Assembly (NCBI GenBank): GCA_016213825.1
Contig: JACQZP010000031.1
Location: 1-64,000 of the forward strand
Source of the DNA: Acetobacterium woodii
GTDB lineage: Bacteria > Bacillota > Clostridia > Eubacteriales > Eubacteriaceae
Length of the DNA stretch: 64,000 nucleotides
Reading direction: 5' to 3'
The notes under the pieces are model-generated. The model was not told where the DNA came from. It saw only the letters and a list, made by a program, of their open reading frames with translations, and searched no databases. Below are positions 1-64,000 of the stretch, in pieces. Position 1 is the stretch's first letter, and each line of letters starts with the position of its first letter. The position numbers and the translations under genes were made by a program.

Positions 1-86
1 ACGGGTAAGCTGTAATTTGTAACATGATAAAAAATAGATTCTACAATGGTATGTCTATCTTTGCTTGAAAAGCAGAAAAATATCAT
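1..86 (-). CDS. Start of an unidentified gene running off the left edge
   Basis: An ATG at 84-86 (minus strand) opens a frame of 28 codons with no stop before the window edge. It begins MIFFCFSSKDRHTIVESIFY. A strong ribosome site, TGGAGGAG at 93-100, lies six bases upstream, which is the main support for a real start. Too little protein is visible to name a family. It lies downstream of the recombinase on the same strand. Confidence 0.5.
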   Translation of the reverse strand, partial: MIFFCFSSKDRHTIVESIFYHVTNYSLP

Positions 87-114
87 AAGTCACTCCTCCA
101 GAAATCAAATAACC

Positions 115-137
115 AAGGATAATTACAAATTATCCTT
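115..137 (-). terminator. Perfect 10-bp inverted repeat after the recombinase
   Basis: AAGGATAATT at 115-124 and AATTATCCTT at 128-137 are perfect complements around a 3-base loop. It lies 55 bases past the recombinase stop and 29 bases before the next gene on that strand. There is no long T run after it, so it may be a weak terminator or a protein site. Confidence 0.4.
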
Positions 138-191
138 CATTCAGTGATCGAACAAATAATGTGAAAATAAATGCTTTTATTTAACGATGGA

Positions 192-1115
192 TTATTTTAT
201 TGAAACTCTATTTCGCGGATGCTTTAAAGTCAAAATGTCATTTTGCTTTTTAGTCGAAACGTGCGTATATATTTGCGTCGTAGTTATTGAACTATGCCCT
301 AATATTTGTTGTATATAGCGGATGTCCACGTCTTCTTCAAGCAAGAGTGTAGCGAATGAATGACGAAACATATGTGGTGTGATATGCACGGCTATTTTTG
401 CTTTTTTAGCATAGTGATCAATCATAAATCGAACAGATTGTTCGGATAAACGGCAGTTTTTTCTGTTGACGAAAAAATATCCGGTACAGTCGATATTTTT
501 GGTATAAGCGGTCATGTATTTTGTTATCGCAGTTAACACATCGGTGTTGCTAATTGGTATGATCCGTTCTTTTGAGCCCTTTCCATAAATGCGTACAAAT
601 CCATTAATAAGATTTATATCATCTGATTTTAACGAGCACAGTTCAGATACCCTGACGCCAGTCGCAAATAGGAGCTCTAAGACTGCGATATTGCGAAGAC
701 CTGTTAGCTTTTGATAAACAGTATTATTGTTATCGTTGTTTTCTTTATATACCGTTTGTAAAAGTGTTTCAATTATGTCAAGTGGAATTGTTCGAGGGAG
801 AATGAATGGCTCCTGAAATTTTAAATTCAGTTTAGAAAAAGGATTTTCCGTTATTACATCTTCATACACCAACCATCCACAGAAAGCTTTAATACTGGCA
901 ATTTTTCGCTTGACTGTTTTCGCTTTGTAGGTTTTGTGTAGACCTATGGCATAATTGGATAAATTAATCTTTGTTAATTGACCATCGGTAGCTCCCATAA
1001 ATAACAAGAATTGAGAGATGTCAATCCTATAAGCTTTTAAGGTTTTAACATTCAGATTTTTTTGATACTGACAATAGTTCAAATAAAGTGCAGACATGGT
1101 TTCAAGATTGATCAT
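192..1115 (-). CDS. Tyrosine recombinase / integrase (XerC/XerD type)
   Basis: This 307-residue protein is a site-specific recombinase that cuts and rejoins DNA through a phosphotyrosine. Residues 1-90 form the SAM-like core-binding domain and about 105-300 the catalytic domain. The full catalytic set is visible: R155 in TGVRVSEL, K179 in YGKGSKE, H248 and R251 in PHMFRHSF, H274 in LGHSS and Y283 in IYTH. Length is typical of Xer-like enzymes and orphan integrases. AGGAG precedes the ATG. Its place beside an SOS-controlled phage-like gene and decaying paralogues suggests a mobile-element integrase rather than the chromosomal dimer-resolution enzyme, but no attachment sites could be defined, so housekeeping XerC/D remains possible. 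Confidence 0.88.
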   Translation of the reverse strand: MINLETMSALYLNYCQYQKNLNVKTLKAYRIDISQFLLFMGATDGQLTKINLSNYAIGLHKTYKAKTVKRKIASIKAFCGWLVYEDVITENPFSKLNLKFQEPFILPRTIPLDIIETLLQTVYKENNDNNNTVYQKLTGLRNIAVLELLFATGVRVSELCSLKSDDINLINGFVRIYGKGSKERIIPISNTDVLTAITKYMTAYTKNIDCTGYFFVNRKNCRLSEQSVRFMIDHYAKKAKIAVHITPHMFRHSFATLLLEEDVDIRYIQQILGHSSITTTQIYTHVSTKKQNDILTLKHPRNRVSIK

Positions 1116-1283
1116 TTAGTTGTTTCTCCTTAGTTTTGTTTCTATGAACATTATGAATGGATTATCTTACTTTGTCTAATAATTCAAAAATATCTAAGAT
1201 TAAAAAGGATTCAGTAAAACATTGATTTTACTGAATTTTTTTTGCGAACGAATGAAAATTTACGTTGCTCAATATTAAGATGA

Positions 1284-1333
1284 TTGACAGAGTGAAATAT
1301 AAGGCGTATGATAATAAAAAAGAACATATGTTC
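1284..1333 (+). promoter_or_regulatory. SOS-type promoter with LexA box
   Basis: TTGACA at 1284-1289 and TATGAT at 1307-1312 are separated by exactly 17 bases, close to the housekeeping consensus. GAACATATGTTC, a perfect palindrome at 1322-1333 where transcription should start, matches the Gram-positive LexA/DinR operator (GAAC-N4-GTTC). The next gene starts at 1358. DNA-damage induction of that gene is a direct inference from the site. Confidence 0.75.
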
Positions 1334-1357
1334 TAAAGATGATGAGAGGTGGGAGAA

Positions 1358-1600
1358 ATGAATTTGCAAACTAATCATATAGTTACCGATAATCGGTGGG
1401 GAGCAAAAAAAGAACGAGAGAATAAAAAAACAATTGATCAGCATGTCAACGTGATGGATTTGAATCAGGAACTAATCATCGAACAAGAAGAAAAAAAGCG
1501 ATACGAAGGTCGTCTGGGCAGATTAGAGTCAGAATTAAGTGAAGCAAGTCCCAAAGAATTCAAGAGAAAAATGGATTATTCAAAGAGATTAAAGGGTTGA
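1358..1600 (+). CDS. Small charged protein, N-terminal part of a sigma/ArpU-like regulator
   Basis: This 80-residue, highly charged, probably helical protein begins MNLQTNHIV. The ATG at 1358 is chosen over the GTG at 1349 because GAGAGGTGGGAG lies directly before it. No catalytic motif is seen. The stop TGA (1598-1600) overlaps the TTG of the next frame, and a reading-frame change near 1575 would join the two into one protein of about 150 residues, resembling phage late-gene activators (ArpU type) with a helical N-terminus and a sigma-region-4-like C-terminus. The gene is downstream of a LexA box. It may be a frameshifted gene or a translationally coupled pair. Confidence 0.55.
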   Translation: MNLQTNHIVTDNRWGAKKERENKKTIDQHVNVMDLNQELIIEQEEKKRYEGRLGRLESELSEASPKEFKRKMDYSKRLKG

Positions 1601-1818
1601 AAGAAGCCATTGCAGAAAAAAATACAAATCTGTTCTTGTTAAACAAAAGCAAGCGAATCATTGAAACATCAATATTACAGATGAATCAACTCGAGAAAAA
1701 AGTTTTCTATGCGCATCGATATTTGGGGAAAAGTCTTGTCGAAATTGCCGATGAGCTTAACCATGATTATGGTTATATTCGAACAGTTTCCGCGAAAGCT
1801 GATAAAAAGATGAAATAA
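1597..1818 (+). CDS. Sigma-70 region 4-like / ArpU-like DNA-binding protein (C-terminal part)
   Basis: This 73-residue frame ends in a helix-turn-helix like sigma region 4: LEKKVFYAHRYLGKSLVEIA followed by DELNHDYGYIRTVSAKADKK. Such domains occur in phage ArpU activators and in small bacteriocin or toxin sigma factors of Clostridia. The only start is a TTG overlapping the previous stop, with no separate ribosome site, so it is probably the C-terminal half of the gene beginning at 1358. With the LexA box upstream, the pair could be a damage-induced activator of the lysin-like gene at 2031. That link is inference. Confidence 0.55.
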   Translation: MKEAIAEKNTNLFLLNKSKRIIETSILQMNQLEKKVFYAHRYLGKSLVEIADELNHDYGYIRTVSAKADKKMK

Positions 1819-2030
1819 TCGGGAATGTTGCTAGAAGCTAAAAAACATAAACTGACAATTTGTATACAGCCAAATGAGAAGTGTTTTGATAAACTGATAG
1901 CATAGCAAAGAAAAATTGCCCGAAGCTGCATAGGGCGTAAAACTAAAGCAGAAAAAAGGGCCGGTCCTTCTGAATTAATACGTGCACACTATTAATTCCA
2001 TAAAATAATTTATGAAAGAAGGCTTATAAA

Positions 2031-4163
2031 ATGGATCAAAAAGTATTAATGACACAGGTATGGTTAAACAATACCTATGCGGGACAAAATGGTTATATTG
2101 ATTGTGATGAAGATGGAGCAACCGGTAATGGAACAATTGCTTCTTTAATTTCGGCATTACAGATTGAAATTGGGATAGCAAAAGCAACGGGAGAGTTTGG
2201 CCCCGCAACTGCTGCAGCCTGCCCCACACTACAAAGTGGTGCAACGGGAAACGGAGTTAAGATTCTTCAGGGAGCGTTATGGTGCAAAGGCTTCTCATCA
2301 GCCGATTTAACCGGAACATTTGATGGTGAGACAATCTCAGGTGTGAATCAATTCCAGTCAGAAGCTGGGTTTATACCAAACAGTGTGGTTACACCGAAAA
2401 TTTTCAAAGGAATATTAAGCACCGATGCGGTCGTCCTGGTTTCGAACGGAGATCCTCGAATTAGGGAAATTCAGAAGAATTTAAACAAAAAATATAGCGA
2501 CTACTTTTGGAAAGACTTGAACATTGTTCCCTGTGATGGTATTTATGGACGAAATACCTGCAATGCTCTTTTATACGCATTCCAGGCGGCCGAGGGAATT
2601 GCTGAACCCAACGGTGTCTTCGGTCCAATGACAGAGAATTCAGCACCGCTGATATCCATATGGAGTGACGAAACAGAGTTTGTTCTTTTGTTGCAATATC
2701 TATTGTATGTCAATGGCTTTGATCCCGGAGATTTTGATGGTGGTTTTGGCTATGGGGTAGAAAACAAAGTGATTGCATTCCAGGAAATGATGGCTCTGGA
2801 TGCCGACGGAATCGTGGGTCTGTCGACATGGGCAGCATTGCTTGTCAGTAAAGGAAATGTGAACCGGAGTGCAAATGCAGTTGATACAACCTATCGGATT
2901 TCGTCGGCAAGAGCAAGTTATTTAAAAGATGCGGGTATTAACTATGTGGGGCGTTATCTGAGCGGCTACTGGCCAGTGACATTGACCGAGCTTGACAGCA
3001 TCTTGGCAGCTGGACTTCATTTTATTCCAATCTTTGAACGATCGGGAAGTGATGAAAATGCGGAGCATGTCACTGAAATTGGATATTTCACCAGCGTCCA
3101 AGGAACTAAAGACGCTTTGTATGCCATTGAAAAAGCGGATCGGCTGGGATTGCCGCGAACAACAATCATTTATTTTGCCGTTGACTTTGATGTATATGAT
3201 TATGAAGTCGAATCTAATATTATCCCATATTTCAGTGCATTAAAGACAGCACTGAGTCAAAATTCTGATTACCGGGTAGGGATTTACGCATCAAGAAGCG
3301 CATGCAAAAAGGTTGCCAATGCAGGCCATACGGTCGCCAGTTATGTATGCGATATGTCCACTGGTTTTTCAGGAAATATTGGCCAGACAATCCCATCCAA
3401 TTGGGCATTTGATCAATATGCAGAAGTAACAGTTGGACAGGGATGGCTGGCTATGGATGTTGATAAAGTGATTGCATCGGGAAGAGACAATGGGGTTGAC
3501 GCGGTTACCGTCGCTAATTTACCTCGGGTTCTCTGCGAATATACACTGGAATCCCTTAACTTGACACCAACTCTCGGCTGGGCAAACGATGTAACATATA
3601 CCTTTACAACTCCCGCAGTCGACATAGAGTATAAAATGGGTATCAGTGGAGAGTTTACACCCATTATGGATAAAGAGAGAGTGTCGTCCAATAATAAAAC
3701 CACCCTTTCAATTAATAATGGTCAATTTGATGAAGTTGAGTTTTCCAGTGCACAATCGATTTTTAATAGTATGGATGCCGGCAATAAAGTGATTTTTGGA
3801 GATTCCGGAACCTTGCAACCAGTGGTTTCGATTGCCAATACGGTTGAGCATGGTTCGATGACCGTTGCTTTTAAAATCGATACCAACGGAAATCTGCAAG
3901 TTGACCTTCAGGTTGAGCAGGATATTCATGAAAGTAGCACTGATACGGAAACAATTTACGTTGAGGTGTGTTACACAATCAAGAGGAACTCTGATAATTC
4001 AAATGAATTAAATCAAATTGAAGATGATGTTCCAAATCTTTTGCTGGTATTAGGGCTTGTTATTTTAATGATTATTATGCTTGCAGAAATATCAATTAGC
4101 GGTGGAGGTTCAGCTATTGCTGGCTTATTAGCATTATTAGGTTTTGCATCAGATCAGGAGTAG
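2031..4163 (+). CDS. Peptidoglycan-binding, glycoside-hydrolase-like (DUF1906/Rv2525c-type) protein
   Basis: This is a 710-residue protein likely to bind and perhaps hydrolyse cell wall. Residues about 60-275 hold several peptidoglycan-binding type 1 repeats (for example LLQYLLYVNGFDPGDFDGGF, then IAFQEMMALDADGIVGLSTW). Residues about 285-480 match the Rv2525c-like glycoside-hydrolase fold (INYVGRYLSGYWP, IIYFAVDFDVYDYE, GIYASRSACKKV). The extreme C-terminus, about 670-705, is strongly hydrophobic and could span a membrane. There is no N-terminal signal peptide, as in phage endolysins or non-classically exported autolysins. It follows the SOS-boxed regulator and could be its target. A weak AGAAGG site precedes the ATG. 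Confidence 0.75.
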   Translation: MDQKVLMTQVWLNNTYAGQNGYIDCDEDGATGNGTIASLISALQIEIGIAKATGEFGPATAAACPTLQSGATGNGVKILQGALWCKGFSSADLTGTFDGETISGVNQFQSEAGFIPNSVVTPKIFKGILSTDAVVLVSNGDPRIREIQKNLNKKYSDYFWKDLNIVPCDGIYGRNTCNALLYAFQAAEGIAEPNGVFGPMTENSAPLISIWSDETEFVLLLQYLLYVNGFDPGDFDGGFGYGVENKVIAFQEMMALDADGIVGLSTWAALLVSKGNVNRSANAVDTTYRISSARASYLKDAGINYVGRYLSGYWPVTLTELDSILAAGLHFIPIFERSGSDENAEHVTEIGYFTSVQGTKDALYAIEKADRLGLPRTTIIYFAVDFDVYDYEVESNIIPYFSALKTALSQNSDYRVGIYASRSACKKVANAGHTVASYVCDMSTGFSGNIGQTIPSNWAFDQYAEVTVGQGWLAMDVDKVIASGRDNGVDAVTVANLPRVLCEYTLESLNLTPTLGWANDVTYTFTTPAVDIEYKMGISGEFTPIMDKERVSSNNKTTLSINNGQFDEVEFSSAQSIFNSMDAGNKVIFGDSGTLQPVVSIANTVEHGSMTVAFKIDTNGNLQVDLQVEQDIHESSTDTETIYVEVCYTIKRNSDNSNELNQIEDDVPNLLLVLGLVILMIIMLAEISISGGGSAIAGLLALLGFASDQE

Positions 4164-4200
4164 TGATTTTTAATTTAAGAAGTATTTAAAATAAAATTAA

Positions 4201-4234
4201 GGAACTATTGTTGAGAATACAATCGTTCCTTTTA
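4201..4234 (+). terminator. Intrinsic terminator
   Basis: GGAACTATTGT and ACAATCGTTCC pair (one mismatch) and are followed by TTTTACTGTTTT. It closes the gene ending at 4163 and sits next to the converging minus-strand gene. Confidence 0.7.
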
Positions 4235-4239
4235 CTGTT

Positions 4240-4827
4240 TTAACTAATTTTTGACGAATGATTACGCTTCTCATTTATGAATTGTCCAAATAGTTCTGAA
4301 TTACCTTGGAGGAATTGAGCTTTTCTAACAAGAAAAACCATTTTTGTGGAATTGGAGACAAGAATGAAGTGATCATTTTTTTCAGAAAAATATTGAATAT
4401 CAGAATAGGTGTGATTTATAATATCGGAATATTCAAAGTGATCCGAATAAAAGGTTAGATTACCTGAGATATGTCCTTTTTTTATGGTTTTGATTCGTTC
4501 CGAGTCTTTAGTAGTTCTCCTCATTTTTAGTAGAATAAGTTGCATTGGTGCAATATGGTATTGATTACCAATGGTTTTATTTTGTAGAGTGTAGGGAAGA
4601 CTTAAAGTGTGAATCGCCATGCTTAACGCAAGTATACCAATAAGTATACGAAAAAAGATATTTAAATTATCTAAAATAATGAGCGATGGAAAAATGCAAA
4701 TGAATAAACATAAAAAAATGATAACACGCCACTTTTTGTAGGGTGTTCCTTCTAATACATACTCTTTGGCAGTATCAAAAAGTTCTTCTTTTGTACAATC
4801 AATTTGAACGATGAATTTAGGTTCCAT
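4240..4827 (-). CDS. YcxB-like membrane protein, intact copy of a three-copy array
   Basis: This 195-residue protein has two hydrophobic segments at about 34-52 and 57-76 followed by a soluble C-terminal half, the usual layout of YcxB-like proteins, whose function is unknown. AGGAG lies seven bases before the ATG. Two degraded paralogues follow on the same strand (5020-5369 and 5359-6002), and the roughly 180 bases upstream of copies 1 and 3 are also alike, so whole gene-plus-promoter units were duplicated. The family assignment rests on the topology and on the phrase FYSDHFEY, and is moderate. Confidence 0.65.
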   Translation of the reverse strand: MEPKFIVQIDCTKEELFDTAKEYVLEGTPYKKWRVIIFLCLFICIFPSLIILDNLNIFFRILIGILALSMAIHTLSLPYTLQNKTIGNQYHIAPMQLILLKMRRTTKDSERIKTIKKGHISGNLTFYSDHFEYSDIINHTYSDIQYFSEKNDHFILVSNSTKMVFLVRKAQFLQGNSELFGQFINEKRNHSSKIS

Positions 4828-5019
4828 AGGTTATCTCCTGTAACGTTATTTTCCAATGCAATAAAAGATCGTATCAAAAGCATTGAAAATTCTTTGAATA
4901 TTTGAATAAAGATATCAATACTACAATTTTGTCATTCACTATTGCTGAATACAAATCGAATTCGATAAAAACAAGCTGCTTTTTATCGATGAGGTAGATT
5001 ATTAATCAGATTTTATTTG

Positions 5020-5369
5020 TTTATAAATGATTGCGTTTCTCATTTGTAAATTGCCCAAACATTTCTGAATTACCTTGGAGGAATTGAGTTTTTCTAACAA
5101 GAAAAACCATTTTTCTAGAATTAGAGACAAGAACGAAGTGATCATCTTTTTCATAGAAGTACTCAATATCTGGATAGGTTTGGTTTATAATATCGGAGTA
5201 TTCAAAGTGATCCTGATAAAAAATCTAAATACCAGTAATGTGTCCTTTCTTTAGGATTTTGATCTGTTCCAAATCTTCAATGGTTCTTCTTTTTCATTAA
5301 AGATAGTTTTTTGAGATTAACGTTATTTTCTAAAGCGCGGTCAATTTGAACGACAAATTTAGGTTCTAT
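5020..5369 (-). pseudogene. Degraded YcxB-like copy 2 (deleted centre, start lost)
   Basis: The right end encodes EPKFVVQID, matching the N-terminus of the intact copy, but the ATG has become ATA (5367-5369). The left end, near 5030-5230, matches the C-terminal half of copy 1 almost base for base. The membrane-spanning centre is missing and a stop interrupts the join. It abuts the C-terminus of copy 3, whose frame runs into this copy's first codons. This is a dead paralogue. Confidence 0.75.
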
Positions 5370-6002
5370 TTTTACTCTCCCGGTTAGCTTGATCGCTTTG
5401 ACCTGGGCGGGCAGCCTGATATTTTTCATCCAAAAATGTTCGGAATTCTGCCGGGGTTCCTTTCAAAAAAAGGTTTTTCTTAATATGAAAGACCATTTTA
5501 TAGGCATGGGTAACGATGATGAAATGATCATCTTTTTCGTATACAAAGTGAACGAGATAGGTATTGTTCAGCAGGTCCGAGTATTCAAAGTGATCGGAAT
5601 AAAAAATCAGAGTGCCTGAAATATGCCCCGTTTTGATGGCGCGTAACCGCTCCAGATCTTCAGGAATACCACTTTTTTTTAACAGTAGTCGCTTTTTCAG
5701 ATTAATGTTATATTGCGTTGCAATGGTATGATATTGCCAAATATAAGGAATGCTGAAATAGTAAAGAGTCATAACCAGAAAATACGTAGGAGCTAAAATA
5801 CGAATAAAGATATTAGCTTTATTCAGAAAAATAGGAGATGGAATAACTAGTAAAAATAGAGTTAAAAAAAACCTCCAATAGAACAGAAAATAAGTACTTT
5901 ACTCGCGGTTGGATAAGAAGATGACTCATACCGATAATCATAGCAGGCCTTGAGCAATTCTTTTTTTGTACAATCAATATGAACGATAAATCGAGGTTCC
6001 AT
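5359..6002 (-). pseudogene. YcxB-like copy 3, frameshifted in a homopolymer run
   Basis: Translation from the ATG at 6000-6002 gives MEPRFIVHIDCTKKELL, matching copy 1, and runs about 48 codons before a stop inside a run of eight A (5864-5871, read as T on the coding strand). Adding one T restores one continuous frame through both membrane segments to the stop at 5359 (about 214 residues). The frameshift may be a real inactivation, a slippage-prone phase-variable tract, or a sequencing error. The remaining frame is otherwise intact, unlike copy 2. Confidence 0.72.
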
Positions 6003-6269
6003 AGGTTATCTCCGGTAATGTTTTTTTTCAAAGCAATAAGAGATTGTGTCAAAAACACTAAAAATTCCGAACGTCTGAATTAAGCTGATACTACTTTATT
6101 TTATCATTCATCGTTGCTGAATACAAATCGAATTCGATAAAATTAAGTTGCTCTGTAGTGAGATAGATTTTTTAAATAAACGTTACAGACTTGAAAGTAT
6201 CTAAAACGCAGTGATTTGATTAGACAAGTGAAATATATTGGATAAAAAGAAAAATAATTTCGAAAAGCT
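6003..6269. other. Non-coding stretch: duplicated promoter region of YcxB-like copy 3
   Basis: Bases 6003-6180 closely resemble 4828-5000 upstream of the intact copy, sharing the block CTGAATACAAATCGAATTCG among others. The rest up to 6269 has no gene that I can support. Confidence 0.6.
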
Positions 6270-6357
6270 GCGTTAAGTATAACCTTCTCCGCCACCATGA
6301 ACTACGCATCAACGTTGATGTTAGTTAGAACCTGTTACGAAAGTAGCAGGTTTTTTG
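6270..6357 (+). repeat. Two-hairpin intergenic element, copy A
   Basis: CATCAACGTTGATG (6307-6320) is a self-complementary first hairpin. AACCTGTTAC (6329-6338) and GTAGCAGGTT (6343-6352) with six T form a terminator. The upstream part, with CCTTCTCCGCCACC at 6283-6296, is shared with copy E near 31515. No plus-strand gene lies directly upstream that needs a terminator. Confidence 0.65.
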
Positions 6358-6499
6358 TGTTGAAAAAATAAAAAGAAGCAGAGTAACTTTAATTATTTTA
6401 AATTTCTGATATAATTAGAACTGTGATATTTTATCTGCCGATTACGCAGAAACAACTTCATAATGGTAGGAACGTTCTAAAAATAAAACTTAAAAACTC

Positions 6500-6529
6500 T
6501 TTACGTGTGCATTGGTGTGCACGTATAAT
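6500..6529 (+). promoter_or_regulatory. arsR-family promoter with operator
   Basis: TTTACG (6500-6505) and TATAAT (6524-6529) are 18 bases apart. The spacer contains two direct repeats of GTGTGCA (6505-6511 and 6515-6521), one helical turn apart. A near copy lies at 6925-6941 before the next gene. Autoregulation by the ArsR-type protein is the likely reading. Confidence 0.6.
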
Positions 6530-6544
6530 AAAGGTGGCGATAAA

Positions 6545-6871
6545 ATGGGAAGTGAAAAAAACGCATTAGTGTGTGGTAATTTTATAGAAGATAACATTGA
6601 TTTTGATTTTTATAAGGCTTTATTTGATCCAGTGAGAAGTAAAATACTGGTATACATTGCTAGTAGTGGAAAAAAGAGTGTTAACGAAATTGCCGAAAAT
6701 TTTACACAAGATAGATCAGTCATTTCGAGGCACTTGGATTTAATGAACCGTTATGGCATTGTCAGTAAAACCAAAATAAACAGGTATGTATTTTATGAAG
6801 TAAACAGTAAGTTTATCTTTGATAAATTCGAGGAAACGACAATAAATTTAAAAAGATTGATGGAAACTTGA
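6545..6871 (+). CDS. ArsR-family winged-helix transcriptional regulator
   Basis: This 108-residue protein has an ArsR-type winged helix at about 22-95: FYKALFDPVRSKILVYI, then SVNEIAENFTQDRSVISRHL as the recognition unit and a basic wing. The N-terminal VCGNFIED and the absence of the classic metal-site cysteines suggest it senses something other than arsenite. The ATG at 6545 is chosen over an earlier in-frame codon at 6512 because AAGGTGG lies just before it and the earlier start falls inside the operator. Matching operators before this gene and before the flavodoxin gene suggest it represses both. Confidence 0.82.
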   Translation: MGSEKNALVCGNFIEDNIDFDFYKALFDPVRSKILVYIASSGKKSVNEIAENFTQDRSVISRHLDLMNRYGIVSKTKINRYVFYEVNSKFIFDKFEETTINLKRLMET

Positions 6872-6892
6872 AAAATAACGTAAGTAATAGAG

Positions 6893-6912
6893 ATGGCAGA
6901 AATGCCGTTTTT
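6893..6912 (+). terminator. Weak hairpin after the ArsR gene
   Basis: GGCA-GAAA-TGCC (6895-6906) is followed by GTTTTTATT. The stem is short; it may only partly terminate before the flavodoxin gene. Confidence 0.4.
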
Positions 6913-6924
6913 ATTAAGGCTATA

Positions 6925-6941
6925 TGTGTATTAGTGTGCAC
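6925..6941 (+). promoter_or_regulatory. Second ArsR-type operator
   Basis: TGTGTATTAGTGTGCAC repeats the operator at 6506-6522 with three changes and the same 10-base period. It lies 32 bases before the flavodoxin/ferredoxin gene. Confidence 0.55.
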
Positions 6942-6972
6942 TGAAACAATAATAGAAATGAGGAGTTAAACG

Positions 6973-7758
6973 ATGAGTAAGAATGTTGTGTTTTATTTTT
7001 CCGGTACTGGAAACAGTTTAAACGTTGCAAAAGGTATAGCTAAGGAAATGCAAAACTGCGAAATTATTTCAATGAGCGGCAGTAAAAACTATGATTTGCA
7101 AGCAGGATATGAAACGATTGGGTTTGTTTACCCAACATATTATCGAGGAGAGCCGCAAAAAGTTCGTGAATTCATATTAAACCTTAATCTAAAAAATAAT
7201 CGGGATACATATTATTATGCAGTAACAACTTGTGGAAAATACGATGGTAATGCGCTTATGCACATTAATCATTTGTTAAAAAGAAAAAATATACACCTGG
7301 ACTACGGAAAAAAGATTGTTATGTTCTCAAATTATGTTGTAGCATATGACATGCGAGAAACAGTTAAAGAAGAAACCAAGCAGTCACAAAAAGATTTAAT
7401 GCAAATTATTCAATCAATAAAAAACAGAGAAATTAATAAATTATCTATAACAGAACCATTGCAAGAAATAGCTTATCGGGTTTTAATTAGATTCGCACAT
7501 AATATGGATAAGTATTATAATGTGTCTGACGACTGCATCGGTTGTGGCATATGTAAAGAGGTATGCCCAGTAGGTAATGTTGATTTAGATGACAATAATA
7601 AACCATATTTCAGACATCATTGTGAGCAATGTGTTGCATGTATTCAATATTGTCCAAAGAAGGCAATAAACTATAAAAACAAGACACAGAGTAGAAGAAG
7701 ATATACTTATCCAGGTATAAAGTCTGCGGAATTAGCTAAAATGAATAGGAATGATTAA
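6973..7758 (+). CDS. EFR1-family flavodoxin/ferredoxin electron carrier
   Basis: This 261-residue cytoplasmic protein fuses a flavodoxin-like FMN domain (residues 1-150, with the phosphate-binding loop FSGTGNSLNVAK at 10-21) to a two-[4Fe-4S] ferredoxin domain. The cysteines are CIGCGICKEVCPVGN and CEQCVACIQYCPKKA. This is the EFR1 arrangement, thought to pass low-potential electrons. Physiological partners are unknown. GAGG precedes the ATG. It follows the ArsR-type regulator with a shared operator motif, so expression is probably controlled by whatever that protein senses. Confidence 0.88.
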   Translation: MSKNVVFYFSGTGNSLNVAKGIAKEMQNCEIISMSGSKNYDLQAGYETIGFVYPTYYRGEPQKVREFILNLNLKNNRDTYYYAVTTCGKYDGNALMHINHLLKRKNIHLDYGKKIVMFSNYVVAYDMRETVKEETKQSQKDLMQIIQSIKNREINKLSITEPLQEIAYRVLIRFAHNMDKYYNVSDDCIGCGICKEVCPVGNVDLDDNNKPYFRHHCEQCVACIQYCPKKAINYKNKTQSRRRYTYPGIKSAELAKMNRND

Positions 7759-7800
7759 TATTTTGAATAAACATTGACAGGAAATTACGGAATATCTGAT

Positions 7801-7848
7801 GAGCGCTGATTAAGACACTGAGATTTTCAATTGTCTATGTGGTGCTCT
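7801..7848 (+). other. Imperfect hairpin between EFR1 and C39 genes
   Basis: GAGCGC (7801-7806) pairs with GTGCTC and AGACA (7813-7817) with TGTCT, giving a long imperfect stem. No T run follows. It could end the EFR1 transcript or be part of a leader; nothing more specific can be said. Confidence 0.3.
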
Positions 7849-7950
7849 GATTAGTGACATGGTTTAACATAAAGAGTTTCCTTTCTGATTATCTGGCATT
7901 TTGTGCGTTGTAACTATATAATAAGAATAAAACAGTGCGAGGTATTACTG

Positions 7951-8646
7951 ATGAAAAAAATATTAGCGGTGCTGCTTGCAGTATGTATGGCAGTCACACT
8001 CGCTGCTTGCAGCACTCAAATGGAGAAAAAATCAGCGACAGCAGAAAGTGATATTTATGTTGGTTATACGACCGATGCCGACAAATTCATTGATGTCCCA
8101 AATCTGCGCCAATACGGCGATTACACGTGCGGGACCACCTGTGTGCAGATGCTGATGAATTATCTTTATCCACAGGTTGGCGATAAAAATCTTTCAACCT
8201 ACGAGCACGATCTTGGAACAACCCCGGCGGATGGTACGACGCCGCAACAGATTTACGATTATTTTAAAGCACAAGGGGTTGATGTTGAGAAAAAAGAGGA
8301 CATTTCGATAGAAGAACTGGTTTCATTGATTGATGCTGGCGATCCGGTGATGATGTGTATTCAGGCTTGGAGTGACAAATATAACACAACGGATCCCAAT
8401 GCCACGGATCATGCATATCTTGCCGATGGGCATTGGGTAATTTGTGTGGGCTATAAAAAGATAAATGATGAATATCAATTCTATTTTAATGATCCTGCCT
8501 GCGTCGGCCATTGCCTGATGTCGCAGACTGATCTTGAAACACGTTGGGTTGATAGGGATGGAGCAGGAACGATCTACAAGCACTTTGGATTTGTCATAAA
8601 AGGTACAACCGAATTTAATGATGATGGGGTGTTCTACCTCGACTAA
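7951..8646 (+). CDS. C39-like cysteine peptidase lipoprotein
   Basis: This 231-residue protein is exported and lipid-anchored: MKKILAVLLAVCMAVTLAAC is a typical signal sequence with lipobox LAAC. The ATG at 7951 is preferred over 7903 because GAGG precedes it and the signal peptide then starts properly. The mature part is a C39-like peptidase domain (Peptidase_C39_2): VPNLRQYGDYTCGTTCVQML holds the catalytic Cys, and DGHWVICVGY with FYFNDPA gives His and Asp. Natural substrate unknown. It has the same fold as the C-terminal domain of the protein at 10411, and a 43-bp fragment like that gene lies just past this stop. Confidence 0.82.
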   Translation: MKKILAVLLAVCMAVTLAACSTQMEKKSATAESDIYVGYTTDADKFIDVPNLRQYGDYTCGTTCVQMLMNYLYPQVGDKNLSTYEHDLGTTPADGTTPQQIYDYFKAQGVDVEKKEDISIEELVSLIDAGDPVMMCIQAWSDKYNTTDPNATDHAYLADGHWVICVGYKKINDEYQFYFNDPACVGHCLMSQTDLETRWVDRDGAGTIYKHFGFVIKGTTEFNDDGVFYLD

Positions 8647-8685
8647 TAAGGTCTTTACAGATAATTCAGATTGATCCAATCTCAG
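8643..8685 (+). repeat. 43-bp fragment matching the ChW/C39 gene
   Basis: By eye 37 of 43 bases match 11975-12017 inside the ChW/C39 gene, which codes the linker just before its peptidase domain. It starts at the stop of the C39 lipoprotein and is probably a relic of recombination between the two related genes. Confidence 0.6.
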
Positions 8686-8755
8686 ACGCCATGAATGACC
8701 CATCATTATATGTTGATGTTAGTTTGAACCGGTTACCTAAGGGGCAGGTTTTTAG
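8686..8755 (+). repeat. Two-hairpin intergenic element, copy B
   Basis: CATCA (8701-8705) pairs with TGATG (8714-8718) as first hairpin. AACC (8727-8730) to GGTT followed by TTTAG gives a weaker terminator. GCCATGAATGAC at 8688-8699 resembles the same block in copy A. Confidence 0.5.
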
Positions 8756-8982
8756 CTGTCCCAAATTAATAGTGTTCGTGGTTAGTCCAATATCAAATGG
8801 GTTTGATTATCGGATAACTACAAAGGCAAAGCGAAATTAGTTTTGAGATCTGCAACCAATTTAGGACGAAAAAAGCAGTATCAAGAACGTGTGTGTTTTT
8901 ATATTTTGATACTGTTTGACATTAACTGAAAGTTGAATTACAATCAGAATAACAAACAAACACGGAGGCAGGCACTGTTAAA
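8756..8982. other. Intergenic region before the CDGSH fusion gene
   Basis: No gene is supported here. The CDGSH gene's ribosome region is GGAGGCAGG (8963-8971). No strong promoter stands out. Confidence 0.4.
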
Positions 8983-10221
8983 ATGACGAATGAAAAAAAA
9001 GAATTCAAAATTAAAATAACCGAAAATGGGCCTTATATTGTTTCGGGAAATATTCCCTTGACGGAGAAAATAATTGTACCTAAAGGAAAATCATACGAGT
9101 TTAAAAATGGTCGTGAATTACCCCAGTCGGAGGAGTATGCTCTATGCCGCTGCGGGCAATCAAAAAATCCGCCATTTTGTGATGGCACGCATGCAAAAAT
9201 CGGTTTCGTCGGCACCGAGACGGCATCGAAAGATAGATATGAAGAACGGGCTGAATTGCGGGGGGGACCTGCAGTGGATCTTTTGGATGACCACCGCTGT
9301 GCTTCAGCTCGGTTCTGCCATCGGGAAATGGGTGATGCCTGGGAGCTGACAGAAGCGTCGGATAACGAAGAAAACAGAAATGAAGCGATTCAGGCTGCGA
9401 AAGAATGCCCTTCTGGTAGGATAACAGCTGTCATCAAAAAACGAGAAGTAATTGAGCCGCAACTGGAACCCGCCATCGAAATCGTTCAGGATCCTGAAAA
9501 AGAAGTCAGCGCCGGAATTTTTGTTAAAGGATATATTCCCATCGAATCGGCAGATGGTGAAATTTATGAGATTAGAAACCGAGTTGCCCTGTGTCGCTGT
9601 GGTCAATCTAAGAATAAGCCATTCTGTGATGCGAGACACGTTGAGACAAAATATTTGGATAGCAATTGTAAGATTGTGATAATCGTTGGTTCATTAAGGA
9701 AGGATTCTTTAAATCTTCAGTTGGCAAAAGCGGCGGAATCATATTTGAAAAATAAGGTTAATATTGAAATACTGGAATATAGTGAAGTTCCGCTTTTAAA
9801 TCAGGATTATGAATATCCAGCACCGGAAAAGGTTAAGGAAATAAGAGATAAAATTAAAAATGCGGATGGAATCTGGTTTTTTACACCAGAGTACAATCAT
9901 TTCTTGCCTGGGGTTTTAAAGAACTTAATTGATTGGCTTTCAAGACCCGTCAGCCCAACCGAAGGACAGGTTTTAACTGGCAAACCAGCTGCAATCAGCG
10001 GGATTTCACCAGGCATGTCCGGTACCGGGATTGCCCAAGATCATTTGGTTACGCTGTTAAGCTTTTTAAATATGGATATTATGAATCTGCCTCGCCTGAC
10101 CATTCCAAATGCTAAGCAACAGCTGAATCAAGATGAAAAACTTGAATTGACGACAAGTGCACCCTATTTAAAGAAAGAAGCGGATGCATTTATTGAGTTT
10201 ATTAAAAATAGAAAAAAATAA
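8983..10221 (+). CDS. CDGSH / Fer4_19-like / CDGSH / NADPH-dependent FMN reductase fusion
   Basis: This 412-residue protein joins four modules. CDGSH motif 1 is CRCGQSKNPPFCDGTH (residues 55-70). A divergent mono-cluster ferredoxin-like segment follows, with C106, C112 and C142 (the last in KECPSGR). CDGSH motif 2 is CRCGQSKNKPFCDARH (204-219), in which G is replaced by A and the next residue by R while the three Cys and one His ligands stay. Residues 229-410 are an NADPH-dependent FMN reductase domain (VIIVGSLRKDSLN; FFTPEYNHFLPGVLKNLIDW). The likely role is passing electrons between flavin and [2Fe-2S]/[4Fe-4S] centres; the partner is unknown. A relic of a related reductase C-terminus lies at 24381-24509. 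A small separate double-CDGSH protein is at 41303-41542. Confidence 0.85.
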   Translation: MTNEKKEFKIKITENGPYIVSGNIPLTEKIIVPKGKSYEFKNGRELPQSEEYALCRCGQSKNPPFCDGTHAKIGFVGTETASKDRYEERAELRGGPAVDLLDDHRCASARFCHREMGDAWELTEASDNEENRNEAIQAAKECPSGRITAVIKKREVIEPQLEPAIEIVQDPEKEVSAGIFVKGYIPIESADGEIYEIRNRVALCRCGQSKNKPFCDARHVETKYLDSNCKIVIIVGSLRKDSLNLQLAKAAESYLKNKVNIEILEYSEVPLLNQDYEYPAPEKVKEIRDKIKNADGIWFFTPEYNHFLPGVLKNLIDWLSRPVSPTEGQVLTGKPAAISGISPGMSGTGIAQDHLVTLLSFLNMDIMNLPRLTIPNAKQQLNQDEKLELTTSAPYLKKEADAFIEFIKNRKK

Positions 10222-10230
10222 ATTAAAAAG

Positions 10231-10295
10231 TGCCATAATTCATTCAATATGAATATTATCTAGAACCTGTTATGTAAAAGTAGCAGGTTTTTTTG
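10231..10295 (+). repeat. Two-hairpin intergenic element, copy C (terminator)
   Basis: ATTCAT (10238-10243) pairs with ATGAAT (10249-10254). AACCTGTTAT (10264-10273) pairs imperfectly with GTAGCAGGTT, followed by seven T. It closes the CDGSH fusion gene. Confidence 0.6.
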
Positions 10296-10410
10296 TTGTA
10301 TATAATGGAGTTACGACGTATAATCGAAATTAACATAGACCGTGTTCGGAAAAAATCGGACGATAAGTAGGAAATTCATCAAGAAAAACTAAAAGTTGTG
10401 AGGATCTAAA

Positions 10411-12555
10411 ATGAAGCATTTCTTCAAAAGAGAATTGGTAATACTGTTTACTTTATTAATGATTGGTGGTTTGGTACCCGCTGGGGTTTCCGCGGCCGCT
10501 GCAAGTCCAGGAGTGTCCTATCAGACCCAAATTGAAAACATCGGCTGGGAAGTCGACGCTGGCATTGGTCTAAGAAGCAATGGCGAGGCCAGCGGAACAT
10601 TTGGCCAGGGTCTGCGTTTAGAAGGAATCAAGATTAATCTGGATCAGCAGGGCTATGATCTTGGGGTCTCCTATCAGACCCATATCCAGAATATCGGTTG
10701 GGAAGCTGATACTGGCCGGGGCTGGAAAAGCGATGGTGTGATGAGCGGCACCCAGGGCGAATCCAAACGTCTGGAAGCAATCCAAATCAAGCTGACGGGC
10801 GCGGATGCCGATCAATTTGATATTTATTATCAAGTGCATGCCCAAAATATTGGCTGGATGGGTTGGGCGAAAAATGGCGAAAGTGCCGGGAGCTCCGGAT
10901 ATAGTTATCGTCTTGAAGCGATCAAAATTGTGGTGGTACCCAAAGATCAGGATCCACCGACGGTAACAACTACCCCGGCTTTTATAACCTACCCTGGTGT
11001 GTCGTATCAAACTCAAATTGAAAACATTGGTTGGGAAGTTGCTGCTGGTGTTGGATTACGAAGCAATGGCGAGGTCAGCGGGACATCAGGACAAAGTCTG
11101 CGGCTGGAAGGCATTAAAATTAATCCAGATACCCAGGGCTTTGATTTTGGAATTTCCTATCAAACCCACATTCAGGATATCGGTTGGGAAGCCGACACCG
11201 GCCGGGGCTGGAAAAGCGACGGTGTGATGAGCGGAACCCAGGGCGAATCCAAACGTCTGGAAGCAATCCAAATTAAGCTGACGGGCGTTGATGCCGATCA
11301 ATTTGATATCTATTATCAGGTTCATGCCCAGAACTTTGGCTGGATGGGCTGGGCGAAAAATGGCGAAAGTGCCGGTACTGCCGGATATGGCTATCGTCTT
11401 GAAGCGATCAGAATTATGCTTGTACCTAAAGGTCAAGGGGCGCCTTCCGCATCAGTGATCCCGGCTTTTTCAGATAAAAAAAATAGTGCCATTGAGGGGA
11501 ATTTATTTATAAGATCAACCGTCGCTGATTTTAATACTGCCGACGCCAGCTTTGACAATGTTGAAGTTTCAAATAACGGTGATGGCGCTATTGTGCTTAA
11601 ATCAGGTGTCCAAAGTGGTGTTTACACCTCTAATAGTTTAAGTACCAGTTCGTTTAACAAACTGGTGCTTTCCTGGAATAGTGATACGCCCGCAGGAACG
11701 ACGATTCAGGTTCAGGCCCGGGTAGCATTGACTGCCAATGGACAATGGTCCAATTGGCTGACGTGGGGGACCTGGGGAACATCAATAAAAAGCGGGTCTG
11801 GTGGAGGTCTGACAGATGACGCGGTGGCAAGCGTTGATGTGGATACCCTGGTGGTAAAGAGTGGCCAGACTGCCAATAAAATACAATATCGGGTTATCTT
11901 AAATTCGGATCAATCCGGCGTAACGCCGACGCTTCGGTTAGTCTCGGGAGCATTGCGAAATACGAGTCAGGGGATTAATAAGGTTTTTACAGATAATCCA
12001 GATTTGTCAAATCTCAGGGTTCTTGATGTACCGAAGCTATCTCAGATGATCAGAGATCCGGCCATCGCAGATTCGATTTGCAGTCCCACTAGTATTGCCA
12101 TGGTGTTAAATTATTATGGAACCCAACTAATACCCGAACAGGTCGCATGGGGTGTATACGATTATGATTATGAGGACTTTGGAAATTGGCCTTTCAATAC
12201 GGCTTATGCAGGAAGTCTTGGCTATCGTGCCTACGTCGATTATTCAACGATTGACGGCCTGAAACGAGAAATTGCCAATGGACATCCTGCCATCGCAGCG
12301 GTGGCCTATAAAAACAGTGCTAATGTCAGTGGCAATCTACCGGTGATCGACGGAGCCCCGATTGCATCAACCAACGGTCATCTGATTGTCGTTTGTGGTT
12401 TTACCAACGAAAATGGCATTGACTATATTATTATCAACGACCCGGCTGCTGCTAGTAATGCCGGCGTTAGAGTCAAGTATCGGCTTGATCAATTTCAAAA
12501 TGCCTGGGCGGAGTCCGGCAATATAACCTATATCATTCATCAAAATGAAAATTGA
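10411..12555 (+). CDS. Secreted protein with six ChW repeats and C39-like peptidase domain
   Basis: This 714-residue protein has an N-terminal signal peptide (cleavage probably after VSAAA, about residue 30). Six ChW repeats follow in two near-identical blocks of three (about 33-180 and 195-345), each unit of the form SYQTHIQNIGWE...SGT...GxSxRLEAIxI. ChW repeats are typical of Clostridia surface proteins and are thought to bind cell wall or other proteins. Residues about 355-530 form a beta-rich linker. About 540-714 is a C39-like peptidase (LDVPKLSQM, then SICSPTSIAMVLNYYG with the Cys, NGHLIVVCGF with the His, and IINDPAA). The short repeat form VSYQTHVQNVGWQDW also occurs in the alkaline phosphatase at 56457. 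Confidence 0.86.
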   Translation: MKHFFKRELVILFTLLMIGGLVPAGVSAAAASPGVSYQTQIENIGWEVDAGIGLRSNGEASGTFGQGLRLEGIKINLDQQGYDLGVSYQTHIQNIGWEADTGRGWKSDGVMSGTQGESKRLEAIQIKLTGADADQFDIYYQVHAQNIGWMGWAKNGESAGSSGYSYRLEAIKIVVVPKDQDPPTVTTTPAFITYPGVSYQTQIENIGWEVAAGVGLRSNGEVSGTSGQSLRLEGIKINPDTQGFDFGISYQTHIQDIGWEADTGRGWKSDGVMSGTQGESKRLEAIQIKLTGVDADQFDIYYQVHAQNFGWMGWAKNGESAGTAGYGYRLEAIRIMLVPKGQGAPSASVIPAFSDKKNSAIEGNLFIRSTVADFNTADASFDNVEVSNNGDGAIVLKSGVQSGVYTSNSLSTSSFNKLVLSWNSDTPAGTTIQVQARVALTANGQWSNWLTWGTWGTSIKSGSGGGLTDDAVASVDVDTLVVKSGQTANKIQYRVILNSDQSGVTPTLRLVSGALRNTSQGINKVFTDNPDLSNLRVLDVPKLSQMIRDPAIADSICSPTSIAMVLNYYGTQLIPEQVAWGVYDYDYEDFGNWPFNTAYAGSLGYRAYVDYSTIDGLKREIANGHPAIAAVAYKNSANVSGNLPVIDGAPIASTNGHLIVVCGFTNENGIDYIIINDPAAASNAGVRVKYRLDQFQNAWAESGNITYIIHQNEN
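10513..11435 (+). repeat. Tandem duplication of a three-ChW-repeat block inside the gene
   Basis: About 440 bases at 10513-10950 recur at 11002-11435 with only scattered differences, including long identical runs around the segment coding WKSDGVMSGTQGESKRLEAI. The blocks are far closer to each other than single ChW units within a block, so the duplication is recent and prone to recombination. Confidence 0.85.
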
Positions 12556-12569
12556 GAAGGTTGCAGAAG

Positions 12570-12655
12570 CTTCTTTATCGCCATCCGCAATGACGCATTG
12601 GTAATTAATACTAAAAAGAACCGGTTGCTTTACGATCGGTTCTTTTTATTGGCAA
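12570..12655 (+). repeat. Two-hairpin intergenic element, copy D (terminator)
   Basis: CTTCTTTATCGCCATCC followed by ATGACGCAT resembles copy A. AACCGGTTGC...GATCGGTTCTTTTTATT forms the terminator of the ChW/C39 gene. The first hairpin is poor in this copy. Confidence 0.5.
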
Positions 12656-12705
12656 GGACCTAAGCAATGCGATGGTATAAAAGCAGAATAAGAATGAATA
12701 AAAAC

Positions 12706-12740
12706 CAAACGCCTCCTCAGTCTTGAGGGGGCGTTTGATA
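12706..12740. terminator. Bidirectional terminator between converging genes
   Basis: AAACGCCTCCTCA and TTGAGGGGGCGTTT form a strong stem with a three-base loop between the plus-strand ChW/C39 gene and the minus-strand lipase-like gene. Confidence 0.75.
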
Positions 12741-12756
12741 TTACTTGAACGCTGTT

Positions 12757-14076
12757 TTAATTTTGGGCATTTACGTAGCTGTCAAAGATTCCCTTTGACT
12801 GGGCAATGGCTTGCATGTAGTTTTGTAAGTGATTAAGTGGATATTGAGTATAGCTCATTTTTACATTTCCACCAGCAGCCAACATTTTTTCGTAGGCGTT
12901 TTCGGTTACCGAGGCCGGGATCAATCCATCCTCGGATGAGGTCAGAAAGGTGACGGGCATTTGGGGAACCCAATCATCGGTATTGTTAGCAGCAATGTCT
13001 TGTGATACATCGCCATCTTTTGCGCTGGCCAGGAAAGCAGATGTAAACATGTTGTCTGTTGCTTTGGGGTAATTGGAAGCTAGGATGATCAGTGGGGTTG
13101 TGGGATTTTTAAAGTTCTTTTCAACACGGGCGTCATAGGGTTTGTTAAAAATAGTATCCATTGCCCCCCAATTATAAATTTGTTGATAGGCATAAACCGC
13201 TTTGGCACAAACCAGACTTCCACCCGGTCGGCCATCCATTATAACACCTCCTGGGGTTTCGAGAAAGTTATTCATGGCAGCATTCATGTTGTAGGGACCT
13301 TCCATAAATACTGCGGCGGTAACTGGATACTGGGGATAGTTGTTCTGAATTAATTCAGCAAGCGCCGAGACGGCCTGGCCTCCTTCTGAATAACCTGACA
13401 AAAAGAGTTGACCATTGGTGGACAGCTTTAATTGTTCCAATAAATGCTGGGTAGCTATTAAGATGTCCACACCATTGGCGGCTTCACTGTCGGCGTATAA
13501 ATATTCGCTGGGATATTTCAGGCAATTTGGCTGTCCGTTACCGACGTAGTCAGAAATGGCTACCACATATCCTTCGCTCGCAAAGGCCCCGGCTAAAGTA
13601 TTGGATTCCCCGGAAGATTTTTGGATGCTGACACTGGGAGCAGTGCCATTGGTCATGATCGTTGCGTGTTGATAAATAAGTAAAGGCATAGCAGCGGAAT
13701 CGGTTTTTTCGGGGATCAGAACGACTCCGGAACAGGGAATCTTTTCACCAGCATGATTAAGTGTAACGTATTCGATAATATAGGCATTCACTGGGTAGTC
13801 TGGTGAACCTAGCTGTGCCAGAGACCATTGGGCTGATTCCTTGGTGGTGCTTTTCCCTAATTTTTGAAGAAAACTGGTTGAGTCGGCGGTTGAGAAGGTC
13901 TGATAAAACTCATTAAACAAAAGGTCTCCACGGGTAGCAGTACTGACATCGTAGGTTGCTCTGGCCTCAATGGTTTTTAGTTCTTTACCAGAAATAGTAT
14001 GAAGTATAAAGACTAGGAAAGAAACGGCAATGAGCAACAAAAACAATTGAAAAAAAACCTTTTTCGTAGATTTCAT
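12757..14076 (-). CDS. Secreted or membrane-anchored alpha/beta hydrolase (secretory lipase-like)
   Basis: This 439-residue protein has one N-terminal hydrophobic segment (about 8-27) that acts as signal peptide or anchor. The rest is an alpha/beta hydrolase of the secretory-lipase/peptidase type: nucleophile elbow GYSEGGQA at about 229-236, the likely Asp in TSSEDGLIP and the His in YPLNHLQ near the C-terminus. Such enzymes cleave esters outside the cell; the substrate is not predictable. It is alone on its strand and divergent from the sigma-54 activator at 14328, so it is a possible co-target of that activator, but I saw no -24/-12 site before it. Confidence 0.75.
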   Translation of the reverse strand: MKSTKKVFFQLFLLLIAVSFLVFILHTISGKELKTIEARATYDVSTATRGDLLFNEFYQTFSTADSTSFLQKLGKSTTKESAQWSLAQLGSPDYPVNAYIIEYVTLNHAGEKIPCSGVVLIPEKTDSAAMPLLIYQHATIMTNGTAPSVSIQKSSGESNTLAGAFASEGYVVAISDYVGNGQPNCLKYPSEYLYADSEAANGVDILIATQHLLEQLKLSTNGQLFLSGYSEGGQAVSALAELIQNNYPQYPVTAAVFMEGPYNMNAAMNNFLETPGGVIMDGRPGGSLVCAKAVYAYQQIYNWGAMDTIFNKPYDARVEKNFKNPTTPLIILASNYPKATDNMFTSAFLASAKDGDVSQDIAANNTDDWVPQMPVTFLTSSEDGLIPASVTENAYEKMLAAGGNVKMSYTQYPLNHLQNYMQAIAQSKGIFDSYVNAQN

Positions 14077-14327
14077 AGTTTCCTCAGAGTGGCATAAATT
14101 GACCCCGAAATCCGTGGTCGAACCAATAATGTTATTCTACAGTAACTAAGCATAGGTTGCAATAAATTTTTCTTTAATGAATCGATCGTCAAGAAGAATT
14201 ATCTGGCAGAACAAACCCAAATAAATATTAGGCTGGTTCTATTTTTCATAGCTAAAATAATTTAACCATCTTTTAATAAATATGTTATGATATTGTTGAA
14301 AATCCATAAATCCAAGGAGGTGTTGCT

Positions 14328-16262
14328 ATGTACAATAACGGTATTGTGAACTATAAAAATTACAATAGTGTTGAAAAAAATCTGAAAAATGTACTGAATT
14401 TAGCAAATACCAGTCAAAATGCAAAAGCTGTTGAGGAAGAGATATATTATAATACCGCCAAAAATGTCGGGCGTAGCTTAAATGTAACGGATTATAACAG
14501 CTTATCGGAAAAGATCATCGAATTGGGAATTGGACAAATTGTCATTACCAATATGTCTGATGAAATGATCGTCTTTCGTCTCTATGACTGTTTTACCTGT
14601 AGTGAGATGGAGAATATTGGCAAACCGTTATGTTATTTTGAAGCCGGGATTTTAGCTGGTGCAGTCAGTACTATCAGCAAACAGGATATGGATGCGGTTG
14701 AGGTGAAGTGTAACGCATTGGGTGACGCATATTGCGAATTTGAAGTAACCAAAGCCATTAATGATAAAAAGAGCTTCAACGAAGATAGTGATTATGGAAA
14801 AACCGATATTAATATGCTTTACTTAACGATCAACTCATTGAAGTTAGCAAAAAGTAAAAACCAGATGCAATCTCAAAGCCAGCGTTCTTCCCAAGATAAT
14901 AAAAAATTGAATGATGCCCTTGAAAATGCCTTAGAAGCTGACAATTTCAATCAAAATATCATCGACAGCATCCCTAATTATCTGGCTGTCATTGACAGTG
15001 GGGGAATGGTTGTCCGGATCAATAAAAAATACCAGGAATTTTTGTCTTCAGCTTTCAAAAAAGACACGAATATCATTGCTCTGTCATGGGAGTCAAAATA
15101 TACCGAGGTGCTGGCCACCGGAGAGCCTGCCATTTGGCAACAGATGATTTCCGGTAAGGAACATATTATCTTTGAAAGTCCGATTTTAGAAGCACAGGCA
15201 GTATTAAGACAGGTAATCCCGGTGGAGTCTGATTTTATTAAATTACTTCTGGATAAAATATCAGATTTAGAAGAGCGAATTGACTCTAAAAACAAAGCTG
15301 GAGATCAACAGACGACCAAACTTTGTGACCCAAACATCATTGTCGACAGTCACGAAATGATTGAGCTAGTGAATTATATCAAGAAAGTATCAAAAACCGA
15401 TGCTTCTGTTTTAATGAGAGGGGAAAGTGGCACAGGCAAAACAATGTTTGCCGAAATAGTCCATCAGGAGAGCCCCAGAAGGCATAAACCATTTATTTAT
15501 ATTGATTGTACCACCATCCCGAAGAATTTCTTTGAAACCGAACTTTTTGGCTATGAACCCGGTGCTTTTACGGGGGCGAATAAGAATGGAAAAGTTGGAA
15601 AACTGGAAATGGCTCAGGGCGGGACCGTTTTTTTAGACGAAATCGCCGAGATTCCAATTGAAATACAGTCGAAGTTACTCCGCTTTCTACAGGAAAAAAA
15701 GTTTGAAAAAATGGGATCGGTTACGACTAAAAAAGTTGATGCCAGGGTCATCGCGGCAACCAGCCAGAACCTGGAAGAAATGATGCAGTCGGGTTTATTT
15801 AGAAAAGATCTCTACTATCGGCTTAATGTCATCAATGTGATGCTACCGCCACTTCGACACCGGCGTCAGGAAATTCCTGGACTCGTTGACAAAATACTCG
15901 ACAATGTCAGTAAAGAAACGGGAACAGCATTGAAGAAAATTGATGAAATCGGGATTCGGGAATTAATGAATTATAATTGGCCCGGCAATATCAGGGAATT
16001 AGAAAATTTGTTAAAAAGATTGACGTTTTTAGTTGATGAAAAAGTCATTTCAAATGATGCGATCTTAAAAGAACTAAATATCGCAAAAACACAAAATGGT
16101 TTCAATTTTGTGTTATCTAAAAATGAGATAAGCGAAAATGAAAAAGATCTCATCGTCAGAGTTATCAAAAATTGTAACTACAACAAGTCAAATGCCGCCG
16201 AGAAACTTGGTATCACCCGGCAAACGCTCTATAATAAAATTAAAAAGTATAACATAACTTAA
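14328..16262 (+). CDS. Sigma-54-dependent activator with V4R sensor domain (DmpR/MopR-like)
   Basis: This 644-residue enhancer-binding protein has a V4R sensor domain at about 30-140. C102, E125, C128 and C136 are spaced 23-3-8, the spacing of the structural zinc site in phenol sensors of the DmpR/MopR group (from memory of that family). A PAS-like domain lies at about 210-300 (DSIPNYLAVIDSGGMVVRIN). The AAA+ domain at about 340-565 has Walker A GESGTGKT and the sigma-54 contact loop GAFTGA. A Fis-type helix-turn-helix ends the protein (NAAEKLGITRQTLYNKIKK). AAGGAGG precedes the ATG. It lies directly upstream of a sigma-54 promoter and an acetyl-CoA synthase gene, its most likely target. The ligand is unknown; a small aromatic is a reasonable guess from the family. 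Confidence 0.9.
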   Translation: MYNNGIVNYKNYNSVEKNLKNVLNLANTSQNAKAVEEEIYYNTAKNVGRSLNVTDYNSLSEKIIELGIGQIVITNMSDEMIVFRLYDCFTCSEMENIGKPLCYFEAGILAGAVSTISKQDMDAVEVKCNALGDAYCEFEVTKAINDKKSFNEDSDYGKTDINMLYLTINSLKLAKSKNQMQSQSQRSSQDNKKLNDALENALEADNFNQNIIDSIPNYLAVIDSGGMVVRINKKYQEFLSSAFKKDTNIIALSWESKYTEVLATGEPAIWQQMISGKEHIIFESPILEAQAVLRQVIPVESDFIKLLLDKISDLEERIDSKNKAGDQQTTKLCDPNIIVDSHEMIELVNYIKKVSKTDASVLMRGESGTGKTMFAEIVHQESPRRHKPFIYIDCTTIPKNFFETELFGYEPGAFTGANKNGKVGKLEMAQGGTVFLDEIAEIPIEIQSKLLRFLQEKKFEKMGSVTTKKVDARVIAATSQNLEEMMQSGLFRKDLYYRLNVINVMLPPLRHRRQEIPGLVDKILDNVSKETGTALKKIDEIGIRELMNYNWPGNIRELENLLKRLTFLVDEKVISNDAILKELNIAKTQNGFNFVLSKNEISENEKDLIVRVIKNCNYNKSNAAEKLGITRQTLYNKIKKYNIT

Positions 16263-16286
16263 TTATTTCCCTTTTGGCCGTCTATT

Positions 16287-16346
16287 TGTGTCTAATTGTG
16301 TCAAAAAAGTGTAAATACTTTTTTGACAGTGTAAAAATATTAGACA
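16287..16346 (+). promoter_or_regulatory. Nested inverted repeats, candidate enhancer for the sigma-54 activator
   Basis: TGTCAAAAAAGT (16299-16310) and ACTTTTTTGACA (16317-16328) are perfect complements. Outside them TGTCTAAT (16289-16296) and ATTAGACA (16339-16346) also pair. The block lies 62-121 bases before the -24 element, a usual enhancer distance. It could also be an RNA hairpin at the end of the activator transcript. Confidence 0.6.
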
Positions 16347-16370
16347 GTGCAACGAACGGCACAACTTTGA

Positions 16371-16409
16371 AATCCGTCTAAATAGCGAGTAGACGGATTT
16401 TATTTTTTT
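16371..16409 (+). terminator. Intrinsic terminator of the activator gene
   Basis: AATCCGTCTA (16371-16380) and TAGACGGATT (16390-16399) pair perfectly, followed by TTATTTTTTT. The T tract runs straight into the -24 element of the next promoter. Confidence 0.8.
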
Positions 16410-16423
16410 GGCATAAAACTTGC
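16408..16423 (+). promoter_or_regulatory. Sigma-54 (-24/-12) promoter of the acetyl-CoA synthase gene
   Basis: TTGGCATAAAACTTGC has GG and GC exactly 10 bases apart as in the sigma-54 consensus TTGGCAC-N5-TTGC. It lies 51 bases before the start codon and just downstream of a gene for a sigma-54 activator. Confidence 0.85.
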
Positions 16424-16473
16424 TATATCTTAATGTTAAATAAAATTTCGTTGAAAAGGAAGAGTGATAAAGT

Positions 16474-18609
16474 ATGAGTTTGACAGATTTAATTTACGCT
16501 GGTTCAAATGCAGTTGCAGGTTTAACCGAAGGAGCTGTTAATGACGCCATTGCCAAATATGGTGAGGGGCATTCCGTCGGATACCCGGATACGGCTTATT
16601 TTTTACCGATCATTTATGCAGCAACAGGGGTTAAGATTAAAACATTAGGAGATTTGCCAGCAGCAGTCGGCATTCTAAAAAGTTTAATTACCAATAAGGA
16701 AGATTTGGGCGAAGCTTTAAATGCCGGACTGGCCACCGCCGTCGGAGCCGAAATTATTGAAGCGATCCGCTATTTAGATGGCGATCCCTATGCCAATGAT
16801 TCTGGCATTGGCTTTGTCGCTGATCCGATTATTCGTTCATTGGGCGTACCATTGGTAACTGGCGATATTCCCGGGATTGCGGTTCTTTTAGGAGAGTCAT
16901 CCGATCCGGCTGCTTTGGCTGCGATTGTCAAAGATTATCAGGAAAAAGGCTTACTGACCTTTATGGTTGGTAATATCATTGAGCAGGCTTTAGAAGCCGG
17001 TGTGAAAATGGGACTGGAATACCGGGTCATTCCGTTAGGCCATGAAGTCACCTCGGTTATTCATGTTGTCTCTGTAGCGATTCGGGCGGCTCTGATCTTC
17101 GGTGGGATCGAACCCGGTAAATTACCTGAATTCCTGACTTATACCAAAGAACGGGTACCGGCTTTTGTTAATACCTTCGGGGAATTAAATGAAGTCATTG
17201 TTTCGGTTGGCGCTGGTGCGATTGCGCTGGGCTTCCCGGTTATTGCTGACGTTCCAGTACCAGAAGTACCCGGTGCGTTAATGACTCAGGCTGATCATGC
17301 CAAAACAGTTGAATTCTCATTAGAAGCCAGAGAAATTAAAATTAAAGTTACTAAAATCGATGTGCCCGTTTCGGTGGCATCAGCATTTGAAGGCGAACGG
17401 GTTCGTAAAGACACCATGTTTGCTGAATTTGGCGGTAATAAAACCGAGTGTTGGGAATTAGTGACAACCGGTGATCCCGCAGAAATGGAAGATCACAAAA
17501 TTACCCTGATCGGTCCAGATATCGATGATGCCCAGTTTGCCGGTAGTGATGTCGTCCGTTTACCACTGGGAATCGTCGTGACAGTTGGCGGCAAGGCGAT
17601 GCAAAAAGATTTCGAAACCGTTCTCGAACGCCGCATCCACTACTTTACTAATTACATCGACGGGGCCATGCATGTGGGGCAACGAAACATTGCCTGGATC
17701 CGCTTGACCAAAGAAGCCTTTGAAAAAGGGTTCCGGTTAAAACACATTGGTGAAGTGCTATACGCAAAAATGCGATCAGACTTTGAAAAGGTTGTTGATA
17801 AATGCGAAATCACTATTTACACCAATGCCGAAGATGTTAAACGTCTGGGCGAAGAAATGGTTAAACCGATTTATGCTGAACGTGATGCCCGCATGAATGC
17901 CTTAACTGATGCCAGCGTCGACGAATTTTATACTTGTTTATTATGTCAGTCATTTGCACCAAGTCATGTTTGCGTGGTCACACCAGAACGTTTAGGCTTG
18001 TGTGGTGCTGTATCATGGCTGGATGCCAAAGCCACCAAAGAACTGGACCCACTGGGACCAAATCAGCCGATTGTTAAAGGTGAAGCCATTGACGAACGTC
18101 TGGGCATCTGGGCTTCTGTTAATGAAGTGGTCAATGCTGCATCACAAGGTGCCGTTGAAAAAGTAACCCTATATTCCATTTTGGAAGATCCGATGACTTC
18201 CTGTGGATGCTTTGAGTGTATCTGTGGAATTATGCCAGAAGCAAATGGCGTCATCATTGTTAATCGGGAATTCAGCGAAACTTCCCCGGTCGGGATGACC
18301 TTTGGCGAGCTGGCGTCAATGACCGGTGGTGGCGTTCAAACCCCAGGCTTTATGGGTCATGGCCGTTTCTTAATTGGTTCTAAAAAATTCATGTCAGCTG
18401 AGGGTGGTTTAACGCGAATCGTCTGGATGCCAAAAGAATTGAAAGATGATGTGGCTGAACGTTTAAACAAAGCCGTATTCGAAATGACTGGCATTGAGAA
18501 CTTCGCCGATATGGTCTGCGACGAAAGTATTGCCACTGACTCCGAAGCGGTATTGGAATTCCTGGAATCAAAAGGACATCCCGCATTGGATATGGACCAA
18601 ATAATGTAA
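16474..18609 (+). CDS. acsB: CO dehydrogenase/acetyl-CoA synthase, acetyl-CoA synthase subunit
   Basis: This 711-residue enzyme makes acetyl-CoA from CO, a corrinoid-bound methyl group and CoA, the last step of the Wood-Ljungdahl pathway. The A-cluster ligands are all present: C488, C491, C500 and C510 bind the [4Fe-4S] cube, and C577-G578-C579 holds the distal nickel. The spacing equals that of the Moorella enzyme (506/509/518/528 and 595/597). Length is close to the usual 729. The N-terminal third is the CODH-contact domain. No CODH, corrinoid protein or methyltransferase of the main cluster is adjacent, so this is a stand-alone copy, probably additional to one in the core cluster elsewhere. 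It is controlled by its own sigma-54 promoter. Confidence 0.95.
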   Translation: MSLTDLIYAGSNAVAGLTEGAVNDAIAKYGEGHSVGYPDTAYFLPIIYAATGVKIKTLGDLPAAVGILKSLITNKEDLGEALNAGLATAVGAEIIEAIRYLDGDPYANDSGIGFVADPIIRSLGVPLVTGDIPGIAVLLGESSDPAALAAIVKDYQEKGLLTFMVGNIIEQALEAGVKMGLEYRVIPLGHEVTSVIHVVSVAIRAALIFGGIEPGKLPEFLTYTKERVPAFVNTFGELNEVIVSVGAGAIALGFPVIADVPVPEVPGALMTQADHAKTVEFSLEAREIKIKVTKIDVPVSVASAFEGERVRKDTMFAEFGGNKTECWELVTTGDPAEMEDHKITLIGPDIDDAQFAGSDVVRLPLGIVVTVGGKAMQKDFETVLERRIHYFTNYIDGAMHVGQRNIAWIRLTKEAFEKGFRLKHIGEVLYAKMRSDFEKVVDKCEITIYTNAEDVKRLGEEMVKPIYAERDARMNALTDASVDEFYTCLLCQSFAPSHVCVVTPERLGLCGAVSWLDAKATKELDPLGPNQPIVKGEAIDERLGIWASVNEVVNAASQGAVEKVTLYSILEDPMTSCGCFECICGIMPEANGVIIVNREFSETSPVGMTFGELASMTGGGVQTPGFMGHGRFLIGSKKFMSAEGGLTRIVWMPKELKDDVAERLNKAVFEMTGIENFADMVCDESIATDSEAVLEFLESKGHPALDMDQIM

Positions 18610-18658
18610 TGAATTTTCAATTTTATTGGAAATATTAAAACTAAATACAGAACCTAAA

Positions 18659-18709
18659 CCTGATCGGATCAGGCTTTTAAAAGTCAGCTAAAAAATAGCT
18701 GACTTTTTT
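18659..18709 (+). terminator. Two consecutive terminators after acsB
   Basis: CCTGATC-GGATCAGG followed by CTTTT is the first. AAGTCAGCTA (18681-18690) and TAGCTGACTT (18696-18705) followed by TTTT is a stronger second one. Confidence 0.8.
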
Positions 18710-18845
18710 GAGTGGCACAGAAAAAGATGAAGTTCAGGTTGGATTCGGAGAAAACAATTGCTGATATTCTAACTTTCTTCACGCCAATAAATGCATTAAT
18801 GTGATATAATTTTTACATTAAATATTGTTGGAAGGGAATGAAACA

Positions 18846-20252
18846 ATGAAAAGAACTTTTGCGCTGATTTTTGCAGTGTGCATACTGTCGATCTCGCTTT
18901 CTGGTTGTACTGGAAAACCTGCTGCTGCAACAACCCAAACTGATAATTGGCAAACCGTCTCGGATGCCTATGTTTACTGTCTGCCCCTTGTCTTGGTGAA
19001 TGAAACCATGGTAGCGATGACCAATACCGTTGACCCCAGCAATACCCGGGCTCCGATCAATCAACTGATTCACGCCAAAGGCCTGGCGACAGCCGCATCA
19101 AAAGATATCGTCACCCCCAATGTCGATACCGTCTATTCCCAGGCTTTTTTGGATCTCAATGAAACGGCGATGGTTTATGTCAAACCCAAAACGGATCGTT
19201 TCTGTTCAGTCGAAGTCATGGATGCGTATACTAATGCGGTGTCCATTCTCGGATCAGGCGGCGATACTCAGGATCAGCAAACGTATCTGTTTACTGGCCC
19301 CAATTACAAGGGGGCCGTACCTGACACGATGAAACAGGTTTCCCTACCCACTAACCTCGCCTGGATACTAATCCGGGTTGTCTGCAACGGGGACGCCGAT
19401 CTGGACAATGTCTATGCCATTCAGAATCAGATGCAGTTGGTTCCATTAGATGCCTACCTCTCTGGTGAACCCTATACCCCGCCAACCGGCACCTATAATC
19501 CGGAAAACGATTTTGTACCGATCACTCATGTCGATGCGATGACCCCTCAGGAATTTTTTGACACGGCTAATCAGCTGATGGTCAATAATCCGCCAACAGC
19601 AGCGGATGCTCCGCTGATGAAAGCCTTGAGCAGTATCAACGTTGGCCCGGGAGCTACATTTGACGCCGCTGTTCTGGGAGACAATGGAGCGGACCAATGG
19701 CAAACCATGATCAGTAATCGCTCCAGCGATTTGGCTGCTGACTGCACACCATTTTCCGTATCGTTGGGCAGCTGGAGTTACTTCGGGGAACCGATTGCTG
19801 AGTTTGGTACCGAATACGAATTCCGCGCCTTGATCGCAATCAATGGCATTGCTGTAAATCCCGCCTCGGTGGCGATTTACCCAAAAGCATATAAGGACAG
19901 CGATGGTGAAACCCTAAATGGTAGCAATGCCTACACCATTCACTTTGATAAAGATGCTCTGCCGCCGACCCAGGGAAATGGATTCTGGTCGATCACCGCT
20001 TATAACAGCGATAATTTTCTGATTGATAATCCCTTGAATCGTTATTGCATCAATGACCGCAGCGGATTTACTTTGAATGAAGACGGCTCACTTGATATTC
20101 TGGTTCAGTCCAATGCGCCGGATCCATCCAAACAGAGCAACTGGCTTCCGGTGTCAGCCGATGATTTCCATTTGTATCTGCGGATTTATCTGCCTCAGGA
20201 AGCGGTTCTCAATGGACAGTGGTCTGCTCCTGTTATTAAAAAAGTGGTTTGA
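18846..20252 (+). CDS. DUF1254/DUF1214 lipoprotein
   Basis: This 468-residue protein starts MKRTFALIFAVCILSISLSG with a lipobox ending at the Cys of SGC, so it should be lipid-anchored on the outer face of the membrane. The mature protein has the DUF1254 domain (about 45-190: VYCLPLVLVNETMVAMTN; ATPNVDT-like NVDTVYSQAF) and the DUF1214 domain (about 310-450: ALPPTQGNGFWSITAYN; DILVQSNAP). Such pairs are often annotated as valosin-like secreted proteins of unknown function. The ATG at 18846, behind GGAAGGGAA, is chosen over a TTG at 18825. It stands alone after the acsB terminators. Confidence 0.8.
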   Translation: MKRTFALIFAVCILSISLSGCTGKPAAATTQTDNWQTVSDAYVYCLPLVLVNETMVAMTNTVDPSNTRAPINQLIHAKGLATAASKDIVTPNVDTVYSQAFLDLNETAMVYVKPKTDRFCSVEVMDAYTNAVSILGSGGDTQDQQTYLFTGPNYKGAVPDTMKQVSLPTNLAWILIRVVCNGDADLDNVYAIQNQMQLVPLDAYLSGEPYTPPTGTYNPENDFVPITHVDAMTPQEFFDTANQLMVNNPPTAADAPLMKALSSINVGPGATFDAAVLGDNGADQWQTMISNRSSDLAADCTPFSVSLGSWSYFGEPIAEFGTEYEFRALIAINGIAVNPASVAIYPKAYKDSDGETLNGSNAYTIHFDKDALPPTQGNGFWSITAYNSDNFLIDNPLNRYCINDRSGFTLNEDGSLDILVQSNAPDPSKQSNWLPVSADDFHLYLRIYLPQEAVLNGQWSAPVIKKVV

Positions 20253-20314
20253 TCGGATAAAAAAGGTGATCGGTTAAGTCGATTTATTTATTATACGAAT
20301 GAGAGGTGTTTTTA

Positions 20315-21781
20315 ATGGAAAAAAATGGAACAATGATGCAGTATTTTGAATGGTTTTTACCAGATGACGGCAAACATTGGCAACACTTAAAAGAAGATGC
20401 CCAGCATTTGAAAGAAATCGGAATTAGCTTGGTTTGGATGCCTCCCGCCACAAAAGCAACGGGCACCAATGATGCCGGTTATGGTGTTTACGACTTGTAT
20501 GATTTAGGTGAATTTGATCAAAAGGGGGCCGTGCGGACAAAATATGGAACCAAAGCAGAATATCTGGCCGCGATTAAAGCCTTGCAGGATCAGGGCATTT
20601 TAGCAATTGCTGATATTGTCTTAAATCATAAAGCGGGAGCCGATGAAACCGAACGGTTTCCGGTTTATGAAGTTGATCCCAATAATCGTCAGAAAAAAGT
20701 TTCCGATGCCTATGATATTGAAGGCTGGACAAAATTCACCTTTCCTGGGAGACAAGGTAAATACTCAGCCTTTCAATGGAATTGGACACATTTTTCAGGA
20801 ACGGATTTTAATCAGGAAAATGGCAAAAAAGCAATTTATATGATTAAAGGAATGGCTAAAGGCTGGGCGGACAATGATGAAGTCGATGTTGAATTTGGCA
20901 ATTATGATTATTTGATGTATGCCGACGTGGATTATGAACACCCAGATGTCAAAGAAGAGATAAAACGTTGGAGTGAATGGTTTATCAATGAGACCGGCGT
21001 TGATGGTTTTCGTTTGGATGCGGTCAAACATATTGAAGGCGAATTTATCGATGAGTTTATCAAAAATATCCGTGCAAAAAAAGGGGATGATTTTTTTGCG
21101 GTCGGAGAATATTGGAAGAAAAATGATGCAACACTAGAAAATTATATCGTGGAGACCGAATGCAATGTGGAGTTATTCGATGTTGCTCTGCATATGAATT
21201 TTTCAAAGGCCAGCAAATCTGGAAATAGCTTCGATATGAGTAAAATATTTCGAAATACATTGATGGAGAAAAATCCCACCAAAGCGGTAACCTTTGTAGA
21301 TAATCATGATTCGCAACCATCACAAGCATTGGAATCATGGGTTGATGACTGGTTTAAGCCATTAGCGTATGGGATGATCTTATTGCGTGAAAATGGCCTG
21401 CCTTGTGTTTTTTATGGCGACTATTATGGGATCGTCGGCGAAAAACCGATTCACGGTAAACAGGATTTAATCGATCAATTATTAGCATTGCGGATCAACC
21501 AGGCCTATGGCAAACAAAACGATTATTTGGACCATCCCAATTGTATTGGCTGGACTCGTGAAGGTGACGAAAAACACCCTGGGGGAATCGCCGTTTTGTT
21601 AACAAACAGCGATGCCGGTTATAAAGATATGTATCTCGGAAAGCAGCATGCGGGAAAAGATTATGTCGATCATCTAGGCAATCGTGACGAAACAGTAACC
21701 ATTAATGCCGATGGGTGGGGTACGTTTGTATGTGCGTCTGGTTCGATTTCGGTCTGGGCAGAACCCTTGACTAAGGAATAA
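20315..21781 (+). CDS. Cytoplasmic alpha-amylase (GH13)
   Basis: This 488-residue enzyme hydrolyses alpha-1,4-glucans. It has no signal peptide, so it acts on internal glycogen-like polymer or imported maltodextrin. GH13 landmarks are visible: DIVLNHKAGAD (region I), GFRLDAVKHI with the Asp nucleophile (II), FAVGEYW with the acid/base Glu (III) and FVDNHDSQP with the stabilising Asp (IV). The C-terminal beta domain follows from about 400. Length and the opening GTMMQYFEWFLPDDGKHW match the Bacillus-type amylase S / maltohexaose-forming subfamily. The ATG at 20315, behind GAGAGGTG, is the start. Confidence 0.92.
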   Translation: MEKNGTMMQYFEWFLPDDGKHWQHLKEDAQHLKEIGISLVWMPPATKATGTNDAGYGVYDLYDLGEFDQKGAVRTKYGTKAEYLAAIKALQDQGILAIADIVLNHKAGADETERFPVYEVDPNNRQKKVSDAYDIEGWTKFTFPGRQGKYSAFQWNWTHFSGTDFNQENGKKAIYMIKGMAKGWADNDEVDVEFGNYDYLMYADVDYEHPDVKEEIKRWSEWFINETGVDGFRLDAVKHIEGEFIDEFIKNIRAKKGDDFFAVGEYWKKNDATLENYIVETECNVELFDVALHMNFSKASKSGNSFDMSKIFRNTLMEKNPTKAVTFVDNHDSQPSQALESWVDDWFKPLAYGMILLRENGLPCVFYGDYYGIVGEKPIHGKQDLIDQLLALRINQAYGKQNDYLDHPNCIGWTREGDEKHPGGIAVLLTNSDAGYKDMYLGKQHAGKDYVDHLGNRDETVTINADGWGTFVCASGSISVWAEPLTKE

Positions 21782-21845
21782 TGTGCCGGATAAGATGATG
21801 AAAAATAATCAAAGTGAACTGGCTAAAAACAATAATTGAATTATA

Positions 21846-21884
21846 AAAAAAGGGACAACCCCAAAATGGTTGTCCCTTTTTAAA
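21846..21884. terminator. Strong bidirectional terminator
   Basis: AAAAAGGGACAACC and GGTTGTCCCTTTTT pair perfectly with a seven-base loop after the amylase gene. Confidence 0.85.
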
Positions 21885-21960
21885 CGAGTTGAACAAATAA
21901 ATAAACACAAATTTCAAAAAATAAGGTAAACTATTCCTAAGATGGGGGTGTAAAAAACTG

Positions 21961-23349
21961 ATGGTAAATAATGATTTTGGAACAAATAATAAAATATTCA
22001 TTGAAAATGAAGATACGGCGAATCAATATGCTGCTAAATGTTTGACAATTGTTGCTGCGATTGTTGGCATTGTCTGGATTTTGAATTTTATCAATTTTTT
22101 TATTATTTCGGACACGCTGATGAACATCGCAATGCCCATAAGCATTACGTTATTTCTATTGCCATCGTTGATGATTAAAATGATTAGCGGCCAAAAGTGG
22201 TACCTGAAATATTTGATTATGGCATGTACCATCTTGGGAATGACCAGTCTTTCGACAATGATGACTTATCATACGGTCCTTGCTTGGATCTGTCCGTTAT
22301 TGATTTCATGCCACTATTATTCGAAAAAATTTACGGCATGGACTTTGGCGGGAAGTGTTGTTTTTATGACCATTGCTATTTTTGTCGGACTTTATATTGG
22401 TTTATGGGACTCGAATATGATGGCTGAAATGGATGGGGTAGAAGAGCGGGTGATTACGGGAAGTATTCTGATCAGAACATTTAAGTTCTATTATTTACCG
22501 AGAGTATTTACGCTAATAGCAGTAGCACCAATTTGTGTTACCTTAATGGATCGCACTCGGGAGCTGCTGAATAAACAGAAAAAAGATAATGAGGAAAAAG
22601 AACGCATTTCTGCTGAACTGAATGTGGCCACAGAGATCCAAACATCGATGCTGCCCAGCATCTTTCCGGCCTTCACGGACAGAGAAGAATTTGATATTTA
22701 TGCAACAATGCAACCGGCGAAAGAGGTTGGTGGTGATTTCTACGATTTCTTCACCATTGATGATGACCATTTAGCAGTCGTTATTGCGGATGTGTCAGGT
22801 AAGGGGGTTCCGGCGGCGTTATTTATGGTGGTTGCAAAAACGCTGATTAAAAATCATACTCAGGCTGGCCTTGCGCCGGTAGAAGTTTTTACATTAGTGA
22901 ATGCGCAGCTTTGTGAAAATAACGACGTGGGTATGTTTGTCACGGCTTTTATGGGTGTGTTTGAAATTTCGACGCATCAGTTTACTTGTGTTAATGCGGG
23001 ACATAATCCGCCATTGCTGAAAAGATCAGCTGGCGGCTTTGAATATTTAAAGTTGCACACCGGCTTTGTACTTGGCGGAATGGAAGAAATTAAATATCAA
23101 CAGCTGGAAATGCAGCTGGCAAATGACGATGAATTGTATCTCTATACCGATGGCGTGACTGAAGCAACTAATGCTAATGATGAATTATATGGCGAGGACA
23201 GATTGTTTTCGGTACTTAACCGCAATGCCGAGCTAAAGCCGGAGGCGTTGCTGTCGATTATAAAAAAAGATATTGACAACTTTGTTAATGGAGCGCCGCA
23301 ATTTGATGATATTACAATGGTTGCCTTTAAAATTGGAAACATCGATTAA
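21961..23349 (+). CDS. Membrane SpoIIE-type PP2C serine phosphatase
   Basis: This 462-residue protein has about five or six membrane segments in residues 20-190, a short coiled linker (RELLNKQKKDNEEKERISAEL) and a SpoIIE/RsbU-type phosphatase domain at about 240-460. The metal-binding motifs are seen in AKEVGGDFYDFF, VIADVSGKGVPAALFM, YTDGVTEA and QFDDITMVAF. These phosphatases usually dephosphorylate anti-anti-sigma factors and so switch stress or developmental sigma factors. No STAS or anti-sigma gene is adjacent, so the partner is not known. A GGGGGTG ribosome site precedes the ATG. Confidence 0.88.
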   Translation: MVNNDFGTNNKIFIENEDTANQYAAKCLTIVAAIVGIVWILNFINFFIISDTLMNIAMPISITLFLLPSLMIKMISGQKWYLKYLIMACTILGMTSLSTMMTYHTVLAWICPLLISCHYYSKKFTAWTLAGSVVFMTIAIFVGLYIGLWDSNMMAEMDGVEERVITGSILIRTFKFYYLPRVFTLIAVAPICVTLMDRTRELLNKQKKDNEEKERISAELNVATEIQTSMLPSIFPAFTDREEFDIYATMQPAKEVGGDFYDFFTIDDDHLAVVIADVSGKGVPAALFMVVAKTLIKNHTQAGLAPVEVFTLVNAQLCENNDVGMFVTAFMGVFEISTHQFTCVNAGHNPPLLKRSAGGFEYLKLHTGFVLGGMEEIKYQQLEMQLANDDELYLYTDGVTEATNANDELYGEDRLFSVLNRNAELKPEALLSIIKKDIDNFVNGAPQFDDITMVAFKIGNID

Positions 23350-23382
23350 CAGATTATTATTTTAATTAATATCACTATTATC

Positions 23383-23421
23383 AATCAGTACAGTCTCGTT
23401 AAGTAGATTGTACCGATTTTT
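23383..23421 (+). terminator. Intrinsic terminator
   Basis: CAGTACAGTCT pairs with AGATTGTACCG (two mismatches) and is followed by seven T. It ends the phosphatase gene and faces the minus-strand gene ending at 23435. Confidence 0.7.
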
Positions 23422-23434
23422 TTGATTGCAGACT

Positions 23435-24271
23435 TTAGTGAAACAACTGGAATTTTATTATTTCCATAATATCTGTTATTTTTTTTAATTTTACAGCATT
23501 AATTAAATCGTCGGTTCCGTCAAATTGTGAGACGAAATCAAAAATATCATTCATAATGATTCCCAAAATATCATCTTCGTTCAGATTTTGATCTGCCTGC
23601 AAGTCAAGATAGCTTTGATAGTAAATATCTTTTAATCCGACAGTCACATATTTGTCGTGCATGAACAAAATGAAATGGCCATCAAAGAATAGCGATGATA
23701 AGTCAGTAGCGATATCTCCTGTCGCGGTTGTTCGCTCGATGACTTTAAAAATCATTTCAGCCACAACATTGATCATGGTTGAGACAATTGGCCGATCGCA
23801 TTTCAAAGATCGGGAGCAGAAGGTAGTGACATCGTTTTTTATTTGTTCAAGAACATCCCGTTTGGTTATATCCTGCTTTTTCTGGTATTCAATGTAAGGT
23901 TCATAACTGAGATCCCAGATTCGTCGAGAAGGATCCAGATTGGTTTGTTCCAACAATAAAATGCAGCGCCAGTCATAAAATCTGACCGTGAGCTTTGGGG
24001 TGTTCTCAGCAGCCGATTGCTCGGATGTTTTACAAACGTCAGTAGTTTCGGACTGACTGGGCAGCTCAGAAACACTGATGGGTTCATTTGACGAAATAAG
24101 CTGAATAATACCAGAATCATCAATGCATCGAATATCCTCATGGACGGTTGCAGAAGGATCATTCATTTCTGAAATTTCTTCTTTTAACAGAGCATAAGCA
24201 TTTTCATAATTATCCGCATCAACTTCAAAGAGAAAGGTTCGTATCTCAACGACGTTAAGTTTAAAACTCAT
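23435..24271 (-). CDS. Uncharacterised protein with DpnD/PcfM-like N-terminus
   Basis: This 278-residue soluble, acidic protein was not confidently recognised. Residues 1-60 (LNVVEIRTFLFEVDADNYEN, then AYALLKEEI) resemble the small DpnD/PcfM module seen in plasmid and phage proteins. The rest appears helical, with two similar stretches: KKQDITKRDVLEQIKNDVTT at about 133 and DQNLNEDDILGIIMNDIFDF at about 232, suggesting an internal duplication. No membrane segment, signal peptide or metal motif is seen. It stands alone. A conserved hypothetical protein is the safest call. Confidence 0.6.
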   Translation of the reverse strand: MSFKLNVVEIRTFLFEVDADNYENAYALLKEEISEMNDPSATVHEDIRCIDDSGIIQLISSNEPISVSELPSQSETTDVCKTSEQSAAENTPKLTVRFYDWRCILLLEQTNLDPSRRIWDLSYEPYIEYQKKQDITKRDVLEQIKNDVTTFCSRSLKCDRPIVSTMINVVAEMIFKVIERTTATGDIATDLSSLFFDGHFILFMHDKYVTVGLKDIYYQSYLDLQADQNLNEDDILGIIMNDIFDFVSQFDGTDDLINAVKLKKITDIMEIIKFQLFH

Positions 24272-24380
24272 TTTGATTCTCCGAGCTATTTCGGGTGGCC
24301 AACCGCTTAATTGTTAAGATATTAAATAGGTTTCTAAATATTAATAACCGTTATTGAATCGTTTAATCATTCTTAAACAA

Positions 24381-24509
24381 TTTGAAGATGAATATTATGA
24401 ATGTTTCTCGGCTTAGCACAACAAGTGTGCCTGATTTAAAGAAAGAAGCAGAGGGATTCATTGAATTTATCAAAACAGAAAAAATAATTTACAAGCGACT
24501 AAATTAAGT
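24381..24509 (+). pseudogene. Relic of an NADPH-dependent FMN reductase C-terminus
   Basis: Reading in frame gives MNIMNVSRLSTTSVPDLKKE, then AEGFIEFIKTEK and a stop. This matches the end of the CDGSH fusion protein at 10221 (MDIMNLPRL; TTSAPYLKKEADAFIEFIKN), with about 15 residues deleted in the middle. Only this C-terminal stub survives, just before the glutaredoxin promoter. Confidence 0.7.
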
Positions 24510-24524
24510 TTTTCAAAAAAATTG

Positions 24525-24552
24525 TTGACAGTTTCAACCAAAGGTATAGAAT
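24525..24552 (+). promoter_or_regulatory. Promoter of the glutaredoxin gene
   Basis: TTGACA (24525-24530) and TAGAAT (24547-24552) are 16 bases apart, 47 bases before the start codon. Confidence 0.65.
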
Positions 24553-24598
24553 GAAATTAGAATAGGTTGTTTGAAAAACGACCTAAGGAAGGAGTCCT

Positions 24599-24859
24599 AT
24601 GAAAAAAGAAATTAAATTATACACCTGGCCGTTCTGTCCTTATTCCAATGGCGCAAAAAAACTTTTAGATGAAAGAGGTGTGGCATATACAGATATCGAC
24701 ATATTTAGAAATGATGACTTGCGATATCAATTGCAGGCTGAAACCCATCATTACAGCATTCCTTTTATTTTTATCGGGGATACGTGTATTGGCGGTCTTT
24801 CTGAACTGAAAGAACTTGATGACAAAGGGAAATTGATTGATTTGATGGAAGAAAAATAA
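24599..24859 (+). CDS. Glutaredoxin-like protein
   Basis: This 86-residue thiol-disulfide protein has a glutaredoxin fold: TWPFCPYSNGAKKLL carries a CPYS redox site (usual form CPYC, so only the first Cys is kept), and SIPFIFIGDTCIGGLSELKE carries the cis-Pro and the GG helix cap. A monothiol active site suggests deglutathionylation or iron-sulfur handling rather than disulfide reduction. AAGGAGG lies close before the ATG. It has its own promoter and terminator, so it is monocistronic. A dead reductase fragment lies immediately upstream. Confidence 0.88.
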   Translation: MKKEIKLYTWPFCPYSNGAKKLLDERGVAYTDIDIFRNDDLRYQLQAETHHYSIPFIFIGDTCIGGLSELKELDDKGKLIDLMEEK

Positions 24860-24865
24860 AAATAA

Positions 24866-24901
24866 AAAACCTGTTACATTTTATTTGTAGCAGGTTTTTT
24901 A
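24866..24901 (+). terminator. Terminator of the glutaredoxin gene
   Basis: AAAACCTGTTAC and GTAGCAGGTTTTTT pair with one mismatch. The stem is like those of the two-hairpin elements, but the first hairpin and leader block are missing here. Confidence 0.75.
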
Positions 24902-25070
24902 TATCTATGCGAGCTTGTTGAACGCAGTTTGGTAGTGACAAGCATAATTTTATTGACTTTATTCATTATGAACAAAGCGTAAAAACATTAATAATTACCA
25001 GGGAGCTGATTAATCAATTTAATTTAGGGTAGGTTATAAAAAAATAACTAACTGAAATGAGGCGAAAGAG

Positions 25071-27101
25071 ATGCAGTTGTTTTATACCTTGCTGACAATA
25101 GTTTTTGTAATAATGGGCATCATCCTGTTCCTATGGCTTATCGGATTCCGGATCGTTCCCAATAATAAAATTGCTGTCATTGAAAAATGGTGGTCGCGAA
25201 AAGGTTCACTGGATATGCAGATTATTGCCCTCAATGGCGAAGCGGGCTATCAGCCCCAGGTCATTCGAGGCGGGATTCATTTTTTGACACCGCTGATGTA
25301 TCGGGTTCATATTTCACCCCTGGTTACCGTTCCCCAGGGACAGATTGCCTATGTCTTCGCCAGGGACGGCGAGCCGCTGGAGCCCATCCAGACCTTGGGT
25401 AAAATTATTCCTGAGTGCAACAACTTTCAGGATGCCCGGGATTTCTTGCTTAACGGTGGACAGCGGGGTCCTCAACGAGGCATTATTCGGGAAGGAACCT
25501 ATGCATTTAATTTGGCCCAGTTTATTATTATCACCGAGGATAAGATCTATTACCAGCCGATGGGTACGAAAGCCGAAGAAGCGACGATTATGAATATGGC
25601 TACTTTGTTAAAAGATCGTAATGGCTTTACTCCGATCGTCATCAAGGGGACCGATGACAAGGTGGGAATTGTGACCGTTCACGATGGACTGTCATTAACC
25701 AAGGATGATATTATCGCACCGGCAGTGGGCAATGATCCATCGCAGGCGGAAATATATCATAATAATTTTCAGGATCCCGAAAAATTCCTCAAGGCCGGCG
25801 GTTTTAGAGGCCGACAGTATCAGGTACTGGTGGAAGGAACCTATTTCATCAATCGCTTTTTTGCCACGGTGGAATTAATTGAAAAAACGATTATTGATGT
25901 TGGTTACGTTGGGGTAGTGGTATCCTATATTGGTCCCAAAGGGGTGGATTCAACTGGAGTCGATTATAAGCATGGCGAGCTGGTTGAAAAAGGGTACCGG
26001 GGAGTTTGGGGGGAACCGTTGATGCCCGGTAAATATGCGTTTAATACCTATGCCGGAAAAATAATCTGGATTCCCACGACCAATATTATTCTCAAATGGA
26101 TCAGTAATCAGACTGGTTTTCATAAATTCGATGAAAATCTGAAAGAAGTCAGTCTAATTACCAAAGATGCGTTCGAGCCATCCCTGCCGTTATCGGTGGT
26201 TATGCACATTGATTATCGAAAGGCACCGCTGGTGATTCAGCGGTTTGGCGATGTCAAGATGCTGGTGGATCAGACTTTGGATCCGATGGTGTCTGCGTAT
26301 TTCAAAAATATCGGTCAGACCAAAACCCTGATTCAGCTGATTCAGGATCGAAATGAAATTCAGGGGATTGCCTCCAGCGAGATGAAAGCAAAATTTGAAC
26401 ATTATAATCTGGAACTGGAGGAAGTTCTGATCGGAACACCGGCGGCATCAGCCACTGATGATAAGATTGAGATTATTTTAACGCAACTCCGGTCAAGACA
26501 GATAGCCATCGAAGAAATTGAAACCTATACTCAACAGGAAAAGGCCGCTGGCAAAGAAAAAGAATTAAGAGAAGCCGAATCCAAAGCCATGCAGCAGAAG
26601 ATGCTCACCGAGTCGGATATTAATATTCAGATTCAGAGTAACGTCGGTAAAGCGGATTACCAACGTTCCCTCCAGGAAGCTGCCAAGATCAAAGCCCTGG
26701 CTGAGGCGGAAGCCGAAAAAGAAGCCCGAGTCGGAATTGGTAAAGCCATTGCTATTGATGAGCAGGTTAAGGCCTATGGCGGTCCAGAGTATCAGGTTGT
26801 CCAGGACGTAATGACCAAGTTCACCGCAGCAATTGAAAAAGCGAAAATCGATATTGTTCCCAAAACCGTTATGAGTATGGGCGGGCGAGAAGGCCAGAAC
26901 AGTTCCTTCAATGCCTTTGAAATGCTGATTGATCTGTTAATCAGTGAAAAGCTTGGGGTTGACCTAAATCCGGACGGTAAAGTGGATGATCCCCGGGCTA
27001 AACAGATAAAAGAATCTATCCTGAGGGGCATGGAACAGAAATTGGAAAAAGAACCAGTTGTGCCCCCGGAGAATTTGGAAAAACAAGAACAACCGAAATA
27101 G
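25071..27101 (+). CDS. SPFH/band-7 domain membrane protein (flotillin-like)
   Basis: This 676-residue protein has one N-terminal membrane segment (about 4-26), SPFH/band-7 regions (VPNNKIAVIEKWWSRKG; VGYVGVVVSYIGPKG; SLPLSVVMHIDYRKAPLVIQ) and a long alanine/glutamate-rich coiled coil at about 460-570 (QQEKAAGKEKELREAESKAM). This is the layout of flotillin-like scaffold proteins that organise membrane microdomains. A repeated element (FQDARDFLLNGGQRG and FQDPEKFLKAGGFRG) within the N-terminal half suggests an internal duplication. No NfeD-type partner is adjacent. GAGG precedes the ATG. Confidence 0.82.
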   Translation: MQLFYTLLTIVFVIMGIILFLWLIGFRIVPNNKIAVIEKWWSRKGSLDMQIIALNGEAGYQPQVIRGGIHFLTPLMYRVHISPLVTVPQGQIAYVFARDGEPLEPIQTLGKIIPECNNFQDARDFLLNGGQRGPQRGIIREGTYAFNLAQFIIITEDKIYYQPMGTKAEEATIMNMATLLKDRNGFTPIVIKGTDDKVGIVTVHDGLSLTKDDIIAPAVGNDPSQAEIYHNNFQDPEKFLKAGGFRGRQYQVLVEGTYFINRFFATVELIEKTIIDVGYVGVVVSYIGPKGVDSTGVDYKHGELVEKGYRGVWGEPLMPGKYAFNTYAGKIIWIPTTNIILKWISNQTGFHKFDENLKEVSLITKDAFEPSLPLSVVMHIDYRKAPLVIQRFGDVKMLVDQTLDPMVSAYFKNIGQTKTLIQLIQDRNEIQGIASSEMKAKFEHYNLELEEVLIGTPAASATDDKIEIILTQLRSRQIAIEEIETYTQQEKAAGKEKELREAESKAMQQKMLTESDINIQIQSNVGKADYQRSLQEAAKIKALAEAEAEKEARVGIGKAIAIDEQVKAYGGPEYQVVQDVMTKFTAAIEKAKIDIVPKTVMSMGGREGQNSSFNAFEMLIDLLISEKLGVDLNPDGKVDDPRAKQIKESILRGMEQKLEKEPVVPPENLEKQEQPK

Positions 27102-27119
27102 ACCATTTTTAAGATGAGA

Positions 27120-27160
27120 TCAAAAAGAACCTGTCAGGATAACTGGCAGGTTCTTGTGGT
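27120..27160 (+). terminator. Terminator after the SPFH gene
   Basis: AAGAACCTGTCAG and CTGGCAGGTTCTT pair with few mismatches between converging genes. T-rich sequence after it is short. Confidence 0.6.
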
Positions 27161-27180
27161 TGCGCAAGGGAGTTGAAGTC

Positions 27181-29076
27181 CTAAACCGGCTCTTCAAGGG
27201 TGGTTTCAGCCAGATAGGTTGCCTGATTTCGGCCATTTGACTTGGCATGATACAGGGCTTTATCGGCGATCTTAACTAAATCTTCATGTCTGGAATGTTG
27301 GCTTGGCAGCAGGGTTGAAACGCCGATACTAACCGTGATGCAATTCTTGACTAAAGAGCCTTCGTGAGGAATGGCCAGAGCTTCGATTTTTTTCAAAAAC
27401 AGATCGGCAATTTTCAGGGCATCCTCTTTTCCGGTTTCGGAAAGAAGGACGACAAACTCTTCACCGCCGTAGCGAACAGCCATATCCGATGAATGCGTTA
27501 AGGATGACTTGAGCGTTTCAGCTATTTTTATCAGGCATTCATCACCAGCTACATGACCATACAAATCGTTATAGTTTTTAAAATAATCGACATCAATAAA
27601 CAGCAGAGAAATGGGCTTTTGATGATTTAAACAGCGCTGCCATTCCAGCCCTACGGTTTCTTTGTACTTTCGTCGGTTCCATAAACCGGTCAGCGGATCG
27701 TTCAGCGAGAGTCGTTGAAGCTCCTGATTAATCTGTTCCAATTCAAGATTTTGCTGTTCTACTTTTTTATTGGATTCAGATAGTTCTTTTGTCCGTTGAA
27801 GCACCAGATCATCCAGATGATCATTCAGTTCTGTCAGTTTCTCTCCCATCACGGTTCGGTACTCCAGGGATTCTGAAAAGTTCTTGGCCAGCAAAAACGA
27901 ATAAAGAACAGCAAAAACCAGCTGACCGGTGGAACTGTTGGCGTCACCCTGAAAGATCATTCTTAATATGAGCGGCCAGCTGTCATCGATCCACACGCTT
28001 AGGGTGATAATATCGATGAAACAGGTTGATACTAAAACCAGCCCGCCCAGGACGATCAGCCAGCTGTCTTTTTCCTTATGTATGGCGATCTTTATAAGCT
28101 GGATGACCAGATAGCCGATCATAAAAATCGTCCAGATCTGATAGAAGGGGTTGATAACTGAAAATATCCAGGTTGGAGTAAAAAGAACCACCATTGCATA
28201 GCCTAAGGCAATAAATTGAGTCAGTTTGACAACACGTATATGAAAATACCCAGGCAAAACCGATTTGAAAAACATCATGATCAGCGGTACCCCCAGATAA
28301 TAGGTCAAGGTCTGGATTTTATAAACAAATTCAAAGTCGCAGTTTGGGAAAAGTGCGAACAAGAATGCTTCCCCGATAAATAAGGTTCTGACGGCTACCA
28401 GTATGCAAAAGAGGCCAAAGTATAACGGAGCAGGATCTTTTCGTCTAAAGAAAAATAAAGCCAGATGATAAATGCCCATCATCATCAACGCGCCAAAAAG
28501 GAAGAGCTCATAGGCAATCCCATTATAACGCAGGGCCAGGAGTTGAACTTCCCCGCCAAGTTGGATGCTGTTAAGCAGTCCGCCACTGGGCCGGTAAAAA
28601 TTGGAGATCTGCAGAACGATCTCATTTTCACCCTGGAGTGCGTCAAACGAAGCGACTTGGGGCAGATACTGGGGAATCATGGTGTCTCTGGTTTGACCAA
28701 TGGTTCCGGCGGTGGCAATCAGCTTGCCGTTGGCCCAAAGCTTATAAGCGGTACGGACTTTGGGGATCTTCAGCGCCAGAATTTCATTTTCGGAACTGAT
28801 AAAGGTCAAATGGTAGGTTGCGTATCCGGCGCCGGGAATTGATTCACCGTCGATTTCATATTTATTCCAGGAGGAAGGGAATGAGACATAACCAATGAGT
28901 TTGCCCTGTTCCATGTTGGTCGGTTCCAGAAGTTGATTCCAATAGAACGACCATTCTCCATCTAAAGGAACGATCTCATTTTTTATATCATATTGACTTA
29001 AATCAAGAAGACCATTTTTGGCAGTTTGCTGAGGTTCTGAACTTTGATTGGAGCATCCTCCCCAGAAGGGCAGCAT
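27181..29076 (-). CDS. 7TMR-DISM sensor diguanylate cyclase (GGDEF)
   Basis: This protein of about 631 residues makes cyclic di-GMP. It has an extracellular 7TMR-DISM-type beta-sandwich (about 20-170), seven membrane segments (about 185-385), a coiled coil (LSESNKKVEQQNLELEQINQ) and a GGDEF domain (about 460-625) whose active loop is GGEEF in RYGGEEFVVLL. The ATG at 29074-29076 leaves MLPFWGGC, a lipobox without the usual basic start. Reading 13 codons further upstream adds a perfect basic-hydrophobic signal, but the codon six bases after AAAGGAGG is ATA (29113-29115). The true start may therefore be a rare AUA codon, or a sequence variant of ATG. Confidence 0.88.
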   Translation of the reverse strand: MLPFWGGCSNQSSEPQQTAKNGLLDLSQYDIKNEIVPLDGEWSFYWNQLLEPTNMEQGKLIGYVSFPSSWNKYEIDGESIPGAGYATYHLTFISSENEILALKIPKVRTAYKLWANGKLIATAGTIGQTRDTMIPQYLPQVASFDALQGENEIVLQISNFYRPSGGLLNSIQLGGEVQLLALRYNGIAYELFLFGALMMMGIYHLALFFFRRKDPAPLYFGLFCILVAVRTLFIGEAFLFALFPNCDFEFVYKIQTLTYYLGVPLIMMFFKSVLPGYFHIRVVKLTQFIALGYAMVVLFTPTWIFSVINPFYQIWTIFMIGYLVIQLIKIAIHKEKDSWLIVLGGLVLVSTCFIDIITLSVWIDDSWPLILRMIFQGDANSSTGQLVFAVLYSFLLAKNFSESLEYRTVMGEKLTELNDHLDDLVLQRTKELSESNKKVEQQNLELEQINQELQRLSLNDPLTGLWNRRKYKETVGLEWQRCLNHQKPISLLFIDVDYFKNYNDLYGHVAGDECLIKIAETLKSSLTHSSDMAVRYGGEEFVVLLSETGKEDALKIADLFLKKIEALAIPHEGSLVKNCITVSIGVSTLLPSQHSRHEDLVKIADKALYHAKSNGRNQATYLAETTLEEPV

Positions 29077-29115
29077 CAGTATGATAATGATTAGCAGTAT
29101 TCTCCGTTTGAATAT

Positions 29116-29562
29116 GGAAAGCCTCCTTTCAGGTGGAATTAATGTGATGTTGATAAGCTACGAGGTTATATCACTAAATCCCAAAATAGTAGTTGGTTTT
29201 TAATGGTGCGATGGTAGATAAAAACAGTGCTCAGGATCGATAGCATTAAAAAGTTATCAGGAAGTCGGTTTTTCTCGCGAACTCCATATGAGAAGACATT
29301 GCTCAGGAATTAATTTTGCATTAAAAGAATAAAAAGCCGAGAATTAATCGTTGTCAATAACATCATTTGCAATGACAGTCCAAATTCATTATACAGCATG
29401 AATATCGCACCGTCCAGTTGAGATTTTATGTTTTTCTGGATTGCGATGTTCCGGGTTAATGGCGTATTTTTAGTGAAAAAATTTCTGAGATCAACCGGAA
29501 AAGATGGATGTGAAACATGAAAAAAATAATGACCGGAAATTGAAGGTGGGAACAGGATACCT
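29116..29562. other. Non-coding stretch between cyclase and chemoreceptor genes
   Basis: No open frame with a ribosome site is seen in these 447 bases. The cyclase ribosome site (AAAGGAGG on the minus strand) is at 29122-29129. Confidence 0.5.
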
Positions 29563-29599
29563 TAAAAAAGAAAAGACTGGCGGCATGAGGCAACCAGTC
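29563..29599 (-). terminator. Terminator of the chemoreceptor gene
   Basis: On the minus strand GACTGG (29594-29599 side) pairs with CCAGTC (29575-29580 side), followed by TTTTCTTTTTT. Confidence 0.65.
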
Positions 29600-29645
29600 C
29601 TGGAGAAATTATATTGAAAGCTGGTTTGATCCGAGCGTTTTTAGT

Positions 29646-31160
29646 TTATCCCAAGACAAGATCACCAATCAGTACCCCCACGATTTGGTTGGATCCCGAT
29701 CTTACCGGCACCGCAACAGCGATACAATAACTGTTTGTATCCGAAGAAACATAGGGCTCGGATTGATAGTCATTCCCGATAATGGCTTCTTTAAAATAAG
29801 GGCGGTGGGCAAAACTGACATAAACGTCCTGTTCTTTGTAATCCAGAGTGATGGCCTTTCGCAATCCATCCTTTTGGATCAGCCCGAACAGTTCAAAGGA
29901 AGGGTCGTTTTTGACTGCTTCAAGCAGTAGTGGTGTACAATCCCGATAGGACATTGTAGCAAAGATCTTATTTTGGGCTAATTCCCGGAGGGTGACAAAA
30001 GCATTATCAATGTATTTTTGAATTTCCGGGGTGATCTCATAATTTTTGGCAAATTGAGCAATCTGACGTTTTAAATTTATATTCATGCCGATGAGCCCCT
30101 TAATGGATTTCATCATCAGATTCTGAGCGACCAACTGATCATCTGAAGAGGCAGCCAATTCTTCGGTTGTGGCGGTGGTTTTTTGTGAGGAAGAAGCGAT
30201 TTCTTCGATGATGTTTTGAATATTCAGTATTTCCTGGTTCTGATGTTCAATTATTTTGTTAATCTCTTTAACAGAATCCAGGGTTTCAGCACTTTGATCA
30301 TGGATTGTTCGTAAATTGTCACCGGTTAGATGAGAGGCTTCAATGTTTTTGTTGATAACCTCAACTTCCAGATTCATTTGGGAAGAAATGCTGGAAATTT
30401 TCCCAGTGATATTATCAATAATCGTGCGTATTTCTTCGGATTGTTTGGATGTTTCAGAGGCCAACCGTCGCATTTCATTAGCGATGACCGAAAACCCCAG
30501 CCCGTTTGAATTTGCCCTTTCGGCTTCGATTGAAGCGTTAAAGGACAGCAGATGAGTGGTTCGGCTGATGGAATAAACACCATCTGAAATACTCTGAATT
30601 TTCTTGATGCTTTCATTGAGTTCATTGAAATCAAGAGCCAGATTCTTGTTTGAACCTGCAGATTCATTGAGTTTGCTGATCAACTCTTCGTACATTTCAA
30701 TACTCTGCTCTACGGTGTTCATCATCGAAGAGGCCGAATCTTCGATCTGGTTACCGCTATGGACTACTTCTTTAAATTCGTCCACGATCTCATGAATGAT
30801 GTTTTGGGAACGAACGGTCCCTTTCATCTGTTCAGACATATCCAAAGAAATATCATTGATAGCCGAGTTTGCGGTAGCAATAGTCGTTTTTACGCTTTCG
30901 GAGTTTTCCAGCAGTTCTTCATAACTGACGATCACTTTATCTGATGTAGTGGTCGTTTCATTGATGAATCCTCTGATTTTTAATAAAAACTGATTGATGC
31001 TTAAGCAGAGATCCTTGAAACCACTATTTTCATCAATATCAATTTTTTTTGTTAAATCTCCCTGAGTCATGCGATTGACATTTTTGACGATCTCCGATAG
31101 TCGTTGTTTGTCATCAATACTTTTGTCGGTCACTTTGGTCTCAAATATGTTAGTTGTCAT
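29646..31160 (-). CDS. Cytoplasmic methyl-accepting chemotaxis protein with C-terminal sensor domain
   Basis: This 504-residue chemoreceptor has no membrane segment. A short HAMP-like start (EIVKNVNRMTQGDLTKKIDI) is followed by the helical MCP signalling domain at about 90-345; the conserved hairpin tip is near FSVIANEMRRLASETSKQSE. The C-terminal part (about 370-504) looks like a Cache/PDC-type sensor (QDVYVSFAHRPYFKEAIIGN; AVAVPVRSGSNQIVGVLIGD), normally found N-terminal and outside the cell. Placed here it would sense a cytoplasmic ligand. AAGGATG precedes the start. No che genes are adjacent. The order of domains is the odd point. Confidence 0.85.
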   Translation of the reverse strand: MTTNIFETKVTDKSIDDKQRLSEIVKNVNRMTQGDLTKKIDIDENSGFKDLCLSINQFLLKIRGFINETTTTSDKVIVSYEELLENSESVKTTIATANSAINDISLDMSEQMKGTVRSQNIIHEIVDEFKEVVHSGNQIEDSASSMMNTVEQSIEMYEELISKLNESAGSNKNLALDFNELNESIKKIQSISDGVYSISRTTHLLSFNASIEAERANSNGLGFSVIANEMRRLASETSKQSEEIRTIIDNITGKISSISSQMNLEVEVINKNIEASHLTGDNLRTIHDQSAETLDSVKEINKIIEHQNQEILNIQNIIEEIASSSQKTTATTEELAASSDDQLVAQNLMMKSIKGLIGMNINLKRQIAQFAKNYEITPEIQKYIDNAFVTLRELAQNKIFATMSYRDCTPLLLEAVKNDPSFELFGLIQKDGLRKAITLDYKEQDVYVSFAHRPYFKEAIIGNDYQSEPYVSSDTNSYCIAVAVPVRSGSNQIVGVLIGDLVLG

Positions 31161-31466
31161 GATGTGTCATCCTTTCTGTGAGGGTCTTATCTTTAGAAAT
31201 AATCCAGTTGGCGACGCTTTTAATGTCATTCTTTTTATATATGATTAGTATGGTATTGATATAATACATTTGATTGCTTTATTTTTCAAGTTTTTTTTAA
31301 TATTAATAAACTAATAAAATCAAAGTGAAGATGAAAGGTGAACAGAAATTTCAGAAGAAAAAATGAATTTGGATGTTTGACTGCCTTTGTCGTGGTATAA
31401 ATGACTTGGTAAAATAATAAATTAGCCCGTTGAAATTTATATTATCATAGAAAATATTTAGGGATA
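31161..31466. other. Non-coding AT-rich stretch before the candidate small RNA
   Basis: No gene is supported. The chemoreceptor promoter should lie here on the minus strand but no convincing pair of boxes was seen. Confidence 0.4.
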
Positions 31467-31590
31467 TGTTATAATATAAAATCATCCAGAATAAGAAACT
31501 TTGAGTTGATACGACCTTCTCCGCAACCGATGAACAATGCATCACTGGATGTCGGATAAGCCTGTTACAAGGAGTAACGGGTTTTTGTTT
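31467..31590 (+). ncRNA. Candidate small RNA built on the two-hairpin element (copy E)
   Basis: TGTTATAAT at 31467-31475 is an extended -10 promoter. Transcription from about 31482 would give an RNA of about 105 bases. CATCCAG at the 5' end (31483-31489) can pair with CTGGATG (31545-31551), closing a long fold around the conserved CCTTCTCCGCAACC block. CCTGTTAC (31561-31568) and GTAACGGG (31574-31581) followed by TTTTTG form a terminator. It could instead be the leader of the DUF2284 gene at 31623, with the terminator as an attenuator. Confidence 0.4.
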
Positions 31591-31622
31591 TGGGTTAAAT
31601 CTATAATTGAGGTAATAAATTA

Positions 31623-32156
31623 ATGATAAAAAGAGAGACCATTGAAAAGAAAATCACCGAGTACCCGATATTTGAATATGCGTTTTTTGATCCGGCAGAA
31701 ATCAATTTTCGGCAGGCGGTCAGAACGATCTGCCAGATTGAATGTCCCCAATATGGCAAATCATGGTCCTGCCCACCGGCGGTGGGAACAGTGGAAGAAT
31801 GTGAGAACCGCTGTACAAGTTATGATCATGCGTTTATTTTCAGCACCATTTCGGAAGTCAGTGATATTCTCGATATGGACGAAATGCTTTCAACCAGAGG
31901 CGAACATATTCAGATTGTCGAGGAGATAAAAGATAATGTTTTTGGCGAACATGGCGATAAATTGATCCTTACGGCGGAATCCTGCGCCCTCTGTGACGAC
32001 TGTGCCTACCCGGATGGAGCCTGCCGACATGCTGATAAAATGTATCCTTGTGTTGAAAGTCATGCAATCTCGGTGACTGATATCTGTGAAAAGCATCAGC
32101 TGTCATTTATGAATGGCTATAATGTGATTACCTGGTTTGGGATGATACTTTTTTAA
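31623..32156 (+). CDS. DUF2284 metal-binding protein
   Basis: This 177-residue cytoplasmic protein has the cysteine pattern of DUF2284 proteins: CQIECPQYGKSWSCPP near 37-52, CENRC, then CALCDDCAYPDGACRHADKM and YPCVESHAISV. The cysteines should bind iron-sulfur or zinc. Family members are common in anaerobes and often lie near corrinoid methyltransferases, but no biochemical role is settled. No methyltransferase is adjacent here. Its start (ATG at 31623) has only a weak GAGG-like site, and it follows a two-hairpin terminator-like element by about 35 bases. Confidence 0.82.
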   Translation: MIKRETIEKKITEYPIFEYAFFDPAEINFRQAVRTICQIECPQYGKSWSCPPAVGTVEECENRCTSYDHAFIFSTISEVSDILDMDEMLSTRGEHIQIVEEIKDNVFGEHGDKLILTAESCALCDDCAYPDGACRHADKMYPCVESHAISVTDICEKHQLSFMNGYNVITWFGMILF

Positions 32157-32186
32157 AAAAATAAAATTATTCAATATAAAAAATTC

Positions 32187-32237
32187 AAGGCAATTGCGAA
32201 ACTAAGGGCGAAGCTCACGCAACTTTTGCAATTACTT
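32187..32237 (+). promoter_or_regulatory. Structured leader before the antiporter gene (riboswitch candidate)
   Basis: AAG and AATTGC (32187-32197) pair with GCAATT and CTT (32228-32237). Inside, GGGC-GAA-GCTC (32206-32216) forms a tight hairpin, and the unpaired segments GAAACTAA and ACGCAACTTTT flank it. The fold sits 31 bases before a cation/proton antiporter start and has no terminator, so translation control is more likely. Sodium riboswitches are known before such transporters; assignment to that class is a guess. Confidence 0.4.
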
Positions 32238-32268
32238 ATATAAAAATTTAATCAAGAGGTGATTTGTA

Positions 32269-33522
32269 ATGGTGGGAAATGTTGTAGAAATGGCAGATAA
32301 TCTGATGCGGATTTTTGCCATCATTATTTTTCTGGGAATTGTTTTAACACGAGTAAGTAAACGCGTCAATATACCGGATGTGGTATTGTATATTGCTGCA
32401 GGTATTATTATCGGACCGTCGGTCTTAAATATCATTGATTTCAGTGAATTTGCAGTAATCAATCAGGTGATCCTGGCGTTTGGAGCGGCCTATATACTAT
32501 TTGACGGTGGCAGAGAAATATCCCTTAAAGTTTTGAATGAAGTAAAGATAACCATCGGCCTGCTGGCAACTGTTGGGGTACTGATCTCGGCAGTTGTTAC
32601 CGGCTTCTTCGCTTGGCAGATATTGCATATTGATTTTATCTATGCACTGCTGTTGGGTGCTGTCATCGCATCAACAGATCCTTCAGTTTTAGTCCCATTA
32701 TTTAAAAATATGAACATCAGTCCTAAATTGAAACAGACCATCATCTCAGAATCCGCTTTTAATGATGCCGCGGGCGCAATTATTACCTTTGCCATCGTAG
32801 GAATAGCTGCTGGTGGCAGCTTTTCGGTGGGTGGAAGTCTCCTGGATCTTTTGAAAACAGCAGGCGGTGGAGTCCTGGTAGGCACAATTGTCGGTTACAT
32901 CGCCAATAAGCTGGTTTGTGAAGGTAAATTTGGCGTGTGCCGAGGATTTACAGCCGAGATGGCAATCGCTGCGGTCTTAGGTGCCTATGTCATTTCAGAG
33001 GCCATCGGGGTCAGTGGATTTATGGCTGCGTTCACAGTCGGCATGGTATGCGGAAATAAGCAGATTTTTAAACTCAAGGCGGCAGAAGATAGTCATGAAA
33101 TCCATGAAAAATTCAAAGATGTTACCATCTCAATCATCAGAATGATGATCTTTACCCTGTTGGGCGTGCAAATGAATTTCGAGATTATTTCACAGTATTG
33201 GGGAGCATCGCTACTCGTAATCTTAGCTTTTGTATTTCTGGCCAGACCGATTTCGGTATTGCTCACCGTGCCATTTGACAGAAAAGCCAAGTGGAATATC
33301 CGAGAAATTACTTATTTATGCTGGACCAGAGAAACCGGCGTTATTCCCGCCGCGCTGGCGGGCATGCTGATTACCATGAATATTCCCAATGCTGAGCTGA
33401 TTTCGGCAGTTACTTCGATGGCCATCATTATCACGCTAACCTTTCAGGCGAGTACCGCAAAATACTTCGCCAAGGTATTAAAGCTTGAGATTCAGCCGGA
33501 AAATAAAGTACGATCGAAGTGA
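32269..33522 (+). CDS. Cation:proton antiporter (CPA family)
   Basis: This 417-residue membrane protein has about 12 hydrophobic segments and CPA-type signatures, including LGAVIASTDPSVLVPLFKN (the ion-binding TDP/ND region; residues about 125-143) and ESAFNDAAGAIITF (about 160-173). It should exchange Na+ or K+ for protons, relevant in an organism that may use sodium gradients. AGAGGTGAT precedes the ATG. There is no C-terminal TrkA domain, unlike many Kef systems. A structured leader is upstream. The following gene at 33625 may be co-transcribed. Confidence 0.88.
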   Translation: MVGNVVEMADNLMRIFAIIIFLGIVLTRVSKRVNIPDVVLYIAAGIIIGPSVLNIIDFSEFAVINQVILAFGAAYILFDGGREISLKVLNEVKITIGLLATVGVLISAVVTGFFAWQILHIDFIYALLLGAVIASTDPSVLVPLFKNMNISPKLKQTIISESAFNDAAGAIITFAIVGIAAGGSFSVGGSLLDLLKTAGGGVLVGTIVGYIANKLVCEGKFGVCRGFTAEMAIAAVLGAYVISEAIGVSGFMAAFTVGMVCGNKQIFKLKAAEDSHEIHEKFKDVTISIIRMMIFTLLGVQMNFEIISQYWGASLLVILAFVFLARPISVLLTVPFDRKAKWNIREITYLCWTRETGVIPAALAGMLITMNIPNAELISAVTSMAIIITLTFQASTAKYFAKVLKLEIQPENKVRSK

Positions 33523-33624
33523 CGTGCTGTTTGTCAGCTTCGCATCGATGACTTAATGATGTCTGCGGACCAAGGCATTAAAAAAATTCTGATAGTGATA
33601 TTAAACAAAGAAAGCAGGAATCAA

Positions 33625-34107
33625 ATGGATTATTCATTTTTAGGAATTGAGAACAACCCGATCACCGTGTTTACGGTTGAAGATAAGGAAAAATATTTAG
33701 AAGATCCAAACGCAATCGATAAAGGGATTAAAGAATTGGTGGATGCGATCAATGCCATCGACGTATTTTTTACCATGAACGCCTGTCAGGGTTTTCTGAT
33801 CGAAGCCGAAAGGGACGACCATTGCCCGGAAACCTATGTGGATTTTTATGTGATTAATGAGCAGTACCAACTGGCCAGGATGCTGTTGGGATCGTTGGCC
33901 AGCAAATTTAATGCATTAATTAATTGCAAGGTGGTTTACGAAGCTGATTTTGATTTTATTTCAGAGGACGAGGTAGCGGCCAATGGGATGGTAAAGCTGC
34001 GACACAGCATTGAGATTTTTGAGTTGCCAGCGGATATGATGAAGACCACCTATGAGGAAATAGTCGGCCATATCAAAAAATTTGCCGAAGTAATCAATAA
34101 AAAATAA
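33625..34107 (+). CDS. Uncharacterised small acidic protein
   Basis: This 160-residue soluble protein was not recognised. The ATG at 33625 (AGGA six bases upstream) is preferred over one at 33556, which lacks a ribosome site. Notable residues are the segment FFTMNACQGFLIEAERDDHC followed by PETYVDFYVINEQYQL, with two Cys and one His that could bind a metal. Its centre loosely resembles small proteins of the TYW3 fold, but that is weak. It follows the antiporter on the same strand with a 102-base gap. Confidence 0.6.
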   Translation: MDYSFLGIENNPITVFTVEDKEKYLEDPNAIDKGIKELVDAINAIDVFFTMNACQGFLIEAERDDHCPETYVDFYVINEQYQLARMLLGSLASKFNALINCKVVYEADFDFISEDEVAANGMVKLRHSIEIFELPADMMKTTYEEIVGHIKKFAEVINKK

Positions 34108-34200
34108 AGTAAGGACTAATTGAGCGTGTATCAATAGATTACAGTTATTGGCAATGTAGATGTTTGAATTTGGAATATTTTGAAAGCAAGGGGAGAGCTG

Positions 34201-36150
34201 ATGGATAAGAAATACAATGATTTATTTGAATCCTTTTCAATTAACAACCTTGAACTGAAAAATCGTTTTTTTATGGCGCCAATGGGGATTTCGGTTTTCG
34301 ATGAAAACGGCGCATACACATACGATGCGGTTGAGTATTACGTTGCCAGAGCGAAAGGTGGGGTGGGATTAATCATCACCGGGGCCAATGCAGTAGTAAG
34401 CAAGGAGGAATATAATCAAAAATGTTTCTTGCCAACACCAGCTAGACATCCCGAAGCGTATAAAAACATCGGAATAGAAATGACAGAGCGAATTCATGCT
34501 TATGGCTGTAAGATATTTGTACAACTGGCAGTTGGTATGGATTGTTTAACGAAAGAAAAACGAGAAGACCCCGCCATTTCATGCAAAGAACTGACGATAG
34601 GAGAAATCAAGAAAATTGTCAATCAATTTGCTGATTCGGCTAAAATTGTCAAAGCATCGGGCTTTGACGGTGTTGAAGTCCATACCGGTTATTTATTGGA
34701 TACCTTTACCCTGTCGCTATTGAATCACAGAACCGATCAATATGGCGGTGATTTAAAAAACCGCCTCCGAATTATCACGGAAATCCTCCAGGCAATTAGA
34801 AAAGCCTGTGGCAAGGATTATCCGGTGATCCTCCGTTTTAGTATGAAGAGCTATCTTAAAGCATTGGGACAGGCGGCTTTACCGGAAGAAGAATTTGCAG
34901 AATTGGGGCGGGATGTCGGTGAAGCGCTGGAAGCTGCTAAAATTCTTGAAGCCGCTGGCTGCGATGGTTTTGACGTTAATGCTGGCTGGAGTGATTCATC
35001 CTATTGGGCTTATCCGCCCACATATTTTGAGAAGGGTATATATTTATCCCTCAGTGAACAACTAAAAAAAGTGGTCAATGTTCCGATTCTGGTGGCTGGT
35101 CGAATGGATGATCCTGATCTGGCAGCGGTTGCCTTTGCGGAAGGAAAATTGGATGCCGTGGGATTAGCAAGACCGTTGCTGGCAGATCCTGATTATCCTG
35201 ATAAAGTAAAGAATAATCAGTTAATGGACATCCGGCCATGTCTTGGTTGCAATGACGGCTGTGTGGGCAGAATATTTGCTGGTGGACATGGCTCCTGTAC
35301 GGTTAATCCAGAGTGTAATCGGGAATTACAGTTAGGAATTGAATTGGCCAAAGTCCTTAAAAAAGTTGTGGTCGTTGGCGGCGGACCTGCCGGCATGGAA
35401 GCCGCCAGAGTCAGCGCTTTACGGGGGCATCAGGTGACGCTGTTTGAATCGAGTTACGGTCTTGGCGGCAAACTGAAGTATAGCAGTCAACGCATTTTGA
35501 AAACAGATGATAGCCGGTTAATTAATTGGTATGAAGAGCAGCTAAAAAACTTAAATGTTGAAATGCGTTTTGATGAGACCGCAACAAAAGAAAAAATAGC
35601 GGATAGCAATCCAGATATTATTTTTATCGCGCAGGGTTCAAAAGCTAAGCAACTCGAATTTCCGGGGATGGACAGCGAAAAAGTCACCAACGCCATTGAT
35701 GTAATTTCAGACAAAAAATATGTTGGGCCAAGATGTACTGTCATTGGGGGCGGCCTGGCTGGTTGCGAGGTGGCCCTCCATCTGGCCAAACATCGCCATA
35801 AAATGACGATTATCGAACAAGGCTCAGATATTCTGGAAGCCGGCATTCCCCTGGTTCCGGCCAATAAGCAGATGCTTCATGATCTGCTGGACTTTTATCA
35901 TGTCGAAATTATAACCAATGCCAGACTTAAAGCGGTGACTGAAACAGGTGCCGTGATTGAGGTACAAGGTCAGGAACGAAGTATGCCAGCCCATCATGTG
36001 ATTATTGCGGTTGGCTTTGAATCATCAACGTCTTTATATAAACAAATAAAAAATGACTACCTCGAGGTTTATAATATCGGCGACAGTCAGAAGATCAAAA
36101 ACATCCGAGGGGCCATCTGGGATGCTTACGAAGTCGCCCTTTTAATTTAG
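34201..36150 (+). CDS. Enoate-reductase-like flavin oxidoreductase (2,4-dienoyl-CoA reductase family)
   Basis: This 649-residue enzyme has an N-terminal old-yellow-enzyme TIM barrel with FMN (about 1-340; FMAPMGISV, DGVEVHTGYLLDTF), a [4Fe-4S] site in CLGCNDGCVGR with a fourth Cys 12 residues later (spacing C-x2-C-x3-C-x11-C), and a C-terminal FAD/NAD(P) domain (VVVVGGGPAGMEAARVSALR; TVIGGGLAGCEVALHLAKHR). It should reduce an activated carbon-carbon double bond of an enoate or dienoyl-CoA; in acetogens similar enzymes reduce caffeate-type or cinnamate-type acids. The barrel's usual tyrosine/histidine proton donors appear as HTGY instead of HAAHGYL, a possible substrate change. GGGGAGA precedes the ATG at 34201. 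Confidence 0.88.
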   Translation: MDKKYNDLFESFSINNLELKNRFFMAPMGISVFDENGAYTYDAVEYYVARAKGGVGLIITGANAVVSKEEYNQKCFLPTPARHPEAYKNIGIEMTERIHAYGCKIFVQLAVGMDCLTKEKREDPAISCKELTIGEIKKIVNQFADSAKIVKASGFDGVEVHTGYLLDTFTLSLLNHRTDQYGGDLKNRLRIITEILQAIRKACGKDYPVILRFSMKSYLKALGQAALPEEEFAELGRDVGEALEAAKILEAAGCDGFDVNAGWSDSSYWAYPPTYFEKGIYLSLSEQLKKVVNVPILVAGRMDDPDLAAVAFAEGKLDAVGLARPLLADPDYPDKVKNNQLMDIRPCLGCNDGCVGRIFAGGHGSCTVNPECNRELQLGIELAKVLKKVVVVGGGPAGMEAARVSALRGHQVTLFESSYGLGGKLKYSSQRILKTDDSRLINWYEEQLKNLNVEMRFDETATKEKIADSNPDIIFIAQGSKAKQLEFPGMDSEKVTNAIDVISDKKYVGPRCTVIGGGLAGCEVALHLAKHRHKMTIIEQGSDILEAGIPLVPANKQMLHDLLDFYHVEIITNARLKAVTETGAVIEVQGQERSMPAHHVIIAVGFESSTSLYKQIKNDYLEVYNIGDSQKIKNIRGAIWDAYEVALLI

Positions 36151-36233
36151 TTTAATATCACTAATCCGACATTTGTATTGAGTTTTGATTCAAAATTCAA
36201 CATAAACTAAAGTTTTAACAAAAAATTAACAAA

Positions 36234-36262
36234 TTGACGGTTGACAGATAGTATGTTAGAAT
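36234..36262 (+). promoter_or_regulatory. Promoter of the VTC/DUF4956 pair
   Basis: TTGACG (36234-36239) and TAGAAT (36257-36262) are 17 bases apart. A second TTGACA overlaps at 36241. Confidence 0.55.
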
Positions 36263-36360
36263 CCAATAACTAGGAAATATAGTTGAAGCAAAGAAATGAT
36301 TTGGTTTAATTTATTAAAAAAGTTTCTTAGATAGCTTGACTGATGAATCTGGAGATCTAA

Positions 36361-37076
36361 TGATTACGACAACATTTAAACGCTACGAAAAAAAATATCA
36401 ATTGGATGAAAGTCAGTATAAAGATTTACTGCCAATTCTTTTAAACGAAATGAAACCAGATACGTATGGATCTCAAAATGAAGGGTATTCTATTTACAAT
36501 ATTTATTATGATACTCAAAACTATGATGTGATCAGGCACTCACTAACTAAGCCTTACTATAAAGAGAAGCTTCGATTACGAAGTTATACCATTCCGTTGA
36601 CGCCAGATGAAATGGTTTTTTTAGAATTAAAGAAAAAAATTGGTGGAATTGTCAGTAAACGGCGTGCCTGTTTAAAACTTTATGAAGCTTACAGTTTTAT
36701 TTCGAAAAGAGAATACCCGCAAGAGTTAAATCAAGTTGATCATCAGGTTTTGAAAGAAATTGAATATTTTTTAGAGAACCATAGAATTGAACCAAAAGCT
36801 TTTATCAGTTATGAACGGATTGCTTTTGTAGGGAAAAATGATCCAAATCTCAGAGTGACTTTTGATAGTAACATAAAAAGTCGTCAAACAAACCTTTTAT
36901 TAGAAAAAGGAGATTTCGGGAATCTTATTATCCCCCAAAATCAATATATCTTGGAAATTAAAATTTTTGGAGCCATGCCGCTATGGCTTGCACAGGCTCT
37001 ATCGGAATTGAAAATCTTTAGTTCCAGCTTTTCTAAATATGGAAAAACATATAAAGAATATGCAAACGGAATATAA
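36361..37076 (+). CDS. VTC-domain polyphosphate polymerase-like protein
   Basis: This 238-residue protein is a bacterial VTC domain: FKRYEKKYQLDESQYKDLLP at the start, LRLRSYTIPL, then FLELKKKIGGIVSKRR and ISYERIAFVG carry the basic and acidic residues of the tunnel active site (residues about 68-165). Family members resemble the catalytic part of eukaryotic VTC4, which makes polyphosphate; activity of the bacterial forms is mostly unproven. The ATG at 36361, behind GGAG, is the start. The DUF4956 membrane gene follows, a common pairing that suggests a membrane-linked polymerase. Confidence 0.85.
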
Positions 37077-37142
37077 AGTATCCAGGCTAGTTGACAGATA
37101 AAAACGACTAAAAGACTAGAAATTTACGTAAAAAAGGGAGAA

Positions 37143-37838
37143 ATGTATTTGGAAACACTTTTTTCATCAGCGATTAATGAAAACTTGACGCTGGGAGCGA
37201 CATTGAATATAATATTTGCGTCATTAATAATGGGACTGTTTATTAGTATTATTTATATTAAAACTCGGGGCAAAGATGGGTATTCACATGGTTTTACTGT
37301 AACCCTGATTATGCTGCCAGCTATTATTGCCATCATCATCCTGCTGGTCGGTAATAATATCGCAAGAGCATTCAGTCTGGCAGGAGCATTCAGCCTGATT
37401 CGATTTAGAAGTACAGCTGGGGATCCCATCGATATTTCTTATGTCTTTTTTACCTTGGCGGTGGGACTTGCCTGTGGTATGGGTTATATTGCCTATGGTG
37501 TACTTTTTGCGCTAATTCTATGTGCGGTGATGGTTGTGCTCAGCCTCACAAAATATGCAAAACCCAAAGTCAATACGATGCAACTTAAAATTACGATTCC
37601 AGAAGATATTGATTTTCAAAACTGTTTTGAAGATATTATGGAGCAGTATACAGTGAGTTATAAGCTTCAACGGGTTAAAACGGCAGATTTTGGTTCATTG
37701 TTTGAAATTATATATTCTATTCAACCAAAAGCAGATATGGATCAGAAAAAATTTATCGACCAACTGCGGTGCCGAAACGGAAATTTAAATATTATTTTAA
37801 ATACCCAAATCAGTGATGACAAGGTCTATTTAGGATAA
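37143..37838 (+). CDS. DUF4956 membrane protein
   Basis: This 231-residue protein has about four membrane segments in residues 20-140 (for example LNIIFASLIMGLFISIIYI; VTLIMLPAIIAIIILLVG), the conserved loop FSLIRFRSTAGDPIDISYVF and a soluble C-terminal domain of about 85 residues. DUF4956 proteins nearly always accompany VTC-domain genes, often with CotH-type kinases or surface polymers. It probably forms the membrane part of the same system. AGGGAG precedes the ATG. A strong terminator follows. Confidence 0.85.
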   Translation: MYLETLFSSAINENLTLGATLNIIFASLIMGLFISIIYIKTRGKDGYSHGFTVTLIMLPAIIAIIILLVGNNIARAFSLAGAFSLIRFRSTAGDPIDISYVFFTLAVGLACGMGYIAYGVLFALILCAVMVVLSLTKYAKPKVNTMQLKITIPEDIDFQNCFEDIMEQYTVSYKLQRVKTADFGSLFEIIYSIQPKADMDQKKFIDQLRCRNGNLNIILNTQISDDKVYLG

Positions 37839-37891
37839 TCGTTAGTTAATCCTTTTATATCGATAAAAATTGATAAGAATAATTTTATTGT

Positions 37892-37936
37892 AAAACAATC
37901 CCTGATAGGCTTTGAGTCTGTCAGGGATTGTTTTAT
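37892..37936. terminator. Strong bidirectional terminator
   Basis: AAAACAATCCCTGATAG and CTGTCAGGGATTGTTTT form a long stem between the DUF4956 gene and the converging LysR pseudogene. Confidence 0.85.
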
Positions 37937-38843
37937 TTATAATACAAAGATGTCCATAAATGTTTTTTTCAATACATCGGCAAAAATTGCTATCTGTGGT
38001 TCGTTAGGACGATGGCAGATATAAATGTCCTGATAGGCGGAGGGATTGGCTATTTTTATAAATTTCTTGTATTTTCTGGAATCGGTGTAATAAGAAATAT
38101 GAAGTGAATCGCTAAAATACAGATAGGGCGTAAAAAAGAGATTTTTATAAGCAAAATCCAAATTATAATGATAAGCAAAATTGATTTTTATATTTTCTGT
38201 GGTTTGGAGATAGTCAATTAAGGGTGCAGTTTTGATGACATCATCGAGATCGCCTTTAATCTCAACTTTGAAGCTGATTTAAATCAAGCTCTTTTGCAGT
38301 GGCATATTTTGAGTTTAAAGGAACGGCTAAAAAAAGGTTGTTTTTAAATAAAAAGGTACTTTCAATATGCTGTTCAATCATTTCCACTTGATGTTTTTCA
38401 ATACTTAGGTGGTCGGTAAAAATGATATCGGCCTTTTTTTTGAGCAATAATTCCAGGGATTTTTCAAAGGAGACGGTTTCTTTTTTTACCCGGAGATAGG
38501 GATACTTTTGTGAAAAAGTATTGATTGATTTATCAAGAATATTTTCACCCAGATCGCACAATATAATAGAAGAATTTTTAGGCGTATGGTTAGCATTGAA
38601 ATATTGAAGCATGCTGTCATAGTTGCTTAAGATGTTGTCGATATATTCCAGCAGAACGGTACCATTTTGGTTGAGGTAGATTTTTCGGCCGATCCGGTCA
38701 AAGAAGGAGCAGTTAAATTCAGTTTCAATATTTTTTAATACCTTACTTACTGCCGAAGACGAAATAAACAGTTCGTCAGCAGCCAGTGCAATACTTTCGT
38801 GTTTGGCAATAATTTGAAACTGTTGCATCTGTAAAATATTCAT
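37937..38843 (-). pseudogene. LysR-family regulator, frameshifted
   Basis: The N-terminal part (38262-38843, 193 residues) has the LysR winged helix (LQMQQFQIIAKHESIALAAD; SSAVSKVLKNIETEF) and the first half of the effector domain. A frame change near 38275-38280 leads to a stop. In another frame the effector domain continues (FKVEIKGDLDDVIKTAPLID, then YLQTTENIKINFAYHYN) to a stop at 37937, giving about 300 residues in all, the normal length. One base removed at CAG-C-TTC would restore it. It is divergent from the methyltransferase gene at 39081, its likely target. The change may be real or a sequencing error. Confidence 0.78.
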
Positions 38844-38919
38844 GGTATCCTCCGAGATAAATTCAGATAGGGAGAAAAGACGTTGTTACACATCTAAACC
38901 AGTATAACACATTCCTGAC

Positions 38920-38932
38920 GATTGATTCAATC
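38920..38932. promoter_or_regulatory. Candidate LysR operator
   Basis: GATTGATTCAATC is a perfect palindrome around one base, in the divergent gap between the LysR gene and the methyltransferase gene, where LysR proteins normally bind. Confidence 0.35.
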
Positions 38933-39080
38933 ATTAACCATTTAGTTGATAATTGGAGAAAAAAAGCAAATAGACGTTCCTGCTGATTTCTTATAAGATG
39001 AGTGCAAAGAGCTATTTCGTAAAGACATGACAATTGTTGAAAACTTTATTGAAATGCAATTCGAAAACAGGGGGCTTAAT

Positions 39081-40160
39081 ATGAGTAAATTTATGGAAGT
39101 GGCGGCAAAGCGGGATTATTCAAAGGAATGGCAAGCACCGGGGAGTTTCCCCTGGATTTTTCAGCGACCCAAAGAGCCGATCGAAAAAAGAGCCATCAGT
39201 GTTAAAGAAAATTATATTCGTTGTGCAAAAGGCAATGAGCCCTATTGGATGCCAGCATATTTTTATGAGTCCAATATTATCTGGCCGGACGCCATGGAAG
39301 AGCATCCGGTGCCGGAAGTGGATGGTTTTGACTGGTGGGGCGTATATTGGATGATGGTGGAATCCGCCGGGGGGATGATCACCAAACCGGACACCCGAAC
39401 GATTTCTGATTTCACCAAGTGGAAAGAAGAGCTGGAATGGCCGGATTTATCCCTGGTTGATTTTAAAACCGATGGCGAAAAGATTCAAAAGATGCTGGAT
39501 CCGGAACGACCGCACATCTATGAGTGTGTGGAAGGTGTTTTCGAACGACTCCACGAACTGATTCCTTTTGAAGAAAGCTTGATGGCATTTTATGAAGAAC
39601 CGGAACTATTGGAAGCGTTTTTTCAAAAAATGGCTGATTATAAGATAGCGTCCACCGCACAAGTGCTGGAGCATTACGGACGAGTGGATGGCGTCTTGTA
39701 TCACGATGATTGGGGAACCCAACGGGCCGGATTCTTTTCCAATGAAATGTTTCGGGATCAGATTATGCCGGCAACCAAACGATTTCTGGATTATGTAAGA
39801 GAAAATGTTGAGTTTATCGAACTCCACTCCTGCGGAAAGAATATTCAATATATCCCGATGATGCTGGAAATGGGAATTGATATGTGGACACCCCAGCTGT
39901 TCATCAATGAACCGGACTATCTCCATGCGACCTACGGCAAAGAGATGACCTTTACATTTCCGCTGATGATCGCTCAGGATTGGCAAGAAGAACAAATCCG
40001 TAGAGCGGTTCAGGAGTTTGTTGATCATTTCGGCGAAAATGGCCGGGTTATGTGCTGGATCATGCCAGAGACCAATGATCCAGCACAGGATGCCATCGCC
40101 AGAGATGAACTTTATCATTATTCGCTGGCGTATTACAATAAACGCTATGGTAGAGAATAA
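39081..40160 (+). CDS. UroD-fold corrinoid methyltransferase-like protein
   Basis: This 359-residue cytoplasmic protein has the uroporphyrinogen-decarboxylase fold used by MtaA/MtbA/CmuA-type methyltransferases. The zinc motif H-x-C appears in FIELHSCGKNIQYIP at about residues 255-260, and a further conserved region follows (MGIDMWTPQLFINEPDYLHA). It may move methyl groups between a corrinoid protein and a thiol or tetrahydrofolate, or act on a methylated substrate. No corrinoid protein gene is adjacent. AGGGGG before the ATG at 39081 fixes the start; an earlier ATG at 39027 has none. A LysR gene is divergent, and a DMT transporter follows. Confidence 0.78.
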   Translation: MSKFMEVAAKRDYSKEWQAPGSFPWIFQRPKEPIEKRAISVKENYIRCAKGNEPYWMPAYFYESNIIWPDAMEEHPVPEVDGFDWWGVYWMMVESAGGMITKPDTRTISDFTKWKEELEWPDLSLVDFKTDGEKIQKMLDPERPHIYECVEGVFERLHELIPFEESLMAFYEEPELLEAFFQKMADYKIASTAQVLEHYGRVDGVLYHDDWGTQRAGFFSNEMFRDQIMPATKRFLDYVRENVEFIELHSCGKNIQYIPMMLEMGIDMWTPQLFINEPDYLHATYGKEMTFTFPLMIAQDWQEEQIRRAVQEFVDHFGENGRVMCWIMPETNDPAQDAIARDELYHYSLAYYNKRYGRE

Positions 40161-40204
40161 TCAATAGCGATATGGCAAACAGAAAAGGCAACCCGTTATT
40201 AACT

Positions 40205-40275
40205 TTTTGATGATGCTGGACGCCGATTGAAAATTGATGTAAGATAGAACCTGTCACGTTTAGTGACAGGTTTTT
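40205..40275 (+). repeat. Two-hairpin intergenic element, copy F (terminator)
   Basis: AACCTGTCAC (40248-40257) and GTGACAGGTT (40263-40272) form a perfect stem with six T. GATGATGCTGGACGCCGATTG upstream is only loosely like the first half of the other copies, so membership is weaker. Confidence 0.6.
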
Positions 40276-40326
40276 TAGTGGCGCGGATCTTAAAATAGAA
40301 AGAGTAAAAAACAGAGAGGAGACCAA

Positions 40327-41229
40327 ATGACTGATAAACTGCAAAACAAAGGCCTTGTCTTTGCTCTGGCAACCCTCTGCTGCCTGCTCTGGGGGAGTGC
40401 CTATCCCTCCGTGAAGATCGGTTATGTTCTTTTCGATATCAATACAACCGGTGCCCAGGTGCTGTTTGCCGGTTATCGTTTTACGCTGGCGGGAATTCTG
40501 ACCTGGATCATCACCAGTATTTTTTATCAAAGAATAATCGTACCTCAAAAAGAAGAGTGGGGCAGCATGATTAGTCTGGGTTTAGTCCAGACTACCCTTC
40601 AATATATTTTCTTTTACATCGGTCTGGCTAATACCACTGGCGTGAAGGCTGCCATTATCAATGCTACTTCCACCTTTTTTGCCATTTTCTTTGCCCATCT
40701 GATCTTAAAAAATGAAAAAATGACCTGGGCAAAAATTTTTGGCTGTATTCTAGGAATGGCCGGGGTCATCATCATCCAGCTCAAGGGTGGACAGATCGAT
40801 AGCGGCTTTTCATTAATGGGTGACGGCTTTCTCTTTCTGGTCTGCGTTGTTTCGGCATTGGGCGCTGTCATGACGCGCATCTTTACTCAAAAAATTGATG
40901 CGATGATCTTGACCGCCTATCAACTGATGATTGGTGGGGTTGTGCTTATTATAGTGGGTTTGAGTATGGGTGGAGAAATTACGCAGATTACCATCCCGGG
41001 AATGCTTCTACTTGGATATCTGGCAGTTTTATCTGCAGCCGCCTTTACTATCTGGACCATGCTGATCAAGCACAATCCGGTCGGAGTTGTCGCTATCTAT
41101 GGTTTTATGATTCCCGTATTTGGGGTGATGCTTTCTGGAATTTTTTTGGGAGAACAGTTTTTAAATTTGCGAATAATAATAGCGCTGGCTTTTGTCAGTT
41201 TCGGTATCTGGCTCGTTAACAGAGCATAA
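40327..41229 (+). CDS. EamA/DMT-family transporter
   Basis: This 300-residue membrane protein has ten hydrophobic segments in two homologous EamA halves (ATLCCLLWGSAYPSVKIGYV at the start; LILKNEKMTWAKIFGCILGM between halves; AAFTIWTMLIKHNPVGVVAI in the second). Such proteins export or import small metabolites such as amino acids. GAGAGGAG precedes the ATG. It follows the methyltransferase gene after a terminator, so it is probably a separate transcript. The substrate cannot be told. Confidence 0.88.
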   Translation: MTDKLQNKGLVFALATLCCLLWGSAYPSVKIGYVLFDINTTGAQVLFAGYRFTLAGILTWIITSIFYQRIIVPQKEEWGSMISLGLVQTTLQYIFFYIGLANTTGVKAAIINATSTFFAIFFAHLILKNEKMTWAKIFGCILGMAGVIIIQLKGGQIDSGFSLMGDGFLFLVCVVSALGAVMTRIFTQKIDAMILTAYQLMIGGVVLIIVGLSMGGEITQITIPGMLLLGYLAVLSAAAFTIWTMLIKHNPVGVVAIYGFMIPVFGVMLSGIFLGEQFLNLRIIIALAFVSFGIWLVNRA

Positions 41230-41276
41230 AAAAACCTCATTACTGAAAAGTGTTTATGCTTTAGTAATAAGGTTTT
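41229..41276. terminator. Terminator between converging genes
   Basis: AAAAACCTCATTACT and AGTAATAAGGTTTT pair with few mismatches after the transporter gene and before the converging CDGSH gene. Confidence 0.7.
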
Positions 41277-41302
41277 AGTTATATTTAAATCAGGGAATGG
41301 TT

Positions 41303-41542
41303 TTAAAGCGTCTTGTGAGTTCCGTCACAGTAAGGTGGATTTTTTGTCTGTTTGCATACACAGAGATAAACGGTATCATCTTTTTCGGCTGTAAATGCTA
41401 ATGGTTTAAATGAAGTTCCTTCATGTGACCCATCGCAAAATGGTTGATTTGAACTTCTGCCGCAGGCACACCAGTAATAGGTTTCACCAGCTTTAACTTC
41501 GACTCCAATTGGTTCTTTTCCAGCAACTTGAGCTTTTTCCAT
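41303..41542 (-). CDS. Small double-CDGSH iron-sulfur protein
   Basis: This 79-residue protein carries two CDGSH [2Fe-2S] motifs with three Cys and one His each: CACGRSSNQPFCDGSH (about 26-41) and CVCKQTKNPPYCDGTH (about 60-75). It is a mitoNEET-type tandem protein without membrane anchor, probably for electron transfer or cluster transfer. AAGGAG lies eight bases before the ATG at 41542; a GTG three codons upstream is less likely. It stands alone. The larger CDGSH fusion at 8983 is a paralogue in the same window. Confidence 0.88.
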   Translation of the reverse strand: MEKAQVAGKEPIGVEVKAGETYYWCACGRSSNQPFCDGSHEGTSFKPLAFTAEKDDTVYLCVCKQTKNPPYCDGTHKTL

Positions 41543-41684
41543 AATACACACTCCTTTGTTTTTAATAATGATTTTAATTTAGCATAAAAGTCTTAAGCTT
41601 AACCTTTGTTTAGCTTGTTTCTTGATGAATGTTAAATTAATTTGAATTGCAGATCTTGATGAAGTGTTTACCATTTGAGTTTCA
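41543..41684. other. Intergenic, nothing recognised
   Basis: AT-rich sequence containing the promoter region of the double-CDGSH gene; no gene or clear structure seen. Confidence 0.3.
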
Positions 41685-41779
41685 ATAGGATTTTTTAAAG
41701 ATCTTGGATTAGGTGTTGGCGAGGAAGCAACCACAGTTGTTAAAGCCGCTTCAGTCATGATTATAGTTGACGAATAAAA
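41685..41779 (+). pseudogene. Relic resembling the C-terminus of an MlaE-type permease
   Basis: A 31-codon frame ending in a stop reads IGFFKDLGLGVGEEATTVVK then AASVMIIVDE. The GVGxxATTxVVxA pattern is like the end of MlaE/YrbE lipid-transport permeases (GVGRATTxAVV). No start or upstream part of the gene remains. The match is short, so the call is tentative. Confidence 0.35.
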
Positions 41780-41787
41780 TACTAAAA

Positions 41788-41815
41788 AAGAACCTCGTGA
41801 GAGGCTCTTTTAATT
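41788..41815. terminator. Bidirectional terminator downstream of anfO
   Basis: AAAAGAACCTC-GTGA-GAGGCTCTTTT forms a stem with T on one side and A on the other. It may serve the anf operon, which ends at 41952. Confidence 0.6.
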
Positions 41816-41951
41816 TATAGAGAATTAGCATAAGTGATCTCATAAAATTCATCGGACAAATCGCAAAGTCAATGAAACTTATGGGTGGTACGATCTGGTT
41901 GCCAATTCAGTAAAGAGGAAATCTATAATAAATAAATTATTATATTCATAA

Positions 41952-42575
41952 TTAAATTGTTTGCTGATTAATTGGTATCGGATAAACCTGAACTTTAATG
42001 ACGCGTTCAAACTTCTGGGCATCATAATTTAAATTTAAATTCGGGAGTTCCTTATCAAACCATTTGGGGACATGTTCGCAGATGATCTCTAGCTGGATGA
42101 ATTCTTGCTCATTAAAAAAGGGCAGCAGCACCTGTTTGGAGCTATAGGATGTTTTACCGGACATCACATCTTTCAAGTCAATGTAATAATAACCCGGCTG
42201 ACGTTCATGGATGGCGATGGCCTCCGTGGGTACTTTTTCTTCTGTGCGTTTGTGCTTGGTACAATCTTCAATATGTTTCAGGAAATCTTCCGGATAGCCG
42301 TCAATCTCCAACATGGATATCTGAAAGCGTTCAAGTGCCAGGTAGTGGATGCCCCGGATGCGTTTGACAATTAATACCTTACAGTCAGCCAACCAAACGC
42401 CCACGTCACCCAAACAATTTCGCAACGCATTGCCATCGCTTAAATCTTCGACGATATATTCTTTTTCCCGGACTAAATGCCAGCCGGAGTTATCTTTTAA
42501 AAAAACTTTAATGGTTCCATTTTCGGTAAATAAGGATGTTTTTCCATCCGCATTAACAAGTATTGCTATTTCCAT
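41952..42575 (-). CDS. anfO: Fe-only nitrogenase accessory protein AnfO
   Basis: This 207-residue protein is the last gene of the anf operon. The opening MEIAILVNADGKTSLFTENG and the core CKVLIVKRIRGIHYLALERF match the AnfO family, found only with Fe-only (and some V) nitrogenases. Its exact role is unknown; it is thought to help the iron-only enzyme function. There is no signal peptide or cluster motif. The gene follows the preceding one with a nine-base gap. Identification rests on family memory plus operon position. Confidence 0.78.
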   Translation of the reverse strand: MEIAILVNADGKTSLFTENGTIKVFLKDNSGWHLVREKEYIVEDLSDGNALRNCLGDVGVWLADCKVLIVKRIRGIHYLALERFQISMLEIDGYPEDFLKHIEDCTKHKRTEEKVPTEAIAIHERQPGYYYIDLKDVMSGKTSYSSKQVLLPFFNEQEFIQLEIICEHVPKWFDKELPNLNLNYDAQKFERVIKVQVYPIPINQQTI

Positions 42576-42584
42576 AAGGCCCTC

Positions 42585-43541
42585 CTAACATCCGACACAT
42601 TCTGAACAGTCACTGGGACTGCAGGCGCCATCCAGATAATTGCCATCATATAGAATTAGAAATTTATTATCTTTAGTAGTATAGGTAAAGTTATTTTCAT
42701 TGGTTTTAAACGTAACCTGATCCCGATCGAAATAAATGGATGTGGGTACTTTAAGATAATTATCGCTGAGCATATCTAGACGCAAGTGTTGATAAACTGT
42801 TTCACGCTGGCTGCTATTCAAATTTTTTATCACAAAATCACTATTTGTCGTAATGGTAGATAAATTGCCTTCTTCATCAAAACCAATGGAGTTAAAATCG
42901 GCATCCATTCCCAGGGCGGTGTAGTCAAAGGCGGTGACTGATCCAATCGGGGTATCTAGGATAATCGGGTGAGCCGGTTCAACCGATTGTAAGGTGCCAT
43001 TTTCATACAGCTTAAAGCCGATGCGAACCGGAATCGTTCCAACTGGGGTTTCAATTTTGACAATTTCTCCAGGCCAGAGGATCAGGCTGCTTAATTGTCC
43101 GCTTTCATAAAAGCGCAGGCCGATGATCCGAGCGGAAAATTCGCCAAAGGGAAATTGGAAATCATATTTTTCAGTAATTTTAGCTTCATCATCCAAGGAC
43201 CAACCAAAACCAATTTGTCCATTGGTGGGGAAAAGGCTGTCAATGGCGCCGTTCTCATGAAAGGTCATCATTTCAGCGGTTAACGTACCAATCGGTGTTT
43301 TGATCTTTTGGCGATCTTCCAGCGCAATACTTTTTAGCTTGCCATTTTCATAGAAGGACAGAGCTTTCATATCTTTTTTTCGTTCATCGGGACTGGAGAA
43401 GTGCGGCGTCAAAGCCCCATAATTGGTATGAATGATATTGGGTTTGTTAACCTTACACTCTTTTAAATTGCCATTGTCATAGGTGGTACAGCTTGTTATC
43501 CCTTGAATCGGTTGACTTTTATTATTTAACATCAATATCAC
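42585..43541 (-). CDS. Unrecognised beta-repeat protein with Cys-rich tail in the anf operon
   Basis: This 318-residue protein was not recognised. It holds about five imperfect repeats of the type (F/Y)YENGxLxSIxL...IxTPIGTLxA, reminiscent of MORN/YwqK-like repeats (residues about 48-200). The C-terminus ends in C-x4-C-x2-C-x2-C (CSPSDCSECVGC), which could bind an iron-sulfur cluster or metal. There is no signal peptide. It lies between the PNPOx-like gene and anfO with gaps of 24 and 9 bases, so it is surely co-transcribed with the nitrogenase genes. A role in Fe-only nitrogenase assembly or protection is inference. Confidence 0.7.
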   Translation of the reverse strand: MILMLNNKSQPIQGITSCTTYDNGNLKECKVNKPNIIHTNYGALTPHFSSPDERKKDMKALSFYENGKLKSIALEDRQKIKTPIGTLTAEMMTFHENGAIDSLFPTNGQIGFGWSLDDEAKITEKYDFQFPFGEFSARIIGLRFYESGQLSSLILWPGEIVKIETPVGTIPVRIGFKLYENGTLQSVEPAHPIILDTPIGSVTAFDYTALGMDADFNSIGFDEEGNLSTITTNSDFVIKNLNSSQRETVYQHLRLDMLSDNYLKVPTSIYFDRDQVTFKTNENNFTYTTKDNKFLILYDGNYLDGACSPSDCSECVGC

Positions 43542-43565
43542 CCCTTCATAAGGTTTTTAATTAAA

Positions 43566-44096
43566 TCACTTGACCGCAAATAATTCGTTGCTGTCTACGA
43601 CATTTTCTTTAGCTGTCAGATGAACCGGCTTTATACAATAAACAGCAACGGCTTTTTTGTCAAGTGCTGACCGATATTTTTCAATTAATTTCGCGTTAAT
43701 CAGTTTTTCGCCATAATAGCCTGGCATGTATTTATTGACCAGGAGATTGAGGATGTTAGCGCCCTCTTCACAGTCGGTTACCTTACGAGCGTCGCCAAAA
43801 ATCATCACACTGGTGTAGGCTGTGTCGGCATGACAGGGCATCGGATCTACGGCAGTGCCATATTCCTGAAAAACGGTGAAACAGACGTTGGCTGTTTTTT
43901 CCAGAAGCTGTACTTTTTTTCCTGAACCCATGCCGTGAAAATAGATGGAGTCGTTGTGCCAAATAAAATTTACCGGCACGGCGTAGGGGTAGGACGCATC
44001 TGAAAGTCCCAGAATTCCGATCCTTGTTGTGGATAGAAATGAATCAATTTTACCCTTGTCGGTGCAATCTCTTTTGATGTAACTCACTTTTTCCAT
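43566..44096 (-). CDS. Pyridoxamine-5'-phosphate-oxidase-fold flavoprotein (NimA-like)
   Basis: This 176-residue protein has the split-barrel flavin-binding fold: RIGILGLSDASYPYAVPVNF then IYFHGMGSGKKVQLLEKTAN and VMIFGDARKV. Similar proteins include NimA-type nitroimidazole reductases and haem-binding HugZ-like proteins. Its place three genes from anfO, after anfK, recalls the haem/flavin protein Anf3 of other Fe-only nitrogenase loci, but it is too short and not clearly related. A possible job is oxygen or redox protection. The gap to anfK is 153 bases, so it could have its own start of transcription. Confidence 0.78.
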   Translation of the reverse strand: MEKVSYIKRDCTDKGKIDSFLSTTRIGILGLSDASYPYAVPVNFIWHNDSIYFHGMGSGKKVQLLEKTANVCFTVFQEYGTAVDPMPCHADTAYTSVMIFGDARKVTDCEEGANILNLLVNKYMPGYYGEKLINAKLIEKYRSALDKKAVAVYCIKPVHLTAKENVVDSNELFAVK

Positions 44097-44249
44097 TAGA
44101 GTTTTCCTTTCTATACTTATATCCTTGTGTTTGACAGGAGGTCTGAAGTAATTTTGGCCAGTGGAAAATAACTCGACTGGCGAAATTACTTCAGTAAAAT
44201 TAATGGGGCTGGTCAGTCATTAATTTGATTCTGACAATTGTGTTTGGTA

Positions 44250-45641
44250 TTACCAGACATTTAAGATGGTTTCCCGGTTTTTCTTGTACTCCATGTCCAC
44301 AAACCAGGTGTTGGCAATGGTTTCGGCCAGCCACATGGCTCCGGCATACCCTAAAACCGGATAGCGGTACATGCCCGCTCGGTCATAGACCGGGAAGCCT
44401 ACGCGGACCATCGGAATATTCATATCCATGGCGGTGAATCGTCCTTTTGAATGACCAAGGATCAGATCGACTTCTAAACCGTCATTCTTGATGCGGTTTT
44501 CCAGTTCCCATAAATCGGCATTGGTGATGATTTCCATTTTGTAATCGATGTTTTTTTCAAATTCCTGAATCCGGGGGTCGTCTTTATAATTGGGGTTGTC
44601 ATCACCCAGTAACAACAGCACTGGTTTCATTTCCATATCCAGACAAAATTGGGCCAGGCCAATGACCAGATCGGGATTTCCATAGATGGCCACCTTTTTG
44701 TCGGCCAGGAACATGTGGGCGACATCAGTGATCGCATCAATGGCGATGCCTCTCTCTCGAACCAGTGATTCGGGGATTGGTTTACCGGTCATTTCACTGA
44801 GGTTTTTCAGGAAGGTGTCGGTATTGCGGATGCCAATGGGAGTCGGTCCGATGATCATTGGGATATCGAACTCATCCTGAAGATACTTGGCAGTTGAACC
44901 GCCTTCATAGCGGTTCAGGGCGATGGTGCCCTGGGCATTGGCCGTATCAACTAGGTCTTCCACCGTGGTTTCGCCATGAGCGACATGGTTACCGCTAGGC
45001 ATTAGTGGTGCATCAAAGGTTTCTATTTCAAAAAGCACATTGGCTTCAACATCCATTTCAGCAAGCAGGTGTTTTATTGCGGTGACATCGCCGGGATTGA
45101 CCCAACCGGTGATCAAGTTGATTTTTTCGCTGGGTTCGCTTTTTTTGGCAAAGTAGCTGACAAAATCTTTGACGGCCACATCATAGCCGCTGACCATACT
45201 GCCAACAAAACTGGGTGTGTGGATGGGGATCAGGTGGACTTCCCGACCGGGGTATTTTTCAGGAAGCAAGGTTTCATTCATTTTGATGACAACCCCATCG
45301 ATATCATCACCAATAACCTCGGTTGAACAGGTTGAAATAATGGGAATGACCTTGACATCGGGATATCGCATTAACAAAACATCGACCGCTTCTTCGACCC
45401 GATTCAGGGCACCAAAGATGGCGCCGTCTTCATGAACTGATGATGACGCAATTTCGAAGCTTTCCTTAAAATGTTGGGAAAACAGCAACCGGACAAACAT
45501 AACGCAGCCCTGTCCTCCATGGACAATCCCGATACATTCTTTAATCCCAATACTGGCGTACTGAGCGCCGCAAGGTTGACAGGTAAAAATGGGATTGATG
45601 ACACCTGCTCGTTCTTTTTCGTTCACTTCACAATACATCAT
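44250..45641 (-). CDS. anfK: Fe-only nitrogenase beta subunit
   Basis: This 463-residue subunit pairs with AnfD and shares the P-cluster. The three P-cluster cysteines are in FTCQPCGAQ, HGGQGCVMFVR and STCSTEVIGDD (the last region at about 105-115). Length and sequence follow the Anf type from end to end, including the last residues LNVW; the extra N-terminal stretch of Mo-type NifK is missing, as in all AnfK. GGAG precedes the ATG pair at 45636-45641. It follows anfG by 12 bases. Confidence 0.96.
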   Translation of the reverse strand: MMYCEVNEKERAGVINPIFTCQPCGAQYASIGIKECIGIVHGGQGCVMFVRLLFSQHFKESFEIASSSVHEDGAIFGALNRVEEAVDVLLMRYPDVKVIPIISTCSTEVIGDDIDGVVIKMNETLLPEKYPGREVHLIPIHTPSFVGSMVSGYDVAVKDFVSYFAKKSEPSEKINLITGWVNPGDVTAIKHLLAEMDVEANVLFEIETFDAPLMPSGNHVAHGETTVEDLVDTANAQGTIALNRYEGGSTAKYLQDEFDIPMIIGPTPIGIRNTDTFLKNLSEMTGKPIPESLVRERGIAIDAITDVAHMFLADKKVAIYGNPDLVIGLAQFCLDMEMKPVLLLLGDDNPNYKDDPRIQEFEKNIDYKMEIITNADLWELENRIKNDGLEVDLILGHSKGRFTAMDMNIPMVRVGFPVYDRAGMYRYPVLGYAGAMWLAETIANTWFVDMEYKKNRETILNVW

Positions 45642-45653
45642 ATCACTCCTTTT

Positions 45654-46004
45654 CTAATAAAGTGGATCATTTAGCTCTTCATTGAGTGATCCGGTAATGG
45701 TCAGGTGATCCAAGCGGTTTTTCACATCCTGCATCAATGACTTAATTTCTGGTTTTTCCAGATCTGCCAGCCAGGTATATCGCTCTTTGTAGGCGTCGGC
45801 CAGGCAAACGGCATCTACCCAGTAGCATTTATCTTCTATACTTTCGGCGGTAACCGTTTCATCACATAAGAGTTGGGTGGTCATCCCGAGGATGTTTTCA
45901 TTTTGTCGTTCCCGATCCCAGGTGCGTGAATGAAACTGCCACAAACATTTCTTCATAATATAATCAATTAATTGCTCGACGCGGTCTTTTGTCAATTCAT
46001 CCAT
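45654..46004 (-). CDS. anfG: Fe-only nitrogenase delta subunit
   Basis: This 116-residue delta subunit exists only in alternative nitrogenases. [20 protein letters not shown] and the ending [13 protein letters not shown] match AnfG rather than VnfG, whose corresponding end reads VTITRSTNRELN. It helps hold the FeFe cofactor form of the enzyme together. The start at 46004 is preferred because GGAGGT lies seven bases before it; an ATG at 46019 overlaps the anfD stop. Presence of this gene is the key proof that the operon is not Mo-type. Confidence 0.95.
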
Positions 46005-46018
46005 TATTTTTACCTCCA

Positions 46019-47978
<1,960 letters not shown>

Positions 47979-47986
47979 GACATCAC

Positions 47987-48304
47987 CTAAAGTGTGGTGT
48001 CGCCGGTACGAACTGCCACAACCCTTTCGACTGGGGTGATAAAGATCTTACCATCGCCAAAATTACCCGTGTAGGCCTTGTATTTTATCAGTTTTAAAAC
48101 TTCATCCACATGTTCATCTTCAACAACCAGCATGATCACCGTTTTTGGCAATTCATCATAGTGGGTTGATCCCAAGGTAATCCCTTTTTGTTTTCCCCGG
48201 CCAAAGGCACTGCTTTTGGTCATTGAAATAAATCCAGCTTCGGCAAGGCCATCGGCGATTGTGTCGGCCGCTTCGGGCCGGATAATTGCGCGTATCATTT
48301 TCAT
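47987..48304 (-). CDS. nifI1: PII-family nitrogenase regulator NifI1
   Basis: This 105-residue PII-like protein matches NifI1: MIRAIIRPEAADTIADGLAE, SAFGRGKQKGI, then LVVEDEHVDEVLKLI and FGDGKIFITPVERVVAVRTG. It partners NifI2 to switch off nitrogenase activity after ammonium shock. AAAGGAAAAGG precedes the ATG. It sits 26 bases after anfH. Confidence 0.93.
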   Translation of the reverse strand: MKMIRAIIRPEAADTIADGLAEAGFISMTKSSAFGRGKQKGITLGSTHYDELPKTVIMLVVEDEHVDEVLKLIKYKAYTGNFGDGKIFITPVERVVAVRTGDTTL

Positions 48305-48330
48305 TTGGTAACACCTTTTCCTTTCTAAAA

Positions 48331-49241
<911 letters not shown>

Positions 49242-49281
49242 GTTATTCTGTGGATGATGATTTATTTGGATGGTTTGAATA

Positions 49282-49296
49282 ACGTTTGTCACATTT
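49282..49296. promoter_or_regulatory. 15-bp motif, copy 1, anfH/regulator intergenic region
   Basis: ACGTTTGTCACATTT, identical to copy 2 at 49497. On the minus strand it reads as two 9-base units, AAATGTGACAAACGT, of the type GACAAATGT. It is a candidate binding site for the regulator at 49694. Confidence 0.5.
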
Positions 49297-49496
49297 ATAA
49301 TGTTTAACGAAATAAATTTCGGATTCAAATGGCAAATCATAAAAATTAATGATTATGTTTATTATCGATATGTTTAATACTGTTTGATAATGTTTTATAT
49401 GTTGTTATGTATTTTAATACGTCAAAAATGAAATGTCAACACAATTTAAGTAAATAATTTAGTAGGTCGTTTGCAGGTTTTAATATTCGTTTGGTG
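49297..49496. other. Intergenic DNA between the two regulator-type motifs
   Basis: Very AT-rich with no open frame of note. No -24/-12 or strong -35/-10 pair for anfH was found by eye. Confidence 0.35.
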
Positions 49497-49511
49497 ACGT
49501 TTGTCACATTT
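49497..49511. promoter_or_regulatory. 15-bp motif, copy 2
   Basis: ACGTTTGTCACATTT again. Here it is part of GTGAC-GTTT-GTCAC (49495-49508), a small palindrome, followed by GTCG, so that the minus strand reads GACAAATGTGACAAACGT, two tandem 9-base units. Confidence 0.5.
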
Positions 49512-49693
49512 GTCGTTCGTATGAGATCGAGATATTGAAAATTCTCTCTATCCATGGAATAATCAACTACTGAATCAGGCGTGCTTGTCGAGGCTAAAGT
49601 TGTAATAAAAATGAGACTATGATAAAATTCAAAAATAAGTTGAGAGAAATAGTAATCCGTAAGGATAAATTAATATAAAAATGTTGGGGGCAT

Positions 49694-50662
49694 ATGGTGG
49701 AAAAGGATTTACTAAGTGCACAAGAAGTTGCCGATGTTTTAAAAATCGCCAGAAATACCGTATATGGGCTTATTAAACGAGGTGAATTATCTTCCTCTAA
49801 AGTTGGAAAACAGGTCAGAATATCACGGGGTGAGATTGAAGCGTATTTAAACAGAACCATGAATAGAGAAGAAATCACCTACAAGCAGTCGACTGATCAC
49901 GCCTTTTTTCAGGAGCGGGATGACCAACCTTTTTTAGAACGAACCCCGGCTGAGGGAGCCCGGCAAAAGGAATTTGTTATTTGCGGTCAGGATATTTCGC
50001 TGGATATTTTAATAAATCACCTGAATAATCGCAATGAGGCACTTCAGGTTTATCGTTCCTATCTGGGGAGTTACAATGGTATCTACGCCCTTTATCAAGG
50101 TAAGGTTAATTTGGCCACCGCTCACATGTGGGATGGCGAGATAGACGAATACAATGCTTCTTATGTAAAAAAAATGATGCCCGGGGTTCCAGCCTTAATC
50201 ATGCGAATTGCTCGACGTCAGCAGGGATTTTATGTGCAAAAAAACAATCCTCAAGGCATTTATGACTGGTCTGATTTAAAGCGTCCAGATTTAAGGATCG
50301 TCAATCGAGAAAAGGGCAGTGGCACACGAATTCTGTTAGATGAGAAACTCCGCCTTGAAGGGATTGATGGCGAAAAAATCAATGGTTACTTTCGCGAATG
50401 CAAGTCTCATTTGGCTGTTGCCAACATTGTCTCCCGGGGTGGCGCTGATGTGGGCGTTGGCTGTGAAACCGGCTGCATGAGTATCCCGGGGGTTCAATTC
50501 ATTCCGCTGCAAACCGAGTCTTATGATCTGGTCATCAGGAAGTCAGATGCAAAAAAGCAGCCTTACAAGATGATTCTGGAAATCATCACGTCGGACTCCT
50601 TTAAAATGGATCTACAAAGTATTTATAATTATGATACTTCAGAGACGGGGAAGATCATTTAA
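49694..50662 (+). CDS. HTH regulator with periplasmic-binding-like domain (molybdate-sensor type)
   Basis: This 322-residue protein has an excisionase/MerR-like helix-turn-helix at 6-52 (LSAQEVADVLKIARNTVYGL; RISRGEIEAYLNR) and a PBP-like domain (PF12727 type) at about 95-315. The latter recalls the substrate-binding proteins of molybdate/tungstate transporters (GSGTRILLDEKLRLEG; NIVSRGGADVGVGCETGC). It has no signal peptide, so it binds its ligand inside the cell. Divergent placement next to a Mo-independent nitrogenase suggests that it senses molybdate or tungstate and represses anf when Mo is plentiful. That function is inference. GGGGG precedes the ATG. Confidence 0.82.
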   Translation: MVEKDLLSAQEVADVLKIARNTVYGLIKRGELSSSKVGKQVRISRGEIEAYLNRTMNREEITYKQSTDHAFFQERDDQPFLERTPAEGARQKEFVICGQDISLDILINHLNNRNEALQVYRSYLGSYNGIYALYQGKVNLATAHMWDGEIDEYNASYVKKMMPGVPALIMRIARRQQGFYVQKNNPQGIYDWSDLKRPDLRIVNREKGSGTRILLDEKLRLEGIDGEKINGYFRECKSHLAVANIVSRGGADVGVGCETGCMSIPGVQFIPLQTESYDLVIRKSDAKKQPYKMILEIITSDSFKMDLQSIYNYDTSETGKII

Positions 50663-50742
50663 AGTAACTAATGAGAGCTGAAAAATTAACAGAATCAAAT
50701 TCGCTGATGACTTTGCTCAAATAATGATCAGAAATTAAAACA

Positions 50743-50789
50743 AAAGGCGTGGCAAAAGTAACTCTAAAAGTTATTTTGCCACGCCTTTG
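50743..50789. terminator. Strong bidirectional terminator
   Basis: AAAGGCGTGGCAAAAGTAACT pairs with AGTTATTTTGCCACGCCTTT (one mismatch) between the regulator and the converging ABC operon. Confidence 0.85.
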
Positions 50790-50850
50790 CATCTGAGGTC
50801 GGAAGGCTAGTGTCATTTTCCTTTTTTAAACAGAATTGGGAGAAACATAA

Positions 50851-52017
50851 TCAGGCTTCCACCCGCCGCTGCTTAATCAACACCAACGTTACGCCCAGCA
50901 CCGCCACCCCGAAGGCCAGCACCAGTATCATGCTGGTGAAAATGGATTGAAGATTGTCAGCATTGAAGTTGACGGCCGCGGTGATTTCATTATTCGCTTT
51001 AACATACCAGTAGGTGGGGGTAAAACTGGCAATGGTCAGCACATTGGCACCCAGCAGTGCCTGGGGGACAAAGACACCACTGATGAAGCTGGTACCCAGG
51101 GCGAAGACATTGGCAACGGCAGACATAGCCCCCCGGCTTTTGACCAAATTGCCGATTAAATAGCTGATGCTTAAGGCTGCCAATGTGAAGACAAAAGAGT
51201 TTAAAAGCAATAACAAACCAGTAGCTGTGAACATAAAACTACCATACATGACAAAGCTTGCCGAGATCAGAACCAACCAGGTTAGAACGGCAAAGCTGAC
51301 ATTGCCCAGAATCATCTGAAAATTCATGTTGGTTGAGCGGATCGGGGAGCAGAGATTCCGCCGTTTTAAATCAGTGTCATTGAAAACCAGCATCACTGAG
51401 CAGACCCCCAGAATCAGAATGGCAAAAGTGGAATAGGATAGAAAGTTGAAATAATATCCGGATTTTTCGGCATAAGCTGAGTGGGTGCCATTACTGATCA
51501 TGGTCACTTCACTTTGCTTCGCCAGATCCGTTTTTAGATATTGGTTAAGATCAGTCTGGTTGAGACCGGGCAAATAGGTGGTGTAGGTTTTAACGGTGTT
51601 CAGGTATTTATTGATCAGCAGATCCATGTAGATGTTGCTGGTAGAGTCTGGTACGGTTGTTTTTTCCAACTGGACATCCTGGCCACTTAACATCGCTTCG
51701 GTAAACCCGGCAGGTACCCGGAGGATATATTCCACTTGTCGGAAGAACAAGGCATCCTGAAGCTTTTGGGTATCATCGGGAACATCGACCAGGTTGGCAT
51801 TTTCACCTAAGTAGATTTTGAGTCCATCCACTAACTGAGAATCGCCATCGTTATTGATAAAGGCAATATTGACCTTGACCTTGGTAAAATCAGTGTCCTG
51901 GGGCGGGTTATAGGTGCTGCTGAGCAACAACGCCAGGACCATGAAAACCACCAGGTAGATCAGGATCTGGCCGCGATTCTTCTGGATTACTTTGAAAAAA
52001 GCTTTATAAACTTGCAT
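50851..52017 (-). CDS. ABC-2 type permease, second subunit
   Basis: This 388-residue membrane protein has one N-terminal segment (about 18-36), an extracellular domain of about 150 residues and five segments in the C-terminal half (about 185-375). This is the ABC-2/YhgE-like layout (FNDTDLKRRNLCSPIRSTNM; VKSRGAMSAVANVFALGTSF). It should form a heterodimeric exporter with the product of the next upstream gene. The two genes overlap by 14 bases. AAGGAG precedes the ATG. The substrate is unknown; such exporters often remove peptides or drugs under control of an adjacent two-component system. Confidence 0.85.
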   Translation of the reverse strand: MQVYKAFFKVIQKNRGQILIYLVVFMVLALLLSSTYNPPQDTDFTKVKVNIAFINNDGDSQLVDGLKIYLGENANLVDVPDDTQKLQDALFFRQVEYILRVPAGFTEAMLSGQDVQLEKTTVPDSTSNIYMDLLINKYLNTVKTYTTYLPGLNQTDLNQYLKTDLAKQSEVTMISNGTHSAYAEKSGYYFNFLSYSTFAILILGVCSVMLVFNDTDLKRRNLCSPIRSTNMNFQMILGNVSFAVLTWLVLISASFVMYGSFMFTATGLLLLLNSFVFTLAALSISYLIGNLVKSRGAMSAVANVFALGTSFISGVFVPQALLGANVLTIASFTPTYWYVKANNEITAAVNFNADNLQSIFTSMILVLAFGVAVLGVTLVLIKQRRVEA

Positions 52018-53131
52018 ATTTCTGTCTCCTTAATACAAAATACGTGATCGAACTGAATGCAATGATGAAACCGCACAGCAGCAGGATGTCCGTAAAAAAC
52101 TGGGTATGGGTATTGTAGTAATACAGGGCATAAAAACTGTCGGTGATCAGATTGGCTGGGTTGAGGTAACCCAGAATTGGAGCTTTGGTCATCACAATAT
52201 ACTTCATATCGGCAGACATCATTCCGGCCAGAAAGGACATGGTCATGGTGGAGCCAATCAGGATACCGATTTTGAGTCCTTCCCCTTTTTTAATGATGGA
52301 ACCAAGGCAGGCACCAAAGGTCACGCCGGTGAGACTTCCTACCATACAGGTCAGTGCGATGTAGCCTAGTTGATCCCCAAAACTGATGCCCAGAACACCG
52401 GTCAGAAAGGTTAGCAGAATCAGCAATTCCAGCAACTGAATGGTTGTGGCAGCCAGCATCGAGGAAATAAAGACCGTCAGTTTGTTTGTGGGAGCCAGAT
52501 TGATCCGGGCGCCCACAGCGGAGAGGTCTGCCTGAATCGCTACCACTTCTTTTACTCCTAGAAATCCACCATATAAACAGGTCATCGCAATCAGGGCATA
52601 AAAATAATTGACAATCGGATCTGGGTTGGAGTGACTGGCCGAAACAGCGGTCAGGTATTCAGTCCGACTGGAAATCCCAGTTAGCATACCATTATTCAGG
52701 GCGGCAGGGTTTTGGCTGATAACAGTGACGATGGTCGCAGAAGATTGGACAAAATCATCCAGAAATTCCCGGATAATCGTCTGATTAAGACCAGACTGGT
52801 TGACGACCAGGTTGAGATCCGAATCAAAAACGATATAACCATCGATTTGATTATCTTTGAGCAAGGCATCGGCATCGGCTTGGGTCGTATACTTGACAAT
52901 AAACAGATCATCCGCCCCATCGATGGCTTGTATGAAAGACGGGTTCTGATCCAACTCCTGATTCTGAACCACTGCCACATTTACTTTCAGGAAATTATCG
53001 GCGCTCGAAAGGTTGGAAAAGGCCAGGTTAAATAGGGTAGCCAACAAAATTGGGAAAAGAAAGGTCCAGAACATCAACTGCTTATCTTTAAAGATGCACT
53101 TCAAACGATAGCGGTAATTAAATAAAAACAT
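52004..53131 (-). CDS. ABC-2 type permease, first subunit
   Basis: This 375-residue membrane protein has the same layout as its partner: one N-terminal segment (about 20-38: LMFWTFLFPILLATLFNLAF), a large outer loop and about five C-terminal segments ending in a short basic tail. The ATG at 53131 follows AGGAGG; a longer frame to 53182 would overlap the ATPase gene and is not used. The gap to the ATPase stop is 10 bases. Confidence 0.86.
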   Translation of the reverse strand: MFLFNYRYRLKCIFKDKQLMFWTFLFPILLATLFNLAFSNLSSADNFLKVNVAVVQNQELDQNPSFIQAIDGADDLFIVKYTTQADADALLKDNQIDGYIVFDSDLNLVVNQSGLNQTIIREFLDDFVQSSATIVTVISQNPAALNNGMLTGISSRTEYLTAVSASHSNPDPIVNYFYALIAMTCLYGGFLGVKEVVAIQADLSAVGARINLAPTNKLTVFISSMLAATTIQLLELLILLTFLTGVLGISFGDQLGYIALTCMVGSLTGVTFGACLGSIIKKGEGLKIGILIGSTMTMSFLAGMMSADMKYIVMTKAPILGYLNPANLITDSFYALYYYNTHTQFFTDILLLCGFIIAFSSITYFVLRRQKYASL

Positions 53132-53141
53132 CGTCTTCCTC

Positions 53142-54074
53142 CTAATCTCGTAGTTCTTTGCCGGTGATTTCCAGAAAGACATCGTTCAGAGTTGGCGGTT
53201 CAGAATAAATTTTACCGATGGCAATATTCTGATCCTTCAGGTGATCAAGAATCGCAATCAGATTATTTTTCCCCCGACTTGACTTCACGACCAGCTGATG
53301 ATCAGTTAACTCGGCGGAGATAATGTGTGACAATGCCTGGATTTCGGTGAGATCCAGATTCTCGGGGTTGAGCAGTTCAAGACTGATATGTTCGCCGGAT
53401 TTAATCATTTTTTTGAGGTCTTCATTCGTACCCATGGCAATGATTTTGCCCTTATCCATGATGGCAATGCGACTGCAGATTTGTTCAACTTCTTCCATAT
53501 AATGGGAAGTATAGATAATGGTGGCACCTTGGCGGTTCAACTCCAGGATCCCTTCCAGGATATTGTTGCGGCTCTGAGGATCGACGGCCACCGTGGGTTC
53601 ATCCAAAATGATGAGCTTTGGTCGATGGGCAATACCACAGGCGATGTTCAAACGACGGAGCAGCCCACCACTGAGTTTTTTGGGGTAGAATTTTTTAAAA
53701 TCATTGAGCCCCACAAAATCGATGGCCTCGGCCACCAGTTTTTTTCGGGTTTGTTTATCAGAAACATAGAGACCGCAGAAATAGTCGATGTTTTCATAAA
53801 CAGTCAGCTCATTAAAGACAGCCACGTTTTGCATCACAACCCCGATATTACGCTTGATATCATAGGCATCCGGAGACATTGGCTGATCGTAAATTTCGAT
53901 CGTCCCCTTATCATATTTAAGCAGCGACAAGATGCAGTTGATAGCAGTGGTTTTTCCCGAACCGTTGGGTCCCAGCAGTCCCAGGATTTCGCCCTCCTGA
54001 ACTTCCAGATTGAAGTGATCCAGAGCAATCAGATCCCCGTAGCGTTTGACCAGATTTTTTACATTGATTACCAT
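53142..54074 (-). CDS. ABC transporter ATP-binding protein
   Basis: This 310-residue ATPase drives the two ABC-2 permeases. Walker A is GPNGSGKTT (34-42), the signature is LSGGLLRR (about 138, with L in place of the usual Q/M), Walker B is LIILDEPTVAVDP and the H-loop is YTSHYMEE. The C-terminal 80 residues form the accessory domain common in this class. AAGGAG precedes the ATG. First gene of the operon. Confidence 0.93.
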   Translation of the reverse strand: MVINVKNLVKRYGDLIALDHFNLEVQEGEILGLLGPNGSGKTTAINCILSLLKYDKGTIEIYDQPMSPDAYDIKRNIGVVMQNVAVFNELTVYENIDYFCGLYVSDKQTRKKLVAEAIDFVGLNDFKKFYPKKLSGGLLRRLNIACGIAHRPKLIILDEPTVAVDPQSRNNILEGILELNRQGATIIYTSHYMEEVEQICSRIAIMDKGKIIAMGTNEDLKKMIKSGEHISLELLNPENLDLTEIQALSHIISAELTDHQLVVKSSRGKNNLIAILDHLKDQNIAIGKIYSEPPTLNDVFLEITGKELRD

Positions 54075-54110
54075 AATAAATTCTCCTTTATGTGTTTAAT
54101 CACGATACTG

Positions 54111-54243
54111 CGATGAGCTCTACGGTCTGTTTCGCACGAAACAATTGTTACACTGTACATCGTACAGGCTAACGCCTGTTCGCCTACACGTTACACAATT
54201 GTTTGTGAAAACTGACTGTAAAGCAATTATTGTTCGTCGTATA
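54111..54243 (+). repeat. 133-bp repeat element, copy 1
   Basis: This block recurs at 55510-55643 in the same orientation, with long identical runs such as ACTGTACATCGTACAGGCTA and CTGTTCGCCTACACGTTACA. Internally ACAGGC-TAAC-GCCTGT is a perfect hairpin, and outer ACAATTGT units (54141 and 54194) pair with each other. It lies between the divergent ABC operon and the kinase gene. Confidence 0.75.
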
Positions 54244-54330
54244 TCAATATTGCATGGATTGTATTTGTTGATGAGTTTATTTTACGCCATCGGATGTCAC
54301 ATTGTAAGTGACCTGCCTCCTGATTAGGTA

Positions 54331-54342
54331 TGACAAATGTCA
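54331..54342. promoter_or_regulatory. Palindrome TGACAAATGTCA before the kinase gene
   Basis: A perfect 12-base palindrome 80 bases before the kinase start and divergent to the ABC operon. It is a candidate response-regulator site. Part of it (GACAAATGT) also matches the unit of the 15-bp motif near 49500. Confidence 0.4.
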
Positions 54343-54421
54343 TCATTTATGTTAAAGTAGTGATAAAATCACATGAGCGATGGGGATGCGATATTGGATA
54401 AGATTCGGATGAGGGCTGGTA

Positions 54422-55489
54422 ATGATGAATAAGCTGATTGATAAACTGATTATTTTTGTGTTCTGTCTGGCATTGTATTTAACGACCGTGGACAATGTGT
54501 TGTTGATTGCCCCGGTTTTAGTGGCGGTCATTTTCAGTGCTGCGGCAAGCTATTTAAAAGAAGGGTCAGTGACGGTTGGCTTGTTTGTGGGTTATCTGGT
54601 GATCTGCTTTTTTGAACCGGTGTATCTCACATTCATTCCGTTGATTGGTTATGACATTCTTCTTTCCCAATACAAATGGTTGTGGACTTTGGCGCTTCTG
54701 CCAGCAGCAACAGGATTCACGGAGCTTAGTGGTACTTCAGTGGTGCTGATCCCAATTTTTATGGTGGTAGCCAATTTTCTCAAAAAACGAACCCTTTCGC
54801 TGGAAACATTGAGAAAAGACTATAACGGTCTTCGGGATACTACCAGGGAAACCGCCTTGCAGTTAGAAAAAAAGAATAAAATGTTGATGGAAAAGCAGGA
54901 CTATGAATTGAACCTGGCCACACTAACCGAACGGAACCGGATTGCCAGGGATATTCATGATAATGTGGGGCATATGCTTTCCCGGAGTATTCTGCAAACC
55001 GGCGCGCTGTTGGCGACCACCAAAGAAGCACAAACCAAAGAGGGATTAATTCAAATCAAAGAAACGCTTTCTGAAGCCATGGACAGCATCAGAAGCAGCG
55101 TCCATGATCTCCACGATGAATCCTTGGATTTGCAGGTGGAACTGCAGACGCTGATCAAGAATTTTGAGTTTTGTCCGGTAAAATTTGATTATGATGTGGA
55201 ATCCAGTTTAGATAAAGAAGTCAAATACTGTTTTATCGGGGTGGTCAAAGAAGCTTTTTCAAATATCATCCGCCATTCCAATGCTACCGAAGTCTCATTG
55301 GTGGTCCGTGAACATCCGGGGTTGATTCAGCTAGTGGTTAAGGATAATGGCATCGGTAGAACGAAACTAGACAGCGACGGCATCGGGCTGATGAACATCG
55401 CCGATCGGGTGGCAGCCTTGAACGGCAATGTCAATATTACACCGGATCATGGTTTTAGAATTTTTATTTCAGTGCCGAAAAATGAATAA
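54422..55489 (+). CDS. NarL-type sensor histidine kinase
   Basis: This 355-residue membrane kinase has about four or five N-terminal hydrophobic segments (about 8-120), a coiled coil, a HisKA_3 domain with the phospho-accepting His in ERNRIARDIHDNVGHMLSRS (about 170-190) and an HATPase domain at about 255-353 (VVKEAFSNIIRHSNATEVSL; VVKDNGIGRTKLDSDGIGLM). With the regulator at 55681 it forms a two-component system that probably controls the divergent ABC exporter. The sensor has no large outer domain, so it may sense the membrane or the exporter itself, as in cell-envelope stress systems. Confidence 0.9.
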   Translation: MMNKLIDKLIIFVFCLALYLTTVDNVLLIAPVLVAVIFSAAASYLKEGSVTVGLFVGYLVICFFEPVYLTFIPLIGYDILLSQYKWLWTLALLPAATGFTELSGTSVVLIPIFMVVANFLKKRTLSLETLRKDYNGLRDTTRETALQLEKKNKMLMEKQDYELNLATLTERNRIARDIHDNVGHMLSRSILQTGALLATTKEAQTKEGLIQIKETLSEAMDSIRSSVHDLHDESLDLQVELQTLIKNFEFCPVKFDYDVESSLDKEVKYCFIGVVKEAFSNIIRHSNATEVSLVVREHPGLIQLVVKDNGIGRTKLDSDGIGLMNIADRVAALNGNVNITPDHGFRIFISVPKNE

Positions 55490-55509
55490 AATAAGCAACC
55501 GAGGTAGTG

Positions 55510-55643
55510 CCGTGAGCTTTGCGAATAGTTTCGCACAAAACAATTCTTTCACTGTACATCGTACAGGCTACCACCTGTTCGCCTACACGTTACAGAATTG
55601 GTTGTGGAAACTTAACGCAAAGCAATCATTGTTCGTTGTTTAT
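55510..55643 (+). repeat. 133-bp repeat element, copy 2
   Basis: It matches copy 1 (54111-54243) over its full length with about 20-25 differences and lies between the kinase and regulator genes. The central hairpin is weaker here (ACAGGC-TACC-ACCTGT), so either copy 2 is older or the hairpin is not under constraint. Confidence 0.75.
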
Positions 55644-55680
55644 AAATTGGAAGAAAAGATGATCATAAAAAGGGGGAACC

Positions 55681-56304
55681 ATGAAAATACTTGTCGTTGA
55701 TGATGACCGGCTGGTTTGTGCATCGCTGAAAACGATCATTGAATCCCAGGGGGATATAGAAGTGATCGGAATGGGTCACAATGGTCAGGAAGCCATTGCG
55801 TTATACAAAGCGTTAAAGCCGGATGTTTTACTGATGGATATTCGCATGGAGGTGATGACGGGACTGGAAGCCGCGGTTGTTATTCTTGCTGAGGAGAAGG
55901 AGGCAAAGATATTATTTTTAACGACCTTTCTGGATGATGAATATATTATTAAGGCCCTTAAAATTGGTGCCAAGGGCTATTTGATCAAACAGGATTTTGA
56001 AAGCATTGTACCCTCGCTGAGAGCGGTACAGAGTGGGCAAAGTGTTTTTGGTCAGGATATTGTGACAAAAATACCGGGTTTGATGAGTAATTCAGCGCAG
56101 AAAGAACAGCATAATTTTGATTTAAGTGATAAGGAACGGGAACTCATCGACCTGGTTGCCCAAGGGTTGAGTAACCGGGAGGTCGCCAATAGTCTCTATT
56201 TAAGTGAAGGAACAGTCAGAAATCGCATCAGTGTTATATTGGAAAAGCTGAATCTCCGCGATCGGACTCAGCTGGCCATCTTTTTCTACAAAAACCTGAT
56301 ATGA
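55681..56304 (+). CDS. NarL/LuxR-type response regulator
   Basis: This 207-residue regulator has a receiver domain (1-120) with D7/D8 in VVDDDR, the phospho-acceptor Asp in DVLLMDIRM (about 53) and K in YLIKQ. A LuxR-type helix-turn-helix follows at about 145-200 (LSDKERELIDLVAQGLSNRE; LSEGTVRNRISVILEKLNLR). It partners the kinase upstream. AAAGGGGGAA precedes the ATG. The 133-bp repeat separates it from the kinase gene, which may uncouple their expression. Confidence 0.93.
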   Translation: MKILVVDDDRLVCASLKTIIESQGDIEVIGMGHNGQEAIALYKALKPDVLLMDIRMEVMTGLEAAVVILAEEKEAKILFLTTFLDDEYIIKALKIGAKGYLIKQDFESIVPSLRAVQSGQSVFGQDIVTKIPGLMSNSAQKEQHNFDLSDKERELIDLVAQGLSNREVANSLYLSEGTVRNRISVILEKLNLRDRTQLAIFFYKNLI

Positions 56305-56456
56305 GAATCCGACGGATAGTTTGAAACTACAAATTTAACCGTTCAGATTCGGCAAAGGGTAAGTTAATAATCGATAATATCGGCAATCAAAGGTAATTCG
56401 GGAATTGGTGATTCCCTGATAAAGTTAACAAACCATCGAATGAAAGAGGTGTATTT

Positions 56457-58298
56457 GTGAAAAAAAGAATGAGAAGCGGGATGGTATCATTAGCGATTGT
56501 AACTATGTTGATGTTACCAATGTCGGCCTGTGTAAGGGCAGAAGAAACAACAAATAGTTCCAGTGGTGTTTCGACACCATTGGTGTTTGAAGGTAATTGC
56601 AGTTATCAGACGCATATCCAAAATGCCGGCTGGCAGGACTGGAAGTCAAAAGAATCATTAAGCGGCACAACCGGTCAGGCGTTGCGTTTAGAAGGAATTA
56701 AAATCAAACTCAGCGATTCGCCGAATTTAGGAGTATCCTATCAAACCCATGTTCAAAATGTCGGCTGGCAGGATTGGGTGACTGATGGTGATATGAGTGG
56801 GACCGAAGGGAAATCCCTGAGACTGGAAGCAATCCGGATAAAGCTCACTGGCAGCGAGGCTGACAAATATGATATCTATTATCAGGTTCATGTGCAGAAT
56901 GCCGGCTGGCTGAGCTGGGTCAAAAACGGTGATGTATCAGGTACTGAAGGCAAATCATTGCGGCTGGAAGGGATCAAGATCGTAATTCTGCCCAAAGGGA
57001 CGCCGGCTCCGGTGAACACCGGGTCCATTAAAAATGTTATTTTGATGATATCGGATGGTTGTGGTTCCAATCAAATCTTGGCGACTGATTACTACATCGA
57101 TGGAAAAGCCGGAACCCAGATTTATGAACAATTCCCGACTAAACTGAGTATGAGTACCTACTCCCATAATGAGTTGGGTGCAGCTGATGACCTGGTGAGT
57201 GTCTATGATCCGGAAACAATCTGGAGCAGTTTCGATGTATTGAAAAATTATCCCACCGATTCATCGGCTGCAGCAACGGCTATGGCCTCGGGGACGAAAA
57301 CCTATAATGCGGCGATCGGCGTTGATCAGCAAGAACAAGACCTAGTCAATATCCGAGAAGATTTTGAAGCTCAAAATAAGGCGACTGGTGTGATTACCTC
57401 GGTTGAGTTCAGTCATGCCACACCAGCCAGTTTTGTTGCCCATAATCTCAGCAGACAAAACTACAGTGAGATTGCAAATGAAATGCTAAAAGACAGTAAC
57501 ACCGATGTGATCATGGGTGCCGGAAATCCTCTGTATGACGACAATGGCAAGCTCAGAACGGTTGTTGAAGATAGCAATTATGATTATGTCGGTGGCAAAG
57601 ATACCTGGGATAGTCTGGTCACCGGTAATTTGGGAAACGATGCCGATGGTGATGGGGATCAGGACAATTGGAACCTGATTCAGACAAAAGCAGAATTTGA
57701 AGCGCTGCAGACAGGAAATACGCCGGAGCGGGTTATTGGCATACCGCAGGTATTTCAAACCCTCCAGTTAGACAGAGCAGGAGATGGAACCGTAGCGCCT
57801 TTTACGGTGACAATGAATGATAATGTGCCAACTCTGGATGTCATGGCAAAAAGCGCCCTGAATATTCTGGATAATGACGATGATGGATTCTTTCTGATGA
57901 TTGAAGGTGGTGCAATCGACTGGGCCAGCCATGGTAATTTAAGTGGGCGTTTAATTGAAGAAGAAACGGATTTCAATCACTCGGTGGAAGCAGTATGTAA
58001 CTGGGTTGAAGCCAACAGCAACTGGGATGAAACCCTGGTCATAGTGACCGGCGACCATGAAACTGGATATCTTACTGGCGCTACTGGCGTGTATGGTGAA
58101 GTGAACAATAATGGCAAGGGTGTGATGCCTACTGTGGCATGGAACAGCAGCAACCACACCAACCAGTTGGTGCCCTTCTTTGCCAAAGGATCAGGGTCAG
58201 AATTGTTTAATAATTATGCCAACGGTTCAGATCCGATTAAGGGTGCCTATATGGATAATACCGAAATTTCGTTGGTGATTCGGGATCTACTGAATTAG
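56457..58298 (+). CDS. Secreted alkaline phosphatase with three ChW repeats
   Basis: This 613-residue protein has a signal peptide (MKKRMRSGMVSLAIVTMLML, cleavage near VRAEE), three ChW repeats at about 45-180 (SYQTHIQNAGWQDWKS; VSYQTHVQNVGWQDWVTDGD; YYQVHVQNAGWLSW) and a PhoA-family alkaline phosphatase domain at about 190-613. Metal and nucleophile motifs are seen in LMISDGCGSNQ, PTDSSAAATAMASGTKTYN (catalytic Ser), IEGGAIDWASHGN and VTGDHETGYL. It frees phosphate from organic esters outside the cell. The start is GTG at 56457 behind GAAAGAGGTG. The ChW part is related to that in the peptidase at 10411. Confidence 0.92.
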   Translation: MKKRMRSGMVSLAIVTMLMLPMSACVRAEETTNSSSGVSTPLVFEGNCSYQTHIQNAGWQDWKSKESLSGTTGQALRLEGIKIKLSDSPNLGVSYQTHVQNVGWQDWVTDGDMSGTEGKSLRLEAIRIKLTGSEADKYDIYYQVHVQNAGWLSWVKNGDVSGTEGKSLRLEGIKIVILPKGTPAPVNTGSIKNVILMISDGCGSNQILATDYYIDGKAGTQIYEQFPTKLSMSTYSHNELGAADDLVSVYDPETIWSSFDVLKNYPTDSSAAATAMASGTKTYNAAIGVDQQEQDLVNIREDFEAQNKATGVITSVEFSHATPASFVAHNLSRQNYSEIANEMLKDSNTDVIMGAGNPLYDDNGKLRTVVEDSNYDYVGGKDTWDSLVTGNLGNDADGDGDQDNWNLIQTKAEFEALQTGNTPERVIGIPQVFQTLQLDRAGDGTVAPFTVTMNDNVPTLDVMAKSALNILDNDDDGFFLMIEGGAIDWASHGNLSGRLIEEETDFNHSVEAVCNWVEANSNWDETLVIVTGDHETGYLTGATGVYGEVNNNGKGVMPTVAWNSSNHTNQLVPFFAKGSGSELFNNYANGSDPIKGAYMDNTEISLVIRDLLN

Positions 58299-58308
58299 AA
58301 TCAGATCC

Positions 58309-58360
58309 AAACAACCTGTTATTGCTCACATAAATTAATGTGATACGATAACAGGTTGTT
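58309..58360. terminator. Terminator after the alkaline phosphatase gene
   Basis: AACAACCTGTTAT and ATAACAGGTTGTT pair perfectly and TTTCT follows. The loop contains a second small hairpin, CACATAAATTAATGTG. Confidence 0.8.
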
Positions 58361-58390
58361 TTTCTAGAAAAAAGATGGCAAGTGAAAAGA

Positions 58391-58837
58391 TCAGTCGAGA
58401 TATAGGTTAAAAGCTTTATTCAGGATACGTTCCAGTTGTTCAGGAAGAATACCAAATACAATCGCAACACCCTCAACATGACAGCTAGAACCGGCCGTTC
58501 GATGTTTGTCCGATTCATCTTCAGTAATTGAAAACATGCAGCTGTTGCCTTGGGCATTTAGAAGCGCTTTAATATGACCAATGATGCCACCGAGAGCGGT
58601 GACTTGCTGGGACACCTGTTTTAATAAACCATCTAGAATAGTTTCGGATTCTTCAAAAGATGTATCAATATCGAATTTGTAGGAGCCCACCAGACTGGTA
58701 TCATGGATTTTTACCGTAATGGGATGGTGCGAATGGTGATGTTGTTCTGGTTGGTGGGAAGATTCGGGATGGTCATCATGACATCCGCAGCTGCAATTTT
58801 CGTCGTGGTGGTGATGTTTTGAATGATCGGTGTTCAT
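58391..58837 (-). CDS. His-rich metal-binding protein next to CobW GTPase
   Basis: This 148-residue protein was not assigned to a named family. Residues 3-42 are packed with His, Cys and acidic residues (HSKHHHHDENCSCGCHDDH; HQPEQHHHSHHP), a typical nickel/zinc/cobalt reservoir. The rest (about 43-148) is a compact alpha/beta domain with two cysteines. It ends the operon with the CobW-type GTPase (14-base gap), so it may deliver metal to or from that GTPase, for use in the methyltransferase or its corrinoid protein. That is inference from position and composition. Confidence 0.72.
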   Translation of the reverse strand: MNTDHSKHHHHDENCSCGCHDDHPESSHQPEQHHHSHHPITVKIHDTSLVGSYKFDIDTSFEESETILDGLLKQVSQQVTALGGIIGHIKALLNAQGNSCMFSITEDESDKHRTAGSSCHVEGVAIVFGILPEQLERILNKAFNLYLD

Positions 58838-58851
58838 ATTGGTATCCTTTC

Positions 58852-59454
58852 TTATTTAGCACCCAGGATGGCTTCAAAAACAATGGGATCAATACGTTGG
58901 GTAGCACTGATATTAAAAAATTGAGCATTGCTGTTGAATGTTCGGATCGAGTCTTCCACCTTTGATAAGCTATCCTCATCGACCAGATCAACCTTGTTGA
59001 TCAGAATAACTTCCGCTGCATCAAGTTGACCTTCCAGCAGCATTTCCATGGGTCGAAGCAGGCGCAGCCAGCGTTTGGCGTCCGTCACGCAGGTGATGCT
59101 GCAATCAAGATCAGGTAAAGAATGGTTGATGGTTTTTCTGATATTCTCAGGGTAGGCCACCCCGGTTGCTTCCATAATAATCAGTTCGGGGTTAAAATCC
59201 TCGATGATCTTGTGAAGCCCGAGAACAAGCTCGCCCGCCATGGTACAGCAGACACATCCAGAAAACAGATTGGCGACCTCATAACCACTGTTTTGCAGAA
59301 TTTTGTCATCAATGCTGACTTCGCCAATTTCGTTTTCCAGGATGACCACTTTGGTTCTGTTTTCGGAATCAGCGCCGATGACATGTCTGGCCAGTTGGAT
59401 CACGACACTTGTTTTTCCGGATCCCAGAAATCCGCCTAAAATTATTACTTTCAT
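58852..59454 (-). CDS. CobW/HypB/UreG-type GTPase
   Basis: This 200-residue P-loop GTPase is a metallochaperone of the G3E group. Walker A is GGFLGSGKTSV (6-16), the CXCC metal motif is SGCVCCTMAGE (about 65-75), Walker B is IIMEATGVAYP and the base-specific NKVD is at about 151-154. It is shorter than full CobW proteins, lacking the C-terminal CobW_C domain; the next gene may replace it. Its upstream neighbour encodes a UroD-type methyltransferase, so it probably serves metal or cofactor insertion there. Confidence 0.88.
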   Translation of the reverse strand: MKVIILGGFLGSGKTSVVIQLARHVIGADSENRTKVVILENEIGEVSIDDKILQNSGYEVANLFSGCVCCTMAGELVLGLHKIIEDFNPELIIMEATGVAYPENIRKTINHSLPDLDCSITCVTDAKRWLRLLRPMEMLLEGQLDAAEVILINKVDLVDEDSLSKVEDSIRTFNSNAQFFNISATQRIDPIVFEAILGAK

Positions 59455-59549
59455 ATTATCACCTAATTTTCCTGTTTGAGACTTAAAAAACGATGAACAA
59501 TTGAGCAGTATGCGAGTTGATGGAAAAACCGTTTATTCAATTCTTCAGT

Positions 59550-60566
59550 TTAGTTATAGACCGTCTTGCTAAGTTTTCTGGCTTCATCGATGATCCAGCC
59601 ATTGACTTCCTGAACTTTTGGATCAAAATAATCCAGCGAGGTAATCATCCCATTGAAGATAAATCCACCATCGGTGGCTAATCGATCAAAGGTCTCCCGC
59701 ACGGCTTCTCGTACTTCTTCTTCATCAACAATTGGCCAGGTACTGGGCATTCTGAATTCAAAACCGCCGTTGATGGCAAGTTTAGAACCGAATTTTTGCT
59801 TCATGCCAACCAGATCATTTTCAACCTGAGCGGGATCCCAAACGTTTACACCAATATCGACCATGGAGGGAATCAGATCTTCGCAACGGCCACAGTTGTG
59901 GTAAAAAATCGGAACATTTTCGTCCCGGACCAGGTCCAGACATTTTTTATACCGGGGCACAAAGATCTCTTCAAATAATCTGGGAGAAATGAACGGATTA
60001 AGTTTTGAAGCGGTATCATCAAGAAGATAGTAACCTTCAGGTTTGTAATAATGCAGCAGGTTTTTGGTGATATAAAGGGAATGCTCCAGCATGTAATCAA
60101 GCAACTCTTCGACCTCTTCCTGCTCTTCATAAATGGCACAAAGTCCTTCGGTGAAGCCCATAAAGCCAATGAATTGTTGGAATAAATCAGCAAATCCACT
60201 GAGGACAAAGGCGGTTTGATCGGGGTCTTGAACGTATTTTTTTCGGTCTGCCTTAGCGGCGGCTTCCCAGTCAAATCCGGTATAATCTGGCGCTTTAATG
60301 ACGTCTCGCCATTTCGTGACGTCGGTTAGAATAAAGTCATTGGGTTTGGGCAGAGCGGCGAAATTAATTTCTTCACCGGTTACAAAGGTGACACCCCAGG
60401 GGTCAACGCCACCACCAGGGCCTCTAAAACTACCTAAAATACAAGGGTCTGCCATCGTGAGAAGTGGCGCATCAGGGCCGAAAAACGATGATACTGGTAC
60501 GTATTCAGGCATTTCGCCCCGGGCCACTCGCAAAAAGTTTTCTTTCTGAGTTAAATGAGCTGTCAT
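59550..60566 (-). CDS. UroD-fold methyltransferase-like protein (MtaA/CmuA type)
   Basis: This 338-residue protein has the uroporphyrinogen-decarboxylase fold. The zinc H-x-C motif is in IFYHNCGRCEDLIPSMVDIG (about 225-245), followed by NGGFEFRMPSTWP. It is related to the protein at 39081 but not closely. The ATG at 60566 follows AAGGAGG; a longer frame to 60599 has no site. With the GTPase and His-rich gene downstream it forms a three-gene operon, probably a methyl-transfer enzyme plus its metal-loading proteins. No corrinoid protein gene is in view. It is not a haem-pathway HemE because the arginine-rich start (RxPVWxMRQAGR) is absent. Confidence 0.8.
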   Translation of the reverse strand: MTAHLTQKENFLRVARGEMPEYVPVSSFFGPDAPLLTMADPCILGSFRGPGGGVDPWGVTFVTGEEINFAALPKPNDFILTDVTKWRDVIKAPDYTGFDWEAAAKADRKKYVQDPDQTAFVLSGFADLFQQFIGFMGFTEGLCAIYEEQEEVEELLDYMLEHSLYITKNLLHYYKPEGYYLLDDTASKLNPFISPRLFEEIFVPRYKKCLDLVRDENVPIFYHNCGRCEDLIPSMVDIGVNVWDPAQVENDLVGMKQKFGSKLAINGGFEFRMPSTWPIVDEEEVREAVRETFDRLATDGGFIFNGMITSLDYFDPKVQEVNGWIIDEARKLSKTVYN

Positions 60567-60599
60567 ACTTGTCCTCCTTGAGTATTGAATTATAAACAA

Positions 60600-60993
60600 G
60601 TTTAATATTCAATGTTGGTTTTGTCAATTCTTTTGTAATAATAATTAAATTTACTATAATAACGTTTGCAGATTGTTGGATAAACGTGATGATAGGAGCG
60701 TCGTTCTATAAATAATACAGAGATTACTTGAAAAATTAGTGAAGAAAAATAGTTGAATGCGTTTGATGTTAAATAAATTTAAAAGTTTACGTCATCATAT
60801 TTTAGCGATTGTTGAATAAAAACACGTGAACATTTATAATAATGACTAAATTGAAGCATTGATCTGTTGTTGTATAACGTCGGGACATAACATATAATTA
60901 TTAAAAAGAGATGAAATTGCTGTGGAGTTGCCACGGCAAGACGATGGATCGATGTTTTTAGATAAGTCAAATCGAGTAGAAAAAGAGGTTGTC
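60600..60993. other. Non-coding stretch before the cardiolipin synthase gene
   Basis: AT-rich with no convincing gene. In-frame codons at 60922 (GTG) and 60952 (ATG) extend the cardiolipin synthase frame but have no ribosome site. Confidence 0.4.
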
Positions 60994-62520
60994 ATGAGAA
61001 ATTCAGCAAATCATTTTCAAAGCATGTTCAGGTTTTTAATTAATGTGGTGTTGATTCTGTTGCAGTTAACCATCATTGGTATTGTGATTCTCCAATTTTC
61101 AGATTATGCAGTATATGCATATTGGGTAATTGAAGCAATTGCAGTGCTGGTCGTATTGAACATTGTTTATCGAAAAAAAACGGCAGCCTATAAAATATCC
61201 TGGATCATCTTTGTCTTGATTCTTCCGGCGGTGGGGATTGTCCTCTACTTTATTTGGGGACGGCAGCATGTATCAAAAAAGTCCAAGGCTCGCTGGGATA
61301 AAATTAATCGGAATACTTATGAAAAACTGAGTCAAAATAGGGTTGTTTTTGAAGAGCTAAACGACTCGGGAATAAAAAAAGAAGTAGACCTGGTATATCG
61401 GCTATGTGGCCTGCCGGTCTGGAAAAATACCAAAACAAAGTATTTAAGATTAGGGGAGGAAATGCATCGGGCCAATCTGGAAGCCATTATGAGTGCAGAA
61501 AAATTCATTTTTTTGGAGTATTTTATTGTAACTGGCGGAAAAATGTATGATGAATTGATGTCGGCTTTGTTTGAAAAAGTGGCTATGGGGGTTGAAGTAC
61601 GGATGATGGTCGATGAAATGGGTAGTTTATCAACGCTACCAAAGGATTTTTATCAAATCTGTGCCGCACATCAGATCAAAAGCATTCCCTTTAATCCGTT
61701 GTCAGCTTCACTTTTTAAATTTATTAGCTTTCGGGATCATCGGAAAATGACGATCGTGGATGGTAATGTGGCCATTACCGGTGGAATCAACATCGGGGAT
61801 GAATATATCAATGAAAAAGTAAGGTTTGGACATTGGAAGGATATGGCCGTGCATCTGGAAGGGGATGCGGTTTTTAGCCTGACAACCATGTTTCTTAACA
61901 TATGGGAATACGTCTCTGGGGAATCATCTCAAATTGAAGATTATCGGGGTACCCGGGAAAGTCCCAAAGCGGATGGTCTGGTTATGCCCTTTTGTGATGG
62001 CCCGACTAATTTAAAAAATCCGGCGGTCAATACCTATATGACTGTTTTTAACAATGCCAAGGAATATATTTATCTTACAACGCCCTATCTTATTCTAGAT
62101 ACCGACCTGACAAATTGTATTTTATTGGCGGCACGTAGTGGCGTCGATGTCCGCATTATTACTCCGGGGATTCCTGATAAAAAAATGGTTTATGCCACAA
62201 CCCGGGCCTTTTATGGGGATCTTTTAGCTGAAGGGGTGCGAATTTACGAATACGCTCCGGGATTCATTCACGGAAAGGTTCTGGTAACAGATGATCAGGT
62301 GTCAATTGTTGGATCAATTAACATGGATTATCGTAGTCTGACCTGGAATTATGAATGTGGAACCTGGATTTATGGGTCTGAAACGGTGTTGGAGATCAAA
62401 AAAGATCTGTTGGACTGCATTAATGTAAGTCGAGAGGTGCGCTATGCGGATTGGGAGAAATCATCATTTATTAAAAAGGTGGGGCAGTCTGTTTTAAGAA
62501 TCATGGGTCCGTTGATGTAA
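60994..62520 (+). CDS. cls: Cardiolipin synthase (phospholipase D family)
   Basis: This 508-residue membrane enzyme joins two phosphatidylglycerols into cardiolipin. Two N-terminal membrane segments (about 12-36 and 40-60) and a third near 70-90 precede two PLD catalytic motifs, HRKMTIVDGNVAITGG (about 250) and HGKVLVTDDQVSIVGS (about 425), both with intact H-x-K-x4-D. The ATG at 60994, behind AGAGG, gives a typical start MRNSANHF. Length is normal for bacterial Cls. The nitrilase-family gene follows by 22 bases and may share the transcript. Confidence 0.92.
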   Translation: MRNSANHFQSMFRFLINVVLILLQLTIIGIVILQFSDYAVYAYWVIEAIAVLVVLNIVYRKKTAAYKISWIIFVLILPAVGIVLYFIWGRQHVSKKSKARWDKINRNTYEKLSQNRVVFEELNDSGIKKEVDLVYRLCGLPVWKNTKTKYLRLGEEMHRANLEAIMSAEKFIFLEYFIVTGGKMYDELMSALFEKVAMGVEVRMMVDEMGSLSTLPKDFYQICAAHQIKSIPFNPLSASLFKFISFRDHRKMTIVDGNVAITGGINIGDEYINEKVRFGHWKDMAVHLEGDAVFSLTTMFLNIWEYVSGESSQIEDYRGTRESPKADGLVMPFCDGPTNLKNPAVNTYMTVFNNAKEYIYLTTPYLILDTDLTNCILLAARSGVDVRIITPGIPDKKMVYATTRAFYGDLLAEGVRIYEYAPGFIHGKVLVTDDQVSIVGSINMDYRSLTWNYECGTWIYGSETVLEIKKDLLDCINVSREVRYADWEKSSFIKKVGQSVLRIMGPLM

Positions 62521-62542
62521 TTAAATAATGGAGGAAACGTTT

Positions 62543-63331
62543 ATGAAGATAGTTGCAGTTCAAATGAAGGTTGCGTTAAAACAGGTCGAGCAAAATTATG
62601 CCAATGCCGAAGCATGGATTCGAAAAGCCGCAACTGCTGAAGCAGATGTGGTGGTGTTGCCGGAAATGTGGAGCGGTGGATTTATTACCAGTGAGTTGGA
62701 TGAGCGGCTGGCAGATGTGGATGGACAACGTACGCGAGCATTTTTGGCAAAACTGGCTGGTGAACTGAAGATTAATATTGTGGGTGGCTCGGTGGCAACT
62801 AAAAAGGGCGCGGATTATTTTAATACGTGTTACGTAGCTGACCGCGAGGGCCGTATTATAGCAGACTATGATAAGGCTCATTTGTTCAGTTTTGCAGGCG
62901 AAGACCAACGCTATCGTTCTGGTGATAAACTGGCGACTTTTCAACTTGATGGGATAGCGTGCGGCGTTGTGATCTGCTATGAGATCCGTTTCCCTGAGTG
63001 GTGCAGAAAACAAGCCCTAGCTGGGACAAAAGTCCTTTTTATACCAGCCGAATGGCCCTTGCTGCGGGTGGGTCACTGGCGTATTTTAAACCAGGCCAGA
63101 GCCATCGAAAACCAGATGTTTGTAGTGGCTGTCAATGGCTGTGGTGATGCGATGAAAGATCGTCAAAACGCCGGGAATTCGGTGATCATTGATCCTTTGG
63201 GAAATCTGCTGGCCGACGCCGGAGAAGTACCACAAGAAAAGATGATTCTGGGGGATCTGGATTTGGCCGAGCTGGATAAGATTAGAAATAACATGACCGT
63301 CTTTAATGATCGGAGAATCGATCTTTATTAA
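62543..63331 (+). CDS. Carbon-nitrogen hydrolase (nitrilase family)
   Basis: This 262-residue enzyme hydrolyses an amide or nitrile. The catalytic triad is Glu in VVLPEMWSGG (about 43), Lys in DYDKAHLFSF (about 113) and Cys in GVVICYEIRFPEW (about 147). It resembles omega-amidase/YafV-type members that clear alpha-keto-glutaramate-like amides, but the substrate is not certain. GGAGG precedes the ATG at 62543. Confidence 0.9.
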   Translation: MKIVAVQMKVALKQVEQNYANAEAWIRKAATAEADVVVLPEMWSGGFITSELDERLADVDGQRTRAFLAKLAGELKINIVGGSVATKKGADYFNTCYVADREGRIIADYDKAHLFSFAGEDQRYRSGDKLATFQLDGIACGVVICYEIRFPEWCRKQALAGTKVLFIPAEWPLLRVGHWRILNQARAIENQMFVVAVNGCGDAMKDRQNAGNSVIIDPLGNLLADAGEVPQEKMILGDLDLAELDKIRNNMTVFNDRRIDLY

Positions 63332-63578
63332 TTTAATGAAAAAATTTAATAAAAATAGCAGTAAAAAATAATGTGAGATTCGTTACCGGGTGGCAGGTCT
63401 TTTGGTAGCGTAATAAAAAAGTGGGATAAGTCGTTTAAAATTGATCCTGGCGGGTATGAGGACAAAAGGAATGCATGTGAATAAGCCCATTTTATTTGAT
63501 TTATTCTGGTTGAAGATGATCGTTTAATCTTTGGAAAATGGTAAGTACGATGATTGAAAGTTTAAGGAGGCTAAAATA
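63332..63578. other. Intergenic, promoter region of the LRR gene
   Basis: No gene is supported. TAAGGAGG at 63563-63570 is the ribosome site of the next gene. Confidence 0.4.
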
Positions 63579-64000
63579 ATGAAAGCAATGCGAAAACAAG
63601 TCTTCAGTTGGTTGATCATTTTAAGTATGTACGTCAGTCTCATCCCGATGGGGGTCTGGGCCGAAGAATTAAATGAAGCGGTCGGGCTAAGTGGCAATAA
63701 TGAAACGATCGGGATGATGGATGAAAGCCAGATATTGGACATGAACGTTAACCCTCCGGGAATTGATATTAGCAGTATCCAATCCGGTGACTACTGGTAT
63801 GAAAATATTGCTGGCGGCATAAAAATTGTATCGTATACCGGAAGTGGCGGAAATGTGGATATTCCATCGACGATTGATGGAAAAAGCGTATTGGAAATTG
63901 GTGCCGATGCATTTAACGGAAAAAGTGCCTTAACAGGTGTCAATTTGCCAAACAGCGTAACCGTACTTGGTTTACGTTCTTTTTACAATTGTCCGAATCT
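63579..64000 (+). CDS. Secreted BspA-type leucine-rich-repeat protein, cut by the window edge
   Basis: An open frame of 140 codons runs from the ATG at 63579 (TAAGGAGG eight bases upstream) off the right edge. The first 30 residues are a signal peptide (KQVFSWLIILSMYVSLIPMG, cleavage near VWA-EE). The sequence then has a low-complexity stretch and, from about 95, BspA-type LRR units (VDIPSTIDGKSVLEIGADAF; LTGVNLPNSVTVLGLRSFYN). Such proteins are surface-exposed and bind other cells or polymers. Only the N-terminal part can be judged. Confidence 0.82.
   Translation, partial: MKAMRKQVFSWLIILSMYVSLIPMGVWAEELNEAVGLSGNNETIGMMDESQILDMNVNPPGIDISSIQSGDYWYENIAGGIKIVSYTGSGGNVDIPSTIDGKSVLEIGADAFNGKSALTGVNLPNSVTVLGLRSFYNCPN

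Follow-up and report, generated by a model that had tools for sequence, protein, structure and literature searches.

Several regulators of CO metabolism have been described. CooA and RcoM use heme (PMC6557876). The CorQR system of Thermococcus onnurineus is CO-responsive and of the 4-vinyl-reductase (V4R) type; it is described as archaeal and made up of two proteins, with a LysR-type DNA-binding part, and the cited text reports no heme domain for it (PMC6557876). In Calderihabitans maritimus, RocR-like AAA+ activators are raised by CO; as described in the text cited, their sensor carries the cysteine motif HX2CX2CX5C and they lie beside kor genes or as orphans, with V4R unmentioned (PMC7306483). 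In a 2026 survey, CODH/hydrogenase loci were accompanied by CooA, RcoM or CorQR in 99 genomes and by none of these in 80, among which Neomoorella is named; the survey allows for still-undiscovered regulators (PMC13077300). The V4R fold is also found in the phenol sensors DmpR, MopR and PoxR, where it is combined with a XylR_N domain, an AAA+ domain and a Fis HTH.

The locus considered here lies in a 64 kb window of Acetobacterium DNA (the whole stretch analysed). It comprises, all on the + strand, genes for a V4R sigma-54 activator and an intact acetyl-CoA synthase (ACS) and, between them, an operator cluster, a terminator-like hairpin and a -24/-12 promoter. With CorQR the activator shares a V4R-type sensor tied to CODH genes, and with CooA and RcoM the proposed CO-dependent activation of such genes. 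It is set apart from CorQR, as that system is described, in that a single protein combines the V4R domain, the AAA+ sigma-54 domain and the Fis HTH, without a separate LysR-type DNA-binding protein, and from CooA and RcoM, which have neither a V4R nor a sigma-54 part. Compared by description, the C. maritimus activators resemble the present family in having an AAA+ domain and a cysteine motif in the sensor, but differ in the motif itself and in gene context. This V4R/NtrC family is not among the CO regulators listed in the cited portions of the literature (CooA, RcoM, CorQR), and our literature search found no paper joining "V4R" with CO and CODH.

The activator and its acetyl-CoA synthase

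The activator gene (14328..16262, +; ORF and Pfam) encodes 644 aa with V4R, PAS-like, AAA+ and Fis-HTH parts. Pfam matches to V4R (residues 81-141, 73.5 bits; 14568..14750, +), Sigma54_activat (337-504), AAA_lid_14 and HTH_8 (604-641) were all above cut-off, and the A. woodii ortholog gave a weak match to PAS_4 (E 0.005). Walker A (GESGTGK), the GAFTGA loop and the Fis HTH are all present, as in sigma-54 activators of the NtrC/NifA type; the targets of that type are also represented by motif, in a -24/-12 promoter and predicted upstream sites, and rpoN was found in the genome. The V4R domain carries a CxxC pair (C88, C91) and the residues C102, E125, C128 and C136, all six invariant in 23/23 aligned relatives. 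The first-pass annotation had assigned the latter four the spacing of phenol sensors, and it is indeed that of the MopR sequence, 23/3/8.

The adjacent acsB gene (16474..18609, +; ORF, Pfam, NCBIfam) encodes 711 aa with a type-B N-terminal domain. Its product matches the three ACS domains CODH_A_N, CdhC and ACS_CODH_B_C, all above the Pfam cut-off, scores 1060.8 bits against NCBIfam NF040764 (cut-off 800) and retains cysteines 488, 491, 500, 510, 577 and 579, which we take to be the A-cluster ligands, in agreement with the full A-cluster ascribed to it earlier. Elsewhere, genomes G002 and G012 have small CdhC-like matches, and G004 has a weak one. Given a hairpin 3' of the gene (18674..18712, +; by fold), likely a terminator, acsB is likely monocistronic. 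No CODH or corrinoid gene was found beside it in the window (ORFs 8000-26000 listed), as had also been noted.

Two further acsB genes lie in the core cluster of the same genome, so the second acsB sought by the first-pass annotation exists twice over, and its suggestion of a "different ACS" is borne out by the first 300 residues, which are 52% identical to core acsB1. The catalytic part is 92.7% identical to that gene, and sequence exchange between ACS copies is evident; both observations would suit a mere spare copy that raises ACS dosage, with no special meaning in its control or N-domain. Against this, the type-B N-domain was found in 17/17 genomes typed, in four genomes that lack a core type-B gene the activator-linked locus is the only one to carry it, and the dedicated activator and promoter are conserved, which makes the spare-copy explanation quite improbable. 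In A. woodii, the stand-alone ACS (3,854,108-3,856,243, minus strand) is the sole copy of its type. A partial G009 copy was omitted from all ACS trees, a duplicate G013 copy from the second ACS tree, and a partial G006 core-A copy from the fixed-difference count and half-trees. Earlier reports also note extra ACS genes: A. wieringae has an "additional beta subunit" (PMC10134865), and ES strains have an acsB copy inside the cluster or close to it (PMC10625859). In the cited parts of these reports, the separate copy is described neither with a dedicated activator or operator nor by the type of its N-domain. No paper pairing "acsB2" with Acetobacterium was found.

Promoter and operator motifs

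The predicted sigma-54 promoter, TTGGCATAAAACTTGC (16408..16423, +), is the single match to TTGGCAYN5WTGC in the 64 kb. Shuffled versions of the window had a mean of 0.21 matches and 19/100 contained one, so TTGGCATAAAACTTGC taken alone could be chance. A -24/-12 element of this type is kept in 9/9 orthologous intergenic regions, upholding the promoter call of the first-pass annotation, and a strict -24/-12 is present in 23/23 family intergenic regions, at ACS- and CODH-linked loci alike. Upstream of it are a hairpin followed by a T-run (16368..16402, +; fold -15.5 kcal/mol), the likely terminator of the activator gene, and predicted activator sites (16289..16346, +) comprising TGTCTAA, TGTCAA, TGTAAA, the palindrome TTGACAGTGTAAA (16323-16335, +) and TTAGACA, conserved in orthologs and CODH-linked relatives.

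Across the 23 loci, 98 TGTMAA/TTKACA half-sites were observed versus 9.25 expected from shuffles. The palindrome within the predicted operator, TTGACAGTGTCAA, has the form TTKACA-N-TGTMAA. In five genomes the palindrome occurs at 14 places, and a nearby -24/-12 together with at least four half-sites was found only at the five activator loci; the other nine places have no -24/-12 within 250 bases and only 2-3 half-sites, which speaks against a wide regulon in these genomes. With the pattern reversed as a control, 0-3 matches were obtained in each genome; chance should therefore produce some isolated palindromes. TTGGCAYAAAAMTTGC, with 19 matches across 11/19 Acetobacterium genomes, is not diagnostic by itself. 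Upstream of ordinary cooS genes (~1.4 kb), a -24/-12 was absent from all 12 loci examined of 17, arguing against an operator shared with these genes; scattered half-sites number 3-6 per locus there. Neither the CooA-type site TGTC-N8-GACA nor the Rex-type site TTGT-N9/10-ACAA, in the forms searched, is present in the 23 intergenic regions, which argues against control by CooA or Rex through such sites.

Distribution and CODH-linked relatives

Activator, operator, promoter and ACS are kept together in 9/19 Acetobacterium genomes, the other ten lacking the pair, in line with the dedicated control of an extra ACS that had been proposed. The searches for relatives, in which the contig scan used two short peptide patterns reaching close relatives only and the class and phylum draws were samples, recovered the activator-ACS pair only in Acetobacterium, so its link to CO rests on the relatives. 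The 23 family activators comprise 14 located before cooS and 9 before acsB. Outside the genus, 11/11 sigma-54-type relatives precede cooS/CODH operons (CooS confirmed by TIGR01702 in ten and by Pfam in the eleventh), including a Moorella-like CODH/membrane-subunit cluster. For that type of cluster, the cited portion of the survey lists no CO regulator (PMC13077300).

Paralogs of the activator, 67-68% identical, lie upstream of cooF-cooS in three Acetobacterium genomes, that of the window's own genome being 67% identical. The CooS type linked to them is confined to these genomes (3/30 CODH loci are 97-100% identical, the others at most 42%). The paralog in the window's genome has SCFTGA instead of GAFTGA, and those of G014 and G017 have GCFTGA, so these copies may be weak. 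The 12 Acetobacterium activators group together with a support of 0.997, and the ACS-linked ones form a clade with low support (0.191). V4R matches that are not of the sigma-54 activator type (G019-G024, G464, G512 and a second match in G669) are not beside CODH; the four scanned were V4R-SpoIIE (3) and V4R alone (1).

The signal

The first-pass annotation called the activator DmpR-like and named growth on methoxylated aromatics or on CO as possible inducing conditions. A phenol/aromatic sensor of the DmpR/MopR type, inducing the extra ACS on methoxylated aromatics, would fit the V4R, AAA+ and Fis HTH layout, the MopR-like ligand spacing, and the corrinoid protein and methyltransferase genes downstream at 2/9 orthologous loci (G002, G016). 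The predicted fold of the sensor (AlphaFold2, run on 11/23 sensors) also matches DmpR, PoxR and MopR, and likewise other V4R proteins. The likeness to DmpR holds for this general layout only: the activator has V4R without XylR_N, an extra CxxC and other target genes. XylR_N was found in none of the 15 family members scanned of the 23 (in one, none among the 25 families listed; L037, scanned at 1e-5 only, lay outside this test). The sensor has no sequence match to the phenol-sensor structures (MopR, PoxR, DmpR/CapR), whereas the positive control, a XylR_N-V4R protein of the same genus (L099), matches them at E 2e-31 or better. Together with the position of its relatives on CODH operons, these results rule against aromatic sensing, which we regard as very improbable. 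As judged from sequence, methoxylated aromatics are disfavoured as the inducing condition and CO is favoured, 14/14 family activators not located before ACS preceding cooS.

The switch most likely answers to CO, as its relatives precede CODH genes in other bacteria. Counting against this, A. woodii, which carries the pair, is described in the cited text as not growing on CO alone (PMC11208171). The V4R domain might instead respond to redox state, to nickel or another metal, or to some other correlate of CO metabolism; the six conserved ligand-type residues would suit a metal or redox switch, the activator targets are nickel enzymes, and CODH expression in Parageobacillus was linked to redox via Rex in the part of a 2026 study cited (PMC13077300). 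This appears unlikely, as no Rex-like site was found in the 23 regions and CorQR, the sole V4R precedent met at CODH loci, is reported to be CO-responsive (PMC6557876).

The activator thus probably represents a CO-responsive V4R/NtrC family, devoted to anaerobic CO metabolism, that was duplicated in Acetobacterium, where one copy would drive a second-type ACS with a distinct N-domain. The cysteine-rich V4R domain would register CO, directly or via a CO-dependent signal, and the activator, bound to the TGTMAA/TTKACA cluster ~60-120 bp upstream of the -24/-12 promoter, would then drive sigma-54 transcription of the next operon. Outside Acetobacterium, the target would be a CODH operon, either cooF-cooS-cooC or one that joins CODH to a membrane subunit of the proton-antiporter type. 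In Acetobacterium, ACS would be made without CODH under CO and may form acetyl-CoA from free CO or as a supplement to the CODH/ACS complex. A bolder version, possible but doubtful, is that the heme-free V4R binds CO directly at a metal site formed by CxxC and C-E-C-C, as a further class of bacterial CO sensor, and gates the sigma-54 activator for CODH operons across Bacillota, the Moorella-like cluster included, and in Acetobacterium for an ACS that would work independently of CODH, using free CO to carbonylate methyl groups.

The V4R/NtrC family is thus a testable candidate for CO sensing in acetogens, with a defined predicted operator and promoter. Acetobacterium retains two types of ACS, distinguished by their N-terminal domains, and A. 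woodii, a genetically tractable acetogen, gains a predicted CO-inducible ACS, whose predicted inducible promoter may be of use in gas fermentation.

The activator-ACS pair and its distribution in the genus

The first-pass annotation had placed a sigma-54 activator, a -24/-12 promoter and a stand-alone acetyl-CoA synthase (ACS) gene in a row, and this arrangement was confirmed: both genes, activator (14328-16262) and ACS (16474-18609), are intact and share a strand, with the -24/-12 element between them. A domain scan assigned V4R, AAA+ and Fis HTH domains to the activator, and the A. woodii ortholog carries a weak PAS-like segment in addition. In order, the intergenic region contains a cluster of half-sites (16289-16346), a terminator-like hairpin (16368-16402) and TTGGCATAAAACTTGC (16408-16423), the sole match in the window to the sigma-54 consensus used, against 0.21 expected; rpoN was found in the 3.94 Mb genome. 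The stand-alone ACS is probably monocistronic, as a hairpin (18674-18712) follows its gene. A DUF1254/DUF1214 protein is encoded 3' of the ACS gene at 18825-20252 and in the same place in G010, and is absent from the other seven pair loci.

ACS and V4R genes were looked for in 19 Acetobacterium genomes, that of the window (G000) and 18 genus-mates that include named Acetobacterium. The pair is present in nine (G000, G002, G004, G006, G010, G014, G016, G017 and G018), the other eight activators being 79.6-96.6% identical, and the other eight stand-alone ACS proteins 93-99% identical, to those of the window. G018 is A. woodii, as the starts of acsA (1242813), cooC2 (1244738) and acsB1 (1245585) in the genome passages of PMC6925170 are those of its core cluster, L045. 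The flanking genes are common to G000 and G010, shared in part by G002 and G016, and otherwise different. The -24/-12 element and half-site block are conserved across the nine aligned intergenic regions. In G002 the activator (L036 6537-8096, 517 aa) lacks ~127 residues in frame between V4R and AAA+, so that AAA+ follows V4R almost directly. Downstream of the ACS gene, G002 (L036 749-3904) and G016 (L039 29-3124) encode a CobW-like GTPase, a 159-161 aa protein, an MtgC-type corrinoid protein and a URO-D-type methyltransferase, families assigned from a scan of the G002 genes.

Two ACS types and exchange of the catalytic part

The stand-alone gene is not the only acsB of G000, which has two more, both in the core cluster, so the description of an extra ACS holds. 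The conserved cysteines, which we take to be the A-cluster ligands, are present in the stand-alone protein. Two ACS types, A and B, can be distinguished in the genus by their N-terminal domain, which in established ACS structures is the part that docks with CODH; core acsB1 is type A and the stand-alone ACS type B. The segment encoding residues 1-300 (16474-17373) was compared with the core cluster (L044 7946-13240). Within G000, the stand-alone ACS matches core acsB2 at 99.3% identity in residues 1-300 and at 86.4% in residues 301-711; the corresponding values for core acsB1 are 52.0% and 92.7%. The 52 fixed differences between the types all fall at residues 6-297, and DNA identity between the stand-alone gene and acsB2 falls off abruptly around codon 300, indicating that the two N-terminal domains have been kept apart and the catalytic part exchanged between the three acsB copies. 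Such exchange would account for the conflict between trees of the N- and C-terminal parts: the stand-alone genes cluster as a single clade in the whole-protein (0.846) and C-terminal (0.971) trees, and not in the N-terminal tree. Type B is present in all 17 genomes typed; four of these (G014, G016, G017, G018) have no core type-B gene, so that their type B is confined to the locus behind the V4R activator. A very histidine-rich protein of ~205 aa, possibly nickel-binding, is encoded between acsB1 and the acsB2 position (L044 10305-10934; L045 11937-12551) and is retained in A. woodii, where acsB2 is absent.

CODH-linked relatives and their shared operator motifs

A second V4R sigma-54 activator, 67-68% identical to the first, occurs in G000, G014 and G017, in each case with its own -24/-12 element upstream of genes for a 4Fe-4S protein and for a monofunctional CO dehydrogenase (728 bits in G000 against a TIGR01702 cut-off of 478). 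A perfect palindrome, TTGACAGTGTCAA, lies at this locus in G000 and at neither of the others. The linked CooS type is found at 97-100% identity in three of 30 genus CODH loci, those of the same three genomes, the others being 42% identical or less. Scanning genome contigs with the sensor domain yielded ten loci, seven in the genus and three outside it (Alkaliphilus transvaalensis, Thermohalobacter berrensis and a Clostridiaceae MAG), the latter all in the order activator, -24/-12, cooF, cooS, cooC-like. Eight genomes in a class-level draw of 391 had a match at 1e-20. Three belong to the genus, one is G269 (Alkaliphilus), and the remaining four have V4R proteins that resemble the activator in the sensor only. 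In a phylum-level draw of 398 genomes, 11 had a match, including G000. Three of these (G666, G476, G807) have the activator followed by cooF-cooS-cooC; five (G568, G815, G621, G669, G534) have it followed by CODH genes, with cooC called in four and, at every one of the five loci, a membrane ORF after cooF, assigned to Proton_antipo_M where scanned (three loci); and two (G464, G512) have matches without sigma-54 parts. The group of five is marked Moorella-like, since the G568 ACS is nearly identical to PDB 1oao, which we take to be the Moorella enzyme. All 11 sigma-54-type relatives found outside the genus thus immediately precede a CODH operon, the CooS being recognized by TIGR01702 at ten loci and by Pfam at the eleventh. 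Short V4R-domain open frames (~96-196 aa; e.g., G000:C10:46228-46407) without a sigma-54 part occur in 12 of the 19 genus genomes.

The strict promoter motif TTGGCAY-N5-WTGC is present in every one of the 23 activator-target intergenic regions (9 ACS, 14 CODH). Together these regions contain 98 TGTMAA/TTKACA half-sites, where 200 shuffles gave a mean of 9.25 and a maximum of 19, and 13 palindromes, where 0.005 would be expected. A search of five whole genomes, of which four have the activator and one does not, located TTGACANTGTMAA at 14 separate places. Five of these are at activator loci and are accompanied by at least four half-sites and, no more than 90 bp away, a -24/-12 element. The remaining nine have two or three half-sites and lack a -24/-12 in the surrounding 250 bp, so the regulator looks dedicated to its adjoining operon. 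No -24/-12 was found in ~1.4 kb upstream of ordinary Acetobacterium cooS at the 12 loci examined of 17, nor this element or the palindrome upstream of core acsB genes in G000, G010 and G018; one -24/-12 match in G018 falls inside acsA.

The sensor domain and its candidate signal

Eight sensor residues (C88, T90, C91, C102, E105, E125, C128, C136) are invariant in all 23 activators, among them the four zinc ligands proposed at first pass, C102, E125, C128 and C136. Built from 11 sequences, the model of the domain (mean pLDDT 67, with ~80-90 in the core blocks) has a predicted V4R-type fold, matching YslB, MJ1460, DmpR, PoxR, MopR and TRAPP Bet3, and among V4R structures the sequence profile reaches MJ1460 only (E 0.003). 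The aromatic-sensor reading of the first-pass annotation was not supported: XylR_N was found in none of the 15 members scanned (of 23), and the relatives are CODH-linked. The MopR sequence lacks the CxxC that the activator family has as an extra. A V4R protein of the same genus that does carry XylR_N, the XylR_N-V4R-PucR-type regulator L099 6103-8001 of G004, matched MopR, PoxR and DmpR/CapR. It adjoins oxidoreductase-like genes and, of the V4R proteins encountered in the genus, is alone in truly resembling an aromatic sensor.

As CO regulators, the relevant passages of PMC6557876 and PMC13077300 name CooA, RcoM and CorQR. Two AAA+ activators of RocR-like type that bear a cysteine motif rise with CO in Calderihabitans (PMC7306483). 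In a genomic-context study from 2026 that tallied the transcriptional regulators near CODH, the terms V4R, sigma and CooA are absent from the main text (PMC13056359). Extra acsB genes are noted in sections of PMC10134865 and PMC10625859. Open-licence papers on V4R/4-vinyl reductase with CO contained no report of the V4R sigma-54 family, nor did the matches listed (25 of 165) on sigma-54 with cooS; as the search covered open-licence papers, an earlier mention elsewhere is possible.

From the set of targets and the report of CO-responsive CorQR, an archaeal system described in PMC6557876 as heme-free and as having a 4-vinyl-reductase (V4R) domain, we infer that CO would be the signal of the activator family, a reading supported by the comparative evidence. 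The sensor may instead respond to redox or a metal, a less probable alternative. Two further observations weigh against the CO reading: in the paralog, the loop in place of GAFTGA reads SCFTGA in G000 and GCFTGA in G014 and G017, and the ACS-linked activators group together at 0.191 support only, all 12 Acetobacterium activators doing so at 0.997. Carboxydothermus has a monomeric ACS. With CO as the signal, inducing an ACS but no CODH would be sensible when the CO supply is external. Also against the CO reading, A. woodii shows no growth on CO alone, according to PMC11208171, though it may meet CO as a co-substrate.
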